Assembly: GCA_903921785.1 (NCBI GenBank)
Contig: CAIXRH010000014.1
Coordinates: forward strand, 1-64,000
DNA: 64,000 nt
Source: an uncultured Pseudomonadota bacterium
GTDB lineage: Bacteria > Myxococcota_A > UBA796 > SXON01
Direction: 5' to 3'
In this document: positions 1 to 64,000 of the stretch, one piece after another
How the letters are laid out: each line of letters begins with the position of its first letter
Numbering within the stretch: position 1 is the first letter of the stretch
Notes under the pieces: generated by a model
Told to the model about the DNA's origin: nothing
Seen by the model: the letters and a program-made list of their open reading frames with translations, nothing else
Database searches by the model: none
Position numbers and translations under genes: made by a program

Positions 1-139
1 ACGCCAGGAACGTCGCGCCACCCGTCTCCGCCAGCACCTTGGTGATCGCCGCCGTCAGCGACGTCTTGCCGTGGTCGACGTGACCGATCGTGCCGATGTT
101 CACGTGCGGCTTGTTGCGCTCGAACTTTGCCTTGGACAT
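1..139 (-). CDS. tuf: Elongation factor Tu, N-terminal part (runs off window)
   Basis: The minus strand from an ATG at 139 reads [20 protein letters not shown] and continues with [11 protein letters not shown]. This is the invariant EF-Tu start with the GTP-binding P-loop [10 protein letters not shown]-Tu carries aminoacyl-tRNA to the ribosome in the cytoplasm. Only about 46 codons lie inside the window. The gene is the last member of a tRNA-Thr-Tyr-Gly-Thr-tuf operon, the same order as E. coli thrU-tyrU-glyT-thrT-tufB, so it is probably co-transcribed with the tRNAs. It is too short for the ORF track. The identification is firm; whether this is the only tuf copy cannot be told. Confidence 0.97.
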
Positions 140-172
140 GTGCGCCTCGATGCGGAGGGTGAGGTAGTGAAG

Positions 173-247
173 TGGAGCCCATGACCAGGATTGAACTGGT
201 GACCTCTTCCTTACCAAGGAAGTGCTCTGCCACTGAGCTACATGGGC
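173..247 (-). tRNA. tRNA-Thr (anticodon GGT)
   Basis: Read on the minus strand, the acceptor GCCCATG pairs with CATGGGC. The anticodon stem CTTCC/GGAAG carries loop TTGGTAA (anticodon GGT), and the T-arm is GGTTCAATCC-like. CCA is encoded. It is the fourth tRNA of the operon, with 33 nt between it and the tuf start codon. Confidence 0.95.
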
Positions 248-257
248 CGGTTATTTC

Positions 258-333
258 TGGAGCGGGAGACGGGACTCGAACCCGCGACCCTCAGCTTGGA
301 AGGCTGATGCTCTACCAACTGAGCTACTCCCGC
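258..333 (-). tRNA. tRNA-Gly (anticodon TCC)
   Basis: The minus strand folds as acceptor GCGGGAG/CTCCCGC, anticodon stem TCAGC/GCTGA with loop CTTCCAA (anticodon TCC), and T-arm GCGGGTTCGAGTCCCGT. CCA is encoded. It is the third tRNA of the operon and lies 10 nt upstream of tRNA-Thr(GGT). Confidence 0.95.
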
Positions 334-341
334 AGGGGAAA

Positions 342-428
342 TGGTGGGCAGGGATGGATTCGAACCATCGAAGGCGTGAAGCCGACGGGTTTACAGCCCG
401 TTCCCTTTGGCCGCTCGGGCACCTGCCC
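342..428 (-). tRNA. tRNA-Tyr (anticodon GTA)
   Basis: The minus strand gives acceptor GGGCAGG/CCTGCCC, anticodon stem ACGGG/CCCGT with loop CTGTAAA (anticodon GTA), and the long variable arm expected of bacterial tRNA-Tyr (87 nt in all). CCA is encoded. It is the second tRNA of the operon. Confidence 0.95.
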
Positions 429-447
429 AAAAACACTGAGATGAGAA

Positions 448-520
448 AGCTGGCGGCGGGACTTGAACCCGCAACCTGCAGTTTACAAAACTGCTGCTCT
501 GCCGATTGAGCCACGCCAGC
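448..520 (-). tRNA. tRNA-Thr (anticodon TGT), CCA not encoded
   Basis: The minus strand gives acceptor GCTGGCG/CGCCAGC, anticodon stem GCAGT/ACTGC with loop TTTGTAA (anticodon TGT), and T-arm GCGGGTTCAAGTCCCGC. Unlike its three neighbours, the discriminator is followed by TTC rather than CCA, so the 3' end must be added after transcription. It is the first gene of the tRNA-tuf transcript. Confidence 0.93.
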
Positions 521-544
521 GACGGGGCGACTCGGCCGCGCGGC

Positions 545-572
545 GTTTTATTCTCGCCGCGGACGCTGTCAA
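545..572 (-). promoter_or_regulatory. Sigma-70-type promoter of the tRNA-tuf operon
   Basis: On the minus strand a perfect -35 box TTGACA (572-567) is followed after 16 nt by TAAAAC (550-545). A very GC-rich discriminator (GCCGCGCGG) comes next, and the first tRNA begins about 24 nt after the -10 box. GC-rich discriminators are typical of stringently controlled stable-RNA promoters. The -35 box overlaps the stop codon of the upstream gene (569-571). The start site is inferred. Confidence 0.7.
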
Positions 573-1594
573 GGGGCTCCCGCATCGTTCTGTGGCGCCG
601 AGAAGGTCCCCGATGGGGCGCCATCCGCGAGCTCCAGGCGCTGGACGCGGATCACTTCCATTCGACCGTCCGCCCGCTCGACCGCGAGCGAGCCGGGCGC
701 GGCGAGGCCGGGAGCGATGACCCGCCAGTCCCCCAGCACGAAGCTCACGGGGCCGCCCTCCGTGACGTAGCGAACCCGCAGGAGGTAGCCCGTCGTTGGA
801 TCAACGTCGGCGAACGCCAATCCTGGCTCCGTTGGGTCTTCCCCACGCCCGACTCGTACACCCGACTCCGCGCCCTCCAGCAGCAAAAGCGGCAGGGCGT
901 CGCCGGTGGCGAAGAGCGCGTCGACGTCGAGGGCCACCCCGAGCACCGTCTCGGGGGCGAAGGCGTCCGCCTGGGTGATGAGCACGCCGATGTCGCGGCT
1001 CTCCACCTTGCCCCCGACCTTGATCCAGGCGCCGCCCGCCGTGGCGACCGACGTGCTGTCGGTGCCGGCCCCATGGGTTTCCACCTTCAACCGCCGCGAG
1101 GTGGCGTCACGCCAGTAGTCGTGCGCGATCGTGACCCGCTTGCCGTCGAGCTCGAACTCACGCTCGAACACGAAGTGCACCGCCGCGGCGCGCGCCAGCG
1201 CGGAGACGCCGCCCGTCGGCCCCCCGTTCACGGCCCGAGCGGCCGCCAGCACGGCGGAGCTGTCCGTCGCGGAGACCGCGGTTGGCGGGGCCGCGACGGC
1301 GACGCGGGTAGCGCCCCCCTTCGCGGGATCGTGCACCAGGGTGAGCTTCAACCCATCTTTCGTGAGCTTTTTGGCGGCGGCTGTGGCCGCCGCCTCATCT
1401 CCGAACCCCTCGATCAGCGTCACGAACTCCCAGCCTTCGCCGAGATGAAAACGCTTGACCACCCGGGCATGGTAACCCACATGCTCGGCGTTGGACTGGA
1501 GCGCCACCGCGTCGGCGCGCTCCGCCATCTCCGGCCCCTCAAGCCACCAACCCCCGCCCGCCGCGAGTGCGGTGGACAGCAGAATCCAGATCAT
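569..1594 (-). CDS. Secreted protein of unknown function
   Basis: This 341-aa protein begins with a short hydrophobic stretch (MIWILLSTALAAGGG) that reads as a signal peptide. I recognise no enzyme family or motif. The body has Ala-rich segments around residues 65-135 and then alternating hydrophobic/charged stretches (for example DVDALFATGDALPLLLL) suggesting a beta-rich fold. It starts 9 nt after the stop of the large upstream lipoprotein gene on the same strand, so the two are probably one transcription unit. Its stop codon overlaps the -35 box of the tRNA promoter. The ATG at 1594 gives the expected N-terminal signal. Function unknown; an exported partner of the neighbouring lipoprotein is a guess from context only. 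Confidence 0.75.
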   Translation of the reverse strand: MIWILLSTALAAGGGWWLEGPEMAERADAVALQSNAEHVGYHARVVKRFHLGEGWEFVTLIEGFGDEAAATAAAKKLTKDGLKLTLVHDPAKGGATRVAVAAPPTAVSATDSSAVLAAARAVNGGPTGGVSALARAAAVHFVFEREFELDGKRVTIAHDYWRDATSRRLKVETHGAGTDSTSVATAGGAWIKVGGKVESRDIGVLITQADAFAPETVLGVALDVDALFATGDALPLLLLEGAESGVRVGRGEDPTEPGLAFADVDPTTGYLLRVRYVTEGGPVSFVLGDWRVIAPGLAAPGSLAVERADGRMEVIRVQRLELADGAPSGTFSAPQNDAGAP

Positions 1595-1603
1595 GGGTAC
1601 AGG

Positions 1604-4309
1604 CTACTTCGTGATCTGCCGCGCGGACAGCTCATACAGCCCGGTATCGCCGGGGGAGCCGACCACGATGATGTACTGCTCGCCGCCGGTGAGCGCCACC
1701 GTGACGTAGCCTTCTTCCCCCTTCGTGCCCGAGATCCCGCCGATGTTGAACTCGCGGTCATAGGAGAAGTCGTCGTCTTCGTCGATCTCGTCCTGGTCGA
1801 GCCACTTCGTGGAGTAGGGCTCCTCGCCGGGGAGGAGAGCACCGCCGTCCGCGGTGCACTGCTGCACCAGCACCTGGTCGTAGAAGGTCTCAGGCATGGG
1901 CTCGCCGGAGTCGAGCACGCCGTCGCGGTCGAAGTCGACATCGCAGGTGGTGGGGTCCGTCTCCGGCACGCCGCACGCGTCCGTCACGGTCTGCTCGCTG
2001 CCCATGGTACCCGAAAGGAAGACCTGGGCGTACAGGTAGTCGAGCACCGAGTCGGGGTAGCTGAACGTCGGGGCCCCGGTGCACAACGCGCTCGATGAGG
2101 TACCGGTCGTGGTCGGAACGGGGAGGAACGCGGCGGGAACCACTGCGATCCACGGATCGGAGGGGTAGCTGTCGCCCCCGTCATCGAACCGCCGGTCGAG
2201 CCATACGGCGACGTAGACCTCCTCGCCGGGGGTTCGATCCGTGAGGTCGAGGAGCCAGCGGTCAGTGTCGACCACCTCGCTGGACGTCGCGGCTCCGTCC
2301 GCGTCGATCGCGCTGACGTCCTCTGGCTCACGGAGCTCGCCGAGCCCGATGATCGTCGTGCCGTCGGACGGCAGCGCGGGAAGCGTGACGGAGTCGACGG
2401 CGCGCGGGGAGAAGATGTTCTCCACGGCGTAGTCCTTCGTGGTCGGGTCATTCCAGCGCACGACCTCGGCCAGGAAGCCTGCGCCTTCGAACTGGAGCTC
2501 CAGGCCGGCGGCGTCGTAGGGGATGCCATCGAGGCGCACCACCTGCGCGCCGTAGTCCCCGTCGATCCAGCCGTTGAACGAGAAGGCCGGATCGTAGTGG
2601 TAGTAGTCGGTGCCCTCGAGGAGCACCGTCGAGCCGTCCTCGAGCTCCGGCGCGTCGCTGTCGCCGCCGGTGTAGGCGTAGTTCTTCCCGCGGAGGTTGA
2701 CCCCGCGCTGGTAACCGTTGGCGCCGTACAGGTTGTCGAGGGCCGCAGGAGGCGACGAGAGCGTCTCCGCGTCGGGGTAGGCGACGAAGCTCGCGTCGGT
2801 GATGAGCGCGCTCCCGGCGCCGTCCGTCACCCCCGTGCCCAGCAGCGAGAGCTGCCAGCGGATCACGAGGTCGTCGAAGGTGATCCCGGTCTCGGTGGCG
2901 TGGGTGGTGAGCGAGGCTTCAACGCCGTCGGTCCCCACCTCGGACTGCGCGAGGATGTCCTGGAAGAACGTGTCCGGATCGTCGGTGTTCGTCTGCGCCC
3001 ACTGGTAGAGCCAGAGGCCGAAGAGGTACTGCGCGCCCTTGGGCGTGGTGTCGAGGCTGCCCTTGGTGCCCGAAGCGAGCAACGGGTAGTTGTAAGGCGC
3101 GTCGAGGTAGTCCCAGGCGTCGGCGTGGAAGGGCGCGCCGAAGCCGCAGCGATCCGCGGCGAGGGTGCCGAGCACATCGTTGAGCCAGTCCTCCTCGACG
3201 CTCGTCCCCTCCGACACGATGATGTGCTGGTTGTAGCTCACCAACGACACCAGCGACCGCGCCACCTCAGCGAGCAGCGAGTAGTTGGTGTACTCGGGGA
3301 TCGAGACCTCCTGCCCGTGGTGCAGGTAGCCCTGGGGGTCCGGCGCGTAGGCGTAGATCACCTCACGCTCGTCGCTCCCGGGGTTGGTCTTGATGTCGTA
3401 GTCGTCCAGGTCCACCGCCGGTTCGGCGTAGGAGTGCAGCACCGCGTCCTGGTTGGTTTCGGACGTGAAGGTGATGTGGTTGAGCTCGGGGGTGATGAAC
3501 AGGTCGACCCGGCCGTCTCCGTCGATGTCGGAGGGCTCGCCGAACAGCGTGGTGACGTTGGGGTAGATGTTGAGGTCGATGACGTCGGCGACCGTGTTCA
3601 GATCACAGTTGTCGAAGCCGTATGCGTCGTAAGGCGCGGGGACATCGACCGTGCCGTCGCAGTCGGTGTCCCAGTCGATCGCGACCTCGTTGTCCACCCA
3701 GATCGCCACGTGGTCGCCGAGGGCCCAGAGCGTTGCGTCCTTGCTGGCCCACTCCTGGTCGACCATGTTGGTGCGTACCCAGAACTCGTCCTGCGTCACG
3801 CCGACGTCGTCGGTGCTCAACGCGTCGCGGTGGAACACCGGGGGCGTGGGGAAGCTGACGTGGCCGGGCGCGCTGACCGACGCCGCGCTCGCCGCGGCGC
3901 GAGCGCCATGGCCGGCCTTCTTCCGGGCGCTCGCCTCGGCATCCGAGACGTACCGGAGCCCGTAGGTCTGGTCCGAGGAGTCGTTGTTGACGAGGAGCAG
4001 GTAGAACTCCTGGTCCTGGTTGAACTCTCCGGATTCGTCGGCCAGCGACAGGGACGCGGGGGACTCCACCGCCTCCACCGGCGCGAGGTCGCCCGGGTCA
4101 TCGAAGTTGTAGTCCTTGCCGCCCGAATCACCGCCCGTCTCGGTCGAGTCGTTGGTGTCGCTGGTGTCGTCGGAATCGCCGGTGTCCGGACCGCCGGTGT
4201 CGTCCGTGTCGATTGAGGACGAAGAACCATCGCCCACGCCGAAGTCGGGGTCCTTCACCCGGCAGCCAGCGAGCAGGAGCAGGGTCAAGGGCACGAGATA
4301 CCGATGCAT
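1604..4309 (-). CDS. Large lipoprotein related to M30 (hyicolysin-like) peptidases, active-site motif lost
   Basis: The ORF track starts at 4375, but the ATG at 4309 has a GGAGG ribosome site and gives a clean lipoprotein signal, MHRYLVPLTLLLLAGC. A low-complexity Asp/Thr/Ser/Gly linker follows (about residues 20-70). The product is 901 aa. The central part (SDEREVIYAYAPDPQGY, later YNQHIIVSEGTSVEEDWLND) follows the layout of M30 metallopeptidases. In that family this region reads roughly 'APDP...AHEFQH..NYNQ...EE.WLNEGL'. Here the place of the HExxH zinc motif reads AEVARSL and WLNEGL reads WLNDVL, so the metal ligands appear lost. I infer a surface-exposed pseudo-peptidase, perhaps a binding protein. 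The C-terminal third is beta-rich and unassigned. Family recognition is from memory of the motif pattern. Confidence 0.7.
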   Translation of the reverse strand: MHRYLVPLTLLLLAGCRVKDPDFGVGDGSSSSIDTDDTGGPDTGDSDDTSDTNDSTETGGDSGGKDYNFDDPGDLAPVEAVESPASLSLADESGEFNQDQEFYLLLVNNDSSDQTYGLRYVSDAEASARKKAGHGARAAASAASVSAPGHVSFPTPPVFHRDALSTDDVGVTQDEFWVRTNMVDQEWASKDATLWALGDHVAIWVDNEVAIDWDTDCDGTVDVPAPYDAYGFDNCDLNTVADVIDLNIYPNVTTLFGEPSDIDGDGRVDLFITPELNHITFTSETNQDAVLHSYAEPAVDLDDYDIKTNPGSDEREVIYAYAPDPQGYLHHGQEVSIPEYTNYSLLAEVARSLVSLVSYNQHIIVSEGTSVEEDWLNDVLGTLAADRCGFGAPFHADAWDYLDAPYNYPLLASGTKGSLDTTPKGAQYLFGLWLYQWAQTNTDDPDTFFQDILAQSEVGTDGVEASLTTHATETGITFDDLVIRWQLSLLGTGVTDGAGSALITDASFVAYPDAETLSSPPAALDNLYGANGYQRGVNLRGKNYAYTGGDSDAPELEDGSTVLLEGTDYYHYDPAFSFNGWIDGDYGAQVVRLDGIPYDAAGLELQFEGAGFLAEVVRWNDPTTKDYAVENIFSPRAVDSVTLPALPSDGTTIIGLGELREPEDVSAIDADGAATSSEVVDTDRWLLDLTDRTPGEEVYVAVWLDRRFDDGGDSYPSDPWIAVVPAAFLPVPTTTGTSSSALCTGAPTFSYPDSVLDYLYAQVFLSGTMGSEQTVTDACGVPETDPTTCDVDFDRDGVLDSGEPMPETFYDQVLVQQCTADGGALLPGEEPYSTKWLDQDEIDEDDDFSYDREFNIGGISGTKGEEGYVTVALTGGEQYIIVVGSPGDTGLYELSARQITK

Positions 4310-4433
4310 GGGCGTCCTCCGAGCGCGGGCGGCTCGATGCCGGCACGCTACCACATCGGCTCCGCCCGCGTCCATTCCCTTGACTCACGCGGGGCCGCTC
4401 TGTATAAGCCGCGCTACCCCCGCGAGGCCCGAG

Positions 4434-5345
4434 ATGTCCTTTCGCTACAGCTTCCTCCTGCTCTTCGCCGCCGCCTGCGCCACGAGCGGCTCGGGCGACA
4501 CCGACACCAGCTCGAGCACCGTCGAGCCGCGGGAGTTCTCCGACTTCGTGAACACCACCGAGGCGCCCACGGGCGACCTCACGTGCAAGGACGCCGCGCT
4601 CGGCACGGTCGACCCGGCGAAGCAGGTGGACGTGACCTTCAACGGCGAGGTCCATGACTTCCAGCTGAAGGACGTCGTCGCGGAGGCCACGGTGAACTTC
4701 TGGTTCGACGACGACGTGAGCGCCACCATGTCCACGACCGTCCAGGCGGACACCAAGGGCGCCTTCACGGTCGACCTTCCGGCGTGTACGCCGCTCGCCT
4801 ACGAGAGCACGACCCCCGTCGACTGGCAGCAGACCGTCGACACGTACGAGGTTCACCAGATCTACGGCTACGAGGAGGACGGATCGGTCGACGGCGAGTA
4901 CGTCAACTCCGTCAGCCAGCAGACCAGCACTCTCATCCCAGCGCTCATCGGGCTGGAGTGGGATCCCACGACGGGCATCATCGCCGGCACGGCCTATGAC
5001 TGCACCGAGACGGGGATCGGCAACGCCCAGGTCTTCATCCACGACGAGGCGGGGAACGCGCCGCCCACCGGCGAGATCTTCTACTTCAACAGCAGCGATC
5101 TGCCGACCGCCCGCGACCCCGAAGACGCCGCCACCGCGCGCACCAACCCCGACAACGGCCTCTGGGTCGCCATCAACGTCCCGGTCGGTGTCTGGATCGC
5201 CGAGATGTACATCTGGGACGGCAGCACCTACGTGATGCTCGGGAGCACCCAGCTTGAGATCAAGGCCGGCTCGGTGAACATCTCGAACATCTACACCGGT
5301 CACACCGACGGCATCGCCTACCCCCCCTCGTGCCTGGTGCAGTGA
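4434..5345 (+). CDS. Putative lipoprotein of unknown function
   Basis: The ATG at 4434 is preferred over the longer ORF because it starts a lipoprotein signal, MSFRYSFLLLFAAAC, with lipobox FAAAC. A Ser/Gly/Thr/Asp linker follows. The mature part (303 aa in all) contains paired Cys residues (LTCKD, LPACTPL, YDCTETG, SCLVQ) that may form disulfides, and beta-rich segments resembling carboxypeptidase-regulatory or Ig-like folds (TGIIAGTAYDCTETGIGNAQVFI). That stretch looks like the start of a CarboxypepD_reg-type domain, but I would not insist on it. The stop overlaps the start of the next gene (TGATG), so the protein is probably co-produced with the outer-membrane barrel that follows. It is divergent from the M30-like lipoprotein across a 124-bp gap. 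Confidence 0.75.
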   Translation: MSFRYSFLLLFAAACATSGSGDTDTSSSTVEPREFSDFVNTTEAPTGDLTCKDAALGTVDPAKQVDVTFNGEVHDFQLKDVVAEATVNFWFDDDVSATMSTTVQADTKGAFTVDLPACTPLAYESTTPVDWQQTVDTYEVHQIYGYEEDGSVDGEYVNSVSQQTSTLIPALIGLEWDPTTGIIAGTAYDCTETGIGNAQVFIHDEAGNAPPTGEIFYFNSSDLPTARDPEDAATARTNPDNGLWVAINVPVGVWIAEMYIWDGSTYVMLGSTQLEIKAGSVNISNIYTGHTDGIAYPPSCLVQ

Positions 5346-6958
5346 TGCTCGCTGCGCTCTGGCTCGCGCTCGCGGCCACCCCCGCGCATGCCGATGCGCC
5401 GGACAACTGGAAGTTCAGCCTCGACGGCTACTACCGGGTGCGGGGCCACGCCTTCTGGGACCTCTACGAGGGCCAGGCCGCGGCCGGCACGTACATGACG
5501 CACCGGGTGCGCCTCCAGCCGCAGTTGAACTTCGAGGACCGCGCGAAGTTCTTCATGCAGGTGGATGCGCTGGACGGGGCGGTGTTCGGGGACAACATGT
5601 CCCAGGCATCCACAGCGTTGTTCGCCGGTGATCCGTCGAACACCGGGATTGACGGCATCGAGGGCAGCGCCATCACCGTCCGCCGCGCGTGGACCGAGTT
5701 CAAGGTCCCGGTGGGCCTGTTCCGAGTCGGCCGCCAGGCGAGCTCCTGGGGCATGGGCCTGCTCGCCAACGACGGCAACGGGTTCGACGACACCTTCGGC
5801 GAGAACAAGTACGGGTCAACCTACGACCGGGTGCTCTTCGCCACCCGACCCATCACGGTCGGCACCACCGTCGCGAACATGATCAACCCCAAGAACAAGG
5901 TGCAGGACATCCCGCTCATCGCGGCCTTCGGGGTGGATCGACTGGTGGAGGACCCCCTCATCCAGTACTACGGCTACACCTGTGATCCGACCGAGACGAC
6001 CGACGATCCCCGCTGCGGCGCGTCCGACGACCACGGCTACACCCTCGAGCGGGATCCGACCCGTCGTAACGACACCTGGTGGGTCGACACCCAGGACGAC
6101 GTCTACGAGATGGTCTACGTGCTGGTGTACCGCGGTGAAGGCCTGAAGTTCTCTGAGTCCATCACCGGCGACCTCACCGCAGGCGTCTACGTGGTGAACC
6201 GGAAGCAGGCCGAGACCCAGAGCGACGTGCTGATCGTCGATGGCTACGTCAAAGAGGCCATCGCGAACACCTACGCCGAGGCCGAGGTGCTCACCATCCA
6301 GGGCGATACGCACGCGATCACCCTGGCGAGCTCCGACCCGGAGGACCCGCTGGCCAAGAAGGCGGCCATCTGGGGCTACGTGGTGCGCGCCGGCTATCAG
6401 GACCCGCAGCTCAGCCTCATCATGGAGCACGGCTACGCGTCAGGCGACGACAAGCCCACCGACGAGAACTTCACCGGTCGGCCGCTGCACCCGGACCACA
6501 ACGTCGGCCTCCTCTTCTACGAGGAGATCATGTCCCGCGTCACGGCGAACAGCTGGGGCGACGGGGCAAAGGGCCTGTGGAGCAACGGCGGCGTGTACAA
6601 CAGCCGGTACATCTTTCCGAACGTACGCTTTCGCCCGATCCCCAACCTCGAGGTGCTCGGCGGGTTCATGATGGCGTGGCCCGACAAGCCCGACGGAAGC
6701 CGCATCCTCTGCAAGGAGGGAGACGATGTCGAGTGCGTCACCTACTCCGCCACCAGCGACTACCTCGCCTGGGAGGGAGACCTCGCGGTGAAGCACAAGT
6801 GGGCCGACCACATCAACGTCACCGTAGAGGGTGGGTTCGCCCACGTCACGGACCGCATCCCGCTGCGTACGACCGGCCTGCAGTTCGAGACCGACGCCGA
6901 CGGCCACGACTTCGGCGACTTCTGGACCGTCCAGTCGCGCGTCGCGTACGAGTTCTGA
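5345..6958 (+). CDS. Outer-membrane beta-barrel protein
   Basis: The ATG at 5345 overlaps the previous stop by one base. It gives a signal peptide MLAALWLALAATPAHA with cleavage before DAPDN, so I prefer it to the GTG at 5330. The 537-aa product opens with WKFSLDGYYRVRGHAFWDLY and continues with alternating amphipathic strands (HRVRLQPQLNFED, RRAWTEFKVPVGLFRVGRQ). It ends in VQSRVAYEF, a C-terminal aromatic residue typical of barrels inserted by BamA. It resembles alginate-export/porin-like barrels and, from memory, the TIGR04551 type seen in Myxococcota, but the transported substrate cannot be read from sequence. It probably forms an operon with the upstream lipoprotein and the downstream HEAT-repeat gene. 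Confidence 0.8.
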   Translation: MLAALWLALAATPAHADAPDNWKFSLDGYYRVRGHAFWDLYEGQAAAGTYMTHRVRLQPQLNFEDRAKFFMQVDALDGAVFGDNMSQASTALFAGDPSNTGIDGIEGSAITVRRAWTEFKVPVGLFRVGRQASSWGMGLLANDGNGFDDTFGENKYGSTYDRVLFATRPITVGTTVANMINPKNKVQDIPLIAAFGVDRLVEDPLIQYYGYTCDPTETTDDPRCGASDDHGYTLERDPTRRNDTWWVDTQDDVYEMVYVLVYRGEGLKFSESITGDLTAGVYVVNRKQAETQSDVLIVDGYVKEAIANTYAEAEVLTIQGDTHAITLASSDPEDPLAKKAAIWGYVVRAGYQDPQLSLIMEHGYASGDDKPTDENFTGRPLHPDHNVGLLFYEEIMSRVTANSWGDGAKGLWSNGGVYNSRYIFPNVRFRPIPNLEVLGGFMMAWPDKPDGSRILCKEGDDVECVTYSATSDYLAWEGDLAVKHKWADHINVTVEGGFAHVTDRIPLRTTGLQFETDADGHDFGDFWTVQSRVAYEF

Positions 6959-6959
6959 G

Positions 6960-7643
6960 GTGCTGAGCCTCCTCTGGGCCAGCTGGGCGCTCGCGGGCGT
7001 GCCGGAGGATGTAGAGTTCGCGGCCGACGCCGACAAGCCCCTGGAGCTCCGCCAGGACGCCTTCTCCCGCCTGCACGACGAATCGGCGGTCGCCACCCTC
7101 CTGAAGATCGCCAAGGACAAGGACACGTCTCCGCCGCGGCGCTGGGTCGCCGTGCGAGCGCTGGGGCTCAACCCCTCCGGCGAGGCCCGCTCCGCGCTCA
7201 TCGCGTTCCTCGCCTCGGACAACGCCCCCACGCGCATCGCCGCCCTCGCCGCCCTCGGTGAGCGCAAGGACAGGTCCACCTCTGGACACGTCGCGGCGCG
7301 ACTGGAGGACAAGGCGCTCCTCGTCCGGCAGGCCGCCGCCGACGCCCTCGCCCTCCTCGGCGACCCTGCCACCCTCCCCGACCTCGGTCGCGCGCTCGCC
7401 GATCCCTCCGGCACCTACCGGGGCACGTCGATGTGGGTGCGCCGCCACTACGTCGAGGCGATGGGCGCGATCGGCAGCAACGACGCCATTCCCTTCCTGG
7501 CGAAGGCGCTCGTCGATCCCGACGCCGACGTGGTGAACGCCGCGGTGAAGGGCCTGGAGAAGGTCGCTGGCTTCAGCTACGCCGCCGGCCGCACCCACGC
7601 CGAGGAGATCGAGGCGTGGACCCGTTGGAGCAAGGGCCGCTGA
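6960..7643 (+). CDS. HEAT-repeat (PBS-lyase-like) protein with signal peptide
   Basis: The ORF track starts far upstream inside the barrel gene. A GTG at 6960, two bases after the barrel's stop, gives a short signal-like N-terminus MLSLLWASWALAGVPED. The 227-aa product consists of tandem alpha-helical HEAT/PBS-lyase repeats with the usual pattern, for example ALIAFLASDNAPTRIAALAALGERKD, ADALALLGDPATLPDLGRAL and DPDADVVNAAVKGLEKV. Such repeats bind other proteins; no catalytic residues are visible. Position suggests a periplasmic partner of the barrel or lipoprotein encoded just before it. The start codon is the least certain part. Confidence 0.75.
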   Translation: MLSLLWASWALAGVPEDVEFAADADKPLELRQDAFSRLHDESAVATLLKIAKDKDTSPPRRWVAVRALGLNPSGEARSALIAFLASDNAPTRIAALAALGERKDRSTSGHVAARLEDKALLVRQAAADALALLGDPATLPDLGRALADPSGTYRGTSMWVRRHYVEAMGAIGSNDAIPFLAKALVDPDADVVNAAVKGLEKVAGFSYAAGRTHAEEIEAWTRWSKGR

Positions 7644-7689
7644 CCGGACGCGGCGGTCCCGCCGTTTCGGAGCTACCCTGTCGCGCGCG

Positions 7690-9234
7690 ATGCCCTACGA
7701 CTGGACCAGCCCCCCCCGCGGCGACGCCGTCGCGCTGATCTCGGTGTACGACATCGAGAACAACGCGGTGCGACAGCTCGCGGCCGGGCTGCGGGCGAGA
7801 GGGCGCCGCGTCGTCGAGGTCTACTTCAAGGACTGGCGGAACAACCGGTTCGAAGAGCCGATCGACGCCGAGCTCAAGAGCCTCCTCCACGTCCTGCAAC
7901 GGGAGCGGGTCGGCCTGGCCGCCTTCAGCCTCCGGGCGAGCGCCTACGAGGCCGTGGTCCGGCAGCTCGCGGGGTACGTGCGGGGGCACACCGGCCTCCC
8001 GATCGTCGTCGGCGGCTGGCACCCCACGGTGCGGCCGGAAGCGGTCATCCCGTTCGCCGACGCGATCGTCCGCGGCGAGGCCGACACCACGTTCCCGACC
8101 TTCATCGAACGGTTTTTCGCCAACGACCCGGCCCTTCCCGAGAGCCTCGGCACCTGGGTGAACGCCGGTGGCGCCGTCCACAAGAACGCCCCCGCCCCGC
8201 TGGTCTCCCCGCTCGACGCCCTCCCCTGGCGCGACTATACCAGCGTCGACAAGTGGGTCATCGACCGGCATTCGGTGCGGCAGGGCGATCCCATGGCTGC
8301 CGACCCGCTGTTCCAGGTCCTCTGCAGCCTCGGCTGCATCCAGGAATGCAGCTTCTGCCACAACAGCTTCGACGACGGGGCGCCCGGCGCGCGCCTGCGT
8401 TTTCGAAGCGTGTCCTCCGTCCTCGACGAGCTGGCCGCCCGCCGCAAGGCCAACCCCACGATCCGCCGCGTCCGCTTCGACGACGAGATCTTCGGCATCG
8501 ACCGCCGCTGGCTCCGCGAGTTCGCCGAGCGGTATCCCAAGGAGGTCGGTCTGCCGTTCGACTTCCTCACGGAGCCCACCGTGGTCAGCGAAGAGTACGC
8601 GGAGCTCCTCGCGAAGGCCGGCGCCGCGTGGGTGCACATGGGCATCCAGAGCACCGAGGAGGTGAACCGGGACAAGCTCGCGCGTCGCGCGAACCGGGAC
8701 ACCACGCGAGCGGCCGTGGAGCGACTCAGCAAGCACGGAATCCGCATCCGCTACCTCACGATGGTGGACATCCCGGGCGTGAACGAAGCGCAGAAGCGCG
8801 AGCTCTTCGAGTTCTTCCAGGCGCTCCCCCGCCCCTGGGACCTCTACCTGTTCTCCCTGACCCACTTCCCCGGCAGCCGCATGGTGGAGGACCTCCTCCA
8901 CGACGGCGTGCTGGACCCGAGCGAAGTGGAGGGCGCCGCGCACAAGACCTTCTCGCAGTACCGCGTGGAGCTGAGCTGGCCGCGCGACCCTGAGGACACC
9001 TGGTGGATCGCGCTCTACGTGATGCAGGCGAGCGGCGTGGTTCCCCGACGCCTCCTCGGTGCACTGGCGAAGTCGGGGTTCGCGAAGGACGCGCCACGTC
9101 CCGTGGTCCTCGCCGCCCATGGCGCCACGCTGGCGAAGACCGCCCGGGTGGCGGCGCGAATGGTCCGCAACGGGGAGCTCACCCCGACGTTGGTCAAACG
9201 CTGGTGGAACCCCCTCGCCATGGTCACGATGTAG
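7690..9234 (+). CDS. B12-binding-domain radical SAM protein
   Basis: This 514-aa cytoplasmic protein has an N-terminal cobalamin-binding-like domain (residues ~10-150, including VVGGWHPTVRPEAVIPFADAIVRGEAD, typical of this family). A radical SAM core follows with C216-x3-C220-x2-C223 (CIQECSFC) to bind the [4Fe-4S] cluster that cleaves S-adenosylmethionine. Segments such as RFDDEIFGIDRRWL and GIQSTEEVNRDKLARR match the BchE/MiaB-like subgroup often annotated as B12-binding radical SAM enzymes. The substrate cannot be deduced. It lies 46 nt after the HEAT-repeat gene on the same strand, with no obvious functional link. Confidence 0.88.
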   Translation: MPYDWTSPPRGDAVALISVYDIENNAVRQLAAGLRARGRRVVEVYFKDWRNNRFEEPIDAELKSLLHVLQRERVGLAAFSLRASAYEAVVRQLAGYVRGHTGLPIVVGGWHPTVRPEAVIPFADAIVRGEADTTFPTFIERFFANDPALPESLGTWVNAGGAVHKNAPAPLVSPLDALPWRDYTSVDKWVIDRHSVRQGDPMAADPLFQVLCSLGCIQECSFCHNSFDDGAPGARLRFRSVSSVLDELAARRKANPTIRRVRFDDEIFGIDRRWLREFAERYPKEVGLPFDFLTEPTVVSEEYAELLAKAGAAWVHMGIQSTEEVNRDKLARRANRDTTRAAVERLSKHGIRIRYLTMVDIPGVNEAQKRELFEFFQALPRPWDLYLFSLTHFPGSRMVEDLLHDGVLDPSEVEGAAHKTFSQYRVELSWPRDPEDTWWIALYVMQASGVVPRRLLGALAKSGFAKDAPRPVVLAAHGATLAKTARVAARMVRNGELTPTLVKRWWNPLAMVTM

Positions 9235-9318
9235 TGGCTGCGGCTCCGCCGATTCGGATCGTTGGCCGAAGATCGTTGCCAGGCCTCAAGCAATCCTCCC
9301 GCTGACCGATGGGAGGAC

Positions 9319-10818
9319 ATGCTGCTCCTCGCCTCGATCGCGCTCGCCAGTTCTTCGTCGGCCTCCTTTGCCGTCGATTCCGGTGCTTGGAGCGGCGGTA
9401 CGGTGAGCGACGGCGTCTTGGAGATCGCCGATGGCAGCGCCACGCTGGACCTCGGCGTGGTCTCGTCCTTCACCTTTGCGGCGCGGATGCGCCTCGCCTC
9501 CGGCGACCAGTTCAGCGTCGGCACCGGCTCCATCTGCACCTTCACCGCCGACTACACCGGCGCCCAGGCGCTGAGCCTCGACAGCGCGAGCGTCCCCTTC
9601 AACGTGGACGAGCTGGCGTTCACGGCCAGCTCCCAGGCCGTCGTCGAGCCCGACGACCTCTCCGAAGCGGCCGGCGTCGGCGATCCGGACGTGGTCAGCT
9701 TCGGCGGCCAATGGTGGATGTTCTACACGGCCACCGACCTCGGCAGCCTCCCTGCCGTCCACGCAGCCACCTCGTCCGACCTCACCACCTGGACGCGCCT
9801 GGACACGCTGGAGCTGGACGGCGGCGCGGAGCCCACCGCCCTCGACGACGGCGGCACGCTCGTCGTCTACTACGCCGCCGGCGGCACGATCTACCGCACC
9901 ACCACCACCGACGGCACGAGCTTCTCCTTCCCCACCGTCGCCCTCTCCCCGGGTCCGGACTTCGACAGCTCCGGCCTCGGCAACCCGAGCATCCTCCGCG
10001 GCGACGACGGCACGTGGCACCTGTGGTACTCGGTCACCGACTCCGGCGCGACCGGCCACGCGGTGAGCAACGACGGCCTCGGCTTCACCCGGAGCGGCGA
10101 GCTCTCCGCTGACGGCAGCCGTCTCGCCGCCCTCGACGTCACCGACGGGGCCTTCGGCTTCGAAGGCGTCTACACGATGCTCGACAGCGTGGGGTTCTCG
10201 CCGGGCGGGGACGACCCGGAGTTCATCGACGCCACCGCCGACGTCCGCCCCGCCCTGGCGATGAACGACACCTCCTGGAGCGAGGGTGGGTTCGGCTCAG
10301 CCGCGGCGGTCCGCGACAGCGCCGGCCTCACCCTCTTCGTCGACGGGGTCGACGCCGGACAGCGGGTCATCGGCCGGGTCGACACCGCCCCGGCCCCTGG
10401 CGGATGGGGCAGCCTGGTCCTCCGCTGGGACGGCACCACGCTCACAGCGTCCTGGAATGACGGGCCTGACCTCACCTGCGCGCTCAGCAACGTCGGTCCA
10501 TTCGTGGTGACGGCGACGGGCACCGCGGAGCTGGACGAGGTCCGTGTCGACTACTCCGGCACCGCCACCACCGACACGGCGGACACCGGCACCCCGAACG
10601 ACTCGGGCGCCGACACCGCCACAGCCGACACCGGCGACAGCGCCCTGGACTCCGCCGACACCGGCGCCCTCGGCTTCAACGCCGGTGAGTGGCTCGGGGA
10701 GCCCGGCGGCTGCGGCTGCCAGTCCACCTCCCCTCCCCGCGCCACCCCGGTGCTCACCGTCTTCGCCTCTCTCCTGCTGATCCGGGCCGCGCTCGTCCGC
10801 CCGGCGAGGACCGCATGA
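9319..10818 (+). CDS. Secreted beta-propeller (GH43-like fold) protein with C-terminal sorting tail
   Basis: The ATG at 9319 sits behind GGGAGG and starts a signal peptide (MLLLASIALASSSSASFA). Residues ~120-340 show repeated blades such as PDVVSFGGQWWMFYTATD and NPSILRGDDGTWHLWYS, the pattern of five-bladed propellers of the GH43/GH62/GH130 superfamily. Catalytic residues were not verified. A Thr/Asp/Ala linker (~residues 420-460) precedes a C-terminal tail with GGCGCQS, a hydrophobic stretch (VLTVFASLLLI) and a final RPAR. This arrangement resembles MYXO-CTERM cell-surface signals. The 499-aa protein overlaps the next gene by ATGA, so the two surface proteins are translationally coupled. 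Confidence 0.72.
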   Translation: MLLLASIALASSSSASFAVDSGAWSGGTVSDGVLEIADGSATLDLGVVSSFTFAARMRLASGDQFSVGTGSICTFTADYTGAQALSLDSASVPFNVDELAFTASSQAVVEPDDLSEAAGVGDPDVVSFGGQWWMFYTATDLGSLPAVHAATSSDLTTWTRLDTLELDGGAEPTALDDGGTLVVYYAAGGTIYRTTTTDGTSFSFPTVALSPGPDFDSSGLGNPSILRGDDGTWHLWYSVTDSGATGHAVSNDGLGFTRSGELSADGSRLAALDVTDGAFGFEGVYTMLDSVGFSPGGDDPEFIDATADVRPALAMNDTSWSEGGFGSAAAVRDSAGLTLFVDGVDAGQRVIGRVDTAPAPGGWGSLVLRWDGTTLTASWNDGPDLTCALSNVGPFVVTATGTAELDEVRVDYSGTATTDTADTGTPNDSGADTATADTGDSALDSADTGALGFNAGEWLGEPGGCGCQSTSPPRATPVLTVFASLLLIRAALVRPARTA

Positions 10819-13800
10819 CCTTCCTGCTCCTCTGCAGCGCCGCCGCCGGGGCCACCCTCGAGGTCGGCTCCAGCTACGCGACGATCCAGGAGGCGATCGA
10901 CGCGGCCGTGGACGGCGACACGGTGCACATCCCCTCCGGCACCTGGACCGAGGCGGTCAATCTCGGAAACAAGGCGCTGACCCTCCGTGGAGATGGCACG
11001 GGCTCCTCCGGCACCGTGCTCTCCCCGGGCACGGCGACCGACGTCGTGACCATGAACAGCGGCAAGGTCGCCCACCTCGAAGACCTCTCCATCGAGCCCT
11101 ACGGCGCCACCGGCGTGCACCTCGAGCGCGGCGAGCTGCACGTCGCCAACGTCAACATCGTCTCTGCGGGCGACGGTGTCGCGCGGGGCGGCGCCATCTA
11201 TGTGGACGGCGGTGAGCTGGAGCTCACCACGGTGAACATCACCGGCTCGACCGCCGCGTATGGCGGCGCCATCTACGCCACAGGCGGCGCGGTCGTCACC
11301 GGCGCCGGCGTGGACATCCAGGACGGCACTGCGACCTACGGCGGCGGAATCTACGCGGAGGACGCCAGCTCCCTCGACTTCACGCTCCTCACCGTGGACG
11401 GTCCCACCGCCACCTCCAACGGCGGCTTCGCCTACCTGGACGGCGCCGACTTCACCGCCACCGACCTCACCCTGAGCAACCCGGTCGGGCGGAACACCTC
11501 CGGCGTCGGCTTCTACGTGGTCGGCCACGGCTCGCTACAGCTGACCGCCGCGACCCTCTCTGGCGCCGCCGCCACGGGGCGTGCGAGCGGCTACGGCGGC
11601 GGCGCGCTCTACCTGGGGGATGGTTCTTCCGCGACCATCGACGACACCGTGTTCAGCGACAACGTGGCCTGGGACGGTGGGGCGGTGCTCCTCGCCGACG
11701 CCGCGACCGCCACGTTCGACAACGTCCGCTTCGACAGCAACACGGCGGACACCGACGGCGGCGCCCTCCACCTCACCGACGGCGCCACGGCGGAGTGTTC
11801 GGCCTGCGTCTTCGTGGACAACGCCGCGACGGACGGGGGCGCGGTCCTCCTCGCCACGGGCACCCGCCTCACCGACGACGGCGGCGCGTGGACCGACAAC
11901 GAAGCCGCCGGCTCCGGCGGCGCGGTGGCGATGGCCGGGAACGCCCAGCTTGAGCTGAGCAGCTCCACGTTCTCCGGCAACGGCGCGGATGGGGACGGCG
12001 GCGCGATCTTCACCGCCGGCGACGTGCAGCTCGACGACGCGAGCTTCAGCGGCAACCTCGCCCGCAGCGGCGACGGCGGCGCGCTGAGCGGCACCGGCGA
12101 CCTGGTCGCCAACACCACCACCTTCGCGAGCAACGAAGCCCGGGCCGGCAGCGGCGGCGCGGTGTCGATCGGCGGCTCCGGCCGCCTGTCGAGCTGCCGC
12201 TTCACCGACAATTCGGCCCACGACTCCGGCGGGGCCCTCTGGGCGAACGGCGCGGACGAGCTCACCGTCTGGGAAGGAACGTTCTTCCGCAATACCGCGC
12301 GGACGGCCGGCGGCGCCATCGGGACCTCCGCCACCGCCGACGTGGCGATCACCCGCTCGTACCTCCACGGCAACTCCGCCAAGAACGGCGGCGGCGCCTG
12401 GCTCTGGGACGTCTCGTCCAGCGGCACCCTCAGCAACCTCCGCGTCACCGACAACGCCGCCACCAGCGACGGCGGCGGCCTCTGGCTCGACGGCACGGTC
12501 GAGCTCAGCGTCGTCAACAACACCTTCGCCGGCAACGACGCCGCGCGGGACGGCGGCCACCTCTACGCCGACTCCGCGCTCTCCCTCGTCAACAACCTCC
12601 TTCTCTCCGCGGTCGATGGCGGCGGCGCCTACGGCACCAGCGCCACCACCGACCGGTACTACAACCTCGCCTGGGACAACGCCGGCGGCGACTGGAACGG
12701 CTGGAGTGATCCCACAGGAACCAGCGGAAACCTCGCGGTCGACCCCGAGGTGGAGGCGTACACCGCGGACGGCGACGAGACCAACGACGCCCTCTTCCTC
12801 TCCGCCGGCAGCCCCGCGATCGACGCGGGCAGCCCCTCCATCTTCGACTTCGACGGCACCCAGTCCGACATCGGCGCGTTCGGCGGCCCCGACGCCGACG
12901 TGGCCGACGACGACGGCGACGGCTTCTACGACAACGTCGACTGCGACGACGACAACCCGCTGATGAACCCGCGGCAGACCGACGTTCCCTACGACGGCCT
13001 CGACCAGGACTGCGACGGCGCCGACCTCACCGACGTCGACGGCGACGGGTTCGACGCCGCCGTCACTGGCGGCGCGGACTGCCACGACAGCGATCCGGCG
13101 ATCCACCCTGGCGCCACGGAGACCTGGTACGACGGCGTCGACCAGGACTGCTCGGGCGGCAGCGACTACGACCAGGACGGCGACCTCCACGACGCCGCGT
13201 TCCAGCTCGGCGGCGACGACTGCAACGACCTCGACCTCACGATCCACGGCGGCGCGATCGAGATCTGGTACGACGGTGTCGACCAGGACTGCGACGGCCG
13301 CAACGACTTCGACCGCGACAAGGACGGGTTCATCGCGTGGGATCACGGCGGGTCCGACTGCGACGACTTCAACGCGGCCCGCCACCCCGGCAACGTCGAG
13401 ATCCCCTACGACGACCTCGACGAAGACTGCGACGGCGCCGACCTGATCGACGTGGACGGCGACGGGTGGGTGGCCGAGGAAGCCGGCGGCACCGACTGCA
13501 ACGACGCGCAGGCCAGCGTGTACCCCGGCGCCACCGAGGACCCCACCGACGGCTTCGACACCGACTGCGACGGCTTCTCCGAGTGGGATCGCGACGGCGA
13601 CGGCTGGGACGGCACCGACTTCGGCGGCGGCGACTGCAACGACTTCGACGCCGACGTGCACCCCGAGGCCGCGGAGACCTGGTACGACGGCGTCGATCAG
13701 GACTGCGACGGCCGCGACGACGACCAGGACGGCGACGGCTTCCGCCTCGGCGAAGACTGCGACGACGTCGACGCCGCGACCTACCCGGGCGCCCGCGAGC

Positions 13801-14321
13801 GCTGGGACGGCAAGGACAACGACTGCGACGGCTACACCGAGCTCGACGATCGGGACAACGACGGCCTGTCGGACCTCCAGGAGTGGATGCTCGGCACCGA
13901 CCCTGACGACCCCGACACCGACGGCGACACCATGGCCGATGGCGCCGAGTTCGCGGCCGGGCCCGACTTCGACGGCGACCACGTCCCCGACCCGATCGAC
14001 ACCGACGACGACAACGACGGCATCGCCTCGCGCCTGGAGCTGACGGTCGACGTCGACCACGACGGCACCTTCGACCTCGACGTGGACGGCGACGGGATCG
14101 ACAACGCCCGCGACCTCGACGCCGACGCCGACGGCGCCTCCGACGCCGACGAGGGCCAGACCGACTCCGACTTCGACGGGGTCGGCGACTGGGTGGACTT
14201 CCAGGGTGAGCTGGTCGGCGGCGGCTGCGGCTCTCCGTGGGCCACCGGCGCGTTCGCACCCGGCTTCGTACTTGCGCTCTGGCGCCGCCGCGCCGCCCGC
14301 TCCACCCGGAAGGGGGCCTGA
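10815..14321 (+). CDS. Large surface protein: right-handed beta-helix plus MopE-type Asp/Cys repeats
   Basis: The ATG at 10815 overlaps the previous stop (ATGA) and gives a signal peptide MTFLLLCSAAAGATLEV; the ORF track's earlier Met is a shadow. Residues ~20-660 of this 1168-aa protein form a pectate-lyase-like parallel beta-helix (SYATIQEAIDAAVDGDTVHIPSGTW, then many GGAI/GGAL turns like those in Pmp-type proteins). Residues ~695-1015 hold tandem MopE-type repeats (DxDGDG..DCDD...PGA.E..YDGxDQDCDG), which bind metal ions. Next come thrombospondin-3-like Asp repeats and a tail GGGCGSPW / FAPGFVLALW / RRRAAR, a MYXO-CTERM-like signal. Inferred role: calcium- or metal-stabilised cell-surface or adhesion protein. 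Confidence 0.85.
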   Translation: MTFLLLCSAAAGATLEVGSSYATIQEAIDAAVDGDTVHIPSGTWTEAVNLGNKALTLRGDGTGSSGTVLSPGTATDVVTMNSGKVAHLEDLSIEPYGATGVHLERGELHVANVNIVSAGDGVARGGAIYVDGGELELTTVNITGSTAAYGGAIYATGGAVVTGAGVDIQDGTATYGGGIYAEDASSLDFTLLTVDGPTATSNGGFAYLDGADFTATDLTLSNPVGRNTSGVGFYVVGHGSLQLTAATLSGAAATGRASGYGGGALYLGDGSSATIDDTVFSDNVAWDGGAVLLADAATATFDNVRFDSNTADTDGGALHLTDGATAECSACVFVDNAATDGGAVLLATGTRLTDDGGAWTDNEAAGSGGAVAMAGNAQLELSSSTFSGNGADGDGGAIFTAGDVQLDDASFSGNLARSGDGGALSGTGDLVANTTTFASNEARAGSGGAVSIGGSGRLSSCRFTDNSAHDSGGALWANGADELTVWEGTFFRNTARTAGGAIGTSATADVAITRSYLHGNSAKNGGGAWLWDVSSSGTLSNLRVTDNAATSDGGGLWLDGTVELSVVNNTFAGNDAARDGGHLYADSALSLVNNLLLSAVDGGGAYGTSATTDRYYNLAWDNAGGDWNGWSDPTGTSGNLAVDPEVEAYTADGDETNDALFLSAGSPAIDAGSPSIFDFDGTQSDIGAFGGPDADVADDDGDGFYDNVDCDDDNPLMNPRQTDVPYDGLDQDCDGADLTDVDGDGFDAAVTGGADCHDSDPAIHPGATETWYDGVDQDCSGGSDYDQDGDLHDAAFQLGGDDCNDLDLTIHGGAIEIWYDGVDQDCDGRNDFDRDKDGFIAWDHGGSDCDDFNAARHPGNVEIPYDDLDEDCDGADLIDVDGDGWVAEEAGGTDCNDAQASVYPGATEDPTDGFDTDCDGFSEWDRDGDGWDGTDFGGGDCNDFDADVHPEAAETWYDGVDQDCDGRDDDQDGDGFRLGEDCDDVDAATYPGARERWDGKDNDCDGYTELDDRDNDGLSDLQEWMLGTDPDDPDTDGDTMADGAEFAAGPDFDGDHVPDPIDTDDDNDGIASRLELTVDVDHDGTFDLDVDGDGIDNARDLDADADGASDADEGQTDSDFDGVGDWVDFQGELVGGGCGSPWATGAFAPGFVLALWRRRAARSTRKGA
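12903..13860 (+). repeat. Tandem MopE-type metal-binding repeats within the beta-helix gene
   Basis: About eight coding repeats of roughly 33-40 codons run here. Each contains a DxDGDG-like loop, a DCDD/DCND pair, a PGA(x)E turn and YDG(V/L)DQDC(D/S)G. Recurrent DNA words such as GACGGCGTCGACCAGGACTG and GACTGCGACGGC are visible. They are protein-level repeats, not mobile DNA, and could mediate unit gain or loss by recombination. Confidence 0.8.
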
Positions 14322-14323
14322 AC

Positions 14324-15790
14324 ATGCTGCTCCTCGCCCTCTCCACCGCCTTCGCCCTCGACGCCTCCGGCTTCGAGCTCCTCGGCACCTCCGGCGACCC
14401 CGACAGCTTCGCCCGCATCGGCTCGGCACGCGCCAGCCGGTCCGGCTCCTGGGACGCGCTCCTCGGCTTCGGCTACGCGAACGCCCCGCTCGCCGAGTCG
14501 TTCCCCTGGGGCCGCGAGACCGTCCTCGACTCCGTGGGCACCGTCTACGTCGGCGGCTCCTACAGCTTCGGCGGCCTCCGCCTCGACGGCGCCCTCCCCG
14601 TCCACGCGCTGGGCGCGGACCAGACCGGCAGCTTCACCACCACCGGGGACGCCCGCGTCGGCGTGATGGTCCCCGCCTTCGGCGAGTCCGGGCTCCGTCC
14701 CGCGCTCGGGGTCCAGACCAACCTCTGGCTCCCGACCGGCGACGAGACGCACCACCTCGGGAGCATCGGCCCCCGCGCGAGCCTCAGCGCCCTCGCCGAG
14801 AAAGAAGCCGGCCCGTTCACCCTGGTCGCCAGCCTGGGTGCCGAGGTCGGCTACCCGGAGACCGAGCGCAACGTCGTCGCCGAGATCGGCCCGATGTTGG
14901 CGTTGGGCGCCAACTACCGGATCACCGACGCCGCGAGCGCCGGGCTGGAGCTCACCTCCCAGTCGGACATGGGGCTCACCACGTGGCCCGTCGAGGCCAC
15001 AGCCAGCGCCCGCTATCGCCTGCCCACCGGCGCGTGGGCCGCGGTCGGCGGCAGCGCCGGCCTCACCGAGGGCGTCGGCGCCGCCTCCTGGCGCGCCTTC
15101 GTCACGGTCGGGTGGACCTACACTCGGCCCGCCCCGCCCGCGCCGCCGCCCGCCATCGACCCCAACCTCGACACCGACGGCGACGGCATCCCGGACGTGA
15201 CCGACCAGTGCGACGATATGGCCGAGACCTTCGACGGCTTCGACGACGAGGACGGCTGCCCCGAGTTCGACGGCGACGCCGACGGCGTGCCCTTCGAGCG
15301 CGACGTCTGCCCCCGCGACCCCATCCGCCCCGAGCAGGACCCCCGCTACAGCGACGGCTGCCCGAAGGTGGCGGAATTCGCCGGCGATCGGATCGTCATC
15401 ACCCAGGCGATCTTCTTCGCCGAAGGCAGGGCCGAGCTGATGCCCAGCGCCGCGCCGGTCCTGGAGGCCGTGCTCGGCGTCATCGAGCAGCACCCGGAGA
15501 TCCCGTACTTCCTCGTCGAGGGTCACACCAACAGCAACGGCTCCGACGCCTACAACCTCCGCCTCTCCGACGCCCGCGCCTTCGCCGTCATGACCTGGCT
15601 CGGCGACCACGGCGTCCCGAGCACCCGACTGTTGAGCAAGGGCTTCGGCGAGTCGAGGCCCCTGGTGGAGGACGGCTCCCCCGACGCGGAGGCGGTCAAC
15701 CGCCGCGTGGAGTTCCGGGTGGTGAAGATCGAGGACATCCCTCGGGATGCGCGCCGGCTCGACATCCCCGGCGATGTGCGCCAGCGCTGA
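14324..15790 (+). CDS. OmpA-family outer-membrane protein with thrombospondin-3-like loop
   Basis: The ATG at 14324, three bases after the previous stop and behind AGGGGGCC, gives a signal peptide MLLLALSTAFALDASG. In this 488-aa protein residues ~20-275 look like an N-terminal outer-membrane barrel. Residues ~285-340 carry Asp-rich calcium-binding-type repeats (DTDGDGIPDVTDQCDD, DEDGCPEFDGDADG). Residues ~355-475 are an OmpA C-terminal peptidoglycan-binding domain (FFAEGRAELMPSAAPVLEAV, VEGHTNSNGSDAYNLRLSDARA, GFGESRPL, NRRVEFRV). It probably tethers the outer membrane to the cell wall. It closes a four-gene run of surface proteins starting near 9.3 kb. Confidence 0.9.
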   Translation: MLLLALSTAFALDASGFELLGTSGDPDSFARIGSARASRSGSWDALLGFGYANAPLAESFPWGRETVLDSVGTVYVGGSYSFGGLRLDGALPVHALGADQTGSFTTTGDARVGVMVPAFGESGLRPALGVQTNLWLPTGDETHHLGSIGPRASLSALAEKEAGPFTLVASLGAEVGYPETERNVVAEIGPMLALGANYRITDAASAGLELTSQSDMGLTTWPVEATASARYRLPTGAWAAVGGSAGLTEGVGAASWRAFVTVGWTYTRPAPPAPPPAIDPNLDTDGDGIPDVTDQCDDMAETFDGFDDEDGCPEFDGDADGVPFERDVCPRDPIRPEQDPRYSDGCPKVAEFAGDRIVITQAIFFAEGRAELMPSAAPVLEAVLGVIEQHPEIPYFLVEGHTNSNGSDAYNLRLSDARAFAVMTWLGDHGVPSTRLLSKGFGESRPLVEDGSPDAEAVNRRVEFRVVKIEDIPRDARRLDIPGDVRQR

Positions 15791-15796
15791 CCGGCC

Positions 15797-16522
15797 TCAA
15801 GCCCGCCACCGCCAGCCGAACCGCGGCTTTCGGTAGGGAGAGAGTACGCTCTCGACCTGCCCGAGCGCCTCGACCGCGATCCCCGCCTCGCGGAACAACT
15901 GCGCCTGAACCTCGGCCTCCGCAGCCCCCTGGTTCACCACCAGCGCCTCTCCGCCCGGCGCGAGCAGCCGCCGGACCGCGTCGAGGGCGCCAGCGGGGTC
16001 GAACAACGCTGCGGGCAGGCCCCACGCCGCGTGCGGCTCGGGCACGACGAACGGGAGGAACCAGGTGATCCGGGCGTAGCTCCCCTCCCGATCCCGCACA
16101 TCCCCGGCGAAGAAGCGGCAACCCGGGAACCGCGCCGCGATCGTTTCCCCCACGGCCCGGCGGGTGTGCCCGGTGACGTACCGCCGGTGCGCATCGCGCT
16201 CCACGCCGTCCCAGGCGCCCCCGAACGTGGCAAGTCCGGGGAGATAGGCGCCATATTTGCTGCCGACGTCGAGCCCCCGATCGCCCGCGGTCATCGGCCG
16301 GACGAACCGGTCGAGGAGATCGAGCGTGTAGAGCGACTCGTCGCGCTCGACGGGGCCCGTCGCGGCGAGGAGCGGCCCGAGATCGTACCGTTTCCCCAAG
16401 GCGTCCACCCGCAGCCGCGCCTCGCTGGACAGGTCGTCGAGCGTGCTCGGCCCCGGACAGCGCGCCCGCGGCGACCACGTCACCGTCTCCCGGAGCCGGA
16501 ACGCGAGGTCCCCCAGGCTCAC
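15797..16522 (-). CDS. Putative SAM-dependent methyltransferase
   Basis: The ORF track runs on to 17017 through an unrelated region. The most sensible start is a GTG at 16522, upstream of which lies the divergent gene's promoter space; this gives 241 aa. DRGLDVGSKYGAYLPGLATFG resembles motif I of class I methyltransferases but with a weakened glycine pattern, followed by an acidic residue in GVERDAHRRYV. GDVRDREGSYARITWFLPFVV and LAPGGEALVVNQG fit the post-motif strands and 'LxPGG' turn. The family is therefore likely, while activity and substrate are unknown. It is divergent from the small membrane protein at 16550, with only 27 nt between the starts, and converges on the OmpA gene. Confidence 0.65.
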   Translation of the reverse strand: MSLGDLAFRLRETVTWSPRARCPGPSTLDDLSSEARLRVDALGKRYDLGPLLAATGPVERDESLYTLDLLDRFVRPMTAGDRGLDVGSKYGAYLPGLATFGGAWDGVERDAHRRYVTGHTRRAVGETIAARFPGCRFFAGDVRDREGSYARITWFLPFVVPEPHAAWGLPAALFDPAGALDAVRRLLAPGGEALVVNQGAAEAEVQAQLFREAGIAVEALGQVESVLSPYRKPRFGWRWRA

Positions 16523-16549
16523 CGGTGACTCGCCGCGATAGACCGGCGC

Positions 16550-16936
16550 ATGTCGTCCAAGCTGCCCACCGTCCGGGTGTGGTTCCTCTCCGCGATCGCC
16601 ATCGTGATCGTCCTCGTGGTGGGCATGACGATGTCCTACTTCGACCCCAGCGACGCCGTCGACTCGTTGGAGGTCGGAGTCTACCCCGACGGCGCGAAGG
16701 TCTCGGTGGAAGGCGCCACACTCACGGTGCACGTCGGGCAGAAGCAGATGGGCCCCGGCTGGTTCGGGGTGGGCACCTGGCCCTACGACGCCACGTTCCC
16801 CGACGGCACGGCGCTCGAGAACCAGGGTCCGCTGGTGATCCTGGACAAGCACGATCTGCTCGTGCGTTGTGACGCCGCTGCCCACACGTGCGCCGTCGTC
16901 CCCGCACCGAAGCCTGGGGCGGGGTCCGCTCCGTAG
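16550..16936 (+). CDS. Small membrane-anchored protein, unknown function
   Basis: This 128-aa protein has one N-terminal transmembrane segment (WFLSAIAIVIVLVVGMTMSYF, residues ~11-31). A roughly 95-residue extracytoplasmic part follows, ending in a Pro/Ala-rich tail with two Cys (LLVRCDAAAHTCAVV) that could form a disulfide. No family recognised. The ATG at 16550 is used; no better start is visible. It is transcribed divergently from the methyltransferase-like gene, 27 nt away, and has no close downstream partner on its strand. Confidence 0.65.
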   Translation: MSSKLPTVRVWFLSAIAIVIVLVVGMTMSYFDPSDAVDSLEVGVYPDGAKVSVEGATLTVHVGQKQMGPGWFGVGTWPYDATFPDGTALENQGPLVILDKHDLLVRCDAAAHTCAVVPAPKPGAGSAP

Positions 16937-16963
16937 GCCGGCCCCGCGACGGAGGCGGATGGG

Positions 16964-17011
16964 GCGCATCCCCACCCTCGGCGCTTCAAGAGACCGACAA
17001 CGAGCGCACGG
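16964..17011. repeat. Dispersed 48-bp intergenic repeat, copy 1
   Basis: The segment beginning GCGCATCCCCACCCTCGGCG and ending CGAGCGCACGG recurs in inverted orientation at 28313-28360 with 42 of 48 bases identical by hand alignment. Both copies lie between genes, outside coding sequence, so shared protein function does not explain the match. Differences cluster in a 10-base central segment. Confidence 0.75.
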
Positions 17012-17062
17012 TCTCACTTCAACCCACCCTCCGCGCTTCTTTTGCCGGCGGCCGCCGCGGCG

Positions 17063-17791
17063 CTACCGGCGAGGGTTCGCGTCCACCCACTCCACGAAGC
17101 GGCGGATGATCGTCTGCGCGACCTCCGTGTCCGGCGACTCGGCCATCACCCGGTCGATCCGCGCGGCCTCCTCGGGGTCGCCGGAGTAGTGCTCGCGGTA
17201 GTAGTTCCAGCGCTCTGTCGTCGTCGCCTTGCGCAGCTCGGGGTGGAACTGCGCCGCCCAGAACGGAGCTCCTTCCACCTTGAACGCCTGATGGTAGGAC
17301 ACGCGACCGGTGGCGAGCAGCGTGACGCCCTTCGGGAGCCGGTCCACGTGGTCGTGGTGGCCGAGCTGGACGTCGAGCGTCGACGGGAGGTGATCGAAGA
17401 GCGGGTCGAGGGCCGCGGCCGCCGTGAGGTCCACCGGGAAGGCGCCGAGCTCCTGCCGGGCGTCGTCGCGGTTCACCTCGCCGCCGAGCGCGAGGGCGAG
17501 GCCCTGGAACCCGAAGCAGCTCGCCCAGGCCGGAATCTTACGATCCACGGTCTGAACCAGGCGATCCAGCATGTTGCGCACCCAGGGGTGGGTGTCGAGC
17601 ACGGAGTACGCGCCGCTGCCCCCGAAGAAGAGCAGGCCCGCCTCGTCGAGGAGGCGGTCATCGAGCTGGCCTTCGCTGGCGAAGGCGATCTCGAGGTCCG
17701 GGATCCCCGAAGACTCGACGAAGCACCTGTGCTCCTGAAAGGCCATGGGGTCATGGGGGTCCCGCAAGGAGACGAGCACGCGTCGGGTCAT
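17063..17791 (-). CDS. Class I glutamine amidotransferase domain protein
   Basis: The ATG at 17791 (residue 107 of the ORF-track frame) gives MTRRVLVSLRDPHDPMAF and 242 aa, a normal length for a stand-alone class I GATase. FFGGSGAYSVLD forms the oxyanion strand, ASCFGFQGLALALGG holds the nucleophile Cys, and AAQFHPELRK supplies the catalytic His and Glu. These proteins hydrolyse glutamine (or a gamma-glutamyl group) to release ammonia. Stand-alone members resemble GuaA-like amidotransferases whose substrates are often unknown. No synthetase partner is adjacent. It is divergent from the VWA lipoprotein gene across 94 bp, which must hold both promoters. Confidence 0.88.
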   Translation of the reverse strand: MTRRVLVSLRDPHDPMAFQEHRCFVESSGIPDLEIAFASEGQLDDRLLDEAGLLFFGGSGAYSVLDTHPWVRNMLDRLVQTVDRKIPAWASCFGFQGLALALGGEVNRDDARQELGAFPVDLTAAAALDPLFDHLPSTLDVQLGHHDHVDRLPKGVTLLATGRVSYHQAFKVEGAPFWAAQFHPELRKATTTERWNYYREHYSGDPEEAARIDRVMAESPDTEVAQTIIRRFVEWVDANPRR

Positions 17792-17885
17792 GGGCCCCGC
17801 GCCTAATTTCTTCAAGGCGTTTCGTCCCGAGGTGTAAGCGCGTGCAACGGGGCTCGTTGTCGCCGCGAATCCCCCCGGAGTCGTG

Positions 17886-20180
17886 ATGCTGTTCTCCCTG
17901 ATCCTCTGGTCCTGCGCCGCTCGTTCCGTCCCCACCGACGTCGCCCCCCCGGATGTCGACGCGAAGAACGGCACGATGGTCCCCGAAGCGGCCCCCGTGG
18001 CGAAGCCCGAGGTCCGGCTCCCCTCCGGCCAGCCGGTGGTCCGGGAGTGTTTCGCCGAGTCGCGCCGGGAGCGCGGCAGCGTGGGCAGCCGCTCGGGAAG
18101 TGGCGGCAAGGGTGGCGGCGGCTACGGCTCCGGCCCCGGTAGCAGCTCCTCCACCCGGTCGAAGTCGCCGGCCCCGATGACCGCCTCCGCGCCGCCCCCG
18201 CCCCCCGCCCCGAAGCCCACCGCCGCCCCCGCCAAGTCGGCGCCGAGCGCCTACGCCGCCGACGAGTCCGCCGCGGCGAGCGGCGCCGGCGGCTTGAGCT
18301 CGTACGAAACGCTCGGCAACGCCGGCCCCAGCGGCGGTGCGACGATGGGCGCCAACGCGGCCGGCGAGGGCAAGGGCGACAGTGGCGGCGGTCTCGCGAA
18401 GCAGAAGACCGCCCGCGCCACCAGCTCTCCCGCCGCCGACGCCGCCCCTGCCGCCGAGTACGCCCCCGCCGAGCCGGCGATGAGCCAGGGCCAGGCCGCG
18501 AGCACCGACAAGGACATGAAGTCCGGCGCGAAAAAGGAGACCGAAGACGCCAAGCCGCGCTCGATGACCCCGACCCCCGTGGTCGTCGCCGACCGCGAGG
18601 AAGCCGACCAGCCCGACGCCCGCTGGGACTGGGGCGGCGTGACCTACCTCAGCAACGACGACTCGATGTCGCTCGCGTCCGCCCAGCGCCTCCTCTGGGC
18701 CGTGCAGAACAAGGGCCCGGTCAAGACCAGCGAGATCCGCCCCCACGAGCTCCTCAACTACTTCAGCTTCGACACCAGCCCGGTCCCCGCCGGCGACACC
18801 TTCAGCGTGCTGGCCTCCGCCGAGCAGACCGACGCGCAGACGCTCTCCCTGGCCTTCGCGGTCAAGGGCGTCACCCCCGAGCGGAAGCCCCTCGACCTCA
18901 CGCTCGTCCTCGACCGTTCCGGCTCGATGGATGCCGAAGGTCGCATGGAGTACCTCAAGCGTGGCCTGACCAAGATGACCGACCAGCTCGAGCGCGGCGA
19001 TCGGGTCGACATCGTGCTCTTCGACGATGAAATCTGCTCCCCCCTGGAGAACTACGTCGTCGGCCGGGACGATCCGGCGCTGCTCGCCGGCGTCATCTCC
19101 GACCTCGCCCCCCGCGGCTCCACCGACCTCGATTCCGGCCTGCGTGAAGGCTACCGCGTCGCGAAGAGCCACGGTGAGGTCGAGGGCCGCAACCGCCGGA
19201 TGCTGCTCATCTCCGACGCGCTGCTCAACACCGGCGAGGTCAACCAGGACGTCGTCAGCGAGATCGGCAAGTCCTACGAGAGTTCGGGCATCCGCCTCTC
19301 CGCGATCGGCGTCGGCCGCGACTTCAACGACAAGGTCCTCGACATGCTCTCGGAGAAGGGCAAGGGCGCCTACGTGTACCTCGGGTCCGAAGCCGTCGTG
19401 GACCGCGTGTTCGGCGCCGGCTTCGGCTCGCTGACCCAGACCGTCGCCCACGACGTGCACTTCTCCCTCGACCTGCCCCCGTCGCTCGCCATGGAGAAGT
19501 TCTACGGCGAGGAGTCGAGCACCCACAAGGAGGACATCCAGCCGATCGACTACTACGCCGGGACCACCCAGCTCTTCGTGCAAGACCTCCACATGAAGGG
19601 CGGTCGCCCCGCGCGTAGCGAGTCGGTGAAGCTCACCGCCGAGTGGACCGACGTGGACACGGGGGAAGCCCGTACCCAGGTCTTCACCGCCTCGGTGGGC
19701 GACATCCTCGCCGCCGACCCGCACAACCTCCACAAGGGCCGCGCGCTCCTCGCCTGGACGGACATGATCACCGCCCGCAGCCTCGGCAACGACCCCTGCG
19801 GCGCCCCGTACCGCACCTGGGACGAGCGCATCGGCGACCTCGGCGACGACGCCGAGGTGGCCTGGCTCGACGGGCTGACCGCCCCCCTCTGCGGCCAGTC
19901 CCCGAGCACCCCCAAGCGCGTCGCGACCGTGCCCGGCGTCCCGTACAAGGTCAAGGTCGACGCGGACCAGGTGATCGCCGAGGTCGGCATCCAGTGCGCC
20001 GGCAAGACGCTCAGCGAGTCCCTCGCCGCGGGCAGCAACGTCGTCCGCTTCGACGCCCGCCCGGGCACCTGCCAGCTCGTGCTCTACGGAAACGTCCCGA
20101 TGTACGCCCAGGTCGACGTGCCCTCCACCGGCGGCGACATCCGTTGCGTTGTTCGGGGTGGCCGCTTGAGCTGCGGGTAG
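17886..20180 (+). CDS. VWA-domain lipoprotein, YfbK-like
   Basis: The ATG at 17886 is preferred to the GTG at 17883 for its spacing from CCGGAG. The N-terminus MLFSLILWSCAARS is a probable lipoprotein signal. Residues ~55-240 are a long low-complexity Gly/Ser/Ala/Pro linker. Residues ~255-310 (LLNYFSFDTSPVPAGDTFSVLASAEQ) match the YfbK N-terminal domain. A von Willebrand A domain follows with the MIDAS motif DRSGS (LTLVLDRSGSMDAEGRM), then a YfbK-like C-terminal region. Such proteins bind divalent cations and protein partners at the envelope; their physiological role is poorly defined. The 764-aa product appears monocistronic, with a hairpin 20 nt after the stop. Confidence 0.87.
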   Translation: MLFSLILWSCAARSVPTDVAPPDVDAKNGTMVPEAAPVAKPEVRLPSGQPVVRECFAESRRERGSVGSRSGSGGKGGGGYGSGPGSSSSTRSKSPAPMTASAPPPPPAPKPTAAPAKSAPSAYAADESAAASGAGGLSSYETLGNAGPSGGATMGANAAGEGKGDSGGGLAKQKTARATSSPAADAAPAAEYAPAEPAMSQGQAASTDKDMKSGAKKETEDAKPRSMTPTPVVVADREEADQPDARWDWGGVTYLSNDDSMSLASAQRLLWAVQNKGPVKTSEIRPHELLNYFSFDTSPVPAGDTFSVLASAEQTDAQTLSLAFAVKGVTPERKPLDLTLVLDRSGSMDAEGRMEYLKRGLTKMTDQLERGDRVDIVLFDDEICSPLENYVVGRDDPALLAGVISDLAPRGSTDLDSGLREGYRVAKSHGEVEGRNRRMLLISDALLNTGEVNQDVVSEIGKSYESSGIRLSAIGVGRDFNDKVLDMLSEKGKGAYVYLGSEAVVDRVFGAGFGSLTQTVAHDVHFSLDLPPSLAMEKFYGEESSTHKEDIQPIDYYAGTTQLFVQDLHMKGGRPARSESVKLTAEWTDVDTGEARTQVFTASVGDILAADPHNLHKGRALLAWTDMITARSLGNDPCGAPYRTWDERIGDLGDDAEVAWLDGLTAPLCGQSPSTPKRVATVPGVPYKVKVDADQVIAEVGIQCAGKTLSESLAAGSNVVRFDARPGTCQLVLYGNVPMYAQVDVPSTGGDIRCVVRGGRLSCG

Positions 20181-20198
20181 TCGGCGGCCTCCGCGTCG

Positions 20199-20228
20199 CG
20201 GGCCCCGGGGGTTGCCCCCCGGGGTCCG
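20199..20228 (+). terminator. Hairpin after the VWA gene, terminator-like without U-tract
   Basis: GGGCCCCGGGGG, a three-base loop (TTG) and CCCCCCGGGGTCC form a long GC-rich hairpin with one mismatch, about 20 nt after the VWA stop. There is no T run, so termination is only suggested. Confidence 0.45.
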
Positions 20229-20272
20229 CTCGCGACTCGGTTCGTGGTATCCTCCGCCGCGCGGAGGTTCGG

Positions 20273-20962
20273 ATGTCGATCGTGTTTCTCGTTGTTTCCA
20301 TGGCCCACGCCGAGAACTGGGACGGGGTGTACAGCGTCATCTCGAAGGAGGGCGCCTGGACGAATCAGGCCATCCTCCTCAGCCACGGCGCCACCGGCGG
20401 GGGCGGGATCCCCGGTGTCGCGCTCACCGAGGCGTACTGCACGCCCGACACCTTCCGGTGGCCCCAGGTGATCGCCGCGGGGAGCACGGCAAGCTGGATT
20501 GTCTTCCCCCTCAAGGACGCCGATCCGGGGACGAGCATCACCTGCACGGATCACGTGGACTCGTCCACCAAGCGGACCTTCACGATCACCCCGTGCAGCG
20601 GCGGCGGGTGCCCGGCGGTCAGCGGCGCAGGTCCATGGATCGCGCCGGCCTCCAGCACGCCGATCGTGAGCCTGAAGCCCGGCCTCTACCACGTGACCTC
20701 CCACCGGGAGGACACCTCCGGCACCCGCACGAGCGCCACCGCGGACATGTTCGTCCGGCCCACCGCCAACGCAAACGAGCACCTGGAGACCTGGTGTGTC
20801 GGCAGCGGGTTCCTCTGGCCGCAGATGAGCCAGAGCACCGGCGGCGTCACCTACAAGCGCACGTGGTTGGAGTACACGGTTGACGCGACGAACGGCGCCC
20901 CCGCGACCGTCACCTGCCCGGGCGGCACCACCCGCGCCGACTTCAAGTACACGATCGACTGA
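20273..20962 (+). CDS. Small secreted protein of unknown function
   Basis: The ATG at 20273 follows GCGGAGG and gives a short signal MSIVFLVVSMAHA with cleavage before ENWDG. The ORF track's start lies inside the VWA gene. The 229-aa product is rich in Gly/Thr/Ser/Trp and contains several Cys (EAYCTPDTF, TCTDHVD, CSGGGCP, TWCVGSGFLWP, VTCPGG), suggesting disulfides in the periplasm or outside the cell. Two internal halves repeat a pattern: a Cys-(x)n-F-x-WPQ motif occurs as CTPDTFRWPQ and CVGSGFLWPQ. This hints at a duplicated beta domain. No known family recognised. It converges tail to tail on the kinase gene with 6 nt between stops. Confidence 0.7.
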   Translation: MSIVFLVVSMAHAENWDGVYSVISKEGAWTNQAILLSHGATGGGGIPGVALTEAYCTPDTFRWPQVIAAGSTASWIVFPLKDADPGTSITCTDHVDSSTKRTFTITPCSGGGCPAVSGAGPWIAPASSTPIVSLKPGLYHVTSHREDTSGTRTSATADMFVRPTANANEHLETWCVGSGFLWPQMSQSTGGVTYKRTWLEYTVDATNGAPATVTCPGGTTRADFKYTID

Positions 20963-20968
20963 GCGCGA

Positions 20969-23900
20969 TCAGGCGGGTGGCGTTCGGCCACCCGCTGCGT
21001 CCCCCGAGGGCGCAGCGGCGAGGTACCGGAGGATCTCGCCGCGGTCGAGGACCTCGAGGCGCACCCCGCCGGGCACGGGCTCGAGGCTGGGGCGGTCCAC
21101 GCTGGCCACCAGGGCAGGTTGGGTGATCGCGACCAACGCCAGGACCTGGAGGTGGATCCGCGGGTGCGAGGTCGTGGCCTCGCGGATGAGCTCGACGGGG
21201 TCCACGGAGGGGCCGCCGCAGGCCACGACCAGCGCCCCGGCCAGCAGCGCGGCCCCCGGCCGGTTCACCGCCCGCGCGGCAGCCGCCGACTCCGTGGCCC
21301 GGAGGATGCAAAGGGCGGCGTCGCCCTTCCGCCACGCCACGGCGGCGGCGGACAGGCAGAGGTTGGCGTGCACCAGGTCCTCGCCCACCAGGGCCGAGGC
21401 CGCGACCGTCTCGTCGTCGATGGCCTGCGTGAGCCGACCCAGGCGGTACTCGGCGCAGACCTGGAGGACGAAGCCCCACCGTTCGAACATCGGCAGCCGG
21501 AGATGGCGCGCCGCGAGGGTGAGGCGCTCGGCGACCTCCTGGGCCTCCGCGGACCGGAAGCTGTCCAGGAGCGCCACGGCGAGGTTGGTGTTCGCGACGA
21601 TCCGGCGGAGCGGCGTCGGCGCGAGGGCGAGGGACTCGGCGTGCCAGTGCGCTGCGGCCGGGAAGTCTCCAGCGGCGTAGGCCGCGAGGCCGCGCCAGCT
21701 CGCGAAGCGGGATCGACCGGCGGCGCTCATCGCGGCGCCCCCGTCCAGCTCGTCGAGAAGGGCGGAGATGGGCCGGGTCTGGCCCAGGTTGGCGCAGCGC
21801 ACGAGCACCGCCTGCCGCGTTCCCTCCAGGGTTTCGTGCTCGAACGGGCCCAGCGCCTCCGCGGCCGCGGCGGCCTCCGCCCAGCGGCCGCGCGTCGCAT
21901 CCGCGACCGCCCGGGCGAGGCGCGCGAGGGAGAGGGCGAGCGGGTCGCCGCGCCGCTCGGCGTACCGCGCGGTGTCCTCCGCCGCCGCGAAGCTGAAGTC
22001 CGAGAGCGCCACCCCGACGTGGCCGACGAGCGCCTGGCTCTCGAGGTCCTCCCGGTTCGCGCCGCGCGCGGCGCGGATGGCGGCCGCGTACAGCCCCTTC
22101 GCGCGCCCGAGGCGGGCAATGTCGGCGAACGACTCCGCGGCCTCCAACGCGGCCGCCACCGCGGGCTCGACCTCGGCGCAGGCGAGCCAGTGGCGCATCC
22201 GCGACTCGGGTTCGTCGGCCCGGGCCGCCGCCAACTGCCGGTGCATCCCGGCGATGCGCTCCTCGGGGAGGTCGTCGAGGTGCGCGGGGATCACGCTGGC
22301 CTCGACCCGGCCGTCCGCACGACGGTGCGCGTGCCCGAGGGCCTCGAGCTCCTGAAGCTCGAGCTCCAGCTCCCACACCGGAATCCCCATGGCGGCGCCG
22401 AGCGTCTCCATCCGCACCGGGCCGGCGAGCACCATCCAGGCGAGCACCTCGAGCAGCGGCGCCTCCAGCTTCAGAGGAACCGCGCCGCCGAGGCCGTGGA
22501 TCGCGATGCCCGGCCAGGCCTCCAGCTCGTCGAGTTGGGTCCGGCTCAGCGTGAGGCGCGGGGGGGCGCCCGCCGTGTCCCACGCCGCCCGACCGACCGC
22601 CAACCAGGTGCGGAGCTCGCGCTCGATCCGCACGGGAAGCCCCTGGGTGCGCAGGTAGAGGAGGCGGGCGCCGTCCTCGGCGAGGTGCAGGAAGGGATCC
22701 GGCCCGACGAAGAGGACGCGCAGGGCGTCCGCCGAGAGCGGCTCAAGCACCTCGGCGCCCGGCCGCCGGGCCACGATCGCGAGACCGCCGGCGGCGAAGC
22801 AGCGGTCCACCACTCGCCGCGTCCAACTGTCGTGCGCGTCGAGGTCGTCCACCAGCACGCGGAGCCCTCCGCGCAGCAGGGCGTCGAGCCGCTCGGCGGC
22901 GGCCGCGAGCCCACCCATGCCCTCGGGGAGCGCGCCGATGACCGGGAAGAGCCCCGAGAACGGACGATCGCCCGGCGTGAGCGCGACCACCGTGTGGCCC
23001 GCCGCCTCCAGCCGGGCCCGGAGCTGCGCCAGCAGCCGCGTCTTGCCCGTGCCCGCGCCGCCCGTCACCGCGAAGCTCCCGCCCTCCACCAGGGCATTGA
23101 ACGCCCGCTCCACGCACGCCTCGCGCCCGATGAACGGGATGGGGATCGGCGGCGCCAACGGCGCCCCGAGGACCTCCGCCAGACGCTCCGCGACCGCGCG
23201 CGCCGACACGGGCCGCCGCTCGGGTTGCCGCTCCAACAGCGCCGCGACCACCTGGTTGAGCTCGTCCGGCACCCCCTCGATCGGCGCACGCGGAAGCTCA
23301 ACATCCTCGCCGCGGAGGAGCGCGCGGAGGCCTTCCCCGGAGGGGCGACGCCAATGCCCGCCGAGCGCCTCGTACAGCATGACCCCCAGGGAGTAGAGAT
23401 CGGCGCGTAGATCCGGCAGACAGCCCCGAAGCTGCTCCGGCGCGAGATAGCCGACGGTCCCGACGATGCCCCCGGCCTCCGTCACGGGCTCCGCGAGGGG
23501 CTCTCCGCGAGCGAGCCCGAAGTCGAGGAGCACCACCCGCCCGTCGGGCTCCACGATCACGTTGGCGGGCTTGAGGTCGCGGTGGACCACACCCAGCGTG
23601 TGCACGCGGTCGAGGGTCTCGCACAGCGCGAGGGTGCGCCGAACCACCAGGGGCCAGTCCCCCTGCTCCATCGCCCCTGGGAACGCCGCCCCCGTGAGCA
23701 GCTCCATCGCGAGGTAGGGTTCGCCGTCCACCTCCCCGACATCGAAGAGTCTCACCACCCCCGGGAGCTGGAGCATGCGGAGCGCCGCCACCTCGCGCCG
23801 CACCCGAGCGCGGTGCGAGGTGGAGTAGACGAAAACCCGCTTGAGCGCCACGGGCGCGTCGGTGTCCACGTCGTGAGCCCGCCACACGACCCCGCTGCCG

Positions 23901-23977
23901 CCGCTGCCGATGGTGTGAAGGAGCCGGTAGCGGGCGTCGAACAGCGTCCGGCGCGCTTCGGCCGTCAGGTCCGCCAT
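20969..23977 (-). CDS. Ser/Thr protein kinase fused to a STAND-type AAA/helical-repeat region
   Basis: This 1002-aa protein has an N-terminal Hanks-type kinase domain (residues ~15-265): glycine loop IGSGGSG, VALK lysine, VVHRDLKPANV catalytic loop, LLDFGLARG and LAPEQLRG. All catalytic residues are present. Around residue 300 a P-loop ATPase begins (FAVTGGAGTGKTRLL), with a Walker-B-like LRVLVDDLDAHD. The remainder (~residues 520-980) is helical and Ala/Leu/Glu-rich, TPR-like. This kinase-plus-MalT/STAND layout is common among large-genome bacteria such as myxobacteria and couples ligand sensing to phosphorylation. No transmembrane segment is evident, so it should be cytoplasmic. It starts 9 nt after the upstream Cys-rich gene and is probably the last gene of that minus-strand run. 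Confidence 0.9.
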   Translation of the reverse strand: MADLTAEARRTLFDARYRLLHTIGSGGSGVVWRAHDVDTDAPVALKRVFVYSTSHRARVRREVAALRMLQLPGVVRLFDVGEVDGEPYLAMELLTGAAFPGAMEQGDWPLVVRRTLALCETLDRVHTLGVVHRDLKPANVIVEPDGRVVLLDFGLARGEPLAEPVTEAGGIVGTVGYLAPEQLRGCLPDLRADLYSLGVMLYEALGGHWRRPSGEGLRALLRGEDVELPRAPIEGVPDELNQVVAALLERQPERRPVSARAVAERLAEVLGAPLAPPIPIPFIGREACVERAFNALVEGGSFAVTGGAGTGKTRLLAQLRARLEAAGHTVVALTPGDRPFSGLFPVIGALPEGMGGLAAAAERLDALLRGGLRVLVDDLDAHDSWTRRVVDRCFAAGGLAIVARRPGAEVLEPLSADALRVLFVGPDPFLHLAEDGARLLYLRTQGLPVRIERELRTWLAVGRAAWDTAGAPPRLTLSRTQLDELEAWPGIAIHGLGGAVPLKLEAPLLEVLAWMVLAGPVRMETLGAAMGIPVWELELELQELEALGHAHRRADGRVEASVIPAHLDDLPEERIAGMHRQLAAARADEPESRMRHWLACAEVEPAVAAALEAAESFADIARLGRAKGLYAAAIRAARGANREDLESQALVGHVGVALSDFSFAAAEDTARYAERRGDPLALSLARLARAVADATRGRWAEAAAAAEALGPFEHETLEGTRQAVLVRCANLGQTRPISALLDELDGGAAMSAAGRSRFASWRGLAAYAAGDFPAAAHWHAESLALAPTPLRRIVANTNLAVALLDSFRSAEAQEVAERLTLAARHLRLPMFERWGFVLQVCAEYRLGRLTQAIDDETVAASALVGEDLVHANLCLSAAAVAWRKGDAALCILRATESAAAARAVNRPGAALLAGALVVACGGPSVDPVELIREATTSHPRIHLQVLALVAITQPALVASVDRPSLEPVPGGVRLEVLDRGEILRYLAAAPSGDAAGGRTPPA

Positions 23978-23986
23978 GCCGTCCGG

Positions 23987-24526
23987 TTAACGCCGCGACC
24001 GCCAGCGTGCGCATTCATCGCTGAGAACCTCCGTCCACACGGCGCCAGCTTCCCGATCACGCCCGCACTCGGTGAACGTGACGTAGCCCGGGTACGCGGA
24101 GGTGCGATCCCAGTCCTCGGCAGGGTCGGCCGGAGGCGGTAGCAGATGATCCGCGTTTTCACGAAGGGGGTGGAGCCAGCAGGCTCGAGGTTTGTACGCC
24201 CAACGATCGAGCCCGTCGGCCTCGGCGAGCACCTGGAGCGCACATCGGGCATCCGGGAGACAGAACACACAACGCGTGCGCGGAAAGTGCGCAGGGAAAT
24301 CGGGGGATCGATACGCGTGGGGGCGCGTCGCCGTCTTGTGCGCGCCGTCCGCGGACTCCAGGAATCGGTCTGGGAGACCCGGAAAATCGCCGCGACGGCG
24401 GAAGACGAGCCGGCGTAGGGCGCGAGCCTCCTCCGGCTCAAGCCACGCACCGTCGTGGCAGCACATCCCCTCACACACCGCGAGGTCGCAGGCTTTGAGC
24501 TTCGCGGGCGTCACGGGCGCCGCCAA
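23987..24526 (-). CDS. Cys-rich protein of the YkgJ/DUF3109-like type
   Basis: The 179-aa product has an N-terminal cluster ACDLAVCEGMCCHDGAWL and further pairs CVFCLPDARCALQ, ACWLHP and ECGRD. This resembles proteins of the YkgJ / DUF3109 group, proposed to bind zinc or an iron-sulfur cluster. Family membership is a judgement from the Cys spacing, and biochemical function is unknown. Its first 16 nt overlap the 3' end of the acetyltransferase gene, and the kinase gene begins 9 nt after its stop, so it belongs to a tightly packed minus-strand operon. ATG at 24526 used. Confidence 0.65.
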   Translation of the reverse strand: MAAPVTPAKLKACDLAVCEGMCCHDGAWLEPEEARALRRLVFRRRGDFPGLPDRFLESADGAHKTATRPHAYRSPDFPAHFPRTRCVFCLPDARCALQVLAEADGLDRWAYKPRACWLHPLRENADHLLPPPADPAEDWDRTSAYPGYVTFTECGRDREAGAVWTEVLSDECARWRSRR

Positions 24527-25023
24527 TCTGTGAAACCCAGGGCCAGCTCCAAGGAGTCACGCCACTCGCCGCGGAGCTCGAGCGTACGCGGGACGTGGCG
24601 AAGCACCCGGAACCCGAGCCCGGTGAGCAGCCGCAGGCACCGCCGGTTCTCCGGGTCCACCTCGGCGTGGAGCTCGGTGAAGGCCCGAGGTCCGAAGCCG
24701 TGAGCCACGAGCGCCTGGAGCGCCTCGCGCGCGATGCCCTGCCCGTGCTGGTCACGACGGAGCAAGAACCCGAGCTCCGACGCCCGCCAGAAGCCGGCCT
24801 TGCCGACCACCACGCCATCACGCTCCACCACAAAGTCGTCTGGGCCGGACCCGTCGACGTAGCCGTGCATCATCCGGCGCACGAAGCTGGCCGTATCTTC
24901 CACCGACGGATGAGGCTCCGTGGACCAGTAGCGCATGACCTCGGGGTCCGACATCGCCAGGAACAAGGACGGAGCATCGTCGACCGTCGCATGGCGGAGA
25001 CGGAGGCGCTCGGTGAGGATCAC
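24511..25023 (-). CDS. GNAT-family N-acetyltransferase (RimJ/RimL-like)
   Basis: This 170-aa protein starts with a GTG at 25023 that overlaps the previous stop (GTGA). MILTERLRLRHATVDDAPSLF is the classic RimJ/RimL beginning. ELGFLLRRDQHGQGIAREALQALVAHGF carries the acetyl-CoA pyrophosphate-binding loop (RRxxxGxG variant), and EVDPENRRCLRLLTGLGFRV is the conserved motif B region. It should transfer acetyl from acetyl-CoA to a protein N-terminus or small amine in the cytoplasm. The substrate is unknown. It sits between a YdcF-like gene and a Cys-rich gene with overlaps at both ends. Confidence 0.88.
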   Translation of the reverse strand: MILTERLRLRHATVDDAPSLFLAMSDPEVMRYWSTEPHPSVEDTASFVRRMMHGYVDGSGPDDFVVERDGVVVGKAGFWRASELGFLLRRDQHGQGIAREALQALVAHGFGPRAFTELHAEVDPENRRCLRLLTGLGFRVLRHVPRTLELRGEWRDSLELALGFTDWRRP

Positions 25024-25595
25024 CGGCCTTCCGCCCGGGCAAGCGCCATCGACCCCGCGTCGCGGGCGAGGAGGCGCCAGCGGTCAAAGGGCCGTCCCCA
25101 GGCGGGCGAGCGCACCGCCCACGCGACCGCCTCCGGGAAGCCCACCCGCCGCGCCAGGAGCAGCGCCCGGGCCACGTGGAACGGCTCCGTGACCAGGATC
25201 ACCCGCCGCGCGTCGGGGAGCAGTCCGCGGGCGAAGAGTAGGTTTCCATGGGTGTTCCGACTCTTCTCCTCCAGGAGGATCACCGAGTCGGGAACCCCCG
25301 CCGCCAAGAGGATCTCCCGAGCCACCACGGCCTCCCCCGGCGGACCCGCGTGGTGTGCGCCCGTCGTGACCACCCACGGCGCCCGACCCGCGTGATAGAG
25401 TTCGGCCGCGCCCTCCGCCCGAGATCGAAGCGAACCGCTCGCGACGCCCCCGGGCAGGACCCTGGCGCCGAGGACGATGATCGCGTCCGCCGTCCCCTCC
25501 GCCGGTGCGAGCTTCGTCCCCGCCCACACCGCCGATACCGCGGCGGGCAGCTCCGTCACCGCGCGCAGGGGCAGGGCCGGGTCCCAGCGCCGCAT
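25020..25595 (-). CDS. YdcF-family (DUF218) protein
   Basis: The 191-aa product contains TADAIIVLGARVLPGGVAS, RAEGAAELYHAGRAPWVVTTGA, EEKSRNTHGNLLFARGLL and ILVTEPFHVARALLLARRVGF. This is the ordered motif set of the DUF218/YdcF family (SanA/ElyC-like), proteins linked to envelope polysaccharide metabolism or S-adenosylmethionine binding. Most relatives have an N-terminal membrane anchor; none is obvious here, so this one may be soluble. It starts at the last base of the preceding gene's stop (TGATG) and overlaps the next by GTGA. Confidence 0.85.
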   Translation of the reverse strand: MRRWDPALPLRAVTELPAAVSAVWAGTKLAPAEGTADAIIVLGARVLPGGVASGSLRSRAEGAAELYHAGRAPWVVTTGAHHAGPPGEAVVAREILLAAGVPDSVILLEEKSRNTHGNLLFARGLLPDARRVILVTEPFHVARALLLARRVGFPEAVAWAVRSPAWGRPFDRWRLLARDAGSMALARAEGR

Positions 25596-26197
25596 CAGGT
25601 CTTCGGACGCCGCAGATACCAGGCAGCGCCGCCGATACCGAGGAGCACGAGCACCGCGGGGATGAGCTTCTCCAACGCGCCTTCGCCGAGGAGCCCGTCG
25701 ATCCGGGCGGTCAGCGATTCATCGGGGGGGACGGTCGCGTCCACCACCACGGAGGTGGGGCGCGGCTTCTCCATCAGCGCGATCTGCTCCTTGTCCCCCG
25801 GCTTCAGCCGCCCGTCGGTGTAGGTGGCGACCGGGGTGTACCAGGCGAACTGCTTGAACACCGCCGCGTGCTCGGGGACGGGGCTCGGCCGGCCACGACG
25901 CGCCCGAACGCCGTCCGCGATGAGGCGCCGGTCGGCGGGCGAGAGCTTCTCCACGTAGACCGGGTTGAACGGGGTGTCCGCGCGCTGGAGCATCCACATC
26001 GCCAGCGCCCGACTCAGCCGTGGGTCGCTCGGGTACTCGAGGAGCTCGGTGACGATGCTGGTCGCCGCCTCGTCCGTCTCGATGAGGCACTTGTAGGCCA
26101 TCGGCGAACCGTGTTCGCGGACGTCCACCAGCGCGGTGGGGACGGAGCACGGCTCGTCGGCCAGGGCGAACGAAGCGCCGAGGAGGAGGGCGATCAT
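25595..26197 (-). CDS. Membrane-anchored exported protein, unknown function
   Basis: The ATG at 26197 overlaps the glpK stop (ATGA) and gives a signal peptide [16 protein letters not shown]; the ORF track begins inside glpK. The 200-aa product has a middle region without recognised domains and a C-terminal transmembrane segment ([18 protein letters not shown]) followed by RRPKT. It therefore probably lies in the periplasm anchored at its C-terminus. Despite the coupling to glpK there is no sequence link to glycerol metabolism. The next gene (YdcF-like) starts within its stop codon. Confidence 0.7.
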
Positions 26198-27660
26198 GCT
26201 TTCGCCACCGCGGCCGCCCAGGCCGCCCGCCGGATGTCGCGGTCCGCGACCGAGAGCGTGGGCTCGAACACGCGGTCCCGCGCCCACGCCGCCGTGACGG
26301 CGTCCGGGGACGCCCAGAAGCCGACGCCGAGGCCCGCGAGGTACGCCGCGCCCATGGCGGTGGTCTCCAGGTTGGTGGGGCGCACACAGCGCACACCGAG
26401 GACATCTGCCTGGAACTGCATCATCAGGTCGTTACGGGCGGCGCCGCCGTCGACGCGGAGCTCGCCCAGGGCGCGACCGGCGTCGTGGGCCATCGCGTCG
26501 AGGAGGTCGGTGATCTGGAGGGCCACGCCCTCAAGGACGGCACGGGCGAGGTGCCCCCGGGTGACGCCGCGAGTGATCCCGACGATGACGCCCCGCGCGT
26601 CGGGACGCCAGTGCGGGGCGCCGAGCCCCGCGAGCGCCGGCACGAACATGACGCCCGCGCTGTCGGGAACACTCGCGGCGAGCGCCTCGACCTCCGCGCT
26701 GGTCTGGATGATCCCCAGCCCGTCCCGCAGCCACTGGACCGCCGCACCGGCGATGAACGCCGAGCCCTCGAGGGCGTAGGTGGTCTTGCCGCCCAGACGC
26801 CAGCCGACGGTGGTCAGCATCCCCGTCGTGCTCGGCACGGGACGATCCCCCGTGTTCCAGAGGAGAAACGCGCCGGTGCCGTAGGTGCACTTCGCCATGC
26901 CAGGCGTGAAGCACGCCTGACCGAAGAGCGCCGACTGCTGGTCGCCGGCGATGCCCGCCACCGGGATGCCATCCGGGAGGAAGCCGACCCCGCGCGTGAC
27001 GCCGATGATCCCGGCGTTGTCCACCACCCGTGGGAGGCAGGCGGCCGGCACGCCGAACAGCGCGCAGAGCTCCTCGTCCCACGCGAGGCGGTGGAGGTCG
27101 AACAGGAGCGTACGGGAGGCGTTGCTCGGATCGGTGACGTGTTCACCGGTGAGCTTCCACACGACGAAGCTGTCGATCGTGCCGTAGCGGAGCCGCCCGC
27201 TCGCCGCGCCTTCGGCGACCCCGGCTCGGTTCTGCACCATCCACTCGGCCTTGGTTCCGGAGAAGTACGGATCCAAGACCAGGCCCGTACGCGCACGCAC
27301 CTCCGCTTCCTTGCCGGCCGCCTTCAGCGCCTCACACCGCGGCGCGGTGCGCCGGTCCTGCCAGACCAGCGCCCGGCCGGCCGGCTCGCCCGTCGTGCCG
27401 TCCCAGAACAGGCTCGTCTCCCGCTGGTTGGTGATGCCGATCGCCGCGATCCGCCCCGGGTCCACGCCCTGCAAGACCGCCGTGACGGCCTGGCGGATGC
27501 TGCCCCAGATCTCGTCGGCGTCGTGCTCCACGAGGCCAGGCGCGGGGAAGTAGTTGGGGAACTCCACGTTCTTGGACGCGAGCACCCGGCTCTGATGGTC
27601 CACGAGAACGGCGGTTGAGCCGGTCGTGCCCTGGTCGATGGCGAGGACGAGGTCGGACAT
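26194..27660 (-). CDS. glpK: Glycerol kinase
   Basis: The ATG at 27660 gives [20 protein letters not shown], the FGGY-kinase phosphate-1 motif. [55 protein letters not shown] and [31 protein letters not shown] are hallmark glycerol-kinase segments. [21 protein letters not shown] is the adenosine motif. Length 488 aa, normal for the family. It phosphorylates glycerol to glycerol 3-phosphate in the cytoplasm. No glpF, glpD or glpR is adjacent, so glycerol enters the pathway through genes elsewhere. The first 18 nt of the ORF-track frame (MIVQPH) are probably not translated. Confidence 0.97.
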
Positions 27661-27714
27661 GTGGGGCTGGACTATCAAGGAATCCCCGACCGAGCCGACC
27701 GGCCGTGCGGGCCG

Positions 27715-28131
27715 TCAGTCTCCCAGCGCCGCCGTCGCCTCCAGCGTCGGCTCGCTCCTCCCGCTCTGGTTGTCGCCCCGGGTCCAGACCTCCACGCGGT
27801 CGGTGACGGACGGGAGGGTCATGGTGAGGTCGTAGAGACAGTCGCAGCCGGCGACCGCGGCCGGGTTCATGTCGATTGGCTGCACCAGGACGCTCAACCC
27901 GTCGTTCGCCTCGATCCAGAAGCCCTGCACGTCCTGGGCGCACCGGAACCCGACCGGGCCGACAGCAACGCTGGACTCCGAGTCGTTCTGGGCGAGCGTG
28001 GCGACGGGCTCCCCGACGCCGGTGTCGTAGGCGCTCTCGGAGCACTCCGCCTGGTGGAAGTCGGGGATGAGGTGCGCACCTTCGAAGTCGGGGGGGAGGT
28101 CGAAGCAGCCGAAGGCGAGGACGAGCAGCAT
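27715..28131 (-). CDS. Small putative lipoprotein, unknown function
   Basis: The ATG at 28131 starts MLLVLAFGCFDLPP, a very short lipoprotein signal with lipobox AFGC; the ORF track begins far upstream. The mature part (138 aa in all) has Cys pairs (AECSESAYD, FRCAQDVQ, GCDCLYD) and an acidic composition. No family is recognised. It lies 54 nt upstream of glpK on the same strand and downstream of a gene-free 310-bp stretch, so it may have its own promoter there. Confidence 0.65.
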   Translation of the reverse strand: MLLVLAFGCFDLPPDFEGAHLIPDFHQAECSESAYDTGVGEPVATLAQNDSESSVAVGPVGFRCAQDVQGFWIEANDGLSVLVQPIDMNPAAVAGCDCLYDLTMTLPSVTDRVEVWTRGDNQSGRSEPTLEATAALGD

Positions 28132-28441
28132 GGTGACTCCAGGTGCCGAGGAACATGCACACGCCGTGCCGGGGGAGGCCCCCCGCGCCAGGTTCGGCGC
28201 CCGGGCCGCATCGCCCGCCGGGCGGAGCGTCGACGGGCGGCCCAACCGCGACACCAGGATCGCGCCTGGACTCCAGCCGCCACCGGAGCGCCGACGCGGG
28301 CTCGAAGCGCAACCGCGCGCTCGTTGTCGGTGGGTCGGAGCGCCGAGGGTGGGGATGCGCACCCGCGCCGTCGCCACCCGCCGCCCCCTCCCCCCCGGGA
28401 TGAGCCTCACCGGCCTGCGAGGGGTCCGCCGCGATCGGAGC
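28132..28441. other. Gene-free stretch between selD and the small lipoprotein gene
   Basis: No credible ORF on either strand. The region holds one copy of a dispersed 48-bp repeat (28313-28360), another CGGAGCGCCGA word at about 28285, and several GC-rich inverted segments. It presumably contains the end of the selD transcript and the promoter of the lipoprotein gene, but I see no clear promoter motif. Confidence 0.5.
28313..28360. repeat. Dispersed 48-bp intergenic repeat, copy 2 (inverted)
   Basis: The reverse complement begins GCGCATCCCCACCCTCGGCG and contains ACCGACAACGAGCGC. It matches copy 1 at 16964-17011 in 42 of 48 positions by hand alignment, in opposite orientation and again between genes. 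Confidence 0.75.
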
Positions 28442-29500
28442 TCAGCCCTGGCTTCGCCGCACCCGGATGCGCGGGCCGTCGTCGAGCGGGCGGAGCTGGC
28501 CGATCGGCGCCGCGGCCAACGCCCCTCGCTCCTTCAGCCGGGCCACCACCGCGTCGACCTGCGCTTCCGGCACCGCGAGCACCATGCCGCCCGAGGTCTG
28601 GGGATCGGCGAGGATCAGCTTCGCGAGGGGATCGAGGTCGTCGTCCCACGCCGCCGAGGGCCCGTAGTAGGCGAGGTTTCGCCCGGTGGCCCCGGGGACC
28701 ACCCCCGCCGCGATGCTCGCGTGCGCCCCGGCCATGAGCGGCACTCGGTCGAACCACAGGTCGAGCCCCAGGTTCGAGCCGGCGGCCACCTCATGGGTGT
28801 GCCCGAGCACGCCGAAGCCGGTGACGTCCGTGGCACACCGTAGCCCCGCCTCCACCGCGACCTCACTGGGGATCCGGTTGAGAAAGGTTGCCACCCGCAC
28901 CAGCTCTGCGTAGTCCGCCTCGGAGATGGAGCCGCGCTTCACCGCGCTGGCGAGCGAGCCGCTGCCCACCGGCTTGGTGAGGATCAGCACGTCGCCCGCC
29001 GCCCCCCGGTCATTCCGCAGGATCCGATCGGGGTGCACGACGCCCGTGACCGAGAGCCCGAACTTCATCTCTTCGTCGTCGATGCTGTGGCCGCCAGCGA
29101 TCGGGATCCCCGCCTCCGTACAGATCTCCGCCCCGCCCGCCAGCACCTCGCCCATCACCTCCGGCGCGATCTTCTTGAGCGGGAGCCCCACGATGGCGAG
29201 GGCCAGGATGGGTCGGCCGCCCATGGCGTACACGTCCGAGATGGAGTTCGCCGCCGCAATCCTTCCGTAGTCCCGCGGGTCGTCGACCACGGGCATGAAA
29301 AAGTCCAGCGTCTGCACGACGGCAAGGTCGTCGCGCAGCCGGTAGACAGCCGCGTCGTCGCTGGAGGCGATCCCCACGAGGAGCTCGGGGGGCACCATCC
29401 GCGGCAATTTGGCGAGCATACGTTCCAGGTCCGCCGGACCCAGCTTGCACCCTCACCCACCGCCGTGGCTGTACTGGGTGAGGCGGATGCGATCCGGCAT
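28442..29500 (-). CDS. selD: Selenide, water dikinase containing selenocysteine (in-frame TGA)
   Basis: The ORF track starts at an internal Met (29419) because a TGA at 29455-29453 interrupts the frame. Reading from ATG 29500 gives MPDRIRLTQYSHGGG-(TGA)-GCKLGP, joining without a shift to LERMLAKLPRM. This is the canonical SelD N-terminus, where the catalytic residue is Cys or selenocysteine, so TGA is read as Sec16. The 352-aa enzyme makes selenophosphate from selenide and ATP for Sec-tRNA and selenouridine synthesis. VVQTLDFFMPVVDDP, AMGGRPILALAIVGLP and GGHSIDDEEMKFGLSVTG are family motifs. A hairpin directly after the TGA fits a bacterial SECIS. It lies 28 nt downstream of bioA, probably in one transcript. 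Confidence 0.95.
29425..29455 (-). promoter_or_regulatory. Candidate bacterial SECIS element of selD
   Basis: Beginning 9 nt after the selenocysteine TGA, the minus strand forms CTGGGTCC-GGC-GGACCTGG. This is an 8-bp stem with two G-U pairs and a GGC apical loop 17 nt from the TGA. Known bacterial SECIS hairpins sit immediately 3' of the UGA with a small G-containing apical loop about 16-37 nt away, which this fits. The fold is by eye. Confidence 0.65.
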
Positions 29501-29528
29501 GGGTGACCCCGAGGAAAGAGACGAGAAC

Positions 29529-30866
29529 CTAACCGGAAGCGGCCTCGGCCCGCGCGCCGTCTGCGCCGAGCACTTCGCTGACCGCCGCGGCCACCGCCGC
29601 GACCAGCTGGTCGAGGGCCGCGTCGTCGATCACCAGGGGCGGCATCACCACCACCGTGTCGCCGAGGTTGCGGATGATCGCGCCGTGGCGCCGGGCCGCG
29701 AGCGAGACCCGGTGCCCGAACCGGCCGACGGCTGGCAACGGACGACCACCGGGAGCCGTCAACAGGATCGCGCCCATCATCCCCACCCGGCGCACCTCGG
29801 TGACACATGGGTGATGTATCGCCCGAAGCGCGGCGTCGAGGCGGAGTCCGGCGCGTTGAGCGCGCTCGAGGATCGCCTCGTCCCGATACACGTCGAGCGT
29901 GGCGTTGGCCACCGCCACCGCGAGCGGATTCCCGGTATAGGTATGCCCGTGGTAGAACGTACGGTGCGCCGAGTACGGTCCTCGGAAACATCCGTATACT
30001 GTTTCACTCGTCAGGGTGGCGGCGAGCGGTAGATAGCCGCCCGTGATCGCCTTGGCGAGGCAGAGGAAGTCAGGACGGATCCCCGCCGCCTCACAGGCGA
30101 ACATCGGCCCGCTGCGGCCGAAGCCGGTGGCCACCTCGTCCACGACCAGCCAAGCCCCGGCTGCGCGGGCCAGGCGGGCCAATTCGCGCAAGAAGCCCAC
30201 GCTGTGGGTCCGCATGCCCGCGGCACCCTGAACGAGCGGTTCCACGACCAGCGCAGCGATCTCCTCCCCGTGTTCGGCGAACAGCGCACGCGCCTGGGCG
30301 AGGCACCGGGCTTCCTCCGCAGGGTCCGACCGCTCGGGGCTCTCCACGCGCAGGGCAGAGAACAACAACGGGCGGTAGATCCCATGGAACAGGTCAATGC
30401 CCCCCAGTGATACACTGCCGACTGTATCACCGTGATACGCCTCAGAGAGCGCGGCGAACCGGGTGCGTCGCGTCTCGCCCAGCTGCTGCTTTCCCTGGAA
30501 GGCCATCTTCAACGCCACCTCCACCGCGGTGGAGCCCGAATCGCTGTAGAACACCCGGTCGAGGCCGGTGAGCGCGCAGAGCCGCTCCGCGTGCTCGATC
30601 GCGCCCGGGTGGGTGAGCCCGAGCATCGTGGTGTGGGCGATCCGCCCCGCCTGCTCGGCCAGGGCGGCGTCCAACCGAGGGTGCCGGTGCCCGAGCACGT
30701 TGCACCACAACGAGGAGGTGCCGTCGACGTAGCGCCGCCCCGCCGTGTCGATGAGCCAGACGCCCTCGCCCCGCTCGATGACCAGGTTTTCCTCCTGCTT
30801 CTCCCACTCGTCCGCCTGGGTGAAGGGGTGCCAGAGGGAAGCGTAGTCGCGCCGAAGCCAGTCCAT
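29529..30866 (-). CDS. bioA: Adenosylmethionine-8-amino-7-oxononanoate aminotransferase
   Basis: The 445-aa protein begins RRDYASLWHPFTQADEWE, the typical BioA opening (xxWHPFTQ). It continues with GTSSLWCNVLGHRHPRLDAAL, SDSGSTAVEVALKMAFQ, AYHGDTVGSVSLGG, LVVDEVATGFGRSG and LCLAKAITGGYLPLAAT (the PLP-binding Lys). BioA converts KAPA to DAPA in biotin synthesis, using S-adenosylmethionine as amino donor. Other bio genes are not in the window. It is divergent from the alpha/beta hydrolase gene across 52 bp and followed 28 nt later by selD, an unusual pairing with no metabolic logic I can see. Confidence 0.95.
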   Translation of the reverse strand: MDWLRRDYASLWHPFTQADEWEKQEENLVIERGEGVWLIDTAGRRYVDGTSSLWCNVLGHRHPRLDAALAEQAGRIAHTTMLGLTHPGAIEHAERLCALTGLDRVFYSDSGSTAVEVALKMAFQGKQQLGETRRTRFAALSEAYHGDTVGSVSLGGIDLFHGIYRPLLFSALRVESPERSDPAEEARCLAQARALFAEHGEEIAALVVEPLVQGAAGMRTHSVGFLRELARLARAAGAWLVVDEVATGFGRSGPMFACEAAGIRPDFLCLAKAITGGYLPLAATLTSETVYGCFRGPYSAHRTFYHGHTYTGNPLAVAVANATLDVYRDEAILERAQRAGLRLDAALRAIHHPCVTEVRRVGMMGAILLTAPGGRPLPAVGRFGHRVSLAARRHGAIIRNLGDTVVVMPPLVIDDAALDQLVAAVAAAVSEVLGADGARAEAASG

Positions 30867-30918
30867 CGCCGCGCGCTAACCCACGCGCCCGGACCCGCCG
30901 GGGCGATACGCTGCGACC

Positions 30919-31902
30919 ATGGTGCTGTTCTTCCTCGCTTGTGAGCCGGATGACCCCGCGCCCGCCCCGATGGACCCCACGGTGGAGGGGCCGTACGGCG
31001 TGGGACGGAAGACCGCCGCACTCGACGATGATCGGGGCGGCACCCTGACGGTTGACGTGTGGTACCCGGCGGACGTGAGCGGCGAGCCCGACCCCTACGC
31101 GCCGACCGTCTTCACCGGCCTCGCGCGCATCGGCGCGCCGCGGGTCGAGGGGGAGTTCCCCCTGGTGGTGTTCTCCCACGGCAACGGGGGCATCCGCTTC
31201 CAGAGCTTCTTCCTGACCGAGTGGCTCGCCTCCCACGGGTTCGTCGTGGTCGCGCCGGACCATCCGCACAACACCGCCTTCGACTACGACGACAGCGTGC
31301 TCGACGAGGTGATGGCGCGCCGCCCCGGCGATGTCTCGCGTGCCGCCGACTACGCGATCGAGAGCTACGGCACGGAGGAGCAGTACCTGGTCATGGGGCA
31401 CTCCTTCGGCGGATGGACCACCCTCGCCGTCGCCGGTGGCACGTTGGACTTCACGTGGATGGACCAGTGGTGTGCGGACGGCGGCGTCGGCGAGCTCTGC
31501 GGGATCGACCACCCGACGGAAACCATCGCCGACCAGCCCGACCCGCGGGCCTACGGCGGGGTCGCGATGGCCCCCTGTGGCTGGTACAGCTTCGGTGAGA
31601 GCGGCCTGGCCAACGAGACGGGGGTGGCGGTGATGGCCGGAGAGAAGGACACAACCTGCCCGCTGGAGGGCGAAGCGAAGCCTACGGTGGAGCGGCTCGG
31701 TGCCCCCACCGCCCTCTACACCGTGGCCGGCGGAGGTCACTTCGTGTTCTCCATCCTGTGCGACCTCGGCCCGATCCAGGAAGAATGTGGCGATCCCACC
31801 TACGCCAGCACCGAGGAGGCACAGCCCGGCATCGCCGCGTGGGCCACCGCCTGGGCGCTCCGCCGCTGGACCGGAGACGAAGCGTACGACGCCTGGCTCT
31901 GA
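30919..31902 (+). CDS. Alpha/beta-hydrolase lipoprotein (dienelactone hydrolase / PAF-acetylhydrolase-like)
   Basis: The 327-aa product begins [17 protein letters not shown], a short lipoprotein signal (FLAC). [37 protein letters not shown] provides the oxyanion-hole HGN strand. [19 protein letters not shown] carries the nucleophile elbow G-H-S-F-G, and [10 protein letters not shown] the probable catalytic His. The acid may lie near [10 protein letters not shown]. The overall plan matches the predicted dienelactone-hydrolase/PAF-acetylhydrolase family found in Myxococcota. The substrate is an ester of unknown nature, acted on outside the cytoplasm. It has its own promoter region shared divergently with bioA. 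Confidence 0.82.
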
Positions 31903-32033
31903 ACCGCGGGGATGGGCGCCGGGGGAGCCACTCCGCCCGCCTCGCCATTCTCGCCGACCAGGGCGGCTCGACCGCCGACGGGTCCGGGGGGCAAGGCGGT
32001 GGGGCGCCACCAGCCCCTCGACATGCCAACGCC

Positions 32034-32047
32034 AACCTGCGCAGGTT
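32034..32047. promoter_or_regulatory. Perfect 14-bp palindrome upstream of rpe
   Basis: AACCTGCGCAGGTT is a perfect inverted repeat centred 30 nt before the rpe start codon, in an otherwise gene-free 167-bp gap. It could be an operator for a dimeric regulator; no regulator is adjacent and the role is only inferred. Confidence 0.4.
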
Positions 32048-32069
32048 AGCCACGCCGTCCGGAGCGCCC

Positions 32070-32714
32070 ATGCCCCCCATCGTCTCCCCCAGCATCCTCA
32101 GCGCCGACTTCTCCCGCCTCGGCGCCGAGCTCGAGAGCGTGCGCTCCGCCGACTGGATCCACGTCGACGTGATGGACGGGCGCTTCGTGCCCAACCTCAC
32201 GATCGGTCCGCTGGTCGTGGAGGCCGCCCGCCGGTCCACCACGCTGCCGCTGGACGTGCACCTGATGATCGTCGAGCCCGACAAGTACATCGAGGACTTC
32301 CGCAAGGCGGGAGCGGACTGGATCACGGTGCACGCCGAAGCGTGCCCCCACCTCGACCGGAGCCTCCAGGCCATCCGCGCGACCGGCGCCAAGGCGGGCG
32401 TCGCCCTGAACCCGCACACGCCGGAGTCGGTGCTCGACTACGTGCTCGAGGTCACCGATCTCGTGCTGGTGATGAGCGTGAACCCCGGGTTTGGCGGCCA
32501 GTCGCTCATCGATCGGGTGTTCCCCAAGATCGAGCGCCTCCGCCGCCGGATCGACGGCCAGGGCCTCCGCACGCTCATCGAGGTGGACGGCGGCGTGAAA
32601 CCGTCGAACGCCCGGCGCTTCGTGGAAGCCGGCGCCCACGCCCTGGTGGCCGGCTCTGCGGTGTTCGGCGCGCCGGACCGCGCGGCTGCGATCCGGGCGA
32701 TCCGCGAGGCGTGA
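32070..32714 (+). CDS. rpe: Ribulose-phosphate 3-epimerase
   Basis: The ATG at 32070 follows GGAG (spacing 5), giving [18 protein letters not shown]; the ORF track starts upstream in non-coding sequence. [57 protein letters not shown] and [12 protein letters not shown] are the full set of Rpe motifs with the metal-binding His/Asp residues. 214 aa is normal. It interconverts ribulose 5-phosphate and xylulose 5-phosphate in the pentose phosphate pathway. It converges on the minus-strand chemotaxis gene 10 nt away. Confidence 0.97.
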
Positions 32715-32724
32715 GCCCTGGCGA

Positions 32725-33105
32725 TCAGAGGACGATCTGATCGTCCGCGAGGCCTGCCCGCACCACCGCGGCGAGCTCCCGCTCCAACGACTCCGGATCC
32801 AAGGCGTTCTGGAGCACGAGGATGTCCCCGAGCCGCGGCGTCTGGCGGCGCTGATCGATCAAGAGGTGGTCGACGTCGGCGGCGGTGAGGTAGCCCAGCG
32901 CAACGGCCACAGTGCCGAACGGCTCCTTGGACTCCGTCTGCTTCGAGAGAACCTCCAGCACCTGCCGGACGCTCATCTTGCGCTCACGCAGCGCCAATTG
33001 GCCGATTCGCGGTCGGCGCTGCTCCTGGAAATCCAGGGCGTCGATGAGCTGCTCGGGGCTGATGAGGCCCTGGCGGATGAGGTGTAGGCCAAGGGTCAAG
33101 CGCAT
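32725..33105 (-). CDS. Small protein with MshEN/GspE-N-like helical domain, in cheA operon
   Basis: The 126-aa protein reads MRLTLGLHLIRQGLISPEQLIDALDFQEQ then KMSVRQVLEVLSKQ and VAVALGYLTAADVDHLLIDQRRQTPRLGDILV. The duplicated 'lG..Lv..G.it.eql..AL..Q' pattern is that of the N-terminal domain of GspE/MshE-type secretion ATPases, which in some proteins binds c-di-GMP. Here it stands alone without an ATPase. Its start overlaps the end of the upstream cheA by 10 nt, so it is made together with that kinase. A regulatory input to the chemosensory array is possible but inferred. Confidence 0.6.
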   Translation of the reverse strand: MRLTLGLHLIRQGLISPEQLIDALDFQEQRRPRIGQLALRERKMSVRQVLEVLSKQTESKEPFGTVAVALGYLTAADVDHLLIDQRRQTPRLGDILVLQNALDPESLERELAAVVRAGLADDQIVL

Positions 33106-34799
33106 GGATACTCCGTGGAGGGGAACGTCCGGACCAGCTCGGCCAGCCCGACCGGATCGACGATTAACCCGACTCGGCCGTCTCCGAGGATCGCCGCCCC
33201 GGAGACGCCGTCCAACGGACCGAGGTCCGTGCCGATCGACTTCGCGACCACCTGTTGCTGGCCGAGGAGCTCGTCCACCTGCAGCGCATACGGTTCGCTC
33301 CCCGCGCGAAGGATGACCACAAGCCGCGCCCCCTCCGCGCTCTCCGGATTCCCAAACAAGCGAGACAGCCGATACACGGGCAGCACCCGCTCGCGAAGTC
33401 GCAGCATCTCGCCACGCCCCCAGAGCGTGAACAGGTCGCCTGCGGCGGGCTGCGCCACCGTCTCGATGCTCGAGGTGGGGATGACGTACCGCTGCTCGCC
33501 GGAGCGCACCAGCATGCCATCCAGGATCGCGAGTGTGAGCGGCAACGTGATGGTGAAGGTGGAGCCCTGTCCCACGACGGAGCGGATCTCCACCCGCCCC
33601 TTGAGCGTCTCCACGTTCCGACGGACGACGTCCATCCCGACCCCTCGCCCGCTGAGATCGGTCACGGTCTCGGCGGTGGAGAAGCCGGGGAGGAAGATGA
33701 GCTCGAGCGACTCCTTCTCGGAGAGCACCGCGTCGGCGGCGATGAGCCCCCGACTCACGGCCTTCGCGCGGATGCGCTCGGGGTCCATGCCCCGACCATC
33801 GTCGCTGAGCTCGACGATCACGGCGCCGCCCTCCTGGTAGGCCGCCAGCCGAACCGTGCCCGCCTCCGGCTTGCCCGCGGCCAGCCGCACCTCCGGCGAC
33901 TCAAGGCCGTGGTCGATCGCGTTTCGGAGCATGTGCACCAGCGGATCGCCCAGCGCCTCGACCACGTTCCGGTCGAGCTCTGTCTCTTCCCCGGAGCTGA
34001 CGAACTCCACCGGGCGGCGCACACGGTGGGCCGTGTCCCGCACCACGCGGTGTGCACGTTGGAACAGCTGCTTGAGCGGGACCATGCGCAAGGACATGGC
34101 CAGGCTCTGGAGCTGGCGCACGATGCCGATCTGCTGCTCGATGTCCCGCCCGAAGCCAGTGTCAAGCCCCGTCGAGCGCTGCATGCCCTGCATCACGATC
34201 GACGAAGCGATGACCAGCTCGCTGACCATGTCGACCATCCGGTCGAGACGGTCGGTACGGACGCGGACCCAGGCATCGGCGGCGGCGGCCGCGTTCGGAG
34301 ACGCCGCGGGGGTCCCCGGCTCGATGGCCGCCTCTTGCGTCGAGGGGCGGGCAGCCACCAATGGGGCCGCCAACGGCTGATCCTCGAGGGTGAGCACCAA
34401 CAGTCGAGTCTCGATCGCTTCCAGGTCTCCCGGCAACTCAGCCGGGCGGCCCTGCGCGGCCGCCCCGGTCGCTTCCACCAGGAGCCGGAGCCCGTCGAGC
34501 GCGGCGATGCAGGCGTTCGCTCTCTCTCCAGCGAAGGTCATCTCCCCCGCGCGGATCCTCGAGAGCAGGGACTCGGCCTTGTGGGCGAGCGAGACCAGCG
34601 CGTCCAGACCGAGGAACCCGGCGACCCCCTTGATCGTGTGAAACGCCCGGAAGACCGCACCGATCGCCGCTGCATCGTCGGGGCGCTGCTCCAAGGCGAG
34701 GAGGTTGGTCTCGGCGGTGGCCACCTGCTCCGCCGCCTCGACGAGGAACTCGGACAGGAGCTCCATGTCGGTGTCGGCGGGAAGTGTGAGGCTGGCCAT
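33096..34799 (-). CDS. cheA: CheA-type chemotaxis histidine kinase (first copy)
   Basis: The ATG at 34799 follows GCGGAGG and starts MASLTLPADTDMELLSEFL; the ORF track's start is upstream. Domains of the 567-aa protein: HPt (residues ~10-110) with phospho-accepting His54 in FRAFHTIKGVAGFLG; dimerisation (DRMVDMVSELVIASSIV); HATPase with N-box HMLRNAIDHGLE, DDGRGMD and GRGVGMDVVR; C-terminal CheW-like domain to about residue 565. The linker lacks an obvious P2 CheY-binding domain. It donates phosphate to CheY/CheB in the cytoplasmic array. Transcribed away from the main che operon, from a shared 121-bp divergent region, with a small GspE-N-like gene overlapping its end. Confidence 0.93.
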   Translation of the reverse strand: MASLTLPADTDMELLSEFLVEAAEQVATAETNLLALEQRPDDAAAIGAVFRAFHTIKGVAGFLGLDALVSLAHKAESLLSRIRAGEMTFAGERANACIAALDGLRLLVEATGAAAQGRPAELPGDLEAIETRLLVLTLEDQPLAAPLVAARPSTQEAAIEPGTPAASPNAAAAADAWVRVRTDRLDRMVDMVSELVIASSIVMQGMQRSTGLDTGFGRDIEQQIGIVRQLQSLAMSLRMVPLKQLFQRAHRVVRDTAHRVRRPVEFVSSGEETELDRNVVEALGDPLVHMLRNAIDHGLESPEVRLAAGKPEAGTVRLAAYQEGGAVIVELSDDGRGMDPERIRAKAVSRGLIAADAVLSEKESLELIFLPGFSTAETVTDLSGRGVGMDVVRRNVETLKGRVEIRSVVGQGSTFTITLPLTLAILDGMLVRSGEQRYVIPTSSIETVAQPAAGDLFTLWGRGEMLRLRERVLPVYRLSRLFGNPESAEGARLVVILRAGSEPYALQVDELLGQQQVVAKSIGTDLGPLDGVSGAAILGDGRVGLIVDPVGLAELVRTFPSTEYPCA

Positions 34800-34920
34800 G
34801 GCGGTGCCTCCGCATCGGATCGCGCCCCGCGCACTTGAGGGTGTTCTCGGCGGATCTCGATCGGCCAACGCCGGGCCTCCCCTACAGTCCGGCAGGGAAT
34901 TGCCGATGGGGTGGGGCACC

Positions 34921-35190
34921 ATGGCGTCAGCCCCGCTCGCACCTGTCGGCCACCTCGGAACGGAGGCCGCCCTCGACCTCCTCGCCGAAGCACGCGCCGT
35001 GGTCCTGGAAGGGGGGGATGTCACCGTTTCCCTCGCTGCGGTCGATGACCTCGGCGGGGCCTGCGCGCAGGTCCTCGTCTCCCTCTCCCGCACGCTCGAG
35101 CGCCGCGGCAACCACCTCCACCTCGTCGACGTGCCGCCCGGGATCGCCCCGATTCTCGGCTGGTGTGGCCTCCCCGCATCTGGAGCCTGA
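34921..35190 (+). CDS. STAS-domain-like small protein leading the che operon
   Basis: The 89-aa product (ATG 34921; an ATG at 34906 is an alternative) reads LGTEAALDLLAEARAVVLEGGDVTVSLAAVDDLGGACAQVLVSLSRTLERRGNHLHLVDVPPGIAPILGWCGL. The DVSLAAVDDLGGACAQVL strand-helix resembles a STAS domain of the SpoIIAA/MlaB type, with Gly/Ala near the usual phospho-Ser position. Such proteins occur at the head of chemosensory operons in several delta-proteobacterial lineages. The cheY-like gene begins right after its stop (TGAATG), so they are co-translated. Function in the pathway is inferred. Confidence 0.65.
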   Translation: MASAPLAPVGHLGTEAALDLLAEARAVVLEGGDVTVSLAAVDDLGGACAQVLVSLSRTLERRGNHLHLVDVPPGIAPILGWCGLPASGA

Positions 35191-35556
35191 ATGGGCAAGA
35201 CCGTCCTCGTCCTCGATGACTCTGCGAGCGTTCGCCGTCTCGTTGTCGCCACCCTCCAAGGGGCCGGCTACTCCGTCGTGGAAGGCGAGCATGGCGCCGA
35301 GGGGCTCGCCGCGCTCGACCGCTCCGCCGTAGACGCCATCGTCACCGACCTGAACATGCCGGTGATGAACGGGCTGGACTTCGTCCGCGCCGCTCGGCGC
35401 CGACCCGCCAATCGGTTCACGCCCATCCTGATGCTCACCACCGAGACCGGAGAGGCCAAGAAGCAGGAAGGCCGGGCCGCCGGATGTACCGGCTGGATCA
35501 ACAAGCCCGTGTCGCCGCCCACGCTGTTGCAGGTCCTGGCCCGGGCGGTGCCGTGA
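35191..35556 (+). CDS. cheY: CheY-like response regulator (first copy)
   Basis: This 121-aa single receiver domain reads KTVLVLDDSASVRR (acidic pair Asp9/Asp10), AIVTDLNMPVMNGLDFV (phospho-acceptor Asp53), MLTTETGE (switch Thr) and GWINKPVSPPTLLQVL (conserved Lys). It has no output domain, so it should act by protein contact. Its start abuts the STAS gene's stop and its stop overlaps the next cheA (GTGA). The kinase encoded directly downstream is the natural phosphate donor. Confidence 0.93.
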   Translation: MGKTVLVLDDSASVRRLVVATLQGAGYSVVEGEHGAEGLAALDRSAVDAIVTDLNMPVMNGLDFVRAARRRPANRFTPILMLTTETGEAKKQEGRAAGCTGWINKPVSPPTLLQVLARAVP

Positions 35557-37562
35557 CCGAGGGGTCCCCGCTCGATCTCAGCCGCTTCCTCCCCCTGTTC
35601 TTCGAGGAGGCGGAGGAGCACCTCGAGGTGCTCGAGCGCGGCTTGATGGCGGCGGAGTCCGGCGCCGACCCGCGCCCGTTCATCGACGACTGCTTCCGGG
35701 CCGCCCACTCGCTCAAGGGCTCGGCGGGGAGCCTCGGCCTCCACATCGTCGTGGGCCACACCCACGTCCTGGAGACCGAGCTCGACGCCGTTCGCGGCGG
35801 GGCCCGCCCGCTCGACCGGGCCCTCGCCGGACACCTCCTCGTGGGGGTGGACCTGCTCCGGCGGGTCCTCGATTCGCTCACGGCCGGCGGAGACGGACAG
35901 GTGGAGGGCGCCGCCGAGTGGACTCACGGGGCCGTCTCCGGAGCCGTGAGCCCGGTGGAAGCCCGCCCCGAAGCGGCAAGGGGCGGGCTGCGCCTGCGCC
36001 TGTCGACGCACGCGGACACGTTCCGATGCGGCCTCGACCCCCTGCCCCTCCTCCGCGACCTGGACATGCTCGCGGGCGTCGTGCGCGCCGAGCTCGCCGC
36101 CATCCCGGAGCTCGACGAGCTCGATCCGACGACCTGTCACCTGACCTGGACCCTCGGCCTCGCCGAGTCTCCTCCGCCGGAGATGGTCGACGAGCTGTTT
36201 GGCTTCGCAGACCATCTGTTCACGGTGGAACATCTGCCCGACGTCGCAGACGTGCCCCAGGCCGTGGCAACGCCAGCCGTTTCTGTGGCCCCGGGGCCCG
36301 CCCACGTCGCCGCGCCGGCGCCGCGTCCCGAACGCGCAACACTCCGGATCGCGACGGAGAAGGTCGACCGATTGGTCGACCTCGTCGGCGAGCTGGTGAT
36401 CTCCCAGGCGATCCTCGGCGAGGTGCTCCACGAGCTGGGGCAAGCCGCCAGCGAGCGCGTGCAGAGCGCATTCGCAACCTTGGAGCGCAACACTCGCGAG
36501 GTTCAGGAGCGCGCGATGGGCATCCGGATGCTCCCAGTCGCCATGGCGTTCGACCGGCTGCCTCGGTTGGTCCGCGACCTCGGCGAGCGCCTCGGCAAGC
36601 GCATGGGGGTGGTGATCGAAGGGGAGGAGACGGAGCTCGACCGGAGCGTGCTCGAGCACCTCACTGACCCCCTCACCCACCTCATCCGCAACTGCGCCGA
36701 CCACGGCATCGAGCCGGCCGCCGATCGCGAAGCGGCCGGAAAACCCCCGGTCGGCACCGTGCTGGTCCGCGCGATGCACCAGGGCTCCACGGTGATCATC
36801 GAGGTTTCCGACGACGGCCGCGGGCTCGACTACGCGCGCATCCGCACCCGCGCCGTGGAGCGGGGCATCCTCGGCGCCGAAGCCGCGCTCAGCGAAGCCG
36901 AGACGATCGAATTGCTCTTCGCTCCCGGCTTCTCCACCGCGGACACGGTCTCCGACGTCAGCGGTCGTGGCGTCGGGATGGACGTCGTCCGGCACAGCAT
37001 CGAGGCTCTCGGCGGGCGCGTGGCGATGTCCAGCAAGCTCGGCGAGGGCACCCGCGTACGGATGACCTTCCCGCTCACCCTCGCCATCGTGGAGGGGCTC
37101 TGCGTGCGCGTGGCCGACACCACCTACGTGGTGCCCATGGCGGCGATCACCAGCTCGTTCCGCCCGAACCCCCGCGATCTCAAGCCAGTGCTCGGCCGCG
37201 GAGAGCTGGTGATCTCGCAAGGCGTGCAGATGCCGCTCGTCCGGCTCTCCGAAGTGCTCTCCGGGCCACCGGGCGTCGAGGACCCGTGCCGCGGGCTCCT
37301 GGTCGTGGTCCAGCACGAGGCCGACCAGGCTGCCCTGTTGGTCGATGGGGTCATCGGGTCCACCCAGGCCGTCATCAAGAACCTCGAACGGAACTTCCAA
37401 CGGGTGGAGGGGGTGATGGGCGCCACCATCCTCGGCGACGGCCGCGTCGCGCTCGTCCTCGATGTCGCCGGCGTCCTCCGCCTGGCCCGCCGGCGCACCG
37501 GTTCTTCACGCGTTCGCACTTCTATCGCTCTCGGAGCCGCATCATGCACGGTCCAACCTTGA
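35553..37562 (+). CDS. cheA: CheA-type chemotaxis histidine kinase (second copy)
   Basis: The true start is a GTG at 35553 overlapping the cheY stop (GTGA), giving MTEGSPLDLSRFLPLFFEEAEEHLEVLE and 669 aa. The HPt domain has His52 in FRAAHSLKGSAGSLG. Residues ~130-230 form a possible P2-like region. KVDRLVDLVGELVISQAIL is the dimerisation domain. HLIRNCADHGIEPA, DDGRGLDYARI and GRGVGMDVVR define the ATPase, and a CheW-like domain ends the protein. The last ~20 residues ([17 protein letters not shown]) are read through the start of cheW, overlapping it by 19 nt. Autophosphorylates in response to receptors and phosphorylates CheY/CheB. Confidence 0.94.
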   Translation: MTEGSPLDLSRFLPLFFEEAEEHLEVLERGLMAAESGADPRPFIDDCFRAAHSLKGSAGSLGLHIVVGHTHVLETELDAVRGGARPLDRALAGHLLVGVDLLRRVLDSLTAGGDGQVEGAAEWTHGAVSGAVSPVEARPEAARGGLRLRLSTHADTFRCGLDPLPLLRDLDMLAGVVRAELAAIPELDELDPTTCHLTWTLGLAESPPPEMVDELFGFADHLFTVEHLPDVADVPQAVATPAVSVAPGPAHVAAPAPRPERATLRIATEKVDRLVDLVGELVISQAILGEVLHELGQAASERVQSAFATLERNTREVQERAMGIRMLPVAMAFDRLPRLVRDLGERLGKRMGVVIEGEETELDRSVLEHLTDPLTHLIRNCADHGIEPAADREAAGKPPVGTVLVRAMHQGSTVIIEVSDDGRGLDYARIRTRAVERGILGAEAALSEAETIELLFAPGFSTADTVSDVSGRGVGMDVVRHSIEALGGRVAMSSKLGEGTRVRMTFPLTLAIVEGLCVRVADTTYVVPMAAITSSFRPNPRDLKPVLGRGELVISQGVQMPLVRLSEVLSGPPGVEDPCRGLLVVVQHEADQAALLVDGVIGSTQAVIKNLERNFQRVEGVMGATILGDGRVALVLDVAGVLRLARRRTGSSRVRTSIALGAASCTVQP

Positions 37563-38020
37563 CCTCCAACCAGCCGGCCGTGGCCGACATCCCCCGCCAA
37601 TGCCTCACGTTCGTGCTCGCCAAGGAAGAGTACGGCGTCGACATTCTCCGCGTGCAGGAGATCAAGGGGTTCACCGCGGTCACCCCGCTGCCGAACACCC
37701 CGCCGCACATCCGGGGGGTGATGAACCTCCGCGGGACCGTGGTGCCGGTGATCGATCTCCGCAGCCGCTTCGGCATGCCCGAGCACCCGTACGACAAGTT
37801 CACCGTCATCATCGTGCTCACGGTGGGGACCCGCGTGGTCGGTCTCGTGGTGGACGCGGTGAGCGACGTGCTGGAGATGGCCGACGTGGGCGTGGACGCG
37901 ACGCCCGACCTCGGCGCGGGCGTGGACACCTCGTTCCTCCGCGGGGTGTGCCGCTCGGGCGAACGGCTCGTCATGCTCCTGGACATCGACCAGGTCGTCG
38001 GCCTGGACACCGGGCGCTGA
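37544..38020 (+). CDS. cheW: CheW coupling protein
   Basis: The ATG at 37544, behind TCGGAG and inside the end of cheA, gives 158 aa. [48 protein letters not shown] and [13 protein letters not shown] are the hallmark CheW strands, with the conserved Arg/Gly turn contacting the receptor. It links receptors to CheA in the array. The following receptor gene begins one base after its stop, so receptor and coupling protein are probably made together. Confidence 0.95.
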
Positions 38021-38021
38021 C

Positions 38022-39296
38022 GTGTCCCTCTCGAGGCTGAACCTCGTGCAGCAGGCGCTCGTGGTCCACGGAGCCCAGGCGGTGGCGCTGATCGGCCTGG
38101 GCGCTTGGGTGGCGTCGCGTGCCGAGTCGGGCGGGATGGTCTTCCTGATTGGCACGGTCATCCTCGCGGTCCTCGGCCTCGCCAGCGCCACGTTGGTGGC
38201 CCACGGCTGCGCCCGGGTGCTGGAGCAGGCGGCGGCGGTGCTCGACGCCGCCCGGCAGCGGGACCTCCGGGGCCGCGTGCCCACCGAACGAACGGACGAG
38301 GCCGGGCGAATCGCCCGCGCGGTCGGCCACACGCTTGACGTCCTCTCGCGGGCCTTCGGCGAGGTCCGAGGCGCGGCGCAGCACCTCGGAAGCGCGGCCG
38401 GGAGCGTCACCGAGTGGGCGCGGGAGGCCGAGGAGGCCGCCGGCCAGCAGGCGATCGCGCTCGAGGCGGCGCTGCAGGGCATCGCCGAGGCGCGCGCGGG
38501 CGTGGTGTCGAACGCCGATCAGGCGCGACAGGCGCATCAACTGGCGCTGCGAAACCGCGAGATCGCCGAAAGTGGCGGCGTCGTGCTCCGCTCCACGGTT
38601 CGGGCGGTCACCGACATCGACGAAGCCAGCGCCCGCATCCGGGAGATCGTCACCACCATCGACGACATCGCCTTCCAGACCAACCTGCTCGCGCTCAACG
38701 CGGCGGTGGAAGCGGCCCGGGCCGGGGAAAACGGCCGGGGCTTCGCGGTCGTGGCCAGCGAAGTACGCAACCTCGCCCAACGGAGCGCGACCGCCGCGAG
38801 AGAGGCGAAGACCCTCATCGGACAGTCCGTCGAGCGCGCCCAGAACGGCGCTCGCCTCGCCGCGAAGGCGGGGGCCACCTTCGAGGAGGTCATCGCCAGC
38901 AGCCGTCGGGTCGCCGACATCGTCGCCGAGCTCTCGGCGGGGCTCACCGAGGAGGGCAGCACGCTCAACCGTGCCGACGCCGCCACGGCCGACGCCCTGG
39001 GTCGGGGGCGACAGTTGGCCGAGTCCGGCGCCCAGCTCGTGCTCCATGCGGACGCGCTGCGCTCCGCGGTCACGTCCTTGACCACCCTCGCCGACGCGTT
39101 CTCCGGCGTACAAGCCGTCGCCCCGCCGCTGGTGATGCCGACGCCGGTCGAAGACACCGGGGACTTCCTCCCCGAGCCCGCGCTCGCGCCCCTCGACGCT
39201 CCCGTGCCCGCTCCGCGCCGGGTGAGCAGCGACTCGGTCGACTTCGCCGGCATGCGCCCCACCCCACCCAGCGACGACGCCTTCGACGGCAATTGA
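38022..39296 (+). CDS. Methyl-accepting chemotaxis protein without periplasmic domain
   Basis: The GTG start at 38022 gives a 424-aa protein with two closely spaced transmembrane segments (about residues 14-31 and 38-60, only a handful of residues between). A HAMP-like stretch and a signalling domain follow, with the conserved hairpin tip [48 protein letters not shown]. It has no ligand-binding domain outside the cell, so it may sense the membrane state or cytoplasmic signals, or rely on partners. The C-terminus (DDAFDGN) lacks the NWETF-type tether for CheR/CheB. It is encoded inside the che operon. Confidence 0.92.
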
Positions 39297-39297
39297 C

Positions 39298-40842
39298 ATG
39301 TCCACCCTCGACGCAACCCAGCTGGCCAGCCTCGACACCGCGACGTTTGACGCGATCCGTCGACGGATCTACGAACTCGCGGGGATCTCGCTGGGGGAAG
39401 GGAAGCGCCTGATGGTCGAAGGGCGGCTCGGCAAGCGCGTCCGCCAACTGGGTCTGCCTTCGTACAAGGCCTACCTCGCCCGGCTCGACGAGGCGGGGCA
39501 GGAAGAAGAACGCACCTTCATCAACGCGCTCACCACCAACAAGACCGACTTCTTCCGAGAGGAGCACCACTTCGAGTACCTCGCCTCCGCCGTCTTCCCG
39601 GCCGTGCTCGCGCGCGCCGAACGCGGAGGGCCGAAGCGCTTGCGCATCTGGTGCGCCGCGTCGAGCACCGGGGAGGAGCCCTGGTCGTTGGCGATGACGG
39701 TCGCGGAGTCGTTCGGCGTACGGCCCGGGTGGGACGTGCAGATCGTCGCCAGTGACATCGACACCGACGTGCTGGAACGGGCAAAACGGGGGGTGTACGA
39801 AGAAGACCGGATGAGCGGTGTGAGCGTCGCGAGGCGCAACAAGCACTTCCAGCAGGGCCGCGGGGAAGCCGACGGATGGTTCCGGGTGAAGGACTCCCTC
39901 CGGAGCCTGGTGTCGTTCCGCCAGCTGAACCTCATCGGCGAGCGCTGGGACCTGCCCGACGCCATTGACGTCATCTTCTGCCGCAACGTGATCATCTACT
40001 TCGACCGCCCCACGCAGACGCGCCTGTTCGCGCGGATGGCGGACCGAGTGGCGCCCGGCGGGTACCTCTTCGCCGGCCACTCCGAGTCGCTCCTCGGCGT
40101 CACTGATCGCTTCGAGCCGATCGGCAACACCGTGTACCGGCTCGCCGGCTCCACAAATGTCCGCCCCGCGCCTTCGGCCCCCGCGCCCGCGAAACACGGT
40201 CACGGACATGGCCACGGACATGGCCACGGGCACGCCCAGGTCCACCCAGCGGCTTCCCCCCGGGCAACCCCGCCGCCACCCCAAGCGCCCGAAGTCAGCG
40301 CCGAGGCCAAACTTCCCCTCAAGCGGATCATCGTCGGCGAAGTCCACGCCAGCGCCGAGCCCGTCCGGATCGCCACCGTACTCGGCTCCTGCGTGGCCGC
40401 CTGCTTGTGGGACCCGGTGAGCGGCATCGGGGGGATGAACCACTTCCTCCTTCCGGACGGAGAACATGGCGGGGGCGGCGACGCCGCCCGCTACGGGATC
40501 CACGCGATGGAGCTCCTGATCAACCAGATCATGGGCCTCGGCGGCGACCGTCGGCGGTTGCAGGCGAAGGTCATGGGCGCGAGTCAGCTCTCGAACCTGC
40601 AAAGCAACGTGGCCGTGCGTAACGCCACCTTTGTCCGCGAGTTCCTCCGCGATGAGGGGATCAGCGTCGTGGCCGAGCGCCTGCTCGGCGACAAGCCGCT
40701 CGAAGTGCACTTCCTGCCTCACACCGGCGTGGTCCTGGTCCGGGAGGTCGGCCGGCAGGCCGTCACCGCCGCGGAGACCGAGGCCGCGCGCCTGGCCAAG
40801 GAGCTTGAGTCCGAAAAAGCTCCGTCCGTCACCCTGTTCTGA
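39298..40842 (+). CDS. CheR-CheD fusion: receptor methyltransferase plus receptor deamidase
   Basis: This is one 514-aa ORF with two complete chemotaxis enzymes. Residues ~15-280 are CheR: an N-terminal helical domain, RIWCAASSTGEEPWSLAM (SAM-binding motif I), ASDIDTDVLERAKRGVY, FRQLNLI and DVIFCRNVIIYFD. A linker with an alternating His-Gly tract (GHGHGHGHGHGHA, ~residues 301-315) follows. Residues ~345-495 are CheD: ATVLGSCVAACLWDP with nucleophile Cys365, and GGMNHFLLP with His382, 17 residues later, the spacing expected of CheD. CheR methylates receptor glutamates and CheD deamidates receptor glutamines. It lies between the receptor gene and cheB. The His-Gly tract could bind metal ions. 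Confidence 0.94.
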   Translation: MSTLDATQLASLDTATFDAIRRRIYELAGISLGEGKRLMVEGRLGKRVRQLGLPSYKAYLARLDEAGQEEERTFINALTTNKTDFFREEHHFEYLASAVFPAVLARAERGGPKRLRIWCAASSTGEEPWSLAMTVAESFGVRPGWDVQIVASDIDTDVLERAKRGVYEEDRMSGVSVARRNKHFQQGRGEADGWFRVKDSLRSLVSFRQLNLIGERWDLPDAIDVIFCRNVIIYFDRPTQTRLFARMADRVAPGGYLFAGHSESLLGVTDRFEPIGNTVYRLAGSTNVRPAPSAPAPAKHGHGHGHGHGHGHAQVHPAASPRATPPPPQAPEVSAEAKLPLKRIIVGEVHASAEPVRIATVLGSCVAACLWDPVSGIGGMNHFLLPDGEHGGGGDAARYGIHAMELLINQIMGLGGDRRRLQAKVMGASQLSNLQSNVAVRNATFVREFLRDEGISVVAERLLGDKPLEVHFLPHTGVVLVREVGRQAVTAAETEAARLAKELESEKAPSVTLF

Positions 40843-40851
40843 GTATCCCTC

Positions 40852-41991
40852 ATGGCCCGCACCCGCGTCCTGGTCGTCGATGACTCCGCGCTCATGCGCC
40901 AGTTGCTCACCGACCTCATCAATCGATCCCCGGACTTCGAGGTGGTCGGCAGCGCCCCGGACCCCTACGCGGCGTGGGACCGCATCAAGCAGCTCCGGCC
41001 CGACGTCCTCACCCTCGACGTGGAGATGCCCCGCCTCGACGGGATCAGCTTCCTCGAGCGGCTGATGCGCAATTTTCCGATGCGCGTGGTGATGGTCAGC
41101 TCGCTCACCGAGCGCGGCTGCGAAACCACGCTTCGCGCGCTGGAGATCGGCGCGATCGACTATGTCGCCAAGCCGAAGCTCGATCTCACCCGGGGAATGG
41201 AGTCCCTTGGGGAGGAGCTGCTCGACAAGCTCCGCAACGCAGCGGCCGCACGGGTGCCCACCGCCCGAACCGCCGCAGCCCCGCCCCCGGCCACGTACAC
41301 TCCGTCGCCGCCCCCCGCCACGACGGCGCCCGCTCCGACGCGCCCGGCCGCGGGGCTCTCCTTCGCCGCCACCCACAAGGTCATCGCGATCGGCGCCTCC
41401 ACCGGGGGGACCGAAGCGCTCAAGGACGTGCTGGCGGCGGTCCCCGCGGACTCGCCCGGGGTGGTGATCGTCCAACACATGCCCCCGATGTTCACCGCGC
41501 AGTTCGCTGAACGTCTCAACCGGATGAGCCGGATGACGGTGAAGGAGGCGAAGGACGGGGACCGGGTGCTCCCCGGCGTCGCGCTGCTCGCGCCCGGCGG
41601 CCAACAGATGGAGGTGGTGCGCAGCGGCGCCCAATACTCGGTCAAGGTGTACGCGGGTCCGCCGGTGAGCCGGCACTGCCCGAGCGTGGATGTGCTCTTC
41701 GACTCCTGTGCCCGGCAGGTGGGCGCCAACGCGGTGGGGGTGATCCTCACCGGGATGGGCGACGACGGCGCCAAGGGCATGCTCGCCATGCGCCAGGCCG
41801 GAGCCCGCACGATCGCCCAGGATGAACGGTCCTGTGTGGTTTTCGGGATGCCCAAGGAGGCGATCGCGCGGGGCGGCGTGGAGTCGGTGCTCCCGCTCGG
41901 CTCCATCGGCCCCTCGATGCTCGCCATGGCGAACGGAAACCTCAAGACCGACCGTGTTCGTGCCGATCAGGGTGCCGCACCTGTTTCCTGA
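40852..41991 (+). CDS. cheB: CheB protein-glutamate methylesterase
   Basis: The 379-aa protein has an N-terminal receiver domain (RVLVVDDSALMRQLL, phospho-acceptor in LTLDVEMPRLDG, MVSSLTERG, AKPKLDL) and a Pro/Ala-rich linker (~residues 130-165). The methylesterase domain has the catalytic Ser in IGASTGGTEALKD, His in VQHMPPMFTAQFAERLNR and Asp in GMGDDGAKGM. It removes methyl groups from receptors, opposing the CheR half of the upstream fusion. 9 nt separate it from that gene. Confidence 0.96.
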   Translation: MARTRVLVVDDSALMRQLLTDLINRSPDFEVVGSAPDPYAAWDRIKQLRPDVLTLDVEMPRLDGISFLERLMRNFPMRVVMVSSLTERGCETTLRALEIGAIDYVAKPKLDLTRGMESLGEELLDKLRNAAAARVPTARTAAAPPPATYTPSPPPATTAPAPTRPAAGLSFAATHKVIAIGASTGGTEALKDVLAAVPADSPGVVIVQHMPPMFTAQFAERLNRMSRMTVKEAKDGDRVLPGVALLAPGGQQMEVVRSGAQYSVKVYAGPPVSRHCPSVDVLFDSCARQVGANAVGVILTGMGDDGAKGMLAMRQAGARTIAQDERSCVVFGMPKEAIARGGVESVLPLGSIGPSMLAMANGNLKTDRVRADQGAAPVS

Positions 41992-42001
41992 GGAGATCCC
42001 C

Positions 42002-42358
42002 ATGAACGTCCTGATCGTGGATGACAGCAAGGCGATGCGCATGATCGTGGCGCGTACGCTCCGCCAGATGGCGGTGGCCGTGACGTCGATCACCGAGGCC
42101 GCGGACGGCTCCGACGCCCTCCCGCTGGCGAAAGCCGGCAAGTACGACCTCATCATCTGCGACTGGAACATGCCCCAGATGAACGGGATCGACTTCCTCC
42201 GCGAGCTCCGCAAGGCGGGCATCCGCACCCGCTTCGGGTTCTGCACCTCGGAGGCCACCCCCGACATGCGCGTGATGGGGATGCAAGCCGGCGCCCAGTT
42301 CTTCGTCACCAAGCCGTTCACCGCTGACACCTTCCAGAACGCCATGAAGGCGGCGTAG
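42002..42358 (+). CDS. cheY: CheY-like response regulator (second copy)
   Basis: The ATG at 42002 follows TGAGGAGA and gives a 118-aa single receiver: MNVLIVDDSKAMRMIV (Asp7/Asp8), DLIICDWNMPQMNGIDFL (Asp54), and FFVTKPFTADTFQNAM (Lys). The ORF track's longer start lies inside cheB. Unlike the first CheY, the switch Thr/Ser position reads FCTSEATP. It is a candidate output regulator for the second CheA, or for motility machinery elsewhere. Confidence 0.93.
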   Translation: MNVLIVDDSKAMRMIVARTLRQMAVAVTSITEAADGSDALPLAKAGKYDLIICDWNMPQMNGIDFLRELRKAGIRTRFGFCTSEATPDMRVMGMQAGAQFFVTKPFTADTFQNAMKAA

Positions 42359-42367
42359 CGAGGCCCC

Positions 42368-42859
42368 ATGGCGATCGTCCTTCCTCCTGCCGTTCCCGAC
42401 GCGGAAGAGCTCCGCGCGCTGCTCGCACAGCTCCTTGGCAAGCCCGTCGCCCTCAAGTCCCCCGTCGGGCCACCGAAGCCGAACATCGCCCCGCAGGTGC
42501 AGGCCATGTACTGCGCGGCGGACGGGACTGCGCGCGCGATGGCATCGGTCGACCTTCCGCTCGCCGCCAACCTCGGCGCCGCGCTGGCGATGATGCCCGC
42601 GGCCACCGCCGCCGAAGCCGCCCGCTCCGGCCGGATGAACGAGCTGCTGTCCGACTGTCTCCACGAGGTCCTCAACGTCTGTGCACGCCTGCTCAACCGC
42701 CCGGGCGGGATGCACGTGGTGCTCAAGAAGGTCGCCGCGGCGCCGGACTCGCTCCCGGCCGACGTACGCGCGGCCCTGTCCAAGGCGCCGCTCCAGCGGG
42801 AGTACGACCTCGAGATCGCCGGGTACGGCCGAGGGAAGATCGTGTTCCGCGCCGCCTGA
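42368..42859 (+). CDS. Unassigned chemotaxis-operon protein (possibly CheC/CheX-like)
   Basis: The 163-aa product follows cheY by 9 nt and precedes a strong terminator, so it is the last gene of the che operon. It reads VQAMYCAADGTARAMASVDLPLAANLGAALAMMPAATAAEAARSG then MNELLSDCLHEVLNVCARLLNRPGGMHVVLKKV. A central helix with 'E.LN(v).....' and the alpha/beta layout recall CheX/CheC phosphatases, but the diagnostic ExxN pair is not clean (HEVLN). No other family is recognised. A role in CheY-phosphate removal is a hypothesis from position. Confidence 0.6.
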   Translation: MAIVLPPAVPDAEELRALLAQLLGKPVALKSPVGPPKPNIAPQVQAMYCAADGTARAMASVDLPLAANLGAALAMMPAATAAEAARSGRMNELLSDCLHEVLNVCARLLNRPGGMHVVLKKVAAAPDSLPADVRAALSKAPLQREYDLEIAGYGRGKIVFRAA

Positions 42860-42880
42860 ACCCCGTCCCGTCGCGACACC

Positions 42881-42915
42881 ACACACCCGCCCTCCGGCGG
42901 GTGTGTTCGTTTTGA
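42881..42915 (+). terminator. Rho-independent terminator of the che operon
   Basis: ACACACCCGCC-CTCC-GGCGGGTGTGT is a perfect 11-bp stem with a 4-nt loop followed by TCGTTTTG, 21 nt after the last che gene's stop. It is the clearest terminator in the window. Confidence 0.85.
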
Positions 42916-42985
42916 GACTCCGGATCACTACCTAAAGTCGCCGGTACAACGATCCGACGTTGAACCATCGCACCACGGAGTGGGC

Positions 42986-44704
42986 ATGTCTCTGTCGATT
43001 CGGTCGCGGCTCTTCGGGCTGGTGGGGCTCGCCGGCCTGAGCATCGGCGGGTTCGCCGGTTACGTCTATGTCAACACCGAGGAGCACGTCGAGGAGTCCG
43101 ATTTCCGCCCAGTCAACGAGGTCAACGTGCTGCTCGCGGACGAGCTGCCGCCCCCGGCCTACGCGATCGAAGCCTTCCTGGTGTGTCAGCGCCTCGAGGA
43201 CACCACGGACCCGGCCGCGCGCGCCTCTTTGATCGAAGAATTCGGAAAACGTGAGGCTGAGTTCCATAGCCGGATCGCCTACTGGTCCGAACACTTGCCC
43301 GACGGTCCCCTCCGGGCGCAGATCACCGGTCCCATGGCAAAGTCGGGCGATGCGTTCTTCGGCGCGGTGCACGGCAAGTTCCTCCCGGCCATCGAATCGA
43401 ACGATCTCGCCGCAGCCAGCACGATCACCAGCAGCACCCTCACCCCGCTCTTCCTCGACCACCGCGAGGCGGTGGTGCGGGCCGTTGAGGTCACCAACCT
43501 CGAACTCGCCGCACGAACCTCCACGGTGGAGCGCCAGATCGGCACAACCAAGACCGAATTCGCCGTCCTCGGTTCGTTCCTCGCGGCGCTCGGCCTCGCC
43601 ATCGGCGCCTGGATCACCCGCGACCTGTCTTCACGCCTCACCGCCGCGGATCACACCCTCCGTTCCGTCGCCGACGGCGACTACCGGGTGCGCATGGAGG
43701 AGGGCGCGGACGACGAGCTCGGGCAGATGGCGCGGTCGCTCAACCGGGCCGTCGGCGCGGTCGAGCAGGCCATCGCCGATGTACGGGGGATTGCGGAGGG
43801 GCTGGCAGACTCGGCCCGGCGCCTGAGCAGCTCCGCGGAGGAGATCAGCGCCGGCGCCCAGTCCCAGGCCAGCGCCCTCGAAGAGACCGCAGCCAACCTG
43901 GAAGAGATCACCGCGACCATCCATGCCTCCAGCTCCCGCGCGGGCGGCGCCCGACAGCTCGCTGTGGCGTCGCGAGACGTCGCGGTGCAGGGAGGCAAGG
44001 TGGTCGAGGACGCGGTCTCCGCGATGACCGCCATCAACCAGTCGTCCACGCGGATCGCCGCGATCATCGGCACGATCGACGAGATCGCCTTCCAGACCAA
44101 CCTCCTCGCGCTCAACGCCGCGGTCGAAGCGGCCCGGGCGGGAGAGCAAGGCCGCGGGTTCGCGGTCGTGGCCGCCGAAGTGCGGAACCTGGCGCAGCGG
44201 AGCGCCACCGCGGCCCGCGAGACCAAGGAGCTCATCCAAGACAGCCAGCGGAAGGTGGGCGACGGCACCCAGCTGGTGAACCGCTCCGGCGACATCCTGC
44301 GGGAGATCGTCACCAGCGCCAAGGGCGTGGCCGAGACCGTGGACGAGATGGCCGGCGCCTTCCGGGACCAGTCCACGGGCGTGAATGAGGTGCACAAGGC
44401 GGTGAGCCAGATGGACACGGTGACGCAGACCAATTCGGCCGCCACCACCGACCTGAGCGACATGTCCGCGGGCCTTGCGGCCCAGGCCACCCAGCTCAGC
44501 CATGCGATGTCCCGGTTCCACGTCGGTGTCGCCGCCAACGTCGCCCCGGTGGCCGTCAGCACCGCCCTCCACACGCCGAAGGTGGCGATGGCCAAGCGCG
44601 CCCGTCCGGCGAGCCGGCCGCGCCCCGCCCCGGGTGTCGGAGCGCCGGCCTCCAGGGGTCCGTCCGACTTCCCGTCCGACACCGAGATGTTCGACACGCT
44701 CTGA
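42986..44704 (+). CDS. Methyl-accepting chemotaxis protein with periplasmic four-helix domain
   Basis: The ATG at 42986 is preferred over GTG 42980 for spacing from CACGGAG. The 572-aa protein has TM1 (residues ~9-29) and a helical periplasmic ligand-binding region of ~165 residues (4HB-like; AYAIEAFLVCQRLED, STLTPLFLDHREAVVRAVEV). TM2 (~VLGSFLAALGLAIGAWI), HAMP and a signalling domain with [47 protein letters not shown] follow. The C-terminal tail is Ala/Pro/Arg-rich, ending DTEMFDTL, without the NWETF tether. It follows the che operon after a terminator, so it has its own promoter, and is followed by a TTCG-loop hairpin. Confidence 0.94.
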   Translation: MSLSIRSRLFGLVGLAGLSIGGFAGYVYVNTEEHVEESDFRPVNEVNVLLADELPPPAYAIEAFLVCQRLEDTTDPAARASLIEEFGKREAEFHSRIAYWSEHLPDGPLRAQITGPMAKSGDAFFGAVHGKFLPAIESNDLAAASTITSSTLTPLFLDHREAVVRAVEVTNLELAARTSTVERQIGTTKTEFAVLGSFLAALGLAIGAWITRDLSSRLTAADHTLRSVADGDYRVRMEEGADDELGQMARSLNRAVGAVEQAIADVRGIAEGLADSARRLSSSAEEISAGAQSQASALEETAANLEEITATIHASSSRAGGARQLAVASRDVAVQGGKVVEDAVSAMTAINQSSTRIAAIIGTIDEIAFQTNLLALNAAVEAARAGEQGRGFAVVAAEVRNLAQRSATAARETKELIQDSQRKVGDGTQLVNRSGDILREIVTSAKGVAETVDEMAGAFRDQSTGVNEVHKAVSQMDTVTQTNSAATTDLSDMSAGLAAQATQLSHAMSRFHVGVAANVAPVAVSTALHTPKVAMAKRARPASRPRPAPGVGAPASRGPSDFPSDTEMFDTL

Positions 44705-44726
44705 GCCGGCCCGACCGGCGGAGCGC

Positions 44727-44748
44727 GCGGCCACCTTCGGGTGGCCGC
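44727..44748 (+). terminator. Hairpin with TTCG tetraloop after the chemoreceptor gene
   Basis: GCGGCCACC-TTCG-GGTGGCCGC is a perfect 9-bp stem with a very stable tetraloop, 22 nt after the receptor's stop. There is no T-tract, so it may stabilise the 3' end or act as a weak terminator. Confidence 0.55.
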
Positions 44749-44800
44749 GGCAATTGTGGAAACCATTCCGGCGAACCGGCATCGGAGCCCCGGAGGCCCC

Positions 44801-45796
44801 ATGCCCACCCGCCGCTCCTTCCTCGGGGCGCTCGCCGCCACGGCGTGCGCTTCCGCGACCTCGCGTTCAACGCCCACCAACCCCGGCCCCCCGGCCGATC
44901 CTGGCGACGACGCCCCTCTCGATCCGATCACCTCCAACGAGGACTTCTACCGGATCTTCGTGTCTCCCACCGTCCCGGACGAAGCGGCGGTCGCGGCATG
45001 GGAGCTGACCCTCGCGACCGAGGACGGGGACGAGGAGGTGCTGACGCCCGCGGCCGTCGAGGCAATTGGCGGGGAGGAGCAGGAGCGCACGCTGAGCTGC
45101 ATCGGCGGATCATCGTCTTCCACCGTGGGCAACGCCCTCTGGACCGCCACCCGGCTCGACACGCTGCTCGACGCGGTCGGCCTCACGCCCGACGCCCGCC
45201 TCAAGTGGGTGCGCTTCACGGCGTTCGACAGGTACACCACCTGCGTGCCCCGGTCCGACCTCGACGCGGGCCTCGCGCTGGCCTGGAGGATGAACGGCGT
45301 GGCGCTGCCGGTGAGCCATGGCGCCCCGTTCCGGGCGCTCGTCCCCGGGCGCTACGGCATGAAGAACCCGAAGTGGATCCAGCGGATCGACTTCATCGAG
45401 GAGCTGGAAGCAGGCTTCTGGGAGAGCCGCGGCTGGTCCCAGGACGCGGAGTACCAGGTGGCGTCGTGGTTCGTGGCGCCGAACGCGGGCGCGGAGGTCA
45501 CGCCGGACGGCGCCTGGCTCAAGGGCATCGCGTTCGCGGGCGAGGCGGGCATCTCCCGGGTCGATCTCAGCGACGACGGCGGGCTCTCCTGGTTCGAAGC
45601 CGAGATCACCTACCCCGGCGGCCCCGGGGTTTGGACGCTGTGGCGGGTGAAGTGGGTGCCTCCCGCACCGGGCTCGTACACTCTCCTGGTGCGCGCCACC
45701 GCGGCAGATGGCCGGGTACAAGCCGATCTTGAGCCCTACGACGGCGACCTCGACGGCCTGGAGGCGCTCGACCCGCGCGGAGTGACCGCGACCTGA
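44801..45796 (+). CDS. Tat-exported sulfite-oxidase-family molybdopterin protein
   Basis: The ATG at 44801 follows CGGAGG and gives 331 aa with a Tat-like signal (PTRRSFLGALAATACAS). EERTLSCIGGSSSSTVGNALWTATRLDTLLDAVGL carries the Cys that binds molybdenum in the sulfite oxidase fold (usual pattern L-x-C-x-G-N...). LAWRMNGVALPVSHGAPFRALVPGRYGMKNPKWI is the typical substrate-side segment. FVAPNAGAEVTPDGAWLKGIAFAGEAGISRVDLSDDGG is the C-terminal dimerisation (Mo-co_dimer) domain. It probably oxidises or reduces a small substrate in the periplasm. The 53-nt gap to the ATP-sulfurylase gene suggests a sulfur connection, but sulfite specificity is not proven. Confidence 0.87.
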   Translation: MPTRRSFLGALAATACASATSRSTPTNPGPPADPGDDAPLDPITSNEDFYRIFVSPTVPDEAAVAAWELTLATEDGDEEVLTPAAVEAIGGEEQERTLSCIGGSSSSTVGNALWTATRLDTLLDAVGLTPDARLKWVRFTAFDRYTTCVPRSDLDAGLALAWRMNGVALPVSHGAPFRALVPGRYGMKNPKWIQRIDFIEELEAGFWESRGWSQDAEYQVASWFVAPNAGAEVTPDGAWLKGIAFAGEAGISRVDLSDDGGLSWFEAEITYPGGPGVWTLWRVKWVPPAPGSYTLLVRATAADGRVQADLEPYDGDLDGLEALDPRGVTAT

Positions 45797-45849
45797 CCCG
45801 TGGCGGGCGGCCGTCCGGCCGCATAGACGCGCGCCACCTCGGAGTTCCC

Positions 45850-47106
45850 ATGGCCCTCGTCCCCGTCCACGGTGGTCTCGACGCCCCGGTCGACCGCTTC
45901 CTCCCCTTCAGCAAGAAGTCGGCCCTCCTCGCCGAGTCTGCCGGCATGCCGCGCATCGCGGTCACCGACGCCGACCTCTCGGTGGTCTACCGCATCGCCG
46001 ACGGCACGCTGTCGCCGCTCACCGGCTTCATGGACGAGGCCACCTACAACCACGTCCTCGACGAGAAGAACCTCGTCCGCAACGGCGAGAAGTACGCGTG
46101 GGCCATCCCCCTCGCCCTCCCGGTCACCGAGGCCGAGGCCGCCGCGCTCAAGCCGGGCGTGGTCGCCGCCCTGGTGGACAGCACCGGCGCCGTCTTCGGG
46201 ACGATCGCCGTCAACAGCGTCTTCGGCTGGAACAAGCAGCGCTACGTCGAGAAGGTGTACCTCACCTCCCGGCTCGACCACCCCGGCGCCGCCATCGCCA
46301 CCGGCGATGATCGCACCACGCTCGTCGGCGGCGACATCTCCGTGCTCCCGGCCCGCCGCCACGTCGAGTACGGCGACCTGATGAACTCCCCGGCGCGCAC
46401 CCGGCAGATGATCGCCGAGCGGAAGTTCACCGCGGCCCTGGCTTTCCAGACGCGCAACCCGCTCCACCGCGCCCACGAGTACGCGCTGGTTTACGGCGTG
46501 GAGCAGCTCACCCGTGCCGGCCACTACGCGGGCGTGGTGCTCAACCCCCTCGTCGGGCAGCTCAAGAACGACGATGTGGACGCGTCCACCCGCGTGCGCA
46601 CCTACCGCATGCTCCGCGACCGCCGCCTCCTCGGCCAGGGCGACAGCGACCGCGCCCTCTGGGAAAAGGTCGGCTACGACCTCAACGACGTCTTCGAGCT
46701 GGTCTGCCTGGACATGAAGATGTTCTACGGCGGCCCCTCCGAAGCGATCATGCACAGCATCTACCGCCAGAACCACGGGTTCTCGCACATCGTCATCGGC
46801 CGCAAGCACGCCGACGCTCCCTACTTCGACAAGTCGGCGATCTGGGGCGACTTCGACGCGCAGGAGATCTTCGAGAAGCTCCCCGGCACGCTGCACACCC
46901 GCCCGGTGAAGGTTGGGTTCGCGGCCTACTACGAGAGCATCGGCCGGGTGGACCTCACCGAGAACCACAAGGGCGAGGAGCCCTACAGCATCTCCGGCAC
47001 CAAGATGCGCGAGCAGCTCGTGGGCGGCGAACGCCCCGACGCCCGCATCATCCGCGGCGACGTGGCGGACGTGCTGATCGAAGCCTACCGGGCGAAGGGC
47101 AACTAG
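45850..47106 (+). CDS. sat: Sulfate adenylyltransferase (ATP sulfurylase)
   Basis: The 418-aa protein contains the Sat signatures: FQTRNPLHRAHEYALVYG (QxRNPxHxxHE, the ATP-binding catalytic loop), LNPLVGQLKNDDV, GPSEAIMHSIYRQNHGFSHIVIGRKHAD and SGTKMREQLVGGERPDARI. Length matches the stand-alone bacterial/archaeal type without an APS-kinase domain. It forms APS from sulfate and ATP, or works in reverse during sulfite oxidation through APS. The adjacent periplasmic molybdoprotein may be part of the same sulfur metabolism. No cysC, cysH or apr genes are present here. Confidence 0.96.
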   Translation: MALVPVHGGLDAPVDRFLPFSKKSALLAESAGMPRIAVTDADLSVVYRIADGTLSPLTGFMDEATYNHVLDEKNLVRNGEKYAWAIPLALPVTEAEAAALKPGVVAALVDSTGAVFGTIAVNSVFGWNKQRYVEKVYLTSRLDHPGAAIATGDDRTTLVGGDISVLPARRHVEYGDLMNSPARTRQMIAERKFTAALAFQTRNPLHRAHEYALVYGVEQLTRAGHYAGVVLNPLVGQLKNDDVDASTRVRTYRMLRDRRLLGQGDSDRALWEKVGYDLNDVFELVCLDMKMFYGGPSEAIMHSIYRQNHGFSHIVIGRKHADAPYFDKSAIWGDFDAQEIFEKLPGTLHTRPVKVGFAAYYESIGRVDLTENHKGEEPYSISGTKMREQLVGGERPDARIIRGDVADVLIEAYRAKGN

Positions 47107-47122
47107 TCCGAACAGGGCGGTC

Positions 47123-47205
47123 CGGCGGGCCCGAGGCCCGCCGTCGGGCTGCTCCAGGCTCGGCTGACGCCTCGGTCCCTGCGGGACCGGCGGCCGTTGG
47201 CCGCC
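47123..47205. terminator. Three consecutive hairpins between convergent genes
   Basis: CGGCGGGC-CCGAG-GCCCGCCG, GGTCCC-TGC-GGGACC and GGCGGCC-GTT-GGCCGCC lie within 83 bp between the stop of sat and the stop of the convergent lipoprotein gene. None has a T-tract. Together they could terminate or stabilise both transcripts. Confidence 0.5.
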
Positions 47206-47231
47206 GCCTTCCGCATCCCTACCGCGGCGCC

Positions 47232-48311
47232 TCAGCAGCCGCTGCTGGCCTTCCCCGGCGAGCCCTTGTCCGACGCCGCGCCCGAGATCGCCGACGTGGC
47301 CATGCACCAGCTTCGGGCCGAGTCGTTCGAGCTGGTGTCGGCCTTGCTGTCGTTGAGCTCGATGCTCGCGCCCTTGGCGAGGGGCCAGCCGGCGGTCTCG
47401 TCCCAGGTCACCGCATCGAGCGTGGTGGTGTTGCCGCCGTTCGCGCGGCCGACGTAGAGGTCGTCGCCCGAGTTGTTGAAATTCACGCCACGACCTGCAT
47501 AGTCGAAGTCAGCGGTCACCCCACCGTTGAGCGTGGAGTCGCCCTGCGCCGCGAAAACGAGGCGGTCCCCGTCCGTGGCCACCAGGGCGCTGTCCACGGT
47601 GAACAGGTCGGCCGCCCCGAAGCTCGGGTCATCCGCCACCCGGAGCCCCTCGAGGTTCACCGAGGTCTCCGTGCTGACGAGGAGCTCGAACCACTCGCCG
47701 TCCCCGTCACTGACCGCGTCGGGGTCGTACATGATCTCGGTGATGACCAGCTCGCCGGCCTTGAGGTCGGCCACGCCGTAGTCCGCGCCGTCGCAGTCCT
47801 TGTCCACGTCGTCGCCGCGGGTCTCCTTCGCGTCGGGGTGCACGCTGGCGTTCCCATCATCGCAGTCGGTGCCGTGAACGGCCTCGCTGGCGTAGCCGTC
47901 CCCGTCCGCGTCGGCCTCCGCGGTGGCGTCCTTGCCGTCGCAGTCCTGGTCGATCTTGTCGCCCGCGGGGTCCGCGGCGCCGGGGTGGATGCTCGGATCC
48001 TCGTCGTTGCAGTCCACCGCGTCGGAGTAGCCGTCTGCGTCGGCGTCCACGAAGCTCCCGGTGTCCGACCCGGTGTCGGCGCCGGTGTCATTGTTGTAGC
48101 CGTCTGCGTCGTCGCAATTGGCGTCGATCCCGTCGCCGGCGGCGTCGTTGGCGCCAGGATGCACATTCGGATCGGCGTCGTCACAATCCACGGAGGCCAG
48201 GTAGCCGTCGTGGTCCGCGTCCACGAAGTCGGTCCCGGAGGCCCCACTGTCGTTGGCGATGGACGTGGAGGTATCACAGGCAGCCAGGGCCAGCAGGAGC
48301 AGAGGGGTCAT
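47232..48311 (-). CDS. Lipoprotein with MopE-type repeats and a lamin-tail-like domain
   Basis: The ATG at 48311 gives MTPLLLLALAACDTS, a lipoprotein signal (LAAC). Residues ~28-190 of this 359-aa protein are Asp/Cys repeats (DADHDGYLASVDCDDADPNVHPGA, DADADGYSDAVDCND, DKIDQDCDG) of the MopE metal-binding type, like those in the large surface protein at 10.8 kb. Residues ~195-350 (GELVITEIMYDPDAVSDGDGEWFELLVSTETSVNLEGLRV) match a lamin-tail (LTD) domain, an extracellular beta-sandwich. Inferred to be surface-exposed. It ends near a triple hairpin and lies 72 nt downstream of hcrB on the same strand, but is unlikely to belong to the aromatic operon functionally. Confidence 0.87.
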   Translation of the reverse strand: MTPLLLLALAACDTSTSIANDSGASGTDFVDADHDGYLASVDCDDADPNVHPGANDAAGDGIDANCDDADGYNNDTGADTGSDTGSFVDADADGYSDAVDCNDEDPSIHPGAADPAGDKIDQDCDGKDATAEADADGDGYASEAVHGTDCDDGNASVHPDAKETRGDDVDKDCDGADYGVADLKAGELVITEIMYDPDAVSDGDGEWFELLVSTETSVNLEGLRVADDPSFGAADLFTVDSALVATDGDRLVFAAQGDSTLNGGVTADFDYAGRGVNFNNSGDDLYVGRANGGNTTTLDAVTWDETAGWPLAKGASIELNDSKADTSSNDSARSWCMATSAISGAASDKGSPGKASSGC

Positions 48312-48383
48312 GCATCGAGTGTACCGCCACGCCGTCACGGAAGGAGGGCAAGCCGTCACCGAACCGTACTCGGGAAGGAAACG

Positions 48384-49307
48384 TCAGCCGATGCCCAGCT
48401 CCGCCATCGCACGCGCGAGCTCAACCCGCACCAGCTTCTTCCGCCACGCGGGGGAGGCAAGGTGCGTCGTGAGCGGCTGCACCTCGGCCATGGCCGCTTC
48501 CACCAGCTCCGGCGGCGAGGTGGCCTCCAGCCGGAGCGGCGCTGGCCCCACCGCGGAGACGACACATCGCCATGTATCATGGATGTGTTGCACCGCGGTG
48601 AGCAGCTGCGGGTAGTCGATCGCGCCGCGGGCACGCAGCTTCCGGTAGGCGATGGGCGCGCCGGGCGGGGGCACCTCAAGGCGCACCAGCACCGAACCGC
48701 CAGGAACCTGCAACCACGTACGGCCATCCACCCCGTACAGCTCACGGATCGGGACGTGTCGTTCCCCGTGCGCCGTGGCGAACACCACCGATACATCGAG
48801 CAACATCATCACCGGAACAGTGTCCGCACTATGGGCTGCATAGCAGCCCTTCCCCTTCGGGGCGACGTGACACACCGGACCTTCGCACTTGAGACAGCCA
48901 CCCAACGCCACGCGCCAACCCGCCGGCTGGTTGTAGTATCGGCAGCGCGTGTCGAGCATGACGTTTCCGCCGATCGTGCCCATCGCCTGGATGGTCGGGG
49001 TCGCGACGGTCCGGGCGGCCTTCGCCAACGCCGGGTAGTCGCGCTGGACCACAGGCATCGCCGCCACCTCACGGAGCGTCACCGCCGCGCCGAGGGACAG
49101 CCCGCCCTCCGGCAGGGGCTCCACCTGGCGGAGCTCCGGCACCCGCATGGTCGAGACGAGGCGAGTGGGCGCGAACAGCCGATGTTTCATCGACGGCAGG
49201 AGGTCCGTACCTCCGGACACGAGGCGCGCGCCGGGCTCACCAGCGAGCCTGACCAGCTCCGCGAGGTCCGTGGGGTCGGCGAAATCGAATCGAGGGAGCG
49301 GAAGCAT
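48384..49307 (-). CDS. hcrB: 4-hydroxybenzoyl-CoA reductase, FAD/[4Fe-4S] (beta) subunit
   Basis: The ATG at 49307 overlaps the hcrA stop (TGATG); the ORF track runs far upstream in an open shadow. The 307-aa product is a FAD-binding subunit of the xanthine-oxidase family (GARLVSGGTDLLPSMKHRL, GTIGGNVMLDTRC). It carries the insertion that sets HcrB apart from ordinary XdhB: Cys residues in DTRCRYYNQ, GGCLKCEGPVCHV and GKGCYAAH, expected to bind an extra [4Fe-4S] cluster. The enzyme removes the para-hydroxyl of 4-hydroxybenzoyl-CoA with low-potential electrons, giving benzoyl-CoA. Last gene of the putative box-hcr operon. Confidence 0.9.
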   Translation of the reverse strand: MLPLPRFDFADPTDLAELVRLAGEPGARLVSGGTDLLPSMKHRLFAPTRLVSTMRVPELRQVEPLPEGGLSLGAAVTLREVAAMPVVQRDYPALAKAARTVATPTIQAMGTIGGNVMLDTRCRYYNQPAGWRVALGGCLKCEGPVCHVAPKGKGCYAAHSADTVPVMMLLDVSVVFATAHGERHVPIRELYGVDGRTWLQVPGGSVLVRLEVPPPGAPIAYRKLRARGAIDYPQLLTAVQHIHDTWRCVVSAVGPAPLRLEATSPPELVEAAMAEVQPLTTHLASPAWRKKLVRVELARAMAELGIG

Positions 49308-51631
49308 CAGCGCCCTCCCGAACGACGGCGCCGGTCCAGCGCCCGAAGCACCTTCTCCGGCGTGAACGGCGGATCGTTGAGCCAGAGTCCCGTGGCGTCG
49401 TGAATCGCGTTTGCGATGGCCGGCACGGTGCTCAGCTGCGGCCCCTCCCCCGCCTCCTTGGCGCCGAGGGGCCCTTCCGGATCGTGGGACTCCACCGGAA
49501 AGACCACGATCTCCGGGCACTCGTGGATCGTCGGCACCTTGTACTCCAGGAGGCTCGGGGCCCGGATCAGCCCCTTGTCGTAGGCCTGTTCTTCGCTCAC
49601 CGCTTCGCCGACCCCCATGTAGACACACCCCTCGATCTGCCCCTCTACGATGGCGAGGTTGAGCACGCGGCCGCAGTCGTGCGCCACCCAGACCTTCTCC
49701 ACCCGGACCTCCCCGGTCTCCTCGTCCACGGCCACCTCGGCCACCTGCGCGGTGAACGAATAGGCCGGCGAGGGCCCCACCGACTGGCGTCGGAATCGGC
49801 TGCCGATCTTGGGCGGAGTGTAGCCTCCAGCGTGAATCAGGGGCCCGAAGCGCTCCTCTGCCAGCCACACCGCGTCCACCCAAGAGACATCGGATGTTTC
49901 CGTACCCACCCGCGGTCCGTCGCCGCGCTCGGGGTGGCCCGCGAGGCCGAAGCGCACCTCCTCCGGGGCGCAGCCGAGCTTGGCGGCCACGGCCTCCACG
50001 ATCTTGGCCCGCAACGGGCGCACGCCCGCGAGCGCGGCGTTGCCCGCCATGAAGGTGACCCGGCTGGAGTAGCTGCCGAGGTCCACCGGGGTGAGCGACG
50101 TGTCGCCCTCGATCACCCGGATGTCCTCCGGGTGCAGCCCCAGCTCCGCCGCCACGAGCCCGGCGAGCATGTGGTTGCTGCCCTGGCCGATGTCGGCAGT
50201 CCCGGCGCTCACGACCACCTCCCCGCTGCGGTCGATCTTCACTTGCACCGCGCTGTGGGGCATCTCGTTCTGATACACCGGGTGCAACGCCCCGCACATG
50301 TAGGCGCTCGCGGCGAGGCCCAGTCCCCGGCCAGGCCCCAGCGTTCCCCGCCGGGTTTCGTAGCCGCTCGCCTTCACCACGGCGTCGATACACTCGCGGA
50401 TGCCCACCGAGGTGACCCGGAGGCCGTTGCACGTCTCCGTGTTCGGCTCGATGCAGTTGCGTCGACGGAGCTCGGCGGGGTCTAGCCCCAGCCGTGCCGC
50501 CGCCTTGTCGAGGTGGGCCTCCAGCGCGAAGCGGGGCTGGATGGCCCCGTGGCCGCGTTTGGGTCCGCACGGGGGCTTGTTGGTGTAGAGCCGGTGCGAC
50601 TCGAACCGGTAGTTCTCCACCCGGTACGGCAGCGTCATGAAGACGCCGAGGTAGTAGCTGGTGACCACGCCGTAGCTGGCGTACGCGCCACCGTCCGCCC
50701 AGGCCTTGAAGTCGATCGCGGTGATGTCTCCGGCCGCCGAGAAGCCCATCTTGAGCCACAGCCGCGTGGGGTGGCGACCGCGGTGCGCGTAGAAGACCTC
50801 TTCGCGCTCCAGGACGATTCGGACCGGTCGTCCTAGCTTCCGCGCCAGGTACGCCGAACAGATGTCGGTGCAGAAGGGATCGCACTTTCCGCCGTAGCCG
50901 GCGCCGACGGCGGGCTTGATGAGCCGGACGTCCTGCTCGCGGAGCCCGAGCACCCGCGCCACATCCCGATGCACGTAGTGGGGGTTCTGCGTGCTACTCC
51001 AAAGGGTGAGCTTGCCGTCGGGCTCCACCTGGGCCAGGGCCGCGTGGCTCTCCAGCGCGGCGTGCGTCGATCCCGGGTATACGTATTCTTCCTCAATCAC
51101 CACCTCGGCGGCGGCGAAGCCGGCGTCGACGTTGCCGTACGCCTGGTGCACCCGCCGGAGCACGTTGCTCGGCTTGCGCGCGTAGTCATGGATGACGGGC
51201 TTGCTGGCGTCGAGCGCGTCCTCGATCGTGAGCACCGGCGGAAGCACCTCGTAGTCCACGCGCACGGCGGCACAGGCCCGATGTGCGGTCTCTTCGTCCA
51301 CCGCCGCGATACACACCACGGGCTCGCCGATGTATCGCACCTTCCCAAGTGCCAACGCCGTCTCATCCTGGGCGACCGGGATCACCCCGTATCGTTTGGG
51401 GAGCTCCTCGCCGATGCAGGCGCCGAAGACGCCGGGGAGGGCCAGCGCGGCGTCAAGGTGGATCGCCACGATGCGCGCGTGGGGGTGCGGCGAGCGGACG
51501 AACTTGGCGTGCGCCATCCGGGGGACCGTGAGGTCCGCTACGAACTGCGCCCGGCCGGCGATCCGCTCGCGACCGTCGATCTTCCGCGCGTAGGCGCCGA
51601 TGGGGCTCGGCACGGGCTCGGGCTGACGCAT
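49307..51631 (-). CDS. hcrA: 4-hydroxybenzoyl-CoA reductase, molybdenum (alpha) subunit
   Basis: The ATG at 51631 overlaps the hcrC stop (TGATG) and gives 774 aa, the family's usual length. Xanthine-oxidase-family features include the GRAQFVADL start region, VGAGYGGKCDPFCTDICSAYLARKLGRPVRIVLEREE, CGPKRGHGAIQPRFALEAHLD, TADIGQGSNHMLAGLVAAELG, and PLGAKEAGEGPQLSTVPAIANAI holding the active-site Glu. It has no Tat signal, so it is cytoplasmic, as expected for a CoA-ester substrate. Assignment as HcrA rather than a generic dehydrogenase rests mainly on its HcrB partner and on the box genes upstream. It needs molybdopterin cytosine dinucleotide or a related cofactor made elsewhere. Confidence 0.9.
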   Translation of the reverse strand: MRQPEPVPSPIGAYARKIDGRERIAGRAQFVADLTVPRMAHAKFVRSPHPHARIVAIHLDAALALPGVFGACIGEELPKRYGVIPVAQDETALALGKVRYIGEPVVCIAAVDEETAHRACAAVRVDYEVLPPVLTIEDALDASKPVIHDYARKPSNVLRRVHQAYGNVDAGFAAAEVVIEEEYVYPGSTHAALESHAALAQVEPDGKLTLWSSTQNPHYVHRDVARVLGLREQDVRLIKPAVGAGYGGKCDPFCTDICSAYLARKLGRPVRIVLEREEVFYAHRGRHPTRLWLKMGFSAAGDITAIDFKAWADGGAYASYGVVTSYYLGVFMTLPYRVENYRFESHRLYTNKPPCGPKRGHGAIQPRFALEAHLDKAAARLGLDPAELRRRNCIEPNTETCNGLRVTSVGIRECIDAVVKASGYETRRGTLGPGRGLGLAASAYMCGALHPVYQNEMPHSAVQVKIDRSGEVVVSAGTADIGQGSNHMLAGLVAAELGLHPEDIRVIEGDTSLTPVDLGSYSSRVTFMAGNAALAGVRPLRAKIVEAVAAKLGCAPEEVRFGLAGHPERGDGPRVGTETSDVSWVDAVWLAEERFGPLIHAGGYTPPKIGSRFRRQSVGPSPAYSFTAQVAEVAVDEETGEVRVEKVWVAHDCGRVLNLAIVEGQIEGCVYMGVGEAVSEEQAYDKGLIRAPSLLEYKVPTIHECPEIVVFPVESHDPEGPLGAKEAGEGPQLSTVPAIANAIHDATGLWLNDPPFTPEKVLRALDRRRRSGGR

Positions 51632-52113
51632 CAGGACTTCCCGGCGTAGATGGCCTGCGCTTCGCGGGCCGCGGTGAGGATCTTGGTGTAGCCGGTGCAC
51701 CGGCAGAGGTTGCTCCCCAGGGCCTCGCGAAGCTCCGCCTCGTTCGCCGTCGGGTTCTCGGCGAACAGGTGTCGGAGCGTCATCACAAAGCCCGGCGTGC
51801 AATAGCCACACTGCGCCGCCACGTGGTGATCGAAGGCCGCCTGGATCGGATCCGGGCCGGCGGGAGTGGCGACGCCCTCGATGGTCTCCACCCGCGCGCC
51901 CTCACAACCGACGGCGAGGGTGATGCACGAGAGCCGCGGGGCGCCGTCCACCAGGACGGTGCAGGCGCCGCAGTCGCCCACGTCGCAGCCATGTTTGGTG
52001 CCGGTGAGCCGAAGCGGCCCGCGGAGCACCTCGAGGAGCGTCTGGGCGGGCTCGACGAGCAAGCGGACGGGCTCGCCGTTGACGGTGAAGGAGAGGATGC
52101 GGTCGGTGGGCAT
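51631..52113 (-). CDS. hcrC: 4-hydroxybenzoyl-CoA reductase, [2Fe-2S] (gamma) subunit
   Basis: The ATG at 52113 gives MPTDRILSFTVNGEPVRLLVEP and 160 aa. Two [2Fe-2S] binding motifs are complete: the plant-ferredoxin type KHGCDVGDCGACTVLVDG...LSCITLA and the C-terminal CGYCTPGFVMT...LCRCTGYTKI. It passes electrons from the FAD/[4Fe-4S] subunit to the molybdenum site. The start lies 8 nt after the stop of the 74-aa Cys-rich gene, and its stop overlaps hcrA. No export signal. Confidence 0.92.
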   Translation of the reverse strand: MPTDRILSFTVNGEPVRLLVEPAQTLLEVLRGPLRLTGTKHGCDVGDCGACTVLVDGAPRLSCITLAVGCEGARVETIEGVATPAGPDPIQAAFDHHVAAQCGYCTPGFVMTLRHLFAENPTANEAELREALGSNLCRCTGYTKILTAAREAQAIYAGKS

Positions 52114-52121
52114 GCGCCCGC

Positions 52122-52346
52122 TCAACCTAGCCGGCGCACCAACTTCGGCGAGGGCTCGAAGCAAGAACGCCGCGCGCCACAGGAGCCGGGCTCACAGACC
52201 CGGTCATCCGGGCCCCAGGGCTGGGCGGTGCGGTTGCACGTCCACGGCACGTCGTTGAGCGCGTAGAGGCTGGCCAGCTCGGCCTCCTCGACCACGTCGC
52301 GGCCGTAGAGCGACTTGGCCCGCATCCATCGACAGAGCTCGATCAT
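52122..52346 (-). CDS. 74-aa Cys-rich protein between the two molybdenum-hydroxylase gene sets
   Basis: It starts at an ATG (52346) overlapping the PaoB-like gene's stop (ATGA) and ends 8 nt before hcrC. Strict coupling on both sides argues that it is real although the ORF track shows only a longer shadow. The sequence begins MIELCRWMRAKSLYG and has Cys at 5, 37, 51, 56 and 62 (WTCNRTAQPWGPDD, CEPGSCGARRSCFEP), a spacing suited to a metal centre or disulfides. No signal peptide. I do not recognise a family. A role in electron transfer or cofactor insertion for one of the flanking enzymes is a hypothesis. Confidence 0.7.
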   Translation of the reverse strand: MIELCRWMRAKSLYGRDVVEEAELASLYALNDVPWTCNRTAQPWGPDDRVCEPGSCGARRSCFEPSPKLVRRLG

Positions 52347-53335
52347 CGGCGGCCTCGGGGCGCGGGGGTGGCTGGCGCGGGTACCGCGGGCGGGGCGAAG
52401 GACGGGGCGGGGAGCGCGGCCGGGACCCCGCCGAGCCGCGCGACCACGATCTCCACGGCCCGGGCGAGCTGCGGGAACTTGGTGCGGGTGGAGGTCGATG
52501 CGTGCGGAGCCGAGGCGGCGAGCGTGGCGACCACCGGATCCAGCGGGGCCCCGGCGAGGAGCGCAGCTTCCAGCTCGGGGACGCGCGCGGGGACCGAGTG
52601 CATCCCGCCCACCGCGACCCGGGCGAACCCTGGCGCGAGATGGAGGATGACCTCGACCAGCGGCCATTCGGCGCGCCCGCGCGACGCGACCCTGAACCAC
52701 CCCGATACCGCGCCGGGGCGTGGCGGGGGGAGGATCGCGGCGACGAGCAGCTCCTCCTCGGTGACGGTGTGCTCGGCGCCCGCGGCCATGCCGTCGCCGT
52801 AGAGCGCAGCGACTTCGATCAGCCCGCGCGGCTCGATCTCCACCTTCGCGTCGAACGCGAGGAGGGCGAGGGCGAGGGTGCTCGGGTGGGGGGCGACGCA
52901 CGGGCCCGTGCTCAGCGGGGCGTGCCACGGGTGGTCCACCCCGGCAGCCGGACAGCCCGTGCCGCCGGCCTTGTAGCAGCGGAAGTCGGGGCTGCGGAAC
53001 CACGCGCAACGGGTGCGCTGGAGGAGGCTGCCCCCGAACGTCGCCACGTTGCGGATCTGGGGGTTCGCGAGGCCGCCCGCGGCGTCGGCGAGCGCGGGCC
53101 ACCCGGCCCGAACCCGCTCGTCCGCGGCGAGCTCCGCGAGTCGGACGGCAGACCCCACCCGGAGCCCGCCGCCCGGCGCGGGGCCGACGCCGTCGAGGCC
53201 GGGGACGTCACGGAGGTCCACGATCGGCGCGGCGATGCGCCCGTGGTGGAGACGGTCCATCACGTCGGTCCCGCCGGCGCGGCGTTCGCCCCAGATCGCC
53301 TGGGCGCGGAGGGTGGGGTGGCGAACGTCACTCAT
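52343..53335 (-). CDS. PaoB/YagS-like FAD subunit of a molybdenum hydroxylase, with [4Fe-4S] Cys set
   Basis: The ATG at 53335 overlaps the upstream gene's stop (ATGA), giving 330 aa. GGLANPQIRNVATFGGSLLQRTRC is the FAD-binding region. It is followed by CAWFRSPDFRCYKAGGTGCPAAG and TGPCVAPHPSTLALALLAFDA, an arrangement of four Cys closely like the [4Fe-4S]-binding insert of E. coli PaoB (YagS). The C-terminal ~100 residues are the CO-dehydrogenase-flavoprotein C domain, ending in a Pro/Ala-rich tail. It should deliver electrons between the molybdenum/[2Fe-2S] protein and an acceptor. No signal peptide is visible; in the Pao system the complex is exported by the Tat signal of the partner subunit. 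Confidence 0.85.
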   Translation of the reverse strand: MSDVRHPTLRAQAIWGERRAGGTDVMDRLHHGRIAAPIVDLRDVPGLDGVGPAPGGGLRVGSAVRLAELAADERVRAGWPALADAAGGLANPQIRNVATFGGSLLQRTRCAWFRSPDFRCYKAGGTGCPAAGVDHPWHAPLSTGPCVAPHPSTLALALLAFDAKVEIEPRGLIEVAALYGDGMAAGAEHTVTEEELLVAAILPPPRPGAVSGWFRVASRGRAEWPLVEVILHLAPGFARVAVGGMHSVPARVPELEAALLAGAPLDPVVATLAASAPHASTSTRTKFPQLARAVEIVVARLGGVPAALPAPSFAPPAVPAPATPAPRGRR

Positions 53336-56109
53336 GCCGACACCCCCGCGAGCACCCGATCGGGCCGGAGTGGGAGCGCCCGTGGCGCCCATCCCGTCGC
53401 CGCGCGCACCGCGTTGGCGATGCTCGCCGCGACCGGCACCGCGACGAGCTCGGAGAGCCCGATACCGCCGCCGAGCACGTCTTCGTACCCCGCTTCGTCG
53501 AACTCCACGGCCATCTCCGGCGCGTCCGCGATGCCGGGCACGCGGTAGTCTTCAAGGTTTGCGGAGACCAACCCGCCGGTGACCGGGTCGACGAGGCGCG
53601 CTTCATAGAGCGCCGCCCCGACCCCCTGGATCACCCCGCCTTCCACCTGGGAGCGCGCGAGCCGAGGAACGGCGATGTGGCCCACGCCCACCCCCGTCCA
53701 CGTGCGGAGGACCCGCACGCGGCCGAGCCAGGTGTCGACCTCCACCTCGGCGACCTGCACGGCCACCCCGAGGTGGTTGCCGATCGAGAGGTTCGCGATG
53801 GCGAAGGGGAGGAAGTAGGGCGCGTGGTCGTGGCGACGATGGCCGATCCGGCTCATGCGCGGCGCCACCTTGAGGACGTCGGCCCACGGGGCGAGCCCGC
53901 CCGCGTGGGCCACGCCGCCCGGCGCCGCCTTCGCCTGCTGCAACCCGAGCGCCCGCCCGGCCCGCGACGCGAGGTCCGCGGCGAGCTGCGTGAGCGCGTC
54001 CTCCACGGCCGGGACGATCGAGGCGGTGGTGCGGCTCCCTGCGGACATGGGGCCGGTGGGAAAGCTCGACTCCCCGAGCTCCACCCGGAACAACGAGCGG
54101 TCCGCGCCGAGGACCCGGGCGGCGGTCTCGGCGATCACCGTGCGGGTGCCGTTGCCCATGTCCTGCGCGGCGGTGCGCAGCACGATGAGCCCGTCGGCCA
54201 CCTCCGCCTGCACCTCGGTGTTGCCCTGGAGGAAGTACATCCAGGCGCCGTTGGCGAGCCCCACGCCGCGGCGGAACCGGCCGGTCTGGCCGGACTGGGG
54301 CCGATCCTTCCAGAGCGGGAGGGCCTCCACGCGGTCATAGAGCCGGTTGCGCACCGGGTTGGGGTCCCAGCCGCGCCGCAGGGCGAGTGTATCCTTGCCG
54401 AGCTTCGTGGCGAGCTCGTCCATGGCGCCTTCGAGGGCGAAGAGCGCGGGGAACCCGCCGGGGCCCCGCATGGGGCGGGTGGGCGGGGTGTTCGAGGCGA
54501 TGTCCCACTCCTGGAGCCGCTTCTCGGCGAACGGGTAGAGCAGCCGGAAGAGGATGCCCATGCTGTTGCCGATGCAGGCGCCGCCGTGGCCGTACGCCTC
54601 GAGATCGAGCCCCGCCGGCGACCCGTCGGCCTTCGCGCCGACGCGGAGGTTCGCCTCCTGCCCCGCGCGGATCGCCACCGTGAGCTCGCCCGGCCGGTCG
54701 AGCACCAGTCGCACCGCCCGCCCGGTGACCTTCGCGATCTCCACGCAGGCCTTGATCTGGATGTCGAAGCTCGCCTTGGCGCCGAAGCCGCCGCCGACGT
54801 GCTCGGTGTGCACGCGCACCCGGTCCCGGGTGAGGCCGAAGACCTCGGCGAGGTCGTCCGCCATCGCGGTGACGGCCTGGGTGCTCAACCAAACGTCCAG
54901 GCCGTTGTCTTGCCACATCGCGAGCGCGGCATGAGGCTCCAGCGCGGTGTGGCAGAGCGGCTCGGTGGTCCACGTGTCCTCGACGAGCACGACCGACGCG
55001 TCCGCGAGCGCCCTGGGGACGGCGCCGGGGCGGCCGCCGATGGAGAGGTCGGTCGGACCTCGGGCGTTGCCGGACCACTTCGCGGGCGTCGTGGGCAGCT
55101 CCGCGCCGAGCGGCATCGTGGCGTGCGGCTCGAACACCACGGGGGCGCCGGGCGCCCGCGCCGCGGCGAGCGTGATGGCGGCGGGCAGGACCTCCCACTC
55201 CGCGACGATCGCGGCCAGGCCCGCCCGGGCCGCCTCCCGCGACTCCGCCGCGAGGACCGCGATCTCGTGGCCGACGAACCGCGCCCGCGCGCCGACCTCG
55301 GCCAGCGCGACGGCGCCGCGGACGCCGGGCACCTTCAGGGCCGGCGCCAGGTCGAGCCGACGCAAGATGGCGCTGGCGTGGGGGCTTCGGAACAGCACGC
55401 CTTCGAGCTGGCCTTCCAGACGAACATCCACCGTGTAGCGGGCGCGGCCGGTGACCTTCTCCACCGCCTCGACCCGCGGGGGCGCCACCGCGGAGTCCTC
55501 GTCGTACTGGCCGGCGCAGGCTGCTTGCACCGCGGCGTAGATCGCGCCATACGCCCCGCACCGGCACAGGTGCCCGGCGAGCGCCCCCGCGACCTCGTCC
55601 CGCGACGGTGCGACCCGGCCCTTCTCCGCCCGCCACCGGGCGAAGAACGCCACCGCCTCGGTGACAAAGCCCGGGGTGCAGTAGCCGCACTGGAGCGCGT
55701 CCTCTGCGGCGAACGCCCGCTGCATCGGGTGGAGCTTCGCGCCGTCGGCGAAGGTCTCCACCGTCTCGAGGTGGCGGCCGCCGAGGTGGCTCGCGGGGTG
55801 CAGGCAGCTCGCGACGCTCGCACCATCCACCAGGACCGTGCAGGCCCCGCACGCGCCGTGGCCACAGCCGTGCTTCGTCCCGGTGAGGCCGAGGCGCTCC
55901 CGCACCAACTCCAGCGTGGTCTCGGTCGGTCCGGGCGTGACCCTGACCGCCTTGCCATTGACCCAGAGGTCCAGCGAAGCGGGTGGATCGCCGGCGGGCG
56001 CCGCGGCAGCGGCACCCGCGGCAGCGGAGGCGGCTTCGGGGACGAGGGCCACCGCCGCAGTAGCGCCGAGCACACTACGGAGGAAGCCACGACGAGTCGC
56101 GTGGGGCAT
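53332..56109 (-). CDS. Tat-exported fused [2Fe-2S]-molybdopterin dehydrogenase (PaoA-PaoC-like)
   Basis: This 925-aa protein combines what are normally two subunits. Residues 1-30 are a Tat signal (RRGFLRSVLGATAAVAL). Residues ~45-200 form the [2Fe-2S] domain (KHGCGHGACGACTVLVDG; CGYCTPGFVTEAV; LCRCGAYGAIYAA). Residues ~205-925 form the molybdenum domain (VTGRARYTVDVRLEGQLEGVLFRSPHA, VHTEHVGGGFGAKASFDIQIKA, MRGPGGFPALFALEGAMDELA, AAQDMGNGTRTVIAETAARVL, GGIGLSELVAVPVAASIANAVRAATG, the last with the likely catalytic Glu). Closest in plan to the periplasmic aldehyde oxidoreductase PaoABC, which prefers aromatic aldehydes; that substrate is inferred from context. It lies 18 nt after the 96-aa gene and overlaps the PaoB-like gene. 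Confidence 0.88.
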   Translation of the reverse strand: MPHATRRGFLRSVLGATAAVALVPEAASAAAGAAAAAPAGDPPASLDLWVNGKAVRVTPGPTETTLELVRERLGLTGTKHGCGHGACGACTVLVDGASVASCLHPASHLGGRHLETVETFADGAKLHPMQRAFAAEDALQCGYCTPGFVTEAVAFFARWRAEKGRVAPSRDEVAGALAGHLCRCGAYGAIYAAVQAACAGQYDEDSAVAPPRVEAVEKVTGRARYTVDVRLEGQLEGVLFRSPHASAILRRLDLAPALKVPGVRGAVALAEVGARARFVGHEIAVLAAESREAARAGLAAIVAEWEVLPAAITLAAARAPGAPVVFEPHATMPLGAELPTTPAKWSGNARGPTDLSIGGRPGAVPRALADASVVLVEDTWTTEPLCHTALEPHAALAMWQDNGLDVWLSTQAVTAMADDLAEVFGLTRDRVRVHTEHVGGGFGAKASFDIQIKACVEIAKVTGRAVRLVLDRPGELTVAIRAGQEANLRVGAKADGSPAGLDLEAYGHGGACIGNSMGILFRLLYPFAEKRLQEWDIASNTPPTRPMRGPGGFPALFALEGAMDELATKLGKDTLALRRGWDPNPVRNRLYDRVEALPLWKDRPQSGQTGRFRRGVGLANGAWMYFLQGNTEVQAEVADGLIVLRTAAQDMGNGTRTVIAETAARVLGADRSLFRVELGESSFPTGPMSAGSRTTASIVPAVEDALTQLAADLASRAGRALGLQQAKAAPGGVAHAGGLAPWADVLKVAPRMSRIGHRRHDHAPYFLPFAIANLSIGNHLGVAVQVAEVEVDTWLGRVRVLRTWTGVGVGHIAVPRLARSQVEGGVIQGVGAALYEARLVDPVTGGLVSANLEDYRVPGIADAPEMAVEFDEAGYEDVLGGGIGLSELVAVPVAASIANAVRAATGWAPRALPLRPDRVLAGVSA

Positions 56110-56127
56110 CGGGTTCCCGGTATCCGG

Positions 56128-56418
56128 TTACGCGCGCAGCCGCCCTCGCGCCTCCCCCGCACCGATCCGCACCCCGTCGAGCCACACCTCGTCCGCCGCG
56201 CCGTCCGCCAGCTCCACCGGGACGCCGCTTCGGACACACCACAAAAGCAGGCGACCCAGCTCGCCGTCGGCGCCCGTGCGCACCAGGCGCAAGCGGGCAC
56301 CGGGCGCGGAGACCACCGGCGTCTCCACCCGGACGCGACGCGCCGCCACCGCGATCATCCGGGGGTCGTCCCGGGGACCGAGGCCGGCGGCGCGTTCGAG
56401 GCGGGCGCGGAGGCTCAC
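56128..56418 (-). CDS. 96-aa protein coupled to boxB, unknown function
   Basis: A GTG at 56418 overlaps the boxB stop (GTGA) and opens MSLRARLERAAGLGPRDDPRMIAV. The frame stays open to 56128, 18 nt before the Tat-exported dehydrogenase gene. The coupling and a normal third-position GC bias support a real gene. One Cys lies in GRLLLWCVRSGVPVEL. The pattern looks like a small alpha/beta protein; there is no signal peptide or known motif. Its place between boxB and the molybdenum-hydroxylase genes suggests an accessory role in aromatic degradation, but nothing in the sequence specifies it. Confidence 0.65.
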   Translation of the reverse strand: MSLRARLERAAGLGPRDDPRMIAVAARRVRVETPVVSAPGARLRLVRTGADGELGRLLLWCVRSGVPVELADGAADEVWLDGVRIGAGEARGRLRA

Positions 56419-57839
56419 GCCTGCGGCGGCTTCACGTACTCGAAGTCCATGGAATTGCCGTGGATGCCCTTCTTGGGCGCCGCGATCCAGTTCGCCATCT
56501 TCCCGGGCTCCTGCACGCGGTGCATGAGGCTCGTGACGTAGGCGCGGTCTTCGGCCGAGGGCAGCCAGTTGCCGATGTTGCGGTCGTATTCGTCCTGGGC
56601 GAGCAGCTGACCGTCCGGGCCGAACGGGAGGTTGGCGTAGATGCCCTGCCGACGGAAGAAGCGGCTGTCCGGGAGCGTGATGCGCTCCGAGGAACCTTCC
56701 TCCTCCAACGCCTGGTTCCAGCGCTTGACGACCCGCTCGGCGTCCTTGATGTAGGACTGGCGGAGCATCTCGTTCATGGCGTTGCGCAGCGGCACCTCCT
56801 TGGAGGTGAGCTTGCCGTTCTCCACGGTGGCGAGGCGGTGCCACTGGTTGAGCGCCGTGTGCTCGTCGTAGTCCTTGGCCTCGGCCCAGCGGCCCTTGAG
56901 GCCCGCAGCGAAGAAGTCCGCCGCGTTGGTGCTGATCTCGGAGCCGAACAGGTCGATGCTGTAGCAGAACCAGTAGTTGATCCACTTCTGGGTCATCGCC
57001 ACCGGCACGCCACCCTGGGCCCGCGCGTCGCCGTTGCGGTCCAGCTTCGCGAGCTGGGCGCCGCGGCGGAGGATGCGCTCGACGCCGGTCTCGCCGACGA
57101 AGAGGTGATGGGCCTCCTCGGTGAGCATGAAGCGGCAGGTGCGGGAGAGCGGGTCGAAGCCGGACTCGGCGAGGGCGCCGAGCTGGTACTTCCCATCGCG
57201 GTCGGTGAAGCAGGTGAAGCAGAAGAAGGTGAGCCAGTCCGGACAGGGCTGGTTGAACGCGTCGAGGATGCGGGGCTTGTCGGCGTCGCCGGCGCGGCGG
57301 GCGAGCAGGTCATCCGCCTCGTCGCGGCCGTCCTTGCCGAAGTAGGCGTGGAGCAGGTACACCATCGCCCAGAGGTGACGGCCCTCCTCGACGTTGACCT
57401 GGAACAGGTTGCGCATGTCGTAGAGCGAGGGGGCGGTCATGCCCAGCCAGCGCTGCTGCTCGACGCTCGCGGGCTCGGTGTCGGCCTGGGTGACGATGAT
57501 GCGGCGGAGCACGTTGCGGTACTCGCCCGGCACTTCCTGCCAGACGGGCTCGCCGGCGTGGTCGCCGCAGGGGATGCGCCGATCGGCGACCTTGTCATCG
57601 AGGAAGATGCCCCAGCGGTACTCGGGCATCTTGACGTAGCCGAACTGCGCCCAGCCGCCCGGCTCGGTGCTCACCGCGGTGCGGAGGTACACGTCGTGGA
57701 GCTGGAAGCTCTCCGGGCCCATCTGGTTCCACCAGTCCAGGTAGGCGGGCTGCCACTTCTCGAGGGCGCGCTGCAGGCGCTTGTCCGAGTCGAGGTTGAC
57801 GTTGTTCGGGATGAGGCTCTGGTAGTCGATGTCGGCCAT
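56415..57839 (-). CDS. boxB: Benzoyl-CoA 2,3-epoxidase, diiron oxygenase component
   Basis: The ATG at 57839 gives MADIDYQSLIPNNVNL and 474 aa, matching known BoxB length. It is a class I diiron protein: TEPASVEQQR (Glu122), VEEGRHLW (Glu152, His155), FTDRDGKYQ (Asp213) and TEEAHHLF (Glu242, His245) supply the six expected ligands at the spacing of characterised BoxB. With the reductase BoxA and O2 it converts benzoyl-CoA to the 2,3-epoxide in the cytoplasm. BoxA is not encoded in the window. It lies 25 nt downstream of boxC and overlaps the 96-aa gene by GTGA. Confidence 0.96.
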   Translation of the reverse strand: MADIDYQSLIPNNVNLDSDKRLQRALEKWQPAYLDWWNQMGPESFQLHDVYLRTAVSTEPGGWAQFGYVKMPEYRWGIFLDDKVADRRIPCGDHAGEPVWQEVPGEYRNVLRRIIVTQADTEPASVEQQRWLGMTAPSLYDMRNLFQVNVEEGRHLWAMVYLLHAYFGKDGRDEADDLLARRAGDADKPRILDAFNQPCPDWLTFFCFTCFTDRDGKYQLGALAESGFDPLSRTCRFMLTEEAHHLFVGETGVERILRRGAQLAKLDRNGDARAQGGVPVAMTQKWINYWFCYSIDLFGSEISTNAADFFAAGLKGRWAEAKDYDEHTALNQWHRLATVENGKLTSKEVPLRNAMNEMLRQSYIKDAERVVKRWNQALEEEGSSERITLPDSRFFRRQGIYANLPFGPDGQLLAQDEYDRNIGNWLPSAEDRAYVTSLMHRVQEPGKMANWIAAPKKGIHGNSMDFEYVKPPQA

Positions 57840-57864
57840 GGGGGACTCCGAAAGGGAAGAAGGA

Positions 57865-59493
57865 TCAGGTACGCTTGTAGTCGAAGACGGGGCGCTCGGG
57901 CGCACCGAACATCTTGAGCGCACCGCGCTCGCCGACGGCGTTGGGGCGCTGGAAGATCCAGTTCTGCCAGGCGGTGAGCCGGCCGTAGATCTTGTTGTCC
58001 ATCGTCTCGGGGCCGCCGAACCGGAGGTTCTGCTCCATGCCGGTGAGCGCGTCGGGGGAGAGGCTCGCGCGCTCCTCGATGGCGATGCGGACCTCGTCTT
58101 CGTAGTCGATCTCGTCGGGCGTCATGGTGACGAGCTCGAGCTCCTCGGCGCCCTCCGCGTCGATCGTCGCGCCGACGGCGAGCACCTTGGCCGGCTGGCC
58201 GGGCGCGCCGGGGAAGCGGGACTGAAGGCGGGTGAGGCCGGAGTGCATCGGAAAGAGCCCACCGGAGACCTTCGAGACGAAGACCTTGTTGATCCCGTCG
58301 TCGTCCGCCAGCATGTAGGAGCGGTCGGCCGCGAGCACGATCTCGAACAGCGAGCCGGAAAAGGCGTTGCCCGGCTCGACGAGGGCGAAGATCGTCTTGG
58401 CCATGTTGTCGAGGCGGCGGAGGACACGCGCTTGGAAGAGCTGCACCTCGCGGCCGAACCAGCCCTGGGTCTCCAGCGCGGCGTCGGCTTCGAGGACCTT
58501 GTGGCGATCCCCCTCGGCCTTGACCACGAGCAGCCCGATGTCGAGGTGGTTCACGCGGAGGCGGAGCAGCGCGTCGTCGAGCTCGCGCCAGGCGCGCAGC
58601 GCCCACGTGGAGCTGTCGGCGCAAGGCGCGGTGTCCGGCGCCTTGATGGTGAGGTGCGCGACACGCGCTTCGTTGTCCACCTTCACGGTGACGTAGCGGT
58701 ATTCGAGGTGGTTCCCCGCGACCTCGCTCGGGGCGAGCGGCTCGAGCACCACCGAGAAGGCCCCTTCCGGCATCGGGTTGGCGCCGGCCACGGCCTGGGC
58801 GCGCGCATCCAGGCTCGCCTGCCACTTGCTGCGGGCGAAAGAAGCATCGACGAAGCGGTACTTCACGGCGTCGCGCGCCTTGAAGCCCTCGGCCTTGGTG
58901 CAGAACACATCCGCCATGTCGCGGCGGACCTTCCGCTTGTCGGTGAGGCGGGTGAGGCCGCCGGTGCCAGGGAGCACGCCGAGCAGCGGCACCTCGGGGA
59001 GGGAGACGGCGGAGTTCCCGTCGTCGATCAGGTAGATCTCCTTGCAGCACATCGCGAGCTCGTACCCGCCGCCGGACGCGGTGCCGTTGAGCGCGGCCAC
59101 GTACACCGCGCCGCCGCTGTCGGTGGCCTCCTCGATGCCGCAGCGCGTTTCATTGGTGAACTTGCAGAAGTTCACCTTGAACGCGTGGCTCGACTGGGCG
59201 AGCATGCGGATGTTCGCGCCGGCGCAGAACACCTTGTCGTACCCGCCGGTGACGACCACGCAGCGGACCTGCGGGTGCTCAAAGCGGAGGCGCTGGACGG
59301 CGTCGGCCAGCTCCACGTCCACCCCGAGGTCGTAGCTGTTGAGCTTGAGCTCGTACTTCCCGGGCCACATCCCGCCATCTTCCTGCACGCGCATGGTGAG
59401 CGTGGCGATGGCCCCCTGCACATCCAGCTTCCAATGCCGGTAACGATCGGGGTGGGTCTCGAAGTTCACAGCGGGGTACGCGATCTCGGCCAT
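57865..59493 (-). CDS. boxC: 2,3-epoxybenzoyl-CoA dihydrolase (benzoyl-CoA-dihydrodiol lyase)
   Basis: The ATG at 59493 gives MAEIAYPAVNFETHPDRYRHW and 542 aa, typical of BoxC. The protein has two enoyl-CoA hydratase-like halves. The first carries CVVVTGGYDKVFCAGANIRML and NGTASGGGYELAMCCKEIYL...SLPEVPLLGVLPGTGG with Glu145 and Glu167 in the positions of the catalytic glutamates. The second begins around residue 280 and is less conserved. It opens and hydrolyses the epoxide ring to 3,4-dehydroadipyl-CoA semialdehyde and formate. It is the first gene of the operon, transcribed from the promoter shared divergently with boxR. Confidence 0.96.
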   Translation of the reverse strand: MAEIAYPAVNFETHPDRYRHWKLDVQGAIATLTMRVQEDGGMWPGKYELKLNSYDLGVDVELADAVQRLRFEHPQVRCVVVTGGYDKVFCAGANIRMLAQSSHAFKVNFCKFTNETRCGIEEATDSGGAVYVAALNGTASGGGYELAMCCKEIYLIDDGNSAVSLPEVPLLGVLPGTGGLTRLTDKRKVRRDMADVFCTKAEGFKARDAVKYRFVDASFARSKWQASLDARAQAVAGANPMPEGAFSVVLEPLAPSEVAGNHLEYRYVTVKVDNEARVAHLTIKAPDTAPCADSSTWALRAWRELDDALLRLRVNHLDIGLLVVKAEGDRHKVLEADAALETQGWFGREVQLFQARVLRRLDNMAKTIFALVEPGNAFSGSLFEIVLAADRSYMLADDDGINKVFVSKVSGGLFPMHSGLTRLQSRFPGAPGQPAKVLAVGATIDAEGAEELELVTMTPDEIDYEDEVRIAIEERASLSPDALTGMEQNLRFGGPETMDNKIYGRLTAWQNWIFQRPNAVGERGALKMFGAPERPVFDYKRT

Positions 59494-59512
59494 GGGGTCC
59501 GTCCGGAGCGTT

Positions 59513-59526
59513 GGCACTATACTGCA
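59513..59526. promoter_or_regulatory. Candidate BoxR operator O1 over the boxC -10 box
   Basis: GGCACTATACTGCA matches TGCA-N6-TGCA (the BoxR target as I recall it) with one mismatch and shares its core with O2. It covers the -10 box of the boxC promoter, so a bound repressor would block transcription of the box operon. Confidence 0.55.
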
Positions 59527-59544
59527 CGTGCTCGGGGTAGACAA
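59516..59544 (-). promoter_or_regulatory. Promoter of the boxC operon
   Basis: Minus-strand -35 TTGTCT (59544-59539), 17-nt spacer and -10 TATAGT (59521-59516) lie about 22 nt before the boxC start codon. The -10 matches consensus in five of six positions and overlaps operator O1. Confidence 0.6.
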
Positions 59545-59566
59545 GCACACAAACATGCAGTATACT
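59538..59566 (+). promoter_or_regulatory. Promoter of boxR
   Basis: Plus-strand -35 TAGACA (59538-59543), 17-nt spacer and -10 TATACT (59561-59566), each one base from consensus. Its -35 box overlaps that of the divergent boxC promoter, so the two promoters probably compete for polymerase. The -10 lies inside operator O2. Confidence 0.6.
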
Positions 59567-59570
59567 GCAT
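59555..59570. promoter_or_regulatory. Candidate BoxR operator O2, perfect 16-bp palindrome
   Basis: ATGCAGTATACTGCAT is a perfect palindrome and contains TGCA-GTATAC-TGCA, i.e. TGCA repeats separated by six bases, the arrangement I recall for BoxR targets in Azoarcus. It covers the boxR -10 box, which would give autoregulation. Confidence 0.7.
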
Positions 59571-59584
59571 CCGTGAGCATTCCC

Positions 59585-60385
59585 ATGCCCGAGCTGCTCC
59601 CTCGTGTCGGCGCACGCGTACGCCAGCTCCGCGAGTCCCGGGAGCTCACCCAAGCCGAGCTCGCCCGGCGATCGGGGGTGAGCCTACGTTTTCTGGCCGA
59701 CGTGGAGGGCGGCACCGGCAACGCCAGCCTGCTGCGCCTCGCCGAGCTGGCGCTGGTCCTGGGGGTGAGCCTCGCGGAGCTGGTGGTCGACGCCGGCCCG
59801 GTGGTCGACGACCTCACCCGCTTCGGCCGCCTCGCCCCGGCGGAGCGGCGCCTCCGCCTCGGCGGCACCCGCGTGGCCATCGGCCTCGTCGGCCTTCGCG
59901 GCGCCGGCAAGTCCTCCGCCGGAGCCGGCCTCGCCGCGCGCCTCGGCGTGCCCTTCGTAGAGGTCGACGCCGCGATCGAAGCGCGTGCGGGGATGCCGTT
60001 GGCGGAGCTGTTCACCGACCACGGCGTCGCGCGCTACCGCGAGCTGGAGCGAGAAGTCCTCGACGCGACGCTCGCCACCGGACGGCCGGTTGTATTCGCC
60101 GCGGGCGGCTCCCTGGTCACCGACACCGCGGCCTGGGCCGACGTGCGGCGGCGCGCGCGCACCACCTGGCTGCGCGCCCGGCCGGAGACCCACCTGCGCC
60201 GCGTCGAATCCCAGGGCGATCATCGGCCCATGCGCGGGCGGCGCGACGCCCTGTCCGAGCTGCGGGGGCTGCTCAGCGCCCGCGAGCCGCTCTACGCGCT
60301 CGCTGACCTCACGCTGGACACCGACCGGCTCGACCTGTTGGAGACGATCTGGGCGCTGGAGGCGTGGGCGAACGAGCCGGCCTGA
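59585..60385 (+). CDS. boxR: BoxR: benzoyl-CoA-responsive regulator (XRE HTH plus shikimate-kinase-like domain)
   Basis: From ATG 59585 (266 aa) the protein has an N-terminal XRE-type HTH (VGARVRQLRESRELTQAELARRSGVSLRFLADVEGGTGNASLLRLAELALVLGV). A C-terminal shikimate-kinase-like domain follows with P-loop GLRGAGKSSAG and FVEVDAAIEARAGMPLAELF. This fusion is characteristic of BoxR, a repressor whose kinase-like domain binds benzoyl-CoA as inducer. A GTG at 59573 is the predicted transcription start of the boxR promoter and could begin a leaderless mRNA adding four residues; the ATG at 59555 lies inside the promoter and is unlikely. It is divergent from boxC and converges on the caspase-like gene. 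Confidence 0.93.
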   Translation: MPELLPRVGARVRQLRESRELTQAELARRSGVSLRFLADVEGGTGNASLLRLAELALVLGVSLAELVVDAGPVVDDLTRFGRLAPAERRLRLGGTRVAIGLVGLRGAGKSSAGAGLAARLGVPFVEVDAAIEARAGMPLAELFTDHGVARYRELEREVLDATLATGRPVVFAAGGSLVTDTAAWADVRRRARTTWLRARPETHLRRVESQGDHRPMRGRRDALSELRGLLSAREPLYALADLTLDTDRLDLLETIWALEAWANEPA

Positions 60386-60464
60386 ACGGCTCCTGCGCGG
60401 GGAGGAGCGGTGCCCCCCTCCGCTCAGCCCCTCCTCGCCCCGCTCCACGGGCCCTGGGGGCGGC

Positions 60465-61727
60465 CTAGGTCTCCGGGCGGAGCTTCTCGGGCCCGAAGGT
60501 GCCCTTGAACTCCTTGAAGGTCATGCCCTTCTTCTTCTCGCGGAGCTTCGTGAGCTCCTCGCGCACGGCATCGCCCTTCTTCTTCACCGCCGACTTCTTC
60601 TTCTCGTAGTCGTCGTTGAGCTTCTTGAGGACCAGGTTCTCCTTCTCGGAGAGCGGCCGGTTCTCGGCCTTCGCCAACTTGCGCAGCTTCACCGTCGTGG
60701 ACACGGTGAGGTCCTGCGCGTCCGTCGCCGGCTTCTCGAGCTTCTTGAGGGCGGCCTCGAGCTTCTCGATACGATCCGACGGGTCGTCCTGTGCGTCGAC
60801 GACCTCCTCCTTGCCGTCGACCAGGGTCACCGCGAGGCCGAGGTTGCCGACCACCTGCAGGTACGGGTAGCCCTTGGCGACGAGCCCGCGGTACACGGTG
60901 AAGGCGAAGTTCTGGGGCGTGGCGCCCGCCGCGGTGTAACAGCCGTCGAGGTACACCTTGCCGGCGTAGGTCTTCGGCAGCTTCAGTTTGCTGGTGAGGT
61001 AGGTGATCACCTGCGCGGGCGTCATGTCCGCGAACTCGGAGGCGTACACCTTCGAATTCGACTCCCAGGTCTTCGAGGGAGTCCCGTGACCCAGGAGCAC
61101 GACCGGGGAGTCGTCGCCGATGTCCTTGAGCTCATCCTTCGGGGCGTCCTTCTTGCGCCCGAGCATCTTGTCGAGCAGGGTCCGCTTGACCTTGGGCTTC
61201 TCCTCGTGGTGCTCCTCGGCCTCCGCGTAGTCGTCGCCCTCGCGACGGATTGGCGCGTCCATCCCCAAGGTGCGGGCCTTGGCGAGCCGCTCGGAGGACT
61301 CGCGGATGGTCTTGTCGTCGTTGTCCAGGTCGATGACGGCGCCCTTGCCGGCCTGGCGAGCGCCGAGGAACGTCGCCTTGTCTACTCCCTTGCTGAGCGC
61401 GTTGAGCCCCGGGACCGCCGCGACCGCCTTCCACGCCTTCACGAACGCGTCGGGCGCCAGCGTCTTGTTCGACGCCGCGGTGTTGATGGCGAACTGCACC
61501 TTGCCGTCCACGACGTCCACCTGCCCGATGACGATCGACTTCAGCTTGAGGATCGGGTCCTCTTTCGCCATGAGCTTGCCGAAGCCCTCCTTGCTCACCT
61601 CGGCCTTCTTCGGGCTGAGCATCAGGCTCGGAACCGGCGTACTATCCGGAGCAAGCGCGAACCAGAGCGGCGCCGTCTTGAGGTTGTTCCACTGGGTGGT
61701 GAGCTTCGCCTTGTACTCAGGGGTCAT
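60465..61727 (-). CDS. Caspase-fold-like protein with His/Cys pair, unknown function
   Basis: The ATG at 61727 gives MTPEYKAKLTTQWNNL and 420 aa. An N-terminal ~115-residue domain (LWFALAPDSTPVPSLMLSPKKAEV, VDGKVQFAIN, DAFVKAWKAV) is followed by a charged linker. SPVVLLGHGTPSKTW (His214) and AGKVYLDGCYTAAG (Cys263) come 49 residues apart on strand-turn motifs, the layout of the catalytic dyad in caspase-like (clan CD) peptidases such as C11, C14 and C80. The C-terminal ~110 residues are Lys/Glu-rich helices, probably coiled coil. No signal peptide. I infer a possible cysteine protease or effector; no partner gene is adjacent. A non-peptidase role is possible. Confidence 0.6.
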   Translation of the reverse strand: MTPEYKAKLTTQWNNLKTAPLWFALAPDSTPVPSLMLSPKKAEVSKEGFGKLMAKEDPILKLKSIVIGQVDVVDGKVQFAINTAASNKTLAPDAFVKAWKAVAAVPGLNALSKGVDKATFLGARQAGKGAVIDLDNDDKTIRESSERLAKARTLGMDAPIRREGDDYAEAEEHHEEKPKVKRTLLDKMLGRKKDAPKDELKDIGDDSPVVLLGHGTPSKTWESNSKVYASEFADMTPAQVITYLTSKLKLPKTYAGKVYLDGCYTAAGATPQNFAFTVYRGLVAKGYPYLQVVGNLGLAVTLVDGKEEVVDAQDDPSDRIEKLEAALKKLEKPATDAQDLTVSTTVKLRKLAKAENRPLSEKENLVLKKLNDDYEKKKSAVKKKGDAVREELTKLREKKKGMTFKEFKGTFGPEKLRPET

Positions 61728-61997
61728 GACTCGGGGCCGCGGGGTGACACGGGAGTGGGGTGGACGCTCCGGGCCCTCGGGCCCGGCGACGCGCTCGATT
61801 ATCGGCCCCCCGCAGGCGACGCGATCATGCCTGACATACCGTGAAGGCATCACGCGCCGCGGGCGCCCCACCCCGCGCGTCCACGGTCCCCCGAAGCGCC
61901 GACCGTTCACGGCCGGCTCCGCCGGCCGGCGCCGCCGAACGGTGGTCCGGAGCGCCGACGTCGGTCTGGCGCCCCCTTCGGAAACGTCAGGATTTCC
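61728..61997. other. Intergenic region upstream of the caspase-like gene
   Basis: The 270 bp contain no credible ORF. They hold the promoter of the caspase-like gene and the end of the SGNH gene's transcript. A dense run of inverted repeats (for example CCGGCTCCGCCGGCCGGCG around 61912-61935) and two AGCGCCGAC words are visible. No clear -35/-10 pair was found. Confidence 0.4.
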
Positions 61998-62957
61998 CTA
62001 GGGAGCGAGGCGCGCGACCTCGCGGACCGGCTCCGCCAGCGCGGCCCCCAGCCACGCGTGACCCGCGGGCGAAGGGTGCTCCCAGTCGGTGCTCCCAGCG
62101 TTGAACCACGCTCGTTCGGGGCCGGCCCGGAGCACGGCCAAGCCGTCGACGTAGGGCAGGCCCACGGACGCCACGATCTCGGCCTCGCGTGCGGTGCGCT
62201 CGAGCGCTTCCGCGCAACGGCCCGGAGCGCCGGCCCGGGCGTCGCACCGGGAGAGGTCGGGCTCGGCGAGGACATGCGCGGCGAGCCCGACCACCACCAA
62301 CGGCACGGAGTGGAGCGCGGCTTCGTCCCGCATCGCCAAGAGCGCGGCTCGGTATCGCTCCGGGTCCTCCACCTCGGTGAACCCCCGGGCGCGGAACGCC
62401 CCCTCGGCCAGCCGCGCCAGCGACGACCGTTCCCGGAGGAGCGTCGGCAGCGTGCCCGCGTCGCCGACCCAGGCGAAGAGCGGCGGTTCACCCACGGTGA
62501 TGAGCTCGCTCGGCACGAGATCGTTGGCGTAGGTGGCGAAGAGCACGGCCGCCGGGCGGAAGCGCCACCCGAAGGTCCGGAGCGTCGCCAGCGACTGCTC
62601 CGCGTCGTAGCCGTAGTGGCTGAGGTTGATGGTCCGGATCTCGGGCCCGAGCGCCGCCTCCAACGCGCGGGGCCACGCCTGGTCGGCCGAGCCGGTGCCC
62701 CAGGTCATCGAGTCGCCGAGGACAACGACACGGCGCTCGCCGGACGGGGGCTCATCGGAGAGCTCCCGCTCGTGGAAACCCAGGAAATTGGCGCCGTGTT
62801 CGCCCGGAGCGGTGGCGAAACGCCGCCCGTCGACGGGAAAACGGAGCGTCCCATCGTGGTGGCGGGCGAGCGCCTCCGCTGCGGCCAGCGCCGCCGCGAA
62901 CCCGCACAATCCAAGCCCGAGCCGCGCGGCGACCCGGGCCGGGCGCTTCGGCGTCAG
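61998..62957 (-). CDS. Membrane-anchored SGNH-hydrolase-like protein
   Basis: RRVVVLGDSMTWGTGSADQAW holds block I (GDS), YANDLVPSE the block III Asn, and DWEHPSPAGHAWLG the block V Asp-x-x-His. This is the SGNH (GDSL) hydrolase or AlgX/DltD-like acyltransferase fold. The N-terminus (TPKRPARVAARLGLGLCGFAAALAAAEALARHHDG) is a positive stretch then a hydrophobic segment, a membrane anchor. No ATG or GTG fits. A CTG at 62957 overlapping the upstream stop (CTGA) gives the best signal, while a TTG at 62909 is the alternative. About 319 aa with the former. Probably acts on an envelope glycan or ester; substrate unknown. Confidence 0.75.
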   Translation of the reverse strand: MTPKRPARVAARLGLGLCGFAAALAAAEALARHHDGTLRFPVDGRRFATAPGEHGANFLGFHERELSDEPPSGERRVVVLGDSMTWGTGSADQAWPRALEAALGPEIRTINLSHYGYDAEQSLATLRTFGWRFRPAAVLFATYANDLVPSELITVGEPPLFAWVGDAGTLPTLLRERSSLARLAEGAFRARGFTEVEDPERYRAALLAMRDEAALHSVPLVVVGLAAHVLAEPDLSRCDARAGAPGRCAEALERTAREAEIVASVGLPYVDGLAVLRAGPERAWFNAGSTDWEHPSPAGHAWLGAALAEPVREVARLAP

Positions 62958-63634
62958 CCGGGCTTCGGAGCGGCGCCGGCTCCGCCGCCACCGCCGCCAC
63001 CCCCGCCACCGCCGTGACCGCCGTGCCCACCACCGCCACCCCCGCCCGGAGGCGGCGGGGGCGTAGCCGGGGGCCCGCTCGCGCCGTTGGGGGCGGACGT
63101 GGGATCGAACTTCTGCAGGGTGAGCGCCACGCCGGAGACGGCGTCGGTCTTCACGTCGATCCACCCGCTGGCGGCCATGGGCTCGCCGGGCGTGGGGCCG
63201 TCCCCCGTGGCGTCGATGAACACGGTGAACTGCGCGGGACCGAGGTCCTTGGGCAGCTCGACCTCAAACGGCCCGAGCCCCTTGAGCGAGGTGGAGTAGA
63301 CCAGCTCGGGCATCGTCTCGGTCTTCTTCAGTACGTCGAGCCGGAGGGTGCCCTCGACGGTTCCAGCGAACGCGGTGGTGCCCGTGACCTTCACGCCCGT
63401 GCCGGGCTCTACCTGCACCAGCGTCGGGCCGGCGCCAGGCGGCGGCGCGCCGGCGCTACCCTCGGGGGGCGGGCCGGGCGGCGTGCCCGGAGCGGCGCCG
63501 CCGTTCGGCGAGGGCGTGGCGGCGACGGCCCCCGGAGTTTCCCCGCCCGCAGGCGCGGGAGTGGCGACAGGTGCGCCCTCTTCGGGGGCCTCGGACGGGC
63601 AGCCCATGAGGGCGACGAACAGCAGCGAGATCAC
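62954..63634 (-). CDS. Lipoprotein with Pro/Ala linker and Gly/His-rich tail
   Basis: A GTG at 63634 follows CTGGAG and gives MISLLFVALMGCPSEAP, a lipoprotein signal (ALMGC); the ORF track's Met is upstream. Residues ~15-70 are Pro/Ala/Gly-rich. Residues ~75-180 look like a beta-sandwich (VKVTGTTAFAGTVEGTLRLDVLKK, GLGPFEVELPKDLGPAQFTVFIDATGDGPTPGEPMAASGWIDV) similar to DUF-type metal- or peptide-binding exported domains. The end is GGGGGGGHGGHGGGGG. 226 aa. The stop overlaps the SGNH gene start. Function unknown. Confidence 0.7.
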   Translation of the reverse strand: MISLLFVALMGCPSEAPEEGAPVATPAPAGGETPGAVAATPSPNGGAAPGTPPGPPPEGSAGAPPPGAGPTLVQVEPGTGVKVTGTTAFAGTVEGTLRLDVLKKTETMPELVYSTSLKGLGPFEVELPKDLGPAQFTVFIDATGDGPTPGEPMAASGWIDVKTDAVSGVALTLQKFDPTSAPNGASGPPATPPPPPGGGGGGGHGGHGGGGGGGGGGGAGAAPKPG

Positions 63635-63692
63635 CAGCGACTCCAGGTTGTCCAGAGCTTGCCAACTCCGGACCGTACGCGCAAGGCCGCCG

Positions 63693-64000
63693 CTACGGAT
63701 TCCTCGGAGTCGGGGCCGAGGCGCCGACCGGGAGGGGCGGTCCCTGGGGCGCGTGCGCGGGGCCGGACGGCGGTGGCGGCGCGGCGGAACCGTCGGCGGG
63801 CGCGGTGCCCGCGGGGAGCGTGCCGTCGGACGCCGCGGCCGGCGCGAGAACGGTGGCGTCGGCCGAGGTGGCGGCGGCGCTGGCGGCCTCCGAGGCGCCC
63901 CCCGGGGCCGCAGCGCCGGAGGTCGTCCCCGAATCCGTCGCGGCGCCGGGCCTCCGCTCGACGCCAACTCCCGGCGGGAGCGCGGGGCCGCCGGGGGTAC
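63693..64000 (-). CDS. 3' end of a Pro/Ala/Gly-rich gene (no start in window)
   Basis: A minus-strand frame entering at the window edge stays open for 102 codons to a TAG at 63695-63693. It encodes TPGGPALPPGVGVERRPG... ending VGASAPTPRNP. Third-position GC is very high in this frame and the composition matches linker regions of nearby secreted proteins. There is no Met or domain in the visible part, so it is absent from the ORF track. It lies 58 nt upstream of the lipoprotein gene on the same strand. Confidence 0.55.
   Translation of the reverse strand, partial: TPGGPALPPGVGVERRPGAATDSGTTSGAAAPGGASEAASAAATSADATVLAPAAASDGTLPAGTAPADGSAAPPPPSGPAHAPQGPPLPVGASAPTPRNP

Follow-up and report, generated by a model that had tools for sequence, protein, structure and literature searches.

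A single open reading frame in the window (the whole 64,000-nucleotide stretch of DNA analysed) was found to encode a CheR receptor methyltransferase and a CheD receptor deamidase in one chain. The frame (P0001) runs from an ATG to a TGA over positions 39298-40842 (+) and specifies 514 amino acids. Judged from the sequence, the single-chain protein is real, and the catalytic sites of CheR and CheD are both intact. The preliminary description, which proposed one frame with two complete enzymes and with Cys365 and His382 at the spacing of CheD, was borne out on both points. The gene and its parts are as follows.

39298..40842, +, cheR-cheD fusion gene, 514 aa, P0001 (Pfam, NCBIfam, alignment, AlphaFold2, Foldseek)
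39298..40146, +, CheR methyltransferase part, residues 1-283 (Pfam, structure match)
40147..40323, +, Pro/Ala/His/Gly linker, residues 284-342 (sequence, AlphaFold2)
40195..40233, +, HGHGHGHGHGHGH tract, residues 300-312 (6/12-bp tandem repeat in the DNA)
40324..40815, +, CheD deamidase domain and terminal helix, residues 343-506, with T360, C365 and H382
40816..40839, +, C-terminal tail, residues 507-514, ending in S-V-T-L-F (tail motif of this CheD type)

Three Pfam domains were recognised, all above their gathering cut-offs: CheR_N (residues 17-64, 52.3 bits, cut-off 27), the CheR SAM-binding domain (residues 81-280, 207.5 bits, cut-off 27) and CheD (PF03975, residues 384-482, 75.3 bits, cut-off 25). 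Based on NCBIfam and an alignment to T. maritima CheD (2F9Z), the full CheD domain covers approximately residues 343-486. The catalytic residues C365 and H382 are present, with a Cys-to-His spacing of 17. T360 is located five residues before C365, not six as in T. maritima CheD. Upon alignment of five fusions (this one, L035, L036, L115 and L167), T360, C365 and H382 were invariant, as were the catalytic residues of CheR and CheD alike. The CheR part is predicted to methylate receptor glutamates and the CheD part to deamidate receptor glutamines.

In the AlphaFold2 model (mean pLDDT 87), both domains are confidently predicted and the linker between them is disordered. Residues 294-326 and 507-514 fall below pLDDT 50, and docking of the VTLF tail, contained in the latter, within its own chain is not predicted. 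For the CheR part the closest solved structure is Salmonella CheR (1BC5/1AF7, 42% identity, TM 0.9); Foldseek confirmed the CheR fold (1BC5, TM 0.91 on the target) and matched the CheD part with T. maritima CheD. The loop length of the CheR part is that of the pentapeptide-binding Salmonella CheR, and the gap of three residues seen in P. aeruginosa CheR1 is absent.

The gene is embedded in a chemotaxis operon, the other members of which are listed here.

35191..35556, +, CheY-type receiver, first gene of the operon
35484..37562, +, CheA kinase with Hpt, dimerisation, HATPase and CheW domains (Pfam)
37544..38020, +, CheW, likely start ATG 37544 (Pfam)
38022..39296, +, receptor MCP1, two hydrophobic stretches near the N-terminus, C-terminus AFDGN (Pfam)
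40852..41991, +, CheB methylesterase, receiver and catalytic domain (Pfam, NCBIfam)
42002..42358, +, second CheY (Pfam)
42368..42859, +, predicted CheC/CheX/FliM-type fold with an E-x2-N motif, without Pfam match
42980..44704, +, receptor MCP2, HAMP and signalling domain, C-terminus DTEMFDTL, Glu-Glu methylation sites

The resulting order, cheY-cheA-cheW-MCP1-cheRD-cheB-cheY-(CheX-like)-MCP2, agrees with the ancestral F7 order cheY-cheA-cheW-receptor-cheR-cheD-cheB-receptor given in PMC7184735, with an extra cheY and the CheX-like gene inserted before MCP2. The operon can be described as F7-like, a type assigned here by gene order alone. For the CheX-like protein, sequence searches returned no Pfam or PDB matches. 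Its model, with a mean pLDDT of 79 from a three-sequence alignment, was matched by Foldseek to FliM, FliY, CheC and CheX (E about 1e-5 to 1e-3), the fold resembling FliM/FliY and CheX more than CheC. Distant homologues of this protein adjoin cheY in two other loci (L012 and L033). FliG and 11 receptors are encoded in the genome.

Internal initiation and a sequencing error fusing two genes were the two caveats attached to the preliminary description. The sole in-frame start codons near the CheR/CheD junction are GTG279 and GTG366, with no further one between these codons. GTG279 sits within CheR and has no Shine-Dalgarno-like sequence, and GTG366 follows the catalytic Cys365 by one codon, leaving no suitable in-frame start ahead of that residue. 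The Shine-Dalgarno criterion itself is weak, the ATG of the fusion also being without an evident one. An assembly or sequencing error that joined two genes would be conceivable, as the source is one contig of a 362-contig draft genome and codon usage in the 13 codons of the tract agrees better with frame +1 than with frame 0. It is nevertheless extremely improbable: positions 40132-40407 are free of stop codons in all three frames, which means that one indel could not have masked where CheR ends, and an artefact is also unlikely given that five other assemblies contain the CheR-CheD architecture.

Those five fusions were the outcome of a survey of domain architectures, as suggested in the preliminary description, and bring the total to six genomes in three groups, this one included, with CheR and CheD recognised by Pfam in all six. 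Fusions L036 (an Archangiaceae MAG, Myxococcota) and L035 (a Gemmatimonadota MAG) were found among the 80 closest CheD loci in named genomes, and wider surveys added L115 and L203, both from the phylum of the window, and L167, from the same phylum as L035. The survey comprised about 1,585 genome searches, some genomes being searched twice, and the 80 loci; Proteobacteria were covered through these nearest 80 CheD loci and not genome-wide. No fusion was present in close relatives (same genus, family or class) among 71 genomes of the class. In a plasmid collection, the best matches covering both domains were in two pieces, with no single continuous fusion. A long frame in L168 was discarded as a candidate, since Pfam showed CheD alone and no CheR. 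A literature search yielded no description of a CheR-CheD fusion. The fusion is a rare, real architecture and a new form of known parts.

Unfused relatives have overlapping cheR and cheD genes and an unchanged operon order; in 80 of them cheR lies directly before cheD, and the genome itself contains a second, unfused cheR-cheD pair (G000 contig C45, ~19840-26024; L027, L191). In 68 of the 80, the point at which cheR stops already falls within the open cheD frame, and a small change therefore suffices for fusion. The present gene probably arose in this manner from a cheR and a cheD gene that lay side by side and overlapped in an F7-like chemotaxis operon. A single origin was not rejected by the CheD tree (p-AU 0.55) and weakly rejected by the CheR tree (p-AU 0.03), both excluding L203, which was found later; fusion may have happened once or several times.

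The linker counts 59 residues (284-342), is rich in Pro and Ala, and encloses the tract HGHGHGHGHGHGH (H300-H312), confirming the alternating (Gly-His)n run previously noticed. Chance does not account for this run: shuffling the linker residues 100,000 times never produced it, and its DNA pattern arose in none of 100 dinucleotide-shuffled versions of the window. It occurs once in the 7.5-Mb draft genome and is encoded by a 6/12-bp tandem repeat. No such tract is present in the linkers of the other five fusions, which are Ser/Pro/Ala in L036 and L115, short in L167, loosely His/Ala/Thr-rich in L035 and a Ser-Pro repeat in L203. As the linkers differ completely among the fusions, the spacer appears to evolve freely, and the His-Gly run would be a private version of it, probably a mere flexible spacer.

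The preliminary description had also proposed that the tract could bind Ni, Zn or Cu and make adaptation metal-sensitive. In such a switch, metal binding would alter the compactness of the linker or the pairing of chains. The non-random, genome-unique tract with its seven alternating His residues and one more nearby is what speaks for such a switch, together with the metal binding by His-rich tails or loops of other proteins described in the accessible parts of PMC10170517 and PMC12203963. Binding of Ni, Zn or Cu in vitro would almost inevitably follow from seven close His residues, however, and would therefore not by itself demonstrate regulation. The tract is missing from the other fusions, with only the L035 linker loosely His-rich; it is predicted to be disordered by AlphaFold2, its 6/12-bp repeat can arise by slippage, and there is no metal-handling gene among the identified genes surrounding the fusion. 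A metal switch is thus very unlikely, and the idea adds little, the His-Gly linker being a curiosity.

It is rather likely that the protein functions as a co-localised single-chain adaptation enzyme, with CheR and CheD on a disordered spacer of about 59 residues. The tie would set CheR and CheD at a 1:1 ratio and place both enzymes on one receptor cluster. CheD would then probably serve above all as an arm that docks on receptors and brings CheR to them, possibly responsive to CheC/X, and its deamidase would probably act on receptors with Gln that are encoded elsewhere in the genome. There is room for such an arm because the local receptors are without a CheR tether: by the pattern -x-[HFYW]-x2-[HFYW] used in PMC7184735, neither MCP1 (AFDGN) nor MCP2 (DTEMFDTL) carries an intact one. 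Two observations argue against docking. The L191 receptor, encoded on contig C45 and ending in AFRDF, does carry an intact tether, the only one of the 11 receptors of the genome to do so, and docking through CheD may be unneeded because the CheR loop is as long as in Salmonella CheR.

The preliminary description proposed channelling, in which Glu formed from Gln by CheD would be methylated straight away by the attached CheR. Such ordered two-step catalysis is in line with the intact active sites of both enzymes and with Gln in consensus-like sites of four receptors of the same genome (L191, L197, L198 and L189). In the adjacent MCP2, both sites that match the strict methylation consensus are already Glu-Glu, and MCP1 has no Gln-bearing consensus match. 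Moreover, deamidation of a given site occurs once and irreversibly, whereas methylation is cyclic. Because of the Glu-Glu sites of MCP2 and the finding that the deamidase activity of B. subtilis CheD is minor next to its binding partnerships (PMC3513319), strict channelling is doubtful, and ordered catalysis is unlikely. A further possibility is that CheD mainly answers to the CheC/CheX-fold protein of the operon and to CheY-P, shifting CheR on and off the receptors in a manner similar to B. subtilis. The CheX-fold protein is encoded three genes downstream of the fusion and CheC-CheD binding exceeds enzyme activity in B. subtilis (PMC3513319), but with a fold less near to CheC than to FliM/FliY and CheX this is quite unlikely. 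Proximity and docking describe the fusion better than channelling; of the preliminary reading, the single-chain protein with intact sites stands, while channelling and metal sensitivity are weakened.

The tail of the fusion protein is shared with other CheD proteins. The ending x-[VIL]-[ED]-[LFM]-F was found in 91 of 166 CheD rows (the loci overlap), including nearly all close ones, and in none of about 220 rows of CheA, CheB and CheW. Four McpA-like receptors (L035, L037, L051 and L066) have the same ending as the CheDs. The end of McpA is described in PMC7184735 as conserved, Val occupying position 2, and as unclear in its role, and the accessible part of that paper does not connect it with CheD. 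From these sequences, the tail looks like a common docking motif of CheD and McpA-like receptors, offering a concrete site for mutation. More speculatively, and rather unlikely as a whole, the x-[VIL]-[ED]-L-F tail would dock a common adaptation partner, with CheD as the adaptor bringing CheR to receptors without a pentapeptide and the fusions hard-wiring this link. Among the close relatives, the CheD ORFs of loci L034-L140, the conserved end has the form x-[VIL]-[ED]-L-F.

Two receptor-modifying enzymes in one chain are also known from CheB-CheR fusion proteins, which L016 and L020 resemble. There, opposed steps are joined, whereas the CheR-CheD protein joins methylation and deamidation. With stand-alone F7-like CheR and CheD (PF01739/PF03705, PF03975; PRK13487-type CheD) it has domains, catalytic residues, gene order and the xVxLF tail in common, the overlapping genes being replaced by a linker of about 59 residues in one chain. 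CheR-TPR proteins such as M. xanthus FrzF (PMC3447774) similarly carry an extra C-terminal domain with a possible role in modulating or localising methylation, but the domain added here is CheD, a second receptor-modifying enzyme, and not TPR. In the T. maritima CheD-CheC complex (2F9Z) the CheD fold and Cys/His site are alike (about 34% identity), and CheD is stand-alone and bound to a separate CheC. A natural CheR-CheD fusion suggests that CheR and CheD act at one place on receptors. The role of CheD beyond deamidation in F7-type systems, a long-standing question, can be tested by comparing tied with untied enzymes.

Another possible CheD fusion was observed in L126 (730-2388, +), where CheD shares an open frame with a CheB-type receiver. 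Within the window, a second CheA gene (33096-34799, -) is divergent from the operon and located beside a small DUF4388-like ORF (32725-33105), and the ORF at 47232-48359 (-) encodes repeated D-x-D-x-DG motifs resembling calcium-binding sites ('DADADGYSDAVDCNDEDPSIHPGA').
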